Positions 1 through 26,407 of a DNA stretch of 26,407 nucleotides are shown here, in pieces. Source of the stretch: a virus; IMG/VR virus record IMGVR_UViG_3300043395_001341, positions 1 through 26,407 of that record; one strand, given 5' to 3'. Position numbers and translations under genes: made by a program. Position 1 is the stretch's first letter, and each line of letters begins with the position of its first letter. The notes under the pieces are model-generated. The model worked only from the letters and a program-made list of their open reading frames with translations, was not told the origin of the DNA and searched no databases.

Positions 1-2714
1 TAACTGTTAGAGGTAACTTTACAGTATCAGGAACAACAACAACTGTAAACTCAACAACAGTTAATATTGCGGATAATATTATTCAATTGAATGGTACTGG
101 GGCTACAAATGCTGGTCTTGTTGTTAGAGATGCAACAGCAGCAAATCTTACATCGGGCTCATTATTATGGGACACAACAAATGATAAATGGATAGCAGGG
201 CCATTAGGTGCTGAAGACGATGTTGTACTAAGAACAACATCACAAACATTAACAAACAAAACAATTAGCGGTGCTTCCAATACATTAAGCAATATTGGAA
301 ACTCATCACTTACAAATAGTTCTATTTCAATTGCGGGTAATAGTATATCACTTGGCGGTTCCATAACTGCAGCAACAATATTAAGTGGAACAGGTACGGT
401 TTCAGGTTCAGCACAACTTACATCATCATTTGTACAGAAGGCTGGTGACACTATGACCGGACAATTAATTATTGGATCTACAGGTACTGGTAATGCCGCA
501 ACATTAAAAGTTAATAACTCTAGTGCAGCAACATTTAACCATTCGATAGAAGCATTTAGCGCAAACATGACTGCTGGTCAAACAAACATTATAGTTGTTG
601 GTTCTGCTGGTAGTACTAAAAACTCTGGTTATATTGGTTATAACTGGGCAGGCGCCGGATCAAACAGTAACTATGTATCATTAGGTCATTGGGGAGCAGA
701 TCATTTATTTAGAATTTATGGTGATGGTACTGTTTATATGGGTACCGTAACAACAGGTGTATGGAATGGTACTTCAATAGGAACAGCATATACTGATGCA
801 AAAATAACATCGGTTGCCGGAACAACGAATCAAGTTAATGTGAGCGCAAGTACAGGTGCTGTAACATTCTCATTACCACAAAATATTCATACAGCTGCAA
901 CACCAACATTTGCCGGTCTAACCTCTACAGGTAGAGTACAAATAGGTGGAAGCGATAGTAGAGGCGTGTTAACAGTTCAAACCGGTTCAACACAAACATT
1001 TACAGCAAATACTGATCCAACAGATGCAGGTCGTTTCTTTGTTATGCAAAACACTGATACAACAAACGCTGCTGGTCAATATTCAAACATAACATTACAA
1101 ATTAATCCAGGTGGGTCTATTGGTAGTGGTAGAGTATTAGGAGATATTCGTTTAGTAAGAAATGGTTTAAACGGCACAAGTGCTAGATTTGTGTTTGGAG
1201 CTTTTAGAGACGATTCGACATATAAGGATTACTTAACATTAGATTTTGGTGGTGCAACATTTTCAGGTAGTATTAATGGTTTATCAGTATCGGGTGGAAC
1301 AATCACTTCAGGTACTTGGAATGGATCATCTATTTCTACAACATATACTGCAGCTAAAGTTACTGCTGTAAATGCTGGAACAGGAATAAGTGTTGATACC
1401 ACAACTGGATCAGTTACAGTAACAAACTCTGGTGTAACATCAATCACAGGTACAGCAAACCAAGTTACCGCTAGCGCATCAACAGGAGGTGTGACATTAT
1501 CATTACCACAGAATATTCATACAGGGGCGTCACCAACATTTGGTGGATTAACAGTTAATGGTGGTGCAACAAGTGCTACATTTAGAAATACCACGGCATC
1601 ATCAAACTCAAATGTTTGTATGGGTAATGACCAAACAACAAATGGCGCGGGTATTGCTTTATTAGGTAGTACTTTTACAGCGTCTGGGCAATATAGAGCA
1701 AGTGGTGGTTATGTTTATTCAAATTTAGCTGGTGGTTTAACATTACATGCTGAAGGTGCAAATAGTTTGTACCTAGCAACAAATGGTGTTGCCGCTATCA
1801 CAATTAACTCAAGTCAAACAGTAGCGTTTGGTGGTAACTTAACCACACCAAACACAACATCATTTGGTTTACAGGATGTTGGTGGAACCGCATGGTTTAG
1901 ACCAAGAGATGCTGCAAACAATTTACACATAAGAACGAGTTCTGGTGGAATTTATTTGGATACCAACGGAACAATTTACTTCAGAAATGTTGCAGGTACT
2001 GTTGAGGGTTATATAGATAGTAGTAATGGTGGAGGTAGACTTATGGATACCACATTATATGCGAATGCCGCTGCTATGAACCAGAGTGTAACAACAACAG
2101 CAACGCCAACATTTGGAGGTTTAACAGTTGGTAATGGTGTAGCAACTGGAAGAAGTACCTATGGTATTGCAAATGCTAACATTGTTTTAACATCTTCTGC
2201 AAGTGATGCCACAGGTTATTGTGGTATTGATTTTAGATCGGGTAACAACTACCCTTCTGATGGCGCTCAAATTTATTATGAAAATAATAGCGGCGGTACA
2301 TCAGAGAGGGCAAAACTAACAATTAGAGTTGAAAACGACCAAGAAGATTTCATGGAAATCAGAGCTGGTAGAATTGATATTAACTCTAACACCGTATCCG
2401 GAGGTGGACAAGCTACTTTGGTTAATTTCCAATCTGCAGGCTCAACTGTTGCATATGTAACAAGCGGCGGTGCAATTTATGCTAGAAGTGGTAACCTTGT
2501 TAAAGATTTTGGTAACTCAACATATGCAACATCATTTAGTAATGTATCATCGGTAACTGTTACACATAACCTAGGATCAAAAGATGTTATGGTTATGGTA
2601 TATGATAGTAACGATGAGATGTTCTGGCCATCTTCAATTGTAACAACAAATACAAACGTAGTGACAATAACTTTTGCAGCAAATAGAACCGGAAGGGTTG
2701 TTGTTTTGAGATAA
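1..2714 (+). CDS. Long phage tail-fibre protein, 5' partial
   Basis: The reading frame is open from the window edge (first full codon at base 3) to TAA at 2712-2714, giving about 903 visible residues with the N-terminus missing. A TTG near base 87 is not the start, because the frame continues upstream with typical fibre sequence (FTVSGTTTTVNS). The composition is Gly/Ser/Thr/Asn rich with few charged residues and no long hydrophobic helix, as in trimeric beta-structured phage fibres. Motifs such as SQTLTNKTISGA, GVWNGTSIGT and TPTFAGLT recur, a style known from T4-like marine phage fibres. The C-terminal 70 residues (VTVTHNLGSKDVMVMVYD onward) form a compact beta-rich end like those of other fibres. 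Three fibre paralogues follow after a 17-base gap. The fibre call is firm; its exact place on the tail (long fibre, short fibre or baseplate) cannot be decided. Confidence 0.85.
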   Translation, partial: TVRGNFTVSGTTTTVNSTTVNIADNIIQLNGTGATNAGLVVRDATAANLTSGSLLWDTTNDKWIAGPLGAEDDVVLRTTSQTLTNKTISGASNTLSNIGNSSLTNSSISIAGNSISLGGSITAATILSGTGTVSGSAQLTSSFVQKAGDTMTGQLIIGSTGTGNAATLKVNNSSAATFNHSIEAFSANMTAGQTNIIVVGSAGSTKNSGYIGYNWAGAGSNSNYVSLGHWGADHLFRIYGDGTVYMGTVTTGVWNGTSIGTAYTDAKITSVAGTTNQVNVSASTGAVTFSLPQNIHTAATPTFAGLTSTGRVQIGGSDSRGVLTVQTGSTQTFTANTDPTDAGRFFVMQNTDTTNAAGQYSNITLQINPGGSIGSGRVLGDIRLVRNGLNGTSARFVFGAFRDDSTYKDYLTLDFGGATFSGSINGLSVSGGTITSGTWNGSSISTTYTAAKVTAVNAGTGISVDTTTGSVTVTNSGVTSITGTANQVTASASTGGVTLSLPQNIHTGASPTFGGLTVNGGATSATFRNTTASSNSNVCMGNDQTTNGAGIALLGSTFTASGQYRASGGYVYSNLAGGLTLHAEGANSLYLATNGVAAITINSSQTVAFGGNLTTPNTTSFGLQDVGGTAWFRPRDAANNLHIRTSSGGIYLDTNGTIYFRNVAGTVEGYIDSSNGGGRLMDTTLYANAAAMNQSVTTTATPTFGGLTVGNGVATGRSTYGIANANIVLTSSASDATGYCGIDFRSGNNYPSDGAQIYYENNSGGTSERAKLTIRVENDQEDFMEIRAGRIDINSNTVSGGGQATLVNFQSAGSTVAYVTSGGAIYARSGNLVKDFGNSTYATSFSNVSSVTVTHNLGSKDVMVMVYDSNDEMFWPSSIVTTNTNVVTITFAANRTGRVVVLR
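756..1553 (+). repeat. Internal repeats in the long fibre gene
   Basis: Two diverged copies of one module lie at 756-923 and 1311-1553. Both run from G(V/T)WNG(T/S)SI through an NQV..SASTG element and SLPQNIHT to PTF(A/G)GLT. The second copy carries about 27 extra residues. A truncated third copy, TTTATPTFGGLT, lies near 2088-2130. This points to growth of the fibre shaft by duplication. Confidence 0.75.
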
Positions 2715-2731
2715 AAATCTTATATTAAAGT

Positions 2732-3865
2732 ATGTTAAGAGAAAATGTAATTGTTAGTGGCTCTTTAGATGTTAGCGGACAATATATAATACCTAGAGGA
2801 CCAAGAGCTAATAGACCGGCTAATCCAGAAATAGGGTCTCTTTATCTTGAAGAATCTAGCAGTGGAAGTTTTGTTGCAACATATACGGGGGTACTAAATA
2901 GAGATGATGGTTGGGAGCCTGTTGGTTCACAAAACACAGATAGAATCGGCTTTTTATATAGACAAATAATTAACTACTCATATTTGGCAGGTGGTTACAA
3001 AGACGCATCTCCGTGGAAAAATGTTCATAGAACAACCAATGCAACAGATCAAACTGTTCACTTAGGTGAGTTAATGGACTATCCCGCATCGTATACATCT
3101 GGGGCTTGTAGTAAATCAATATTATTTGTTTGGTCAACAAATACAGATGGTGCGTGGAAATCCGCAACACAAATTCATTCGACCTGGACCACAGGTGTCC
3201 ATATGGTAAACGAAACCGCGTATGCCCACCAATCCAAATGGGATTTAGCAAACGCTAGAGACGATCTAGGTACCTTGTTTCAAGAAACAGAATTTGCTTG
3301 GGTATTTGGCGGTGGTGTAGCAACCGTTGAAAAATTTAATTTAACCAATGAAGTTATGTACAGTGTATATTATCCAAATATGCAACCATACTTAACATTA
3401 AAAACATCTATTACCAGTTCATTAGGTTGTTCTGGGTTTTCTGATGAGAACTATGGTTATGGTTACGGGTCTGAAAGTGGCAATAAATTATTTTTTGCTA
3501 CAGATACATTCACAAATAACCAACAATGGGGAGCTAGCGGTCAACAAAAAGGAATTAGCTCTAAATGGGGTAAAGGATATGCGGGTAATGAAGGAACATA
3601 CAACGGAGGATATAACCTAAGAAGATGGAACGTATTTAATGAAACCAATATTGGTAACGTAGCAAAGCCGCATGGAAACTGTGGGGAAGAAAACTTTACA
3701 ATGGGGCAAGATCACCAGTATATGTTAGGAAACTATGATGGTTTACAAAATAATACCAGTTGGAAATTTATCTATGCGACTGATACAGGTACTGTAAATC
3801 CATCTGGATTAGCTCCAGGTGTTAATGGTGGAACTTCATCAGGACATTGTGGTTGGAGAAATTAA
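2732..3865 (+). CDS. Phage fibre/adhesin paralogue 1 of 3
   Basis: 377 residues. The N-terminus (NVIVSGSLDVSG) is followed by a short module seen in many phage fibre proteins: RGPRANRPANPEIGSLYLE, then YTG...DDGWEPVGSQ at about residues 27-70. The middle (about 75-280) is unlike any family I recognise. The last 100 residues are nearly the same in all three paralogues and keep Cys, His and aromatic positions: NCGEENFTMGQD, QYMLGNYDG and GTSSGHCGWR. It is the most divergent of the three in the region around 3340-3480. There is no signal peptide or membrane segment, as expected for a virion protein. The ATG follows an A/T-rich leader without a Shine-Dalgarno. A receptor-binding or tip role is inferred from position and modular build. 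Confidence 0.72.
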   Translation: MLRENVIVSGSLDVSGQYIIPRGPRANRPANPEIGSLYLEESSSGSFVATYTGVLNRDDGWEPVGSQNTDRIGFLYRQIINYSYLAGGYKDASPWKNVHRTTNATDQTVHLGELMDYPASYTSGACSKSILFVWSTNTDGAWKSATQIHSTWTTGVHMVNETAYAHQSKWDLANARDDLGTLFQETEFAWVFGGGVATVEKFNLTNEVMYSVYYPNMQPYLTLKTSITSSLGCSGFSDENYGYGYGSESGNKLFFATDTFTNNQQWGASGQQKGISSKWGKGYAGNEGTYNGGYNLRRWNVFNETNIGNVAKPHGNCGEENFTMGQDHQYMLGNYDGLQNNTSWKFIYATDTGTVNPSGLAPGVNGGTSSGHCGWRN

Positions 3866-3883
3866 AAAATGTATTTATAAAAT

Positions 3884-4990
3884 ATGCGTCACGATAATAT
3901 AGAAATTAGTGGATCGTTAAGAACTCAAGGGGTAGCAAAACCACCAGCAGGATCTAGAGCGAACAGACCAGCCAGTCCAGTGACAGGCTCATTGTATCTA
4001 GAACAAGCTAGTAGTGGTAGCTTTCTCATGGTATATACTGGTTTAGATAATGGTGACAATGGTTGGGTTAGAGTATCATCACAAGTTAATTCAAACGTTG
4101 GATTTAAATTTAGACAAATTATTGCTGTTTCATATCTCGCCGGTGGTTATAAAAATTCATCGCCATGGAAAAATGTTCACAAAACAATTAATTCAACAGA
4201 TCAGACTTCTCATATCGGTGAATTATTAGATTACCCAGCTTCATATACATCTGGCGCTTGTAGTAGATATATTTTCTTTGTTTGGTCAGTTAATACCGAT
4301 GGGGCATTTAAAGGCCCTGATACTGTAGATGGTACAAGAACATCAGCAATTAATATGGCCAATGATACCAACTATGCACATAGTGTTAGATTTAATATTA
4401 CCACAGCAAGAAGTGATTTAGGTACTATGCACAAAGAAACCGAGTTTGCATATATGTTTACCGGTGGTAGCTCAACTGTTGAAAAATTTGATTTGAGTAA
4501 TGAAACCATTATGACAGGTTTTAATTTAACAACAATCAATGGTAGCGATGGTGGTTCTGCTTTTTCAGATGAAAATTTTGGATATGGTTGGACATCTGCT
4601 GCCGGAATTAAATTTAGCTTTGCATCCGAAACATTCACATCTACTGGTATGTGGGGAGCACACTCACAACAAAAAGGCATTAGTTCCAAAGTAGGGAAGG
4701 GGTATGCCGGTAACGAAGGTTCGTATAGTGGTGGTTATAATCTAAGAAGATGGAGCAACGCTAATGATACCAATATTGGTAACGTTGCTAAACCACACCC
4801 TAACTGTGGGGAGGAAAACTTTACAATGGGACAGGACCATCAATATATGTTAGGTAACTATGACGGTGCACAGAATAATACAAGTTGGAAATTCTTCTAC
4901 GCAACAGATACTGGAACAACAAGTGTAAGTGGATTAGCCCCAGGTGTTAATGGTGGTACATCATCAGGACACTGTGGTTGGAGAGGTTAA
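3884..4990 (+). CDS. Phage fibre/adhesin paralogue 2 of 3
   Basis: 368 residues, 18 bases after paralogue 1. It has the same plan: an ISGSLRTQG opening, a GSRANRPASPVTGSLYLE module, a YTG...GDNGWVRV segment, a shared GGYK.SSPWKNVHK block, DYPASYTSGAC, and the conserved end with NCGEENFTMGQDHQY and SSGHCGWRG. It is closer to paralogue 3 than to paralogue 1; both share a GF.LTTINGSDGG stretch and FSDENFGYGWTS. This fits a recent duplication of the second and third copies. The likely role is an alternative or additional receptor-binding subunit. The exact function is unknown. Confidence 0.72.
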   Translation: MRHDNIEISGSLRTQGVAKPPAGSRANRPASPVTGSLYLEQASSGSFLMVYTGLDNGDNGWVRVSSQVNSNVGFKFRQIIAVSYLAGGYKNSSPWKNVHKTINSTDQTSHIGELLDYPASYTSGACSRYIFFVWSVNTDGAFKGPDTVDGTRTSAINMANDTNYAHSVRFNITTARSDLGTMHKETEFAYMFTGGSSTVEKFDLSNETIMTGFNLTTINGSDGGSAFSDENFGYGWTSAAGIKFSFASETFTSTGMWGAHSQQKGISSKVGKGYAGNEGSYSGGYNLRRWSNANDTNIGNVAKPHPNCGEENFTMGQDHQYMLGNYDGAQNNTSWKFFYATDTGTTSVSGLAPGVNGGTSSGHCGWRG

Positions 4991-5004
4991 AATAATTATA
5001 AAAA

Positions 5005-6117
5005 ATGATATACGAGAATTTAGAAGTTAGTGGCAGTTTAAGATCGGATAGGGTTGTTAATAGACCTCCTAGAGGGCCTAGAGCAAGCAGACCGTCTAAC
5101 CCACGTTCAGGATCATTATATCTTGAAACATCAACTAGCGGTAGTAGTTATTTGATGTTATATACGGGCGTTTCTAACATTGATGACGGATGGGAAAGAA
5201 TAGCAGCGCAAGAAACACAACCAACTACATTTAGATATAGACAAATAATTAATTACTCATATTTGGCAGGAGGCTATAAAGATGGGTCACCATGGAAAAA
5301 TGTTCATAAAACAACAAATCTAATTGATCAAACAACACATATCGGTGAATTATTAGACTACCCTGCATCTTATACATCAGGAGCGTGTAACAAAAGTATT
5401 TTTTTCGTATGGTCAGTAAACAGTGATGGTGGCATGAAATATGCTGGCGATGTATATGGCACATTTACATCAGCGATTAACATGGTTACTGATACAAGAT
5501 ATACCAACCAATCTAAATTTAATATTGCAATATCTAGAAGTGATCTAGGTACAATGCATAAAGAAACCGAGATGGCTTATTTATTTTCAGGTGGTTCCAC
5601 CACAATGGAAAAATTTAATTTATCAAATGAGAGTTTAGTTACTGGCTTCGCATTAACAACAATCAATGGTAGTGACGGCGGAGCAGCATTTTCTGATGAA
5701 AATTTTGGATACGGTTGGACATCTAGTGCAGGAATAAAATTTAATTTCTCAAACGACACAGCAAGTTCGTCCACTCAATGGGGTAATCACGCACAACAAA
5801 AAGGTATTAGCTCAAAAGTGGGGAAAGGTTATGCTGGTAATGAAGGATCATATAATGGAGGATATAACTTGAGAAGATGGAGCAACGCTAACGATACTAA
5901 TATTGGTAACGTAGCCAAACCATATGCTAACTGTGGAGAAGAGAATTTTACAATGGGGCAAGATTGGCAATATATGTTAGGGAATTATGATGGCACACAA
6001 AACAATGGCAGCTGGAAATTTTACTATGCCACTGATAGCGGAAGCAGCAGTGTAACGGGGTTAAATCCGGGTGTAAACGGGGGAACTTCTTCTGGCCATT
6101 GTGGATGGAGACAATAG
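5005..6117 (+). CDS. Phage fibre/adhesin paralogue 3 of 3
   Basis: 370 residues, 14 bases after paralogue 2. It opens with ENLEVSGSLRSDR, then RGPRASRPSNPRSGSLYLE and a YTGVSNIDDGWERI segment. The SYLAGGYKDGSPWKNVHK and DYPASYTSGACNKS blocks match paralogue 1, while the LTTINGSDGGAAFSDENF block matches paralogue 2. The terminal block NCGEENFTMGQDWQYMLGN has Trp where the others have His, and the protein ends in SSGHCGWRQ. The mosaic of similarities suggests recombination among the copies as well as duplication. It is probably a virion protein; the receptor is unknown. Confidence 0.72.
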   Translation: MIYENLEVSGSLRSDRVVNRPPRGPRASRPSNPRSGSLYLETSTSGSSYLMLYTGVSNIDDGWERIAAQETQPTTFRYRQIINYSYLAGGYKDGSPWKNVHKTTNLIDQTTHIGELLDYPASYTSGACNKSIFFVWSVNSDGGMKYAGDVYGTFTSAINMVTDTRYTNQSKFNIAISRSDLGTMHKETEMAYLFSGGSTTMEKFNLSNESLVTGFALTTINGSDGGAAFSDENFGYGWTSSAGIKFNFSNDTASSSTQWGNHAQQKGISSKVGKGYAGNEGSYNGGYNLRRWSNANDTNIGNVAKPYANCGEENFTMGQDWQYMLGNYDGTQNNGSWKFYYATDSGSSSVTGLNPGVNGGTSSGHCGWRQ

Positions 6118-6147
6118 TTGACAATTTGAAAAATTTTACTTATATTA
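6118..6147 (+). promoter_or_regulatory. Promoter-like sequence before the radical SAM operon
   Basis: TTGACA at 6118-6123 and TATATT at 6141-6146 are 17 bases apart, a textbook sigma70 layout. The same region can also be read as a Bacteroidota-like TTG, 20-base spacer, TATATTAC. The core TTTTACTTATATT recurs upstream of other genes in this window. It lies 21 bases before the ATG at 6168. In such AT-rich DNA a chance match is possible. Confidence 0.5.
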
Positions 6148-6167
6148 CAACAAAAACAATTTTATTT

Positions 6168-6929
6168 ATGGAAGGTTACAAATATGACAGATCAAAAAGC
6201 TTAAATAACCCATTTGACGAAAAGCTGATGAAAATATCAGAATCAATGTCATTCGCATTACCAAAGTATAAAGCATATAATTTCGTTGGTGGCGCTCAAA
6301 TAACCTCATACGCAAAATTAAAACAATGGTTATTAGAATTAAGAGGTAGAGAGGACGCAGTAGAACATCTAGAGTATACTGTTAGAAAAGCTGAGCTTGA
6401 GATTCAAATGGACGAAGAAAGTAAAGAATTCATTACAGATCCTAAAAGAAGGGAAATGGTTGATTTAACAATCGCTGACAAGTTGATTGATTTAAGAAAA
6501 TTCAAAAGAAATCTTAAAGATGCTTATAGAGAAAGACAAGGATTTATTGAACTTATTAAAGAATTTTTAGAAACCGATGATGCTATCTTACCAGATGGTA
6601 CAAAACTTATCGATGTATTTGGTAATCCAGAACTAGAAGAAAAATATGAGCATGAATATTGGACAGTTCGTATGGCTAAGCAAGCTATGCTGGATATGAT
6701 ATCTTACGGAAGAATAGGAACTGGTAACTTAGATTCGATTTTAATGATGGACCCAGAACAACAAAAACAAGTTCTATCTTTAGCTTCATCATACACAATA
6801 TCAATTGATAGAAATATTAATCAATTAATGTCACAAGCAACAACAAATCATTTTTCAATTGAGGAATCATTAAAAAACCAATTGAAGTTAGATAAACCAA
6901 ATAATATTCAAACAGAAAAATTATTATAA
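6168..6929 (+). CDS. Hypothetical phage protein with coiled-coil region
   Basis: 253 residues from the ATG at 6168. A longer frame begins at 6099 inside the preceding gene, but that start would place the promoter-like sequence inside the coding region, so I prefer 6168. I do not recognise a family. The protein is soluble, rich in Glu and Lys, with a probable helical or coiled-coil stretch at about residues 40-140 (charged heptad-like runs such as RKAELEIQMDEESKEF). A Gln/Asn-rich C-terminal part follows. There is no signal peptide or Cys cluster. It overlaps the next ATG by one base (TAATG), so the two are probably translationally coupled. Its place between fibre genes and a fibre-assembly-like gene suggests a virion or assembly role. 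That is inference only. Confidence 0.6.
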   Translation: MEGYKYDRSKSLNNPFDEKLMKISESMSFALPKYKAYNFVGGAQITSYAKLKQWLLELRGREDAVEHLEYTVRKAELEIQMDEESKEFITDPKRREMVDLTIADKLIDLRKFKRNLKDAYRERQGFIELIKEFLETDDAILPDGTKLIDVFGNPELEEKYEHEYWTVRMAKQAMLDMISYGRIGTGNLDSILMMDPEQQKQVLSLASSYTISIDRNINQLMSQATTNHFSIEESLKNQLKLDKPNNIQTEKLL

Positions 6930-7669
6930 TGACGCACATTATTTTTAAACTACAGGGTAACGTCCCGGGTTATATTCAGGTTATAGGTATGTACCTAAAC
7001 TACAATTATGGCAGAATTGCAGACGAATACAATGATATGAGAGTTGAATTGAATCGTTTAGGAGCAAGCATTATTCCGCCTGAAGTTGCTAGAGGATTTG
7101 TATTTGCTGACATCTATAAAGATTATATTAGCGTGAGAACAAACTCACACATTATGGATGAAATACCACAGCTTGCTGAGTCTGGTGAAACTGATGAACA
7201 AAAAGTGAAACACTTTTTAACTGACGAAGATAGAGCAGCTGGCATTGCATTCAACAAAGCTGTAATGAAAAAAGTTGTTGCAGATAGATTTTCAGAAAGA
7301 TATAAAGAGCTAATGGTTGATGCGTCAATATTAGAAAAAGATACTTGGGAAGAACAAAAGAGAGAAGCGTTTGGTTGGACAGCAGATAGCGATTATCAAA
7401 CACCAATCATTGATGCACTATCTACAGGTAGAGGAATTGATAAAGCTACATTTGTTCAAAAAATTATTAACAATGTAACCTCATATAATACTAAGTTAGC
7501 AAACTTATTATTAGAACAGCAATTGTTAGAAGAAAGAATTAAAGCTTGTCAAACTATTGCTGATTGCCATAGATTGAAACACGAGAAATTTGGTGTGGCC
7601 ATGAGTAAGCAACAAAAAGAAGATGAAAATGTGCCATTTACTCCTTTGACATTGAAAATGGACTTTTAA
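6929..7669 (+). CDS. Putative tail-fibre assembly protein (DUF4376-like C-terminal half)
   Basis: 246 residues. Residues 140-213 run from WEEQKREAFGW through TPIIDAL..GRGIDKATFVQKI to LLLEQQLLEERI and a final TIADC. This resembles the DUF4376 domain of phage tail-fibre assembly proteins in order and spacing: target-peptide-like start, Gly-Ile-x-Lys turn, long amphipathic helix with an LEERI-type end. The N-terminal 90 residues are unfamiliar. It starts on TAATG with the gene before and ends on TAATG with the radical SAM gene, so all three are coupled. A role in folding or attaching the fibres encoded just upstream is likely from position, but the domain match was made by eye. It could also be a structural protein that merely shares this domain. 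Confidence 0.5.
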   Translation: MTHIIFKLQGNVPGYIQVIGMYLNYNYGRIADEYNDMRVELNRLGASIIPPEVARGFVFADIYKDYISVRTNSHIMDEIPQLAESGETDEQKVKHFLTDEDRAAGIAFNKAVMKKVVADRFSERYKELMVDASILEKDTWEEQKREAFGWTADSDYQTPIIDALSTGRGIDKATFVQKIINNVTSYNTKLANLLLEQQLLEERIKACQTIADCHRLKHEKFGVAMSKQQKEDENVPFTPLTLKMDF

Positions 7670-8670
7670 TGAATTTAGCAATTAACGGAACGTGCGCTAA
7701 GGGATGTTCATTTTGCTTTACAAAAGAAGACGCAAGATTAAAACACACTTTAGGTAACATGACAATAGAAATGGTTGATAAAGTTATCAACCATTATCAT
7801 TTAGATTCGCCTCATGAAGAAGTAACTATACTTGGCGGTGAACCAACACAGCACCCAAACTTTATTGAGATCCTTGATTATATTTTCAGCAAGAATATGA
7901 AGATAAATCTTGTTAGTAATTTTCTGTTTGGCAAAGCAACCAGAGATTATCTAATTGATAACATAAAGAATATCAGATGGGTATTTCCAAATGCAGCTGA
8001 GCTAAATGAAAAAAACAGGATGGTCGTTTTTAAAAAGAACTATCTAGAATTTTATAAAGCTTATGCTAACACATGGGGGTTTGATACAAACCCAAGACTT
8101 TATTTGGCGATAACCATGTCAAAAGATTGGAAGGATAGAAACTTTTATGATTACATAAAATGGTTATACCATGAATTAGATGGTAAAGTAAATGCAATTA
8201 GAGTTGGTTTAGATCTTACTGGTACCTATTTGATTAATAATAAAGAAATGGGCGCTGAAATAACTAAGATTCTTAAATTTGGTTTATATAATAAGGTTAA
8301 GATTACATCTGATTGTCAGGTGCCCCCTTGTTTATGGGAAGGTAAAACAAAGAAAGCGGTGTTGGAGAATTCTTTAAATTTTGCAACATTTAAAATACCT
8401 GAATATGATACCATATGTGGATTTATGCCACTAGATGTTTTTCCTGACGGAAGTTCAATTCATTGTTACCCATTACAAGATAAAGTAAAGATTGACAATG
8501 TTTTGGAAATTTCAGGAAAAAACGGTATATTAGGACTAAGGGACAAGTTCGATGAACTATATACCATAAATCATAAAAATTATACAATACCACAAGGTTG
8601 TATGGATTGCGTATTCTATAAGAACGAATGCAATGGAATATGTGGTGGTTGTTTAGAAGGATCAAAGTAA
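7669..8670 (+). CDS. Radical SAM protein with SPASM-like C-terminal Cys cluster
   Basis: 333 residues. CAKGCSFC (Cys9, Cys13, Cys16) is the CX3CX2C motif that binds the catalytic 4Fe-4S cluster. LGGEPTQHP (GGEP at 56-59) is the SAM-binding motif. The C-terminus has Cys311, 314, 321, 325 and 328 in a CX2CX6CX3CX2C array, typical of an auxiliary cluster (SPASM/twitch type). Further Cys residues occur around 220-270 (a CQVPPCLW stretch and the Cys pair flanking FMPLDVFPDGSSIH). The first motif begins only nine residues in, so there is no extra N-terminal domain. Relatives with this plan modify peptides, proteins or small molecules. The substrate cannot be read from sequence. It is coupled by TAATG on both sides to the assembly-like gene and the U32-like gene, so these probably act together. 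Confidence 0.85.
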   Translation: MNLAINGTCAKGCSFCFTKEDARLKHTLGNMTIEMVDKVINHYHLDSPHEEVTILGGEPTQHPNFIEILDYIFSKNMKINLVSNFLFGKATRDYLIDNIKNIRWVFPNAAELNEKNRMVVFKKNYLEFYKAYANTWGFDTNPRLYLAITMSKDWKDRNFYDYIKWLYHELDGKVNAIRVGLDLTGTYLINNKEMGAEITKILKFGLYNKVKITSDCQVPPCLWEGKTKKAVLENSLNFATFKIPEYDTICGFMPLDVFPDGSSIHCYPLQDKVKIDNVLEISGKNGILGLRDKFDELYTINHKNYTIPQGCMDCVFYKNECNGICGGCLEGSK

Positions 8671-9707
8671 TGAAAAAAATATTTTCAATCCCTTTTAATC
8701 CAATGCTTTCGGAAGAAGTATTTGTGAACAAATTTTATCCTTTCTTAGAAAGAAATAAAGAGTGGATATATGATGTTTATTTTACTTGTAGAATACCACC
8801 ATTTACACAAGATGCAATGGGATCAACATTCTCTGATGAATTTAGAGATGTTGTTTTTGATAATGCAATGATTGTGCAAAAAGCTTTAGGGATTACTGTG
8901 AGTGCAACATTCAATAATACAAATGTTTCACCTAGATTTGATAACTATAAATTGTTTGTTGATAATCTTAAACCATTATATGAAAAAGGTTTAAGGTGCA
9001 TGACAGTACCTCATGGACATTGGGTTGCAATGGGACTAAAGAAACACTTCCCTGAAATGGAAATTAAAAATACCATTTTAAGAAAGGTTGCAACCGGTCA
9101 AGATTTTTGGTACAATGCTGATCAAGGATTTGATTACATTAATCTTGATCGAATTCTAATGAGGGACGTTGAGGAATTAAAAAACATTAAACGAGCACAA
9201 TTAAAATACTACGAAGAAAAAGGTAGATATGTAAAACTATCATTGCTTGTTAATGAAGGTTGTTTAGGTAGGTGCCCAGTGATGGATGAGCATTATTCTT
9301 ATAATAACCTAAGAACAAACAACGAGTTACCATATTTTCATCACGAGATATCTAAGGTAACCTGCGAACACAAGTGGGAAAAAGATATCAATGCATTCTT
9401 TTTCAAAACCGGAACAATCCCACCATTCAAAGAAGAGTTCGATGAATTCCTGGAATATATTGATGTCTTTAAAATGCATGGAAGAGACAGCTTTAATAGA
9501 TTAGATGAAACTATTGAAATTGTTGACTCATATGTTCAAGGTAAAGAAATATTATCTAAGACATCAGAAATATATTTGGATGGCATACCACATGAAGAGT
9601 TAAAAGGTTGGAGAAATAAAATTAAGAAATGTAAGTTCCAATGTTGGGATTGTAATTACTGTGACATTGTTGCTGGTCATAAGAAAAAAGCATATGGACT
9701 TAATTAA
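8670..9707 (+). CDS. U32-like (COG0826-type) Fe-S protein
   Basis: 345 residues from the ATG at 8670, which overlaps the radical SAM stop as TAATG. A longer frame from 8628 would start inside that gene and is not favoured. FDYINLDRILMRDVEELKNI (about 154-173) followed by VKLSLLVNEGCLGRCP (about 188-203) resembles the end of the TIM barrel and the Cys region of U32-family proteins such as UbiU/UbiV. In that family these Cys residues bind a 4Fe-4S cluster. Visible Cys are 198, 202 and 232, plus a second group at 321, 325, 328 and 331 near the C-terminus. Some U32 proteins hydroxylate RNA or quinones using prephenate; others were described as proteases. Which applies here is unknown. Being coupled to a radical SAM enzyme suggests a joint modification pathway. 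The family call is by eye. Confidence 0.5.
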   Translation: MKKIFSIPFNPMLSEEVFVNKFYPFLERNKEWIYDVYFTCRIPPFTQDAMGSTFSDEFRDVVFDNAMIVQKALGITVSATFNNTNVSPRFDNYKLFVDNLKPLYEKGLRCMTVPHGHWVAMGLKKHFPEMEIKNTILRKVATGQDFWYNADQGFDYINLDRILMRDVEELKNIKRAQLKYYEEKGRYVKLSLLVNEGCLGRCPVMDEHYSYNNLRTNNELPYFHHEISKVTCEHKWEKDINAFFFKTGTIPPFKEEFDEFLEYIDVFKMHGRDSFNRLDETIEIVDSYVQGKEILSKTSEIYLDGIPHEELKGWRNKIKKCKFQCWDCNYCDIVAGHKKKAYGLN

Positions 9708-10359
9708 ACATATCGACGAATCTATTGAGTGGGGTAGACTTGAAGTATCTAAACTAACACAGGACATTTTAGATATACATGGAATTACAAGTAACAAAGT
9801 CAAATCTTTTTTAAACAATATTTGTGATATCGAAGGCGCAACATATCTTGAAGTTGGCGTCTTTCGTGGCGCAACATTTTGTTCTGCTATATATGGTAAC
9901 AACATTTATTCCATTGCGGTCGATAATTTCATGTCCCCAAATTTAACCCCGAGAGGCGTTAGTCAAAAGATTGGTAACTATTATAAACATAATATTGACG
10001 TTATTCCGCAAGAAGAATTTTTAAATAACGTTAAAAAATTCGGTAACGTAGATAAGATATCAGTATATAAAACTGATTATCAAACATTTGACTTTAGCTC
10101 CTTGCCAAATGTTGATATTATATTCTATGATGGTGAAACAAAATTCCACGATCAATACACAGCACTAACAAACATGTTACCAATTATTTCTGATGAGACG
10201 ATTTTAATTATGGATGATTGGAACTGGGATAGTGGAGCCTTTGAACAATTCTTAGATAAAAACAAATTAAATCTTTTTCATTCTAAACAAATATTCACAT
10301 CAGGTGAAGATCCGGACGATTTTTGGAACGGATTAGGTGTATTTTTAATCGGTAAATAA
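9694..10359 (+). CDS. Class I SAM-dependent methyltransferase
   Basis: 221 residues from the ATG at 9694, overlapping the previous gene by 14 bases. An in-frame ATG at 9661 would add 11 residues and lies deeper inside the neighbour. Motif I is YLEVGVFRGATF (residues 51-62), the SAM-binding glycine loop. VDN at 76-78 is in the place of the acidic end of strand 2. IIFYDGETKFHDQY (142-155) resembles the metal- or substrate-binding DGDHSY motif of the Methyltransf_24 group. LIMDDWNW (171-178) is the usual strand after it. This subgroup often methylates sugars or small molecules. It is the last gene of the coupled chain from 6168, after the radical SAM and U32-like genes. Confidence 0.75.
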   Translation: MDLIKHIDESIEWGRLEVSKLTQDILDIHGITSNKVKSFLNNICDIEGATYLEVGVFRGATFCSAIYGNNIYSIAVDNFMSPNLTPRGVSQKIGNYYKHNIDVIPQEEFLNNVKKFGNVDKISVYKTDYQTFDFSSLPNVDIIFYDGETKFHDQYTALTNMLPIISDETILIMDDWNWDSGAFEQFLDKNKLNLFHSKQIFTSGEDPDDFWNGLGVFLIGK

Positions 10360-10368
10360 CTTCTTTTT

Positions 10369-10396
10369 TTGAGTTTTTTTGTTTATATTAGAGACA
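10369..10396 (+). promoter_or_regulatory. Promoter-like sequence before the outer-membrane protein gene
   Basis: A T-rich run leads into GTTTATATTAGAGAC (10381-10395). It matches the T-tract plus TATATT core seen before several other genes here and lies about 30-40 bases ahead of the ATG at 10428. The 68-base gap holds no clear hairpin terminator. A -35 element is not evident. Confidence 0.4.
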
Positions 10397-10427
10397 ATAA
10401 TAAACTTTCTTTAAAAACAAAAAACAA

Positions 10428-11309
10428 ATGAAGAAAACAATGAAAATGCTATCGCTAATGTTAGCAGCTTTGTTTGTTACTACATTGTCATTCGGTCAAT
10501 ATAGTAACAGCGCGATCAAACAGGGATCTGAGCAAACCCTTAAATCTCAGGACACAACTAAAAATGAGTTACAAGAAATTGTTGTAACCGCTAAAAAAGT
10601 TCCATTGATGACCAAAGTAGGGCCATACGGTCAACCGCTTTGGACTACCATCAGAATGTTTCCATCCACAAGAGTCTATGTTATGAACCCTCCAGGTACA
10701 GCGATGTATGAGAAATGGTTCGATATTAGACAAAGAAGAAACGGACCAGCACAAATCAGAATGAGAGATGAATTTACATTTGGGCTAGGTAAACGACTTC
10801 AATTGGATTTATACTCTCATACAGTTTATGACGGCTTAGATGGCGCTAAAACCTTTAAATGGAGAGGGTTCTCTTGGGAACTTAGATACGCTTTAGCAGA
10901 TTGGGGTAAAATCTGGGGTAACCCAACACTTTATTATGAGATGAAAATGTTAGATGGTCGTTGGGGTATTGAGCCTAAATTATTATTAGGCGATAGAATT
11001 GGTGAAAGGGGTGTATGGGGATTCAATGCAATCTATGAGGGTAATCTTGCTAGCACTAAAGAAGAAAGAGAACCAGAGTACGCATATACAGCATCCTATG
11101 CTAACATCATTAACAATGATTTATCCGTTGGTGTCTCACACATGTTTAGATATAACGACTATGAAGGGGGTTCACAAGAATGGTATCTAGGACCACTAGT
11201 TCAATATCGTTTTAGTAACAAAGGTTATCTAAACATTGAGCACATGCCAGGCTTAAATCAAGACGCAAAACAATCAAGAACCTTAATTATATTCGGATGG
11301 AGATTTTAA
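10428..11309 (+). CDS. Secreted outer-membrane beta-barrel protein with TonB-box-like motif
   Basis: 293 residues. Residues 1-23 are a signal peptide: KK near the start, a hydrophobic core (MLAALFVTTL), and likely cleavage after SFG with Gln next, a common Bacteroidota pattern. Residues 48-56 (LQEIVVTAK) match the TonB-box/plug-start consensus of TonB-dependent receptors (EIVVTA). The plug domain and long barrel of such receptors are absent; the whole protein is under half the usual size. Residues 100-293 alternate polar and hydrophobic with many aromatics (LYYEMKML, GVSHMFRYND) and end in FGWRF. A terminal Phe is the classic signal for barrel insertion. It overlaps the downstream DUF401 gene by 13 bases, suggesting an outer/inner membrane pair. 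A secreted OM protein is unusual cargo for a phage. The function is unknown. Confidence 0.7.
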   Translation: MKKTMKMLSLMLAALFVTTLSFGQYSNSAIKQGSEQTLKSQDTTKNELQEIVVTAKKVPLMTKVGPYGQPLWTTIRMFPSTRVYVMNPPGTAMYEKWFDIRQRRNGPAQIRMRDEFTFGLGKRLQLDLYSHTVYDGLDGAKTFKWRGFSWELRYALADWGKIWGNPTLYYEMKMLDGRWGIEPKLLLGDRIGERGVWGFNAIYEGNLASTKEEREPEYAYTASYANIINNDLSVGVSHMFRYNDYEGGSQEWYLGPLVQYRFSNKGYLNIEHMPGLNQDAKQSRTLIIFGWRF

Positions 11310-12301
11310 TCAAAGGACAAGAATTCCTTGTCTACTTAATATTCATTATGTTCATCACAGGTATCCTCAAAGAAAGAGGATACCTTATGGACATCTTCAG
11401 ACTACTTGAACAAAAAGTTAAATCCAAGAAGATGGTTGTTTTCTTGGTATCATTATTTGGTGGCGTTCTACCAATTCCTGGTAGAGTAGCGCTATCTGCA
11501 TCAATGCTCAATAGCATTGCCCCAGTTGATAATAAGAAGCGCAAGAAGTTTGGTATCATTGATTATCTTGCTACACATCATTATTATCTGTGGTCACCTT
11601 TAGAAAAGACTGTAATTATTCCTATGGCTGTATTAGGATTAACATACTCAAAGTTTATGTTATATGTGTGGCCACTGTTATTAATTACCGGTCTTTATAT
11701 CACATATTATATTTTATCATTAGAAGACGATGAGATCGATATTGATGTTAAAGATGAACCAATTAATTGGAAGAATATCACCCATGTTGTTTTACCATTC
11801 TTAGGAACAATATTAATTAGTTGTTTTACGGAATATTACTTTGGTGCATTTACATTATTCACAATTTATTTGATTGGTTATTCTAAGTTATGGAATAAAC
11901 TATTAGCCTATATAAATTGGGATTTAGTATTAATAGTTGCCACAGTAATCATATTAGGGAACGTAGCCAACAGCTACTATTCTGATATTGAAAACTATAT
12001 AAAACAATATAAAAATCCAGAGAGTATCTTGATTGTTTCCATGCTTGGCTTTATGGCTTCTTTCTTACTTGGATCATCAGCAAAATATGCAAGTATTGTT
12101 AGCTTATTAACAACAGTGTTTGGCATGGAATATTTTGTATTATTCTTTACATTAGAGTATTCGGCTTATCTAATATCGCCATCTCATAAATGTTTACCAA
12201 TAGGTCAAAAGTACTTTCATACTGGATTTATGACGTATTTGAAAGCATTGATTGTTTGGATATCAATTATGATAACTTTTGCAATTTTAACCATCCTATA
12301 A
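11297..12301 (+). CDS. DUF401-family inner-membrane protein
   Basis: 334 residues with about eight to ten hydrophobic segments (for example 10-24, 46-58, 107-140 and the final 20), so an integral inner-membrane protein. FGGVLPIPGRVALSA (54-68) and YLISPSHKCLPIGQKYF (291-307) match the two signature regions I know from DUF401, a family of presumed transporters related to the ion-transporter superfamily. Hydrophilic DDEIDIDVKDEP lies in a loop near the middle. The ATG lies inside the end of the OM barrel gene (13-base overlap), so expression is coupled. No substrate is known for the family. The pairing with a TonB-box-bearing OM protein suggests uptake or envelope modification. Confidence 0.65.
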   Translation: MEILIKGQEFLVYLIFIMFITGILKERGYLMDIFRLLEQKVKSKKMVVFLVSLFGGVLPIPGRVALSASMLNSIAPVDNKKRKKFGIIDYLATHHYYLWSPLEKTVIIPMAVLGLTYSKFMLYVWPLLLITGLYITYYILSLEDDEIDIDVKDEPINWKNITHVVLPFLGTILISCFTEYYFGAFTLFTIYLIGYSKLWNKLLAYINWDLVLIVATVIILGNVANSYYSDIENYIKQYKNPESILIVSMLGFMASFLLGSSAKYASIVSLLTTVFGMEYFVLFFTLEYSAYLISPSHKCLPIGQKYFHTGFMTYLKALIVWISIMITFAILTIL

Positions 12302-12354
12302 ACTATTCACTTTTTAAAAAATAACATATATATTATAAAATAAGAATTAAAATT

Positions 12355-12822
12355 ATGGAAAAAAGCAAATTTAAATTAGGTGATGTGCTTCAACTTGAGA
12401 GCGAAATTAACGGGTTCGTAAACCAAGAAACCGGAGAAAAAATTTATGAGGGATTTTTGAAGCAAAATTTATCTATTATTCTAAAATATGAGTTAACAGA
12501 ACTTAGTGAAGTCTTATCTAAAGAAAGAAGAAAAGTAGATGGACTAAGAGATGATCTTATCAAAAAACATGGTGAGGAAGATGAAAAAGGTGGTATCTTA
12601 GTTAAGATGTTTAATGAAGTTAAAGATGATGAGGGTAACGTAATTAGTAGGGTGATTAATCCGAAGTATGTTGAGTTCGATAAAGAATATGGTGAGCTTT
12701 TAAATACCGAAATAGATCTAGAATATCCTGAGATCACAAAAGAAGATTTAAAAGAAGCTGGTAAATCTAAAGACAAATACCAGGTTTTATTTAGACTAAT
12801 TAAAAAGGAAACAAAAGAATAA
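12355..12822 (+). CDS. Small acidic phage protein (DUF1617-like, tentative)
   Basis: 155 residues, soluble, very rich in Lys and Glu. FKLGDVLQLESEINGF at the start, a long helical middle (LTELSEVLSKERRKVDGL) and a short Gly/Asp turn (KDDEGNVISRV) give the look of small DUF1617-type proteins found in many phages. The function is unknown. The 53-base leader holds AT-rich promoter-like sequence (ACATATATATTATAAAA). The gene ends five bases before the bidirectional terminator that separates it from the convergent glycan operon. The family assignment is weak. Confidence 0.55.
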   Translation: MEKSKFKLGDVLQLESEINGFVNQETGEKIYEGFLKQNLSIILKYELTELSEVLSKERRKVDGLRDDLIKKHGEEDEKGGILVKMFNEVKDDEGNVISRVINPKYVEFDKEYGELLNTEIDLEYPEITKEDLKEAGKSKDKYQVLFRLIKKETKE

Positions 12823-12827
12823 AAAAT

Positions 12828-12852
12828 AAGGAGCTTTTAAAGCTCCTTTTTT
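12828..12852. terminator. Bidirectional rho-independent terminator
   Basis: AAGGAGCT (12828-12835) pairs with AGCTCCTT (12841-12848) around a TTTAA loop. T6 follows at 12847-12852 on the plus strand, and an A6 tract at 12821-12826 gives the U-tract for the minus strand. The minus-strand gene at 12837 ends within it: its final Lys, Glu and Leu codons are the stem and its stop is in the loop. Confidence 0.85.
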
Positions 12853-13955
12853 ATTTGTATTAACATATTACCTAATTGGTATTCACCCGGTTCATAGTAT
12901 GGTATAGATAACCTTAAACGATATAACGTTTGCAAATCATCATCTGTGAATTCTTCCAATTCTGTTACCGTTACATCTACAGTATCTGTTAATGTAAACT
13001 TACTTCTAAGATCGTACCTAGTTCTTTTTTGCTCATTACTAATATAATCTTCTGGAACCTCGCCAAGATCTATCTTATCAAAGAATGGTTCTACTTGCAT
13101 GAGTCTTTTCTTATTTCTGGTTATCAATCCCATTGAAAAGGTTTTATAGATAAAATTCTTTTCTTCCCAATAACGCAACTCATTAAAAACAATTATAGGT
13201 ATGCCCCATTTTCTAACAAAGTTTCTACCAGATGAGATTTCATGTAACGCTCTATCTTTCTTAAAGTCTTCGCTAAATCTTGATGTCTGTGAAACAAAGT
13301 GATATACAATAGCAGATTCACAAGTTTTAAGACCATAACCTTTTAACTTTGCTCTTATAAGAAAATCATCGTCTTCACAAAAACATGGGACAAAACTAAA
13401 ACCATCAAAGAAACCAACATCTTCGAACATTTTTTTATATCCACTCATAAAGAATACGGCGCCGTCATATAATTCATCATTACTTTTATGTTCCTCTACA
13501 TATTGGTTAAAATTAAAATAATCAAAATTTTCGAATGATGAACCTAAATCTAATAATACCTTACCAGGCCTTCTATGACCCTTAAAAATCGGCGGCTCTA
13601 TGGTTGTATATGATAATACCATATTTGGCTCTAAGAGCCTCTCTATGGCCTCTAAAAACCCTTCTCCGATGATCATATCATTATGAATTAATACCAGCTT
13701 ATCCGTATCGACTAATTTTATCCCAGAATTATATGTTTCTGAAAATGCTAATCTATCATCATCATGAAAGATAGTTAGGTTTGGGTCTTTCTCAGCCATA
13801 CTTACAAGCCATTCCTTGGTACCATCTGTCGATCCGCCACTGCTTATTACAAATGGTACTGTTGGATATATTTCTCTTATCCGTGAATAGCAATTCTCGG
13901 TTAGATCTAATTTATTTAAAACTGCTAAAACAAATGTAACATTAGTTGTGGACAT
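12837..13955 (-). CDS. Family 2-like glycosyltransferase (GT-A) with C-terminal extension
   Basis: 372 residues. FVLAVLNKLDLTENCY opens the nucleotide-sugar fold. SSGGSTDGT (38-46) is the usual donor-binding turn. HND (91-93) stands in the DxD position that holds metal and UDP. CEDDDFLIRAKLKGYG (193-208) is the ED acceptor/base motif of GT2 enzymes. After about residue 300 there is an extra region of beta character (DTVDVTVTELEEF) not needed for the fold. It is the last gene of the minus-strand operon and overlaps the upstream GT by 14 bases. The sugar and acceptor are unknown. There is no membrane helix, so it is a soluble cytoplasmic transferase. Confidence 0.85.
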   Translation of the reverse strand: MSTTNVTFVLAVLNKLDLTENCYSRIREIYPTVPFVISSGGSTDGTKEWLVSMAEKDPNLTIFHDDDRLAFSETYNSGIKLVDTDKLVLIHNDMIIGEGFLEAIERLLEPNMVLSYTTIEPPIFKGHRRPGKVLLDLGSSFENFDYFNFNQYVEEHKSNDELYDGAVFFMSGYKKMFEDVGFFDGFSFVPCFCEDDDFLIRAKLKGYGLKTCESAIVYHFVSQTSRFSEDFKKDRALHEISSGRNFVRKWGIPIIVFNELRYWEEKNFIYKTFSMGLITRNKKRLMQVEPFFDKIDLGEVPEDYISNEQKRTRYDLRSKFTLTDTVDVTVTELEEFTDDDLQTLYRLRLSIPYYEPGEYQLGNMLIQIKKEL

Positions 13956-14523
13956 ATAATATTTTCTGAATGTGAATGATACCCCCCTTAAATTTATCGA
14001 TGTACTCCTCTACAAATAAACCATCAGCATCAACCTTGGTGACATCTAATCTCATTTGCTTTGCGAATTTTGTTTTGGTCATAAAGTTACCGATATCAAT
14101 ACCATGTAACTGTGGTCTCGACATTAAACCAATATAATCATTATTAATCCAATTATGTACCAAGTTGCAGTGCACAAAGTTAGCATCCTTTCTATACTTT
14201 ACAGAATTTAAGAACTCTTCTACAAAAACTGGAACATAATAGTTGTCATCTCCAGACATTACCACCCACTCTTCCTCTGCTCTTTCTAACCCATAATTTC
14301 TAGCAGTATGCCCCCAATCTTTATGTGGGCCATTTAATTCTGAAAACTTAAATCTTTCATCATTTTTAAAATAATCTTTGACTTCTTGATATCCATCATA
14401 TAGTGCATCCGCAACAACATGAACTTTCCACAAATCAACTGATTGTGCTTTTATTGAAGACAACATAACCATTAACTTTTCGGGTCTGTTGTAAGTTGGG
14501 ATAATAAATTCTATTTTTTTCAT
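13942..14523 (-). CDS. Family 2-like glycosyltransferase, short
   Basis: 193 residues. EFIIPTYNRPEKL (5-17) is the classic GT2 opening. KDWGHTARNYGLERA (68-82) is the helix that follows the donor loop, and SGDDNYYVP (90-98) carries the DxD motif. It contains little beyond the nucleotide-binding half of the fold, compared with 250-350 residues in many GT2 proteins. It may need the overlapping neighbour at 12837-13955 for acceptor binding. Four bases separate it from the epimerase gene upstream. Cytoplasmic; the substrate is unknown. Confidence 0.82.
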   Translation of the reverse strand: MKKIEFIIPTYNRPEKLMVMLSSIKAQSVDLWKVHVVADALYDGYQEVKDYFKNDERFKFSELNGPHKDWGHTARNYGLERAEEEWVVMSGDDNYYVPVFVEEFLNSVKYRKDANFVHCNLVHNWINNDYIGLMSRPQLHGIDIGNFMTKTKFAKQMRLDVTKVDADGLFVEEYIDKFKGGIIHIQKILYVHN

Positions 14524-14527
14524 ATGC

Positions 14528-15523
14528 TTATTTTTTCCAAAAACTATAAATTCCTTTATCTAATTCGTATGTCTCCCAAACGAATCTATCTCTGTTTGGT
14601 TGCTTTTGTGCCCACTCCCACATTGTCTTTAAGCCATCATATAAAGATGTTTTATCCTCATATCCTAATAACTTAACTGACTTAGCCCAGGTAGGTACAG
14701 CAGTTTTAACTTCATGTCTCTGTTCTTTATAAACAGTATCACCGCCAGCTATAACATCTCGTAAAATTTTATTTGCCTCATTAATTGTGTAATGTTTTGT
14801 TCCACCCAAATTAATAATTTCTTTTGAACATTCTGGAAGTTGTGATGCTTTCCATAGTCCCTCTAAACAATCATCAATATAACTGAATGCTCTTTTTTGT
14901 TCACCGTCCCCAAATATTGTCATTGGTTGACCATTCATATGTTGATACATCCAGATACCTAATACGTTTCTGTATTTATCCCATATGTTTTGTTTAATAC
15001 CATATACGTTGTGTGGTCTAATTATACACCAATCCAAGCCATGTTGTTCTCCCGCAACCTTAATATCCATTTCACATGCGTATTTTGCAATACCATATGG
15101 ATCAATTGGTTGGGGTATCTGAGATTCATCAAACACATTACCATTTCCGTGTCCATAAACAGCCATTGTTGATGTGAATACTAATCTTTTTACATCATGT
15201 TTAATACATTGATTCACTATTCTTGCTGTTGCTACCAAATTATTCTCATAATTGTATTGTCTAATAAATGGTGACAACCCCTCAGCCGCGTAAGCTGCAA
15301 AGTGAAAAACATAATCAAATTTATGTTCATTAAAACACTCTTCTAAATTTCCTGTAACAAGATTTAACACCCTTAATTCACTAACTTTAGAATTTACATT
15401 CTCATAGTACCCACCGCTTAAATCATCTATACCTACAATTTCAACATCCTTGTGGTTTTCAATGATATAATCTGTTAATCTTGAACCTAATAAACCTGCT
15501 ATACCTGTAATTAAAACTTTCAT
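14528..15523 (-). CDS. NAD-dependent epimerase/dehydratase (extended SDR, GalE-like)
   Basis: 331 residues. VLITGIAGLLGSRL (3-16) is the Rossmann GxxGxxG dinucleotide loop. VFHFAAYAA (72-80) is the usual strand 4 motif. TSTMAVYG (117-124) holds the catalytic Ser/Thr, and YGIAKYACE (143-151) is the YxxxK pair. WCIIRPHNVYG follows as in UDP-sugar epimerases. Length and motif order match UDP-glucose/GlcNAc 4-epimerases, but sister families (reductases, dehydratases) look similar. It probably supplies a nucleotide sugar to the transferases around it in the same operon. Confidence 0.88.
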   Translation of the reverse strand: MKVLITGIAGLLGSRLTDYIIENHKDVEIVGIDDLSGGYYENVNSKVSELRVLNLVTGNLEECFNEHKFDYVFHFAAYAAEGLSPFIRQYNYENNLVATARIVNQCIKHDVKRLVFTSTMAVYGHGNGNVFDESQIPQPIDPYGIAKYACEMDIKVAGEQHGLDWCIIRPHNVYGIKQNIWDKYRNVLGIWMYQHMNGQPMTIFGDGEQKRAFSYIDDCLEGLWKASQLPECSKEIINLGGTKHYTINEANKILRDVIAGGDTVYKEQRHEVKTAVPTWAKSVKLLGYEDKTSLYDGLKTMWEWAQKQPNRDRFVWETYELDKGIYSFWKK

Positions 15524-15526
15524 ACT

Positions 15527-16078
15527 TTAAAATTTATATATTATTAGAACGTCATCGTCCCTATGCTTTATATGTCTATTATCGATAATTTCTATGTTAT
15601 TGTGAAGCCCAGAAAATATTTTTTTAACATTATCTATTGAAACAACATCCTCAATAATGTATATCCCTCCAGGTTTCATTTTTGATTTAAAAATATCAAA
15701 TGTTTTTATTTGATCGGCGAGCCTATGACTACCATCATCAATGATAACATCAAAAAATTTTTCATCGATTTTTTCTACGATATCGTCCTCCGTTGCATCA
15801 CCGATAATAATATTATGCCCCGGCTCATTAATTAAATGGGTTAAGAATTTACTTGTAATATCAATACCAATTACTTTAGAATCAATAAAATACTCTTCCC
15901 ACATTCTTAACGATTCCCCCTCACACAAACCAATCTCAAGAAAGACTGAATTTTTTCTATATGGAGATAATAATCTCTCGTATTCTTCAATATATGTATG
16001 GGCAGTACCCTTATCACCATGTCCTTCTGGTGATTGGTATCGTTCATATATCTCATTTAATGTTTTCATAATAATCAT
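15527..16078 (-). CDS. Class I SAM methyltransferase, probably sugar-modifying
   Basis: 183 residues; an alternative ATG at 16069 would remove three. VFLEIGLCEGESLRMW (45-60) is motif I, IGIDI (70-74) ends strand 2, and IIDDGSHRLADQ (112-123) is the metal-binding DDGSH motif. MKPGGIYIIEDV (134-145) is the late strand. DDGSH with an early HGDKGTAH region resembles the macrocin/mycinamicin and cephalosporin-hydroxylase-like sugar O-methyltransferase group. It sits between the epimerase and a glycosyltransferase and overlaps the latter by 26 bases (17 from the alternative start). It likely methylates a sugar in the glycan made by this operon. It is not closely alike to the methyltransferase at 9694-10359. 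Confidence 0.78.
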   Translation of the reverse strand: MIIMKTLNEIYERYQSPEGHGDKGTAHTYIEEYERLLSPYRKNSVFLEIGLCEGESLRMWEEYFIDSKVIGIDITSKFLTHLINEPGHNIIIGDATEDDIVEKIDEKFFDVIIDDGSHRLADQIKTFDIFKSKMKPGGIYIIEDVVSIDNVKKIFSGLHNNIEIIDNRHIKHRDDDVLIIYKF

Positions 16079-16676
16079 TTTGTTTTTCTTGTCTAGTTAT
16101 TGTTTTGTGGTGAGATAATGAGTACTCTTCTTCCATTGGAAGTAATGAATAAAATTTAGCCCCAACAATTTTTTCATGGACTTTGCCTCCCCATTTTAAA
16201 TTTGATTTGTAAATTCTTCCCTGGTAGTCTGGATAGTTAACTCTACCATTCGCATCCACATTCCATCTCCATTTTTTAACATGTTCATCAGTTAAACCCT
16301 TCACAGTATTGATTCTAGGAACAAAGAATAAATCAATTTCTAAATTCATTTCAATGATCTCGTGAATATTTTTAACCATATACTCGCTGATTAATTCATC
16401 GGCATCTAATTGAAAGATGTAATCTCCGGTACAGTATTCGTTTAATTTGTTTTTCCATTCCGCAAAGTCGCTATTAAAATCAAACGACCTCCAGGTTTGA
16501 ACATTAGGTAGTTTATTGAATTCTAACAAAAAGTCAAGGACCTTTTCATCTCCATTTTTATTGTCATATAAAATAACAATCTCATCATTTATTCTTTTGT
16601 TCTTAATTAAGAATGGAACCAATCGCTTGATTTCTTCATACTCGTTACATACTGTGATTGCGAAACTAATTTTCAT
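16053..16676 (-). CDS. Family 2-like glycosyltransferase
   Basis: 207 residues. ISFAITVCNEYEEIKRL (3-19) is the GT-A opening. QLDADELISEYM (89-100) carries the DxD motif in the LDADE form known from LPS heptosyl/glucosyl transferases of the WaaE/KdtX type. RVNYPDYQGRIY, then KWGGKVHEKI, corresponds to the acceptor-side segment those enzymes share (W.G.VHE). It overlaps the next upstream gene by ATGA and the methyltransferase downstream by 26 bases. Soluble and cytoplasmic; the acceptor is unknown. Confidence 0.83.
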   Translation of the reverse strand: MKISFAITVCNEYEEIKRLVPFLIKNKRINDEIVILYDNKNGDEKVLDFLLEFNKLPNVQTWRSFDFNSDFAEWKNKLNEYCTGDYIFQLDADELISEYMVKNIHEIIEMNLEIDLFFVPRINTVKGLTDEHVKKWRWNVDANGRVNYPDYQGRIYKSNLKWGGKVHEKIVGAKFYSLLPMEEEYSLSHHKTITRQEKQNDYYENIK

Positions 16677-16957
16677 ATTTTTTCTCTTACAAATAGTTTA
16701 AATTCTTTACCTGTTTTAGAGTCTGTAAAGACTATGTTTGTGTTTGTTTGATTAGTAAGTGTGAATGTTATCTTAGCGTTATCTCCTTCATAAGATGGTT
16801 TCGTTGCTGCGAACACATGTGGTTCATTATCATCAAACTGAAAGCACCATTCACAATCTTTAAATGTCTGATTTGCGTTTAGTGTTAGACTAGGTTCCAT
16901 CATAATTTCGGTTGGACGTTGGATGACCAGTTCTTTTATTTTTTTACTCTTCGCCAT
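16673..16957 (-). CDS. Small hypothetical beta-rich protein
   Basis: 94 residues. A Lys-rich first 10 residues is followed by alternating strands (ELVIQRPTEI, AKITFTLTNQTN, KEFKLFVREKI) that would fit a small Ig-like sandwich. Two Cys (CEWC) lie in the middle. No known family is apparent and there is no signal peptide. It sits inside the glycan operon, overlapping the GT at 16053-16676 by four bases (ATGA) and one base from the GT upstream. Its place suggests an accessory role in the same pathway or a small virion decoration protein. Both are guesses. Confidence 0.6.
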   Translation of the reverse strand: MAKSKKIKELVIQRPTEIMMEPSLTLNANQTFKDCEWCFQFDDNEPHVFAATKPSYEGDNAKITFTLTNQTNTNIVFTDSKTGKEFKLFVREKI

Positions 16958-16958
16958 T

Positions 16959-18218
16959 TTATTTAATTTTATTTAATTTAGGTAAATTTATTGGTTTTTG
17001 TTTGGGGACATCTTCTTTAGAAACTGTTGCAGGCAAAAGCTTTTGAAATTCACTAACCATATTATCAAAGCTAAACTTATCTGAGTTTTCAATTCTAAGA
17101 TTCTCTGCTCTCTCGGTGAAATTCTCATACTCGTTTCTCACAATTTTCATCACCTCCGCAGCTTCATTATAATTAGCAGTAAACCATTTGGACCCTTTTA
17201 AAATAAAGTCATCAACGGCACTATCATCCACATCGGTTAGTTTACCCCCAATCATTATACCTTTATCCATAGGTAAAAAGTCTTTATGCCCCGACCAGTT
17301 TGAAGCAATCACAGGTTTACCTGTCATAGTGAATTCAAGTAAAGGTCTACCAAACCCTTCACCCTTCGTTAAAGAAACCATTGCTTTTACTTTCGGGTGA
17401 TTATAAAGTTCATTCATCTCCTTATCAGTTAATTCGCCAAACAACAAATAAATTGATGGTGGGTTCTCTACACCTTTAGCTAACTCGCTAATTTTTTTTC
17501 TAAGTTCTTCTCTTTGTTTAATTGAAAATGTTGCTGATGATGTTTTTAAAATTAGCGCAGGAACATTCTCGACATTCTTAAAAGCTTCAATAAAACATTT
17601 AATCAACATCGATACATCTTTTCTATCTTGTCCAATATTACCCTTTAACCAATGGCCCACAAAAAGAAATGCAAAATCTTCTTTCACATCGAAATCAATA
17701 CCAGTGTACACATTATTAAAAACATCTGTGTGCACGCCCTCAAATAATACTTTGATGGGCTTTTCAATCTTGTGTTGCTTAATTAGTTTACCACTAACAT
17801 TATCCGTTTCGTTATAAACTGTACTCATCAACACTTCGCTTGAAAATTGTGAGGTGGTAATAATCATATCCATTTTATTACAACCATCAACCCAAGACTT
17901 AGGTGCAACCGTAGTTTCAATCCCTGCAGTTATCCCTATGTTTATTTTACCAACTCTCTGAAATTCATTTGGTACTGTTACTTGAACATACACATCTGGT
18001 TGAATAGATAGTGTTGTAATGATATTAGCTTCAACCCATTTGTGGAATACATTATCTTTCTCAAGAGCGGTCATTGGTGTTGATCCCCAAGGACAACTGT
18101 CAATCTTAATATCATATAAATTCATTTTATACAACGCTTGTAGTAAGTCTCTAGCGTGCGCTCCGTAACCGCTTCTTGTTTGTACCGGTCCTCTGAATAA
18201 TAAAAATGGTTTACTCAT
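16959..18218 (-). CDS. GT-B glycosyltransferase (family 4-like)
   Basis: 419 residues. TRSGYGAHARDLL (14-26) is the N-terminal glycine loop. AFLFVGHWLKGNIGQDRKD (183-201) begins the C-terminal Rossmann domain, with the positively charged residues expected there. KGEGFGRPLLEFTMTGKPVI (285-304) contains the E-x7-E motif (Glu287, Glu295), the hallmark of GT4 retaining transferases. The Pro/Lys-rich tail after 395 is outside the fold. It overlaps the sister GT upstream by ATGA. Both likely extend the same glycan. Donor and acceptor are unknown. Confidence 0.88.
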   Translation of the reverse strand: MSKPFLLFRGPVQTRSGYGAHARDLLQALYKMNLYDIKIDSCPWGSTPMTALEKDNVFHKWVEANIITTLSIQPDVYVQVTVPNEFQRVGKINIGITAGIETTVAPKSWVDGCNKMDMIITTSQFSSEVLMSTVYNETDNVSGKLIKQHKIEKPIKVLFEGVHTDVFNNVYTGIDFDVKEDFAFLFVGHWLKGNIGQDRKDVSMLIKCFIEAFKNVENVPALILKTSSATFSIKQREELRKKISELAKGVENPPSIYLLFGELTDKEMNELYNHPKVKAMVSLTKGEGFGRPLLEFTMTGKPVIASNWSGHKDFLPMDKGIMIGGKLTDVDDSAVDDFILKGSKWFTANYNEAAEVMKIVRNEYENFTERAENLRIENSDKFSFDNMVSEFQKLLPATVSKEDVPKQKPINLPKLNKIK

Positions 18219-19573
18219 ACAATTTTATATAAATCAAATCTTTTTTTAGGTTCCCAATTCTCAAGAGTTGTTTCAATACCCTCGATCATTTTATCACACA
18301 TTATTTTATTGGATAGATTGTTCATCATAAACTCTCTACCTTTTAACCCTTTCGCTTTTCTTTTCTTTTTACCATACTTGTACATTCTCATAATAGCACT
18401 AGCAACATCATCATCGTTTACCCTATCATCAAAAATGTATGGTGTTGGTACCGATCCATTTAAATTAATCGCCGCAGGCCAAATAGCTTCAACCCATTCA
18501 CCCTCTTGAACCAAATGTTTTGATTTACCTTTATGGTGTAACGATCCTATTGTGATGTAATCATCTTCACTAAGATTGAATCCCATTTGATCTTGTAAAC
18601 CGCCTGTAACATTTGCTATGATTGGTGTACCAGCCATAATACTTTCGGCAGTTGTTAAACCGAATCCTTCGTTGTTTGCAATGTTAATCGTGCAATCAAC
18701 AGTATTATAAATCTCATTTAACTTATCTTGTTCTAATTTAAGCCCCGTGAATTTAACGTCGTATGGGCAAAGTGCTTCAATTACAGCAGGTAAGTCTGTA
18801 CCATTTTCATCAACAGCAGCCGTATGCATTAACAACAAACACTTCTCAGCTTTTTCTTTTGGTAACTGATCACAGAATAGTTTAAAAGAATAAATCACAT
18901 CTGATGGCTGTTTTCTTCTTATGTTTCTATTGTTATAGAACAAAACAAAATCATATTGTTTATTCCCATGTATTAAACTTTTTATTTCATCAGATACTTT
19001 ATCCAATGGTTTAAATGTTTCAGGATTAATACCGTGAGGAACATACTTTATTTGCCAGTCTTGTAACGGTTTCCACGTGGAACCGTTCTCCATTTTACCC
19101 ACTCTGTGTACAATACCATATGTTTGTTTAGATATACAACCTAACCAATCGCAACTCTCATAATAGTTTCTATTATACAATGGATCTGGTAAGTCATCCC
19201 ATATGTGGTAGAACAACAATGGAACATGTTGTCTAATTTCATGCTCATTGTCATAAAGCCATTGCCAATAATGTGGATCGGTAAAGTGAAGAATTGCGTC
19301 TGGTTTCTCCTCTGCAATTAGTTTTCTCAAAATACCAATATCACCATATCCGTTGTAAGGTATAATTTTAAGATTAGCGTTTTTAACGCCTGTTCTTTTT
19401 CTTATATCATCATTAATATCAACAACCTTACCGAATTCTGGGTGTTTAATTGCGGCACCTAATTGTACCCAATCATATTTGTGTACGGTACCCATAACAA
19501 TCTCTTTGGACATTGTTGCGATACCGGACGACATTCTTAAATCATCTGATAATAATAATATTTTCTTCTTCAT
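18215..19573 (-). CDS. GT-B glycosyltransferase (family 4-like)
   Basis: 452 residues. LLLSDDLRMSSGIATMSKEI (6-25) is the N-terminal donor/acceptor loop. FYNNRNIRRKQPSDVIYSF (212-230) is the start of the second domain with the Arg/Lys pair that binds the donor phosphates. NNEGFGLTTAESIMAGTPII (300-319) contains E-x7-E (Glu302, Glu310). It is the first enzyme of the operon, four bases after the RHH gene. It is diverged from the next GT-B gene, so the two probably add different sugars. Cytoplasmic, no membrane segment. Confidence 0.88.
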   Translation of the reverse strand: MKKKILLLSDDLRMSSGIATMSKEIVMGTVHKYDWVQLGAAIKHPEFGKVVDINDDIRKRTGVKNANLKIIPYNGYGDIGILRKLIAEEKPDAILHFTDPHYWQWLYDNEHEIRQHVPLLFYHIWDDLPDPLYNRNYYESCDWLGCISKQTYGIVHRVGKMENGSTWKPLQDWQIKYVPHGINPETFKPLDKVSDEIKSLIHGNKQYDFVLFYNNRNIRRKQPSDVIYSFKLFCDQLPKEKAEKCLLLMHTAAVDENGTDLPAVIEALCPYDVKFTGLKLEQDKLNEIYNTVDCTINIANNEGFGLTTAESIMAGTPIIANVTGGLQDQMGFNLSEDDYITIGSLHHKGKSKHLVQEGEWVEAIWPAAINLNGSVPTPYIFDDRVNDDDVASAIMRMYKYGKKKRKAKGLKGREFMMNNLSNKIMCDKMIEGIETTLENWEPKKRFDLYKIV

Positions 19574-19577
19574 TAAA

Positions 19578-19775
19578 TTAAAACTTTGATCCGCTAGATG
19601 CTAATCCGTTATGATTATTTATTGTATTTCTGAAGCTTTCATCTTTGTTGTATAAATCTAAAGAACGATTAACAAGCTTCTGTAAATTAATTGAACCTTC
19701 TATAGATTTAATTTTAAATTTTTTGTAAACATCATCCAGGATGTTCACACTCGTTAGTTTAGTATTCGATTTCAT
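19578..19775 (-). CDS. Putative ribbon-helix-helix DNA-binding protein
   Basis: 65 residues. KLTSVNILDDVYKKFK (6-21) looks like the beta strand and first helix of a ribbon-helix-helix repressor. SINLQKLVNRSLDLY (28-42) looks like the second helix with its leading turn. A polar tail follows. It is the first gene of the glycan operon, four bases ahead of the GT-B gene, with a 10-base perfect palindrome just upstream. Such small proteins often repress their own operon, so autoregulation is plausible. The fold call is from pattern only. Confidence 0.55.
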   Translation of the reverse strand: MKSNTKLTSVNILDDVYKKFKIKSIEGSINLQKLVNRSLDLYNKDESFRNTINNHNGLASSGSKF

Positions 19776-19813
19776 ATTTGAATATATATATCTCTATATA
19801 GAACTAGGGCAAT
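19776..19813 (-). promoter_or_regulatory. Promoter/operator region of the glycan operon
   Basis: This is the 38 bases between the terminator stem and the RHH start codon. It contains the perfect palindrome TCTATATAGA (19793-19802) and AT-rich sequence able to serve as a -10. Read on the minus strand, TTCTATATAGAGAT resembles the TATATTAGAGAC element before 10428. The palindrome could be the RHH operator. Confidence 0.4.
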
Positions 19814-19849
19814 AAAATAACGGGCAAAAAAATATATACCCGTTATTTT
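19814..19849 (-). terminator. Hairpin terminator after the small Cys/Lys gene
   Basis: AAAATAACGGG (19814-19824) pairs perfectly with CCCGTTATTTT (19839-19849), an 11-base stem with a 14-base loop. It lies five bases past the stop of the minus-strand gene at 19854. It would isolate that gene from the glycan operon. Confidence 0.7.
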
Positions 19850-19853
19850 TATA

Positions 19854-20024
19854 TTACAGTTCCTTATTTTCGATCATCTCACGGAGAGCCACTGCCACTT
19901 GTACAATTTGCTCTTGTGTCTGTTCTTGTTGAGTTGTTTGGTCGTTAGAAACCACTGTAGCTGTTGCTTGACCTTCTGTGGTCTGAACATTTTCGTTAGT
20001 CTTTTTTTTGCATCCGCATCCCAT
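19854..20024 (-). CDS. 56-residue Cys/Lys-start, Gln/Thr-rich small protein
   Basis: ATG at 20024 to TAA at 19856-19854. The protein begins MGCGCKKKTNE, continues with a Gln/Thr-rich stretch (DQTTQQEQTQEQ) and ends in a short helix (VAVALREMIENKEL). Tiny proteins that open with MGCGCxKK are, to my knowledge, common in phages of Bacteroidota and marine T4-like phages; their role is unknown. The gene is supported by its own promoter-like element upstream, a perfect hairpin terminator downstream and clean stop. The Cys pair might bind metal. It is short enough to be missed by gene callers. Confidence 0.72.
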   Translation of the reverse strand: MGCGCKKKTNENVQTTEGQATATVVSNDQTTQQEQTQEQIVQVAVALREMIENKEL

Positions 20025-20069
20025 AGTATTGCTTTTAAAAATAAATAGTTTATTTCACAAATTAGTATA

Positions 20070-20091
20070 GGGAAAATATAAGTAAAAAAAA
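20070..20091 (-). promoter_or_regulatory. Promoter-like element before the small Cys/Lys gene
   Basis: On the minus strand an eight-T run is followed by ACTTATATTTTCCC, 46 bases before the ATG at 20024. The core TTTTACTTATATT is identical to that at 6134-6146 on the other strand. Confidence 0.45.
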
Positions 20092-20105
20092 TGAAAAGTT
20101 AAAGT

Positions 20106-20462
20106 TTATGCAGGATTAAATTTTCTCCCCAAATAAAGATTTGCACTATCCCCCTCTTTAAAATCTCTGCAGGTACCGGATTGGAATTCAAACACATGAT
20201 CAGCGGGGCCAACAAATCTTTGACATTCTTCTTCGGAACATGGCTGACAGTCTCTAAAAATTTTGGAGATTTTACCATTCAACACAAACACAATATCTAA
20301 AGGAATCAAACAATCCTTCATCCAAAATGTATGGTACCCTTTCTTAAGTTTAAAACCCATACAACCATCCAGACTGTCTCTACCAGACATACCTCTTTGG
20401 ATTTCCTCTGGGGTTGTTTGCATCTCTACCGGAAACTCCTGGTTTGAAATTCTTAGATTCAT
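20106..20462 (-). CDS. DUF192-family protein
   Basis: 118 residues, matching the full DUF192 domain. FPVEMQTTPEEIQRGMSGRD (10-29) is the first motif. GCMGFKLKKGYHTFWMKDCL (33-52) contains the FWMK signature. IPLDIVFVLNGKISKIF (53-69) follows, then the Cys region (DCQPCSEEEC) and the closing VFEFQSGTCRDFKEGDSA. Most bacterial members are secreted or lipid-anchored; this one has no signal peptide, so it is cytoplasmic or virion-borne. Six Cys is a high count for its size. The function of the family is not settled. It is divergently arranged from the gene at 20515. Confidence 0.85.
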   Translation of the reverse strand: MNLRISNQEFPVEMQTTPEEIQRGMSGRDSLDGCMGFKLKKGYHTFWMKDCLIPLDIVFVLNGKISKIFRDCQPCSEEECQRFVGPADHVFEFQSGTCRDFKEGDSANLYLGRKFNPA

Positions 20463-20514
20463 ATTAATAAATACTTTATTTGGTTTTTTAATTTTTTTTA
20501 CATATCTTAGCTAT
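20463..20514. promoter_or_regulatory. Divergent promoter region
   Basis: This is a 52-base gap between the DUF192 gene (minus) and the gene at 20515 (plus). On the plus strand TTTG (20479-20482), 20 bases, then TATCTTAG (20503-20510) comes close to the Bacteroidota consensus TTTG/TAnnTTTG. A T-run precedes ACATATCTTAG as in the other elements of this window. Confidence 0.45.
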
Positions 20515-20754
20515 ATGCCAGCAATTTTTAATGATTTATTGGAATTTAGGGACGAAAATGACCTAGACGCCGTCTTAGATAAGATGGATAAAACATTGGC
20601 TATCAAGCTATTAGAAATAGCTTTGGATGGCTGTAATGACAGATTCTCAATCGTGGAAAGCCACGTTATTTTTAAATGCTTAAAAAAAATTAAAGAAAAT
20701 GGATCTAACATCGGAAATGGAGAACTACAACAAGGTGAAGGACATAGTTCTTAA
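20515..20754 (+). CDS. Small helical hypothetical protein
   Basis: 79 residues from the ATG at 20515. Reading frame continues upstream to 20263, but that part overlaps the DUF192 gene on the other strand and the promoter region, so it is not used. IFNDLLEFRDENDLDAVLDK, a KTLAIKLLEIAL helix and SHVIFKCLKKI give a short all-helical protein. Its charged tail is encoded where the next gene overlaps. Small proteins of this build are common in Bacteroidota phages. The function is unknown. Confidence 0.55.
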   Translation: MPAIFNDLLEFRDENDLDAVLDKMDKTLAIKLLEIALDGCNDRFSIVESHVIFKCLKKIKENGSNIGNGELQQGEGHSS

Positions 20755-20989
20755 TAAACTAGTTGAAGAGGATTTACTAGATGAATCTGACGCGGAAGAG
20801 TTTCGTGAAAGATGTCAAGTACTTGTGTACAAAGGAAAATGGTTTAGCAAATGGTTTGAAAAAAACGTCAAAGCTAATCAACCAGAAGCTAATGCAGATA
20901 GCTACTATATTCGTATGGTGGAACTTAAAGAGCGTGAAGACGATGTAGATAAACTTTTAAGAAGAACAACAGGAAAATATGACGAATAA
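20699..20989 (+). CDS. Small charged hypothetical protein
   Basis: 96 residues, overlapping the previous gene by 56 bases; the in-frame ATG at 20717 is an alternative that cuts the overlap to 38. Strongly acidic/basic helical composition (VEEDLLDESDAEEFRERC, ELKEREDDVDKLLRR) with a conserved-looking WFSKWFEKNV segment. No signal peptide or metal motif. It overlaps the next gene by 11 bases. The function is unknown. Confidence 0.55.
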   Translation: MDLTSEMENYNKVKDIVLNKLVEEDLLDESDAEEFRERCQVLVYKGKWFSKWFEKNVKANQPEANADSYYIRMVELKEREDDVDKLLRRTTGKYDE

Positions 20990-21194
20990 AGAACCGAAGT
21001 ACCTAACAGATTTTTTTATTTATAAAAAGAAACACCATTGGTTTATAATACCAACTGTTGTTTTTTTCTATAGAAAAGATGTCTTTTTTGAGACAGGAAT
21101 AGCCACTCCCGCTATTGGACTTAGTATACGTTGGCTAACATTTTTTATGGGGATTCAATTCCAAAGAAACGCTTATTATAAAAATGGAGAATAA
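20979..21194 (+). CDS. Small aromatic-rich hypothetical protein
   Basis: 71 residues. It has two hydrophobic/aromatic stretches (HHWFIIPTVVFFY and PAIGLSIRWLTFFMGIQF) that could touch or cross a membrane, though charged residues between make it uncertain. It overlaps the gene before by 11 bases and the gene after by 11 bases, within a chain of small phage genes. No family is known to me. Confidence 0.5.
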   Translation: MTNKEPKYLTDFFIYKKKHHWFIIPTVVFFYRKDVFFETGIATPAIGLSIRWLTFFMGIQFQRNAYYKNGE

Positions 21195-21549
21195 AGATAC
21201 TGCAATTAGACTTAGTATTGGCGCAGTAGTAATAGTGGTGTTAACTATTATTGCGATCCGTAAGCCACATGACATGATTGCGCCACAGGCTCATAATGTT
21301 TGTAAAGAAGATTCTTTAGCTAAAGTTATTAATGACTTAGAGATAGAATACAAGAGTGAATCGGATGGGTGGGATAATAAAGAAAATCGTTATGAAAATA
21401 TTCTTTTTGAATATGAATACGGAATAGAACACCTTAAACAAACACATCCTGACGCATATAGAGAGTTCCATAGAATCATTGGGTATAAAGAAAAATATTC
21501 TCGTGAATGTGAAAGAGAAAACAAAAAAAGATTAAAATCTTATGAATAA
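21184..21549 (+). CDS. Single-pass membrane protein, helical C-terminal domain
   Basis: 121 residues. The segment LSIGAVVIVVLTIIAI (about 10-25) is a clear N-terminal membrane anchor. It is followed by a charged helical domain (LAKVINDLEIEYKSESDGWD onward) with Cys40 and Cys114. The layout of one N-terminal helix and a helical periplasmic domain resembles an inner-membrane spanin, which would suit lysis with the NlpC/P60 peptidase further on, but many unrelated phage proteins look alike. It overlaps the next gene by eight bases. Confidence 0.5.
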   Translation: MENKDTAIRLSIGAVVIVVLTIIAIRKPHDMIAPQAHNVCKEDSLAKVINDLEIEYKSESDGWDNKENRYENILFEYEYGIEHLKQTHPDAYREFHRIIGYKEKYSRECERENKKRLKSYE

Positions 21550-22177
21550 TCTATGGACATTTGGTGATAGTCTAACCGCATCATTTGATGAAGCATATCA
21601 ATGGTCAAAAAAATACATTGATTGGAAAGGTTATAAACCTAATGTATATGGAGACAATATATCACAAATTTTAGGTTTTAATCTAAATAATTTGGGGGTT
21701 GGTAGTTCGGACAATTATTCAATACTTCAAAGTTTTTGTAATGTTTCAAATAAAATTAAAGAAGGTGATTTATTAATTTTTGGGTGGAGCTCACCAATTA
21801 GATTTAGGATGGTGAATAACAAAAAAAAGTGGTGTAGCATTTTACCAAGTGTGGATGTCGACTTTTTCAATAATTTAGAAAATGTCACATCAAATACTTT
21901 AAAAGAAATATTATTAAACCGTGATAACAAACTTTATGTGGAAGAAGTAAACAGTTGGATAAAAATGATTAATAACATGATAAAAAATGTCGATGTGATT
22001 CATTGGAATGCATTTGATAATAGATTAACTTCTATATATGTTAATAATCTAGAGACAATAAGAGACGAAACAGATAATGAAATAAACGATGTGCATTTTA
22101 GTGAAAATGGCCAAAAACAGTTATCTGAGATATTATTAAACTACTATCGTTCAGATAGAAAAATTAAAATTATTTAA
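21542..22177 (+). CDS. SGNH/GDSL-like hydrolase
   Basis: 211 residues. WTFGDSLTASF (5-15) is block I with the nucleophile Ser10. LGVGSSDNYSI (51-61) is block II, with Gly and an Asn close by. NDVHFSENGQKQLSEIL (182-198) is block V, with Asp183 and His185 as the rest of the triad. The block order and distance (Ser near the N-terminus, D-x-H 25-30 residues from the end) match the family. These enzymes are esterases, often deacetylating sugars. There is no signal peptide, so it acts in the cytoplasm or on the virion. It precedes thyA by three bases but has no obvious tie to nucleotide metabolism. Confidence 0.72.
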   Translation: MNNLWTFGDSLTASFDEAYQWSKKYIDWKGYKPNVYGDNISQILGFNLNNLGVGSSDNYSILQSFCNVSNKIKEGDLLIFGWSSPIRFRMVNNKKKWCSILPSVDVDFFNNLENVTSNTLKEILLNRDNKLYVEEVNSWIKMINNMIKNVDVIHWNAFDNRLTSIYVNNLETIRDETDNEINDVHFSENGQKQLSEILLNYYRSDRKIKII

Positions 22178-22180
22178 TAA

Positions 22181-23296
22181 ATGAATAATATAGATAAACA
22201 TTATCAAGAACTTTTACAAGATATTCTGGATAACGGAATTGAAAAGAAAGACAGGACAGGGACTGGAACTATTTCAGTTTTTGGTAGACAGATTCGTCAT
22301 AAAATGAGTGAAGGGTTTCCTTTACTTACAACAAAAAAGATGGCGTGGAAAACAATGGTAACAGAATTGCTATGGTTTTTACGTGGTGATACTAATATCA
22401 AATTTTTATTGGATTACGATTGTCATATCTGGAGCGGCGACGCTTATAAAAATTATAGAAATACCAAATCTATTATTAAACAATATGATGGTGGGGGTGA
22501 CGTTGCGGATATTACTCAATTTGAACAAATGATTCGCGAGAATCAAGACTTTGCAGATGAATGGGGTGAGCTAGGGCCTATATACGGAGCGCAATGGAGA
22601 GAGTGGCACACAAAAAAGTTAATTAAAACAACACTAAAAGACCCATTGACCGGAAACGACACTTACGTTGAGGGTGATGAATGGATAGACCAAATATCAA
22701 ACCTAATTAAAGATCTAAAAACAAATCCAGATAGTAGAAGATTGTTGGTGAGCGCATGGAACGTCGGTCAGCTAGATCAAATGGTTTTACCACCTTGTCA
22801 TTATGGATTTCAAGTTTATACGAGAGAATTAACATTAATGGAGAGAGTTAACATAGGCAATTTTAATATTGGTGACACGGTTACTGATGCGTTGTGTGAT
22901 AAACGAAACACACCAAAGCGTGCAATTTCATTAATGTGGAATCAAAGAAGTGTGGATACATTTTTAGGTTTACCATTTAACATTGCTTCTTATGGTTTAT
23001 TATTAGAAATTATTGCAAGAGAAGTAAACATGGTTCCTGATGAATTGATTGGTAATTTAGGTGATGTACACTTATACTCAAATCACACTGAACAAGCAAA
23101 AGAACAAATTAGCAGAGAGCCATTTCAATTACCTACAGTACAAATCACAGAACGTAATTGGTATCAACACGAAGCTGTTAAGGCTCACTTGGGTGAAAAA
23201 ACATTCGAACAAAAAATATTAAGTTACAGACCTGATTGTTTTGAATTATTAAACTATCAGTCCCATCCAAAGATCAAAGCACCACTAAGTAATTAA
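22181..23296 (+). CDS. thyA: Thymidylate synthase ThyA
   Basis: 371 residues. Converts dUMP to dTMP with methylene-tetrahydrofolate in the cytoplasm, boosting thymidine supply for phage DNA. DRTGTGT (24-30) is the N-terminal motif, RGDTN (68-72) and LGPIYGAQWREW (131-142) are substrate and folate regions. RR (186-187) binds the dUMP phosphate, and LPPCHYGFQ (203-211) holds catalytic Cys206. The QRSVDTFLGLPFNIASY motif follows, then the HLYSNH loop. It is about 100 residues longer than the E. coli enzyme. Insertions lie near 95-130, 145-167 and 212-255 (VYTRELTLMERVNIG through CDKRNTPKRAISLMW). I recall the last as characteristic of Bacteroidota ThyA. No folate reductase is visible nearby. Confidence 0.97.
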   Translation: MNNIDKHYQELLQDILDNGIEKKDRTGTGTISVFGRQIRHKMSEGFPLLTTKKMAWKTMVTELLWFLRGDTNIKFLLDYDCHIWSGDAYKNYRNTKSIIKQYDGGGDVADITQFEQMIRENQDFADEWGELGPIYGAQWREWHTKKLIKTTLKDPLTGNDTYVEGDEWIDQISNLIKDLKTNPDSRRLLVSAWNVGQLDQMVLPPCHYGFQVYTRELTLMERVNIGNFNIGDTVTDALCDKRNTPKRAISLMWNQRSVDTFLGLPFNIASYGLLLEIIAREVNMVPDELIGNLGDVHLYSNHTEQAKEQISREPFQLPTVQITERNWYQHEAVKAHLGEKTFEQKILSYRPDCFELLNYQSHPKIKAPLSN

Positions 23297-23299
23297 GTT

Positions 23300-23304
23300 A
23301 GGAG
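23300..23304 (+). promoter_or_regulatory. Shine-Dalgarno AGGAG, unusual here
   Basis: AGGAG stands eight bases before the ATG at 23313. It is the only strong Shine-Dalgarno I see before a gene in this window; most others have A/T-only leaders as in Bacteroidota. It supports the chosen start and may raise expression of the membrane protein and NlpC/P60 pair. Confidence 0.65.
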
Positions 23305-23312
23305 AAAAACTA

Positions 23313-23618
23313 ATGAGAAAAAAAACACAGAAAATATATAAAGAATGGAAAGATGCAACATGGTTTGAGATTTGGGAGGGAATAAGAGATAATTTTACAT
23401 TTGGTTTTATTGGGGCAACATTAGTTGTTTTTATTGCCACCAGAACCGACATTGCAGTTTTACTTGGATATCTTACTTATTATTTTTTCATGGGTAAGAT
23501 TGTCAACAGACCGAAATATGTAACAGATTTAGGTAAACTTATTGTCTTCCCTATACCATCAGCGTTAGGGGCGTTTACTGGTTACAAACTTTCTTATTAT
23601 TTATTAGGCTTATTATGA
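23313..23618 (+). CDS. Small multi-pass membrane protein
   Basis: 101 residues. A charged N-terminal 25 residues (KKTQKIYKEWKDATWFEIWE) precedes two to three hydrophobic segments: FTFGFIGATLVVFIA, VLLGYLTYYFFMG, and the last part (LIVFPIPSALGAF, YYLLGLL). It overlaps the following secreted peptidase gene by ATGA, so the two are coupled. Size, helices and place fit a holin-like role, but no holin family is recognised. It could be an unrelated phage membrane protein. Confidence 0.5.
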   Translation: MRKKTQKIYKEWKDATWFEIWEGIRDNFTFGFIGATLVVFIATRTDIAVLLGYLTYYFFMGKIVNRPKYVTDLGKLIVFPIPSALGAFTGYKLSYYLLGLL

Positions 23619-24097
23619 AAAAAAACAAATTAAAGCTAATAGTAATGATTGGATCATTATTATTATCGACCGCCTCTATTGCACAAATACCCCTTGAAAA
23701 ATTTGATGATGGGGTTTTTGTTGAAGATAGTATTTTAAATAGTTTTATTTTAAAATGGTTAGGTAAACCATATAAACTAGGAGGTAAAACCGAAAAGGGG
23801 ATTGATTGTTCACAGTTTACTAAAAGATTGTATAAAGATGTTTATAATCTAGATCTACAGAATGTGGCATATAAACAATGGAACCAAACTATAAGGGTTA
23901 AACGTGATAGTTTACAAATAGGTGATTTAGTATTCTTTCGTAGCAGACAGTCCCCATCTGGGTGGCATTGCGGTGCTTACATTGGAAACACTTATTTCGT
24001 TCACGCTGCAAATAAATTTGAGGGTGTTAAGGTGAGTTCACTAAAAGAACCCAAGTATCTAAAATCGTACCGAGGAGGGGGTAGGCTTAAAAATTAA
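23615..24097 (+). CDS. Secreted NlpC/P60 peptidase
   Basis: 160 residues. Residues 1-23 are a signal peptide (KKNKLK, then LIVMIGSLLLSTASIAQ, cleavage near 23/24). GIDCSQFTKRLY (62-73) holds catalytic Cys65. SLQIGDLVFF (99-108) is the usual strand. SGWHCGAYIGNTYFVHAA (115-132) supplies His118 and the third polar residue, His130. NlpC/P60 enzymes cut the gamma-D-Glu to meso-DAP bond of peptidoglycan stem peptides. Here a periplasmic enzyme is predicted, so a lysis or entry role is likely. It shares its TTAA end with the convergent gene at 24094. Confidence 0.88.
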   Translation: MKKNKLKLIVMIGSLLLSTASIAQIPLEKFDDGVFVEDSILNSFILKWLGKPYKLGGKTEKGIDCSQFTKRLYKDVYNLDLQNVAYKQWNQTIRVKRDSLQIGDLVFFRSRQSPSGWHCGAYIGNTYFVHAANKFEGVKVSSLKEPKYLKSYRGGGRLKN

Positions 24098-24228
24098 GCT
24101 CTACCTTGACCTCTGTATCTTTTTGGTTTTTGGTCTTTTGGGCCATAAGATTTTCTAGCTTTACCCTTACCTTTTTTACCGAAAGAAACTTTTTTAGATG
24201 CGGTTGATGAACCTTTTGCTTTTGCCAT
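24094..24228 (-). CDS. 44-residue very basic Gly/Lys protein
   Basis: The start is the ATG at 24228 (MAKAKGSSTASKKVSFGKK...). A longer frame to 24288 adds 20 residues that lie in the divergent promoter region. About a third of the residues are Lys or Arg, with Gly and a final KPKRYRGQGRA. Proteins with the VSFGKK...KARKSYGPK...YRGQGR pattern are known to me from phages of Bacteroidota. DNA or RNA binding, or a capsid role, is plausible. The gene overlaps the end of the NlpC/P60 gene by four bases (TTAA is both stops). Confidence 0.65.
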   Translation of the reverse strand: MAKAKGSSTASKKVSFGKKGKGKARKSYGPKDQKPKRYRGQGRA

Positions 24229-24302
24229 AATATTTTTCTTTATTTTTATAATTATTCCGAAATTTTTTATATATTTGTTTTGGAACAAAAAATTAATAGC
24301 TA
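24229..24302. promoter_or_regulatory. Divergent promoter region
   Basis: A 74-base gap. On the plus strand TATATTTG (24270-24277) fits the Bacteroidota -7 consensus TAnnTTTG exactly and lies 25 bases before the ATG at 24303, after a T-run. No TTTG is seen at the expected -33 place. Confidence 0.45.
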
Positions 24303-26204
24303 ATGAAAAAGACGATACTTACCCAAAGATTTCAGTTCTATACTATCGAACCATATAAAGATTACTCAACTATCGAATCAAAGCTGGAAAACCAGGTTCA
24401 CGAGGATTTAAACTTAGAACTAGATAATGTTGATTTCTTTTCACCAGAAGTGGTTAGGGTAGCAAATGGCGAAGAGCTTGGAAGACTTCTTAGGGGTAAG
24501 TTTAAAATAATGCTTCACAACAAAAAGGAATATAAAAAAAAGAATACAAAATATTTCTACAGCAACGAAAAAGGTGGAGAAATGATTAAGCTAGACAATT
24601 GGTCTAACCGTATTCAAACCTTTTATACAACAAAAGAACGTCATTTATTAAAGCATTATGGTAGAGCTTTTAGTTCTGTGTCCACAGAAATTCACGAAAG
24701 AAACATATCAATAGATGGTGACACCATTTCTGTTAGATTTTATATACATAGGAAAGCCAGAACAGTAAACAGTAAATTCTTCAAGAAAAGCCGCTCAGCA
24801 TTTGGGTTTAAAATTAACTTTAGAACCGGTAATGTAATGAGTTATGAAGGTGTTAAAACCCCCAAAATTAGACAGAATAACTTCAAACACTTAATGCAAG
24901 TTTTATTTAATTTCTTTAGTAGAACTTCAGGTAATGTTATTCACACATGGAGCAATAATCCTAAAGACGAACATCCTTTAAATCTTGAAGCTAAAAAGAT
25001 TTTTGATGATAGCGAATTTATTAAATGTTTGTCACATTCTATTTTATCTAAGCTACCATACATCGAAACGATTGATTCAAAAGATCATACTAATATTGGA
25101 TCTAAAGTTTTATCTATGATCATGCGAGTGTTTGTTGAAACAAATAAAATTAAAGTTCCAAATGACTATGAGAAGCTAATCATGGATGCTTACCCAACAA
25201 AGAAATTCTTAAAGAAGAATGATAACAAGCTAATCGCTAGCATTCTTGATAGGTTGTCTATTAAATCTAAAATAACAATAAAACTATTACACAAATATCC
25301 TGATATCGATATAAAAAAACTATTATTATTAGCGAGGTATTTTGGATATAAAAACTTGTATAAGTACATTAACAATATTAATGAAAATTTTTTCATTAAT
25401 CCTAAAAAGAAAAGTAATGAACTTATGAATGATTCTATTTATGGATCGTTAACAAACAAGTATGAGTATGATATTAAAGATTCCGAAAGAAAATGTTTAT
25501 TGAAACTAATAAACGAATTCTTTAGTCAAGAAAAAATAAAGTACGAAGAAAGCAACGTTGTGACATTCTATGGAAATACACAACTTATACAACTCAATAC
25601 TTTCAATGATCACCTTGACATGTTAATGAAAATAAGGGCACACTTACCTCATATAGAAATGACCGCATCCAATCTTAAAGATTTTCACACCGAGCACTTA
25701 GAGTTTTCAAGTATTGATCGAGCAATAAGAAAGGGGTTTAGTATCAAATATATCTTTGAAGATAGGCTCATCAAACATATTGAGGAACCTATACTGATTA
25801 AAGATGAGCACAACAATATAATTGAAACATATTATCCAGTATTGCTAAAAATTGATGGTGAGTACACTGAAGAAGGTTCACACATGCACCATTGTGTGGC
25901 AAGCTATGCTGACAAAGAACGTTCAATCATTGTTTCGGTTAGAGAAGGTAGTCCGACCGGAAGCGAAAGAGTCACTTGTGAATTTGATGTCAGGGACAAA
26001 TCATGTGTACAAGAAAAATATTTTTGCAATGCTGTTCCTCCAGAAAGATTTGAATTTGCACTAGAAAAAACAAGACATAGAATAAAGATTTTCAGAGGTT
26101 CAATTAAATCTACATCAAAAGAAAAAGTGCCATTAGTAATAAATGGTGTACAATTAGAAATAAAAGAGCCTGATGTTTTCGGTAATCTTTTAGAATTATT
26201 TTAG
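24303..26204 (+). CDS. PcfJ-like protein
   Basis: 633 residues. The C-terminal third has the signature of PcfJ-like proteins: GSHMHHCVASYADKERS (525-541), then SVREGSPTGSERVTCEFDV and CVQEKYF, ending near 600. PcfJ was named on the enterococcal conjugative plasmid pCF10; homologues are common on plasmids and phages, with no known activity. The HHC motif suggests metal binding. The N-terminal 230 residues (KKTILTQRFQFY onward) and a Lys/Ile-rich middle (about 260-470) are unfamiliar. It lacks signal peptide and membrane helices. It has its own promoter-like region upstream and is followed by another gene after 51 bases. Confidence 0.65.
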   Translation: MKKTILTQRFQFYTIEPYKDYSTIESKLENQVHEDLNLELDNVDFFSPEVVRVANGEELGRLLRGKFKIMLHNKKEYKKKNTKYFYSNEKGGEMIKLDNWSNRIQTFYTTKERHLLKHYGRAFSSVSTEIHERNISIDGDTISVRFYIHRKARTVNSKFFKKSRSAFGFKINFRTGNVMSYEGVKTPKIRQNNFKHLMQVLFNFFSRTSGNVIHTWSNNPKDEHPLNLEAKKIFDDSEFIKCLSHSILSKLPYIETIDSKDHTNIGSKVLSMIMRVFVETNKIKVPNDYEKLIMDAYPTKKFLKKNDNKLIASILDRLSIKSKITIKLLHKYPDIDIKKLLLLARYFGYKNLYKYINNINENFFINPKKKSNELMNDSIYGSLTNKYEYDIKDSERKCLLKLINEFFSQEKIKYEESNVVTFYGNTQLIQLNTFNDHLDMLMKIRAHLPHIEMTASNLKDFHTEHLEFSSIDRAIRKGFSIKYIFEDRLIKHIEEPILIKDEHNNIIETYYPVLLKIDGEYTEEGSHMHHCVASYADKERSIIVSVREGSPTGSERVTCEFDVRDKSCVQEKYFCNAVPPERFEFALEKTRHRIKIFRGSIKSTSKEKVPLVINGVQLEIKEPDVFGNLLELF

Positions 26205-26217
26205 GGTTTATTAATTC

Positions 26218-26243
26218 ATAATTTCCATCTATATTTTAGGTAA
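26218..26243 (+). promoter_or_regulatory. Promoter-like element before the last gene
   Basis: In the 51-base gap, TTTCCATCTATATTTTAGG ends about 16 bases before the ATG at 26256. It resembles the T-tract plus TATATT element elsewhere in the window. Confidence 0.35.
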
Positions 26244-26255
26244 ACTAAGATGTAG

Positions 26256-26407
26256 ATGGAAGTTTTATTTTATCACGAACAGGAGAAGTACGAGAGGAAT
26301 AAGCCACTTAGAAATTTATGCAAATTGAAACTGGCTTCTGATAATGATTTTCTTTTATTCACTTCAGAATTCTATATAGAATATGCTAGATTGGGTAGAA
26401 AAAATTA
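26256..26407 (+). CDS. Hypothetical protein, 3' partial
   Basis: The frame is open from the ATG at 26256 to the window end, giving 50 residues (starts MEVLFYHEQEKYERNKPL). Charged and aromatic, no signal peptide or known motif. An earlier ATG at 26250 is followed at once by TAG, so 26256 is the first usable start. The function cannot be judged from this fragment. A 14-base palindrome lies inside it at 26369-26382. Confidence 0.55.
   Translation, partial: MEVLFYHEQEKYERNKPLRNLCKLKLASDNDFLLFTSEFYIEYARLGRKN

Follow-up and report, generated by a model that had tools for sequence, protein, structure and literature searches.

A radical SAM protein, a U32-like Fe-S barrel protein and a methyltransferase beside phage tail-fibre genes: a possible fibre-modification cassette

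The window analysed here is the whole 26,407-nucleotide stretch of IMG/VR record IMGVR_UViG_3300043395_001341, an aquatic virus of bacteria in which enzyme genes adjoin host-recognition fibre genes. On its plus strand, three fibre paralogues, the proposed substrate class, lie at 2732..3865, 3884..4990 and 5005..6117, and all of them match phrog_1417 in the PHROG search with E-values of about 1e-43 to 1e-47 (6e-47, 3e-43 and 4e-43, respectively). They are followed by a phrog_1409 protein, the counterpart of T4-GC 353 (6099..6929, E 4e-48; its gene start is uncertain, either TTG 6099 or a later codon), and by a phrog_1604 protein, the counterpart of T4-GC 352 (6929..7669, E 6e-29). Three enzyme genes come next on the same strand: a radical SAM protein with SPASM-like C-terminal cysteines (7669..8670), a predicted U32-like Fe-S TIM-barrel protein (8670..9707) and a class I SAM methyltransferase (9694..10359). 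The phrog_1604, radical SAM, Fe-S barrel and methyltransferase genes form a four-gene run joined by TAATG junctions at 6929, 7669 and 8670 or by a 14-base overlap, in which the methyltransferase ATG is at 9694 and the U32-like TAA at 9705-9707; all these junctions, listed in an earlier note on this DNA, are found in the sequence. The same note called the gene at 6929-7669 fibre-assembly-like; it is the phrog_1604 gene, for which an assembly role is plausible, with a faint match to phrog_2624, a tail assembly chaperone (E 0.016), pointing in that direction. A glycosyltransferase cluster occupies 12837-19573 on the minus strand, with epimerase-like and second methyltransferase genes also nearby.

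The radical SAM protein has 333 amino acids and belongs to the Radical_SAM superfamily (Pfam 40.6 bits against a cut-off of 29.5, E 4e-10). Its C9-X3-C13-X2-C16 motif, GGEP at 56-59 and C311/C314/C321/C325/C328 are invariant across 15 relatives, so the motifs first noticed at this locus are genuine; since C216, C221, C250 and C266 are likewise invariant, the C-terminal cysteine array is larger than the five residues reported. We compared it with the SPASM pattern, that is, CX9-15GX4C, then CX2CX5CX3C, then a further C. The first motif is matched exactly by C250-X10-G261-X4-C266, and the second reads CX2CX6CX3CX2C instead of the canonical CX2CX5CX3C plus a further C; both SPASM-like motifs arise in 2 of 20,000 shuffles. 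The Pfam SPASM family matched none of the 15 radical SAM members, and the designation SPASM-like is one that we assign from the cysteine pattern. Foldseek, run on a model whose C-terminal part is weak, placed the RiPP maturases TigE, SuiB and SkfB and the sugar radical SAM enzyme DesII among the best structural matches. A plasmid relative adjoins PqqD, YcaO and TfuA genes.

The middle protein, of 345 amino acids, is predicted to adopt a U32 TIM-barrel fold. Its AlphaFold2 model (pLDDT 85) has as its best match among 350,542 PDB chains the U32 protein Mk0906 (5d88, E 9.4e-7), and the resemblance to U32 proteins proposed earlier thus survives structure prediction at the level of the fold; the next matches are MTHFR barrels at about 1e-5 (1.2e-5), so the margin for the U32 fold is modest. 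No search in Pfam, NCBIfam or PHROG returned a U32 name for this protein, which has no Pfam family at all, and sequence searches of the PDB gave nothing useful. PF01136 (Peptidase U32) matched none of 20 U32-like members at E<=5, and hhalign of their profile against 25 genuine U32 proteins gave a non-significant probability of 0.4%. The short alignment that hhalign did return covers the corresponding region of the barrel. U32 proteins have been described as carrying a motif of four conserved cysteines (PMC6747719); neither CX6CX15CX3/4C nor the UbiV variant is present here, as only C198, C202 and C232 are invariant in the barrel. Several relatives have T or S in place of C40, and the Glu position conserved in U32 is missing. 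The separate C-terminal four-cysteine cluster of the earlier description is present, with invariant C321 and C325 and nearly invariant C328/C331 (one alignment row is incomplete there); in the barrel the spacing is altered and one canonical cysteine is not invariant. The likeness to U32 lies in the predicted fold alone, and membership by sequence is not supported.

The third enzyme passes the Methyltransf_24 profile (31.8 bits against a cut-off of 26.3, E 2.8e-7). It also extends a relationship shared with its neighbour: the 519 positions of phrog_1458 are matched in order, 1-294 by the U32-like protein (E 5e-92) and 303-519 by the methyltransferase (E 3e-33), in the same fibre synteny. In marine T4-like cyanophages the two parts constitute the single protein phrog_1458, and the radical SAM gene is absent. 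In every fibre-linked phage examined, the U32-like and methyltransferase parts occur together, most often as a fusion. As most of these carriers lack the radical SAM protein, the trio is the radical SAM-bearing variant of a two-domain core that is older than the trio itself.

Our survey of IMG/VR covered 66 distinct radical SAM genes, with neighbours counted wherever the contig was long enough. The U32-like gene is next after the radical SAM gene in 64/64 loci, and the methyltransferase gene follows it in 58/58; upstream, the fibre and phrog_1409 are found in 64/64 loci and phrog_1604 in 65/65. The dN/dS values of 0.014-0.083 indicate purifying selection. Together, the conserved order and the low dN/dS argue that the trio is not a chance neighbourhood. 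Homologues found mostly apart would have spoken against the idea of a coupled trio; the radical SAM gene was never found apart from the other two, but the U32-like and methyltransferase genes occur mostly in phages without it. Among 50,697 phage records there are 123 matches for each of four parts (the fibre C-terminal domain, phrog_1409, the U32-like part and the methyltransferase part), and the breakdown by host and organism is identical for all four; these are related, non-independent cyanophages compared by counts and listed rows and not record by record. For phrog_1604, 115 of the 50,697 records match. In S-RIM14 about 6 kb, with petE and a 6-phosphogluconate dehydrogenase gene among the intervening genes, separates phrog_1409 from the fused U32-like/methyltransferase gene downstream of it, and both are kept. 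In P-HM2 and S-CAM4 the cassette is present as a unit at another genome position, and the module has been moved and duplicated as a unit. As an anchor of synteny, denV fails in several phages, where it is located elsewhere. The late fibre regions of these phages gather unrelated genes too.

Hydroxylases of another kind recur at this place. In one radical SAM sublineage (L120, L045, L125 and L126) a 2OG-Fe(II) oxygenase gene lies between phrog_1604 and the radical SAM gene, and such oxygenases adjoin the same fibres in other relatives. In S-SM1, with flanks as in Syn19, the slot is occupied by other genes, two 2OG oxygenases and a leprecan protein; phages without the U32-like protein carry 2OG oxygenases next to their fibres. 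Two settings of the U32-like protein have neither fibres nor methyltransferase: Syntrophaceae, where sulphate-activation genes adjoin it, and a 224-kb phage. The family is thus not restricted to fibre loci. The two Syntrophaceae (L128 and L129) are the only carriers among 155 searched genomes of that class, and the only apparent bacterial or archaeal homologues that look chromosomal. Two other candidates, L130 and L131, have the fibre synteny of the phages and most probably represent phage contigs that binning assigned to MAGs.

We consider, at roughly even odds, that the trio makes up the enzyme-coding end of a tail-fibre cassette, located where a T4-like phage encodes host recognition. The enzymes are inherited with those fibres in every case and for this reason probably modify the fibre protein chemically. 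We give a probability of about 0.5 to a fibre-modification cassette whose chemistry is probably O2-independent hydroxylation plus O-methylation, extended by a radical step; substrate, reactions and reaction order are what we infer. The phrog_1417 fibre proteins and the phrog_1409 and phrog_1604 proteins are made from the same gene run as the enzymes. The U32-like [4Fe-4S] barrel would hydroxylate a fibre residue without O2, the methyltransferase would O-methylate the hydroxylated residue, and the SPASM-type radical SAM protein would add a further modification in this lineage only, leaving a chemically altered receptor-binding tip. Known U32 proteins have been implicated in O2-independent hydroxylation (PMC6747719, PMC6599085). 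A comparison of fibre conservation between phages with and without the radical SAM gene gave many differing positions and no single residue standing out as the substrate. Of the targets first proposed for a dedicated modification (virion protein, RNA or glycan), the fibre is favoured by its lock-step inheritance with the enzymes and by the hydroxylases recurring beside fibres, RNA and small-molecule substrates being less probable. A broader and more doubtful extension is that virus-encoded, O2-independent protein hydroxylation and O-methylation, extended in one lineage by a SPASM-type radical enzyme, matures the receptor-binding fibre; it would be a post-translational chemistry devoted to host recognition and interchangeable with O2-dependent 2OG hydroxylases at this locus.

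The first alternative, which we regard as unlikely, is RNA modification: the U32-like protein would hydroxylate a base of host or phage tRNA or rRNA, the methyltransferase would methylate it, and proximity to the fibres would reflect late co-expression only. The best-studied U32 proteins, RlhA and TrhP, do act on RNA, the U32 and methyltransferase pairing exists there (PMC6599085), and standalone U32-like members lie outside fibre loci. However, the window has no tRNA genes, the E162/C170/C177 spacing of TrhP is unmatched, inheritance is in lock-step with one fibre type even where the genes are separated, and fibre loci without the U32-like/methyltransferase unit carry protein-hydroxylase-like 2OG enzymes instead. 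Similarly improbable is that the trio, with the glycosyltransferase cluster, builds or modifies a sugar or lipid on the fibre or host surface. DesII among the structural matches and the nearby glycosyltransferase, epimerase-like and second methyltransferase genes on the minus strand would fit this, as would the glycosyltransferases and radical SAM cassettes that one report places in pelagimyophage host-recognition clusters (PMC7029224); nevertheless, other genes and a change of strand separate the trio from the glycosyltransferase block, and no glycosyltransferase is annotated around the fused core in those cyanophage regions that were examined, where most genes are unnamed. That auxiliary genes accumulated independently and by chance in a late region that is hypervariable is very unlikely: the same source describes the host-recognition clusters of marine T4-like phages as hypervariable, yet the identical 123-record distributions, the U32-like/methyltransferase fusion across a whole clade and the movement and duplication of the module as a unit speak against it, and the order kept in the 66 loci with its dN/dS values already contradicts it, unless the diversity of these loci is much lower than it seems. 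Finally, a viperin-like (pVip) role in defence or counter-defence, in phage-phage or phage-host conflict, suggested by PADLOC pVip (E 2e-10, residues 2-86) and NCBIfam viperin (E 1.3e-7) matches, is highly improbable, and we rejected the identity, as the matches span only the common radical SAM core (31.1 bits against a cut-off of 180 for NCBIfam, residues 2-84) and the protein has a SPASM-like C-terminus and a fixed fibre context.

Marine T4-like phages are abundant, and 2OG oxygenases, radical SAM proteins and methyltransferases fill their host-recognition regions. The fibre type and enzyme unit are inherited together, and the cultured isolates Syn19, S-RIM2, P-HM2 and P-SSM4 carry them. If the fibres are modified, receptor-binding tips bear chemistry invisible in sequence alone, and a possible protein substrate would be added to the U32 fold, so far associated with RNA and quinone hydroxylation.

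Radical SAM cassettes in phage host-recognition clusters are already known, and what is apparently new is the U32-like/methyltransferase unit, inherited in lock-step with a single type of fibre; a literature search for a phage radical SAM/U32 system found none, most subscription journals being outside its coverage. The pelagimyophage cassettes (PMC7029224) are phage-borne and within the fibre region, as here, and Campylobacter phages CP220/CPt10 carry 11-12 radical SAM genes (PMC2853527); the available parts of these two reports describe neither a U32-like/methyltransferase partner nor lock-step inheritance with one fibre type. The phage protein resembles the SPASM peptide maturases SuiB, SkfB and TigE in its CX3CX2C core and in C-X10-G-X4-C followed by CX2CX6CX3C; it has no identified precursor peptide gene, no SPASM Pfam match and a spacing one residue off the canonical CX2CX5CX3C. 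The O2-independent hydroxylases UbiU/UbiV (PMC6747719) have the U32 fold and cluster-binding cysteines in the corresponding barrel region, but their four-cysteine motifs are CX6CX16CX38C or CXnCX12CX3C, in contrast to CX3CX29C, with three invariant cysteines and a separate C-terminal four-cysteine motif, in the phage protein. In B. subtilis, U32 proteins and the methyltransferase TrmR make mo5U (PMC6599085); TrhP and TrmR likewise pair a U32-fold protein with a SAM methyltransferase in a hydroxylate-then-O-methylate logic, but the phage protein has no detectable sequence kinship to U32, the cysteine spacing differs, the B. subtilis pair has no fibre link and no radical SAM protein, and an RNA substrate is known only there. 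The cyanophage phrog_1458 protein (T4-GC 354; Syn19_046 and PHM2_101, annotated as hypothetical) differs from the trio in being fused and in having no radical SAM partner; its two domains and their order are those found here, and it too follows the fibre, phrog_1604 and phrog_1409 genes.

The radical SAM protein (7669-8670), the U32-like Fe-S barrel protein (8670-9707) and the methyltransferase (9694-10359), all encoded on the plus strand, constitute a real unit. Our study retrieved at least 66 distinct full-length radical SAM genes from IMG/VR among the best 80 loci listed in each search, and remoter relatives may stand in other contexts. Wherever the contig was long enough, the U32-like gene came next after the radical SAM gene (64 of 64 loci), the methyltransferase followed it (58 of 58), phrog_1604 preceded the radical SAM gene (65 of 65), and the fibre and phrog_1409 lay upstream (64 of 64); this survey bears out the coupling that the earlier note had proposed. 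The dN/dS values of the three enzymes were 0.014-0.083 in 12 pairwise comparisons, several with saturated dS, and no radical SAM relative was found among the 50,697 phage records searched.

In the window, a virus record of 26,407 bases, a PHROG search placed three phrog_1417 fibre paralogues (2732-6117), phrog_1409 (from TTG 6099 or a later codon to 6929) and phrog_1604 (6929-7669) 5' of the trio. The TAATG junctions previously described at 6929, 7669 and 8670 are all present, as is the 14-base overlap of the U32-like and methyltransferase genes (9694-9707). The radical SAM motifs also stand as described (C9/C13/C16, GGEP at 56-59 and C311/C314/C321/C325/C328) and are invariant in 15 relatives, as are C216, C221, C250 and C266. 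The C-terminal cysteine pattern is SPASM-like and rare by chance, arising in 2 of 20,000 shuffles, but no SPASM Pfam match was found; the structure model is of low confidence (pLDDT 63, with the C-terminus scoring poorly), its best matches being TigE, DesII and SuiB. The methyltransferase is a Methyltransf_24 member by Pfam search.

The relationship of the second protein to U32, claimed earlier, stands for its predicted fold and fails for its sequence. Its model (pLDDT 85, pTM 0.85) has as best PDB match a U32 protein, 5d88 (E 9.4e-7), followed by methylenetetrahydrofolate reductases (E 1e-5), whereas PF01136 was absent by profile search of 20 members and hhalign of the family against U32 gave a probability of 0.4%. 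Four cysteines are conserved in most U32 families, with which UbiU and UbiV ligate [4Fe-4S] (PMC6747719), and E162, C170 and C177 are essential in TrhP (PMC6599085); in contrast, an alignment of relatives shows only three invariant barrel cysteines here (C198, C202 and C232; CX3CX29C), without a Glu eight residues ahead of the first. For these reasons, we consider that the protein resembles U32 by predicted fold and do not assign it to that family. Within its C-terminal cluster (C321/C325/C328/C331), C321 and C325 are invariant, and C328 and C331 nearly so.

This U32-like/methyltransferase core predates the trio. PHROG 1458 is a single profile of 519 positions: the U32-like protein matches its first 294 and the methyltransferase its positions 303-519. 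In cyanophages both are one gene, such as Syn19_046. The Syn19-type order is fibre, phrog_1604, phrog_1409 and fused gene; in the window, by comparison, phrog_1409 comes before phrog_1604 and a radical SAM gene is inserted. A tree built from 30 U32-like domains puts the split genes accompanied by radical SAM in one clade (support 99/99) and the fused genes in a second (100/100); three standalone members group with the split clade, but on long branches. The simplest account is a single radical SAM gain together with the split arrangement, which may have arisen by fission or have preceded the fused form. Standalone U32-like genes lacking fibres and methyltransferase occur in Syntrophaceae and on a 224-kb viral contig (L175:1483-7907), which shows that the fold is not fibre-specific and that the U32-like/methyltransferase pair is the specific part. 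On the viral contig, the gene is surrounded by dCTP deaminase-like and DNA ligase-like genes and by genes for GGDEF-EAL and Band 7 proteins. In Syntrophaceae, the neighbours include a second short Cys protein and sulphate-activation genes: in the regions L128:7604-9517 and L129:917-2817 the U32-like gene is followed by a 258-aa protein with 'NAGCAYNCPARICYR', after which come GNAT, TauE, a PAPS-reductase-type protein and a fused GTPase/APS kinase; L129 begins with an additional partial U32-like copy. This locus is possibly a chromosomal system of its own.

The core is also inherited jointly with one fibre type. Syn19 queries with the fibre C-terminal domain, phrog_1409, the U32-like domain and the methyltransferase each matched 123 phage records, and the breakdown by organism and by host is the same for all four. 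These sets were compared by counts and listed rows, and because the phages share ancestry the counts do not amount to independent trials. Syn19 phrog_1604 matched 115 records, a shortfall that probably reflects search sensitivity, since the P-HM2 unit contains this gene, annotated T4-GC 352. In S-RIM14, the fused gene lies apart from fibre-phrog_1604-phrog_1409, with petE, a 6-phosphogluconate dehydrogenase and further genes filling the roughly 6 kb in between, yet none of the set is lost; in P-HM2 and S-CAM4 the cassette lies elsewhere in the genome, as a unit. One contig (L246:3-7478) carries a second fibre-phrog_1409-U32-like set behind the first, an apparent module duplication, and the contigs of an archaeal and a Dehalococcoidia MAG that carry the phage fibre cassette (L130 and L131) are probably misbinned phage.

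Downstream of the trio, a signal-peptide outer-membrane-like protein (weak Phenol_MetA_deg match) and a DUF401 permease-like protein (10428-12301) are conserved 3' of it in relatives; judging by signal peptides that end in FGQ and IAQ, the host may belong to the Bacteroidota. On the minus strand, opposite the fibre cassette, the block at 12837-19573 combines glycosyltransferase-like genes with an NAD-dependent epimerase-like gene and, at 15527-16078, a second SAM methyltransferase, as is typical of host-recognition clusters. A DUF192-like small protein (20106-20462, minus strand) was recognized by eye, and a PcfJ-like protein (24303-26204, plus strand) by Pfam (E 5e-10).

Hydroxylase-type enzymes recur beside these fibres, as 2OG oxygenases occur in or near the fibre loci of several relatives. 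S-SM1 shares the Syn19 flanks (fibre T4-GC 346/347 at one end, denV T4-GC 100 at the opposite end), and where Syn19 has T4-GC 351-354 it carries two 2OG-Fe(II) oxygenases and a leprecan protein along with other genes. Such oxygenases lie close to fibre genes in Syn30, S-RIM8 and S-SZBM1, adjoin the same fibre type in L239, L241, L131 and P-RSM1 (PF13759/PF13640), and stand between phrog_1604 and the radical SAM gene in a four-member sublineage (L120/L045/L125/L126), two of the four scoring just under the Pfam cut-off. The argument loses some of its weight because cyanophages in general often carry 2OG genes (PMC10436341). In S-SZBM1 (L301, 7641-13233), a tryptophan halogenase, two 2OG-Fe(II) oxygenases and a cupin protein adjoin two tail fibre assembly genes.

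The most parsimonious interpretation is that the trio acts on the co-inherited fibre protein, which the U32-like protein would hydroxylate and the methyltransferase would then O-methylate, the SPASM-type enzyme adding a further radical step in the lineage that bears it. Our literature search for the U32-like/methyltransferase unit found no description of it. Published work describes radical SAM cassettes in host-recognition clusters of pelagimyophages (PMC7029224) and many radical SAM genes in Campylobacter phages (PMC2853527), and S-SM1 virion proteomics described ten structural proteins with similar distributions across nine cyanophages (PMC3037559). RNA stands as a serious rival substrate, since the system that comes nearest in function, TrhP plus TrmR, acts on tRNA (PMC6599085).
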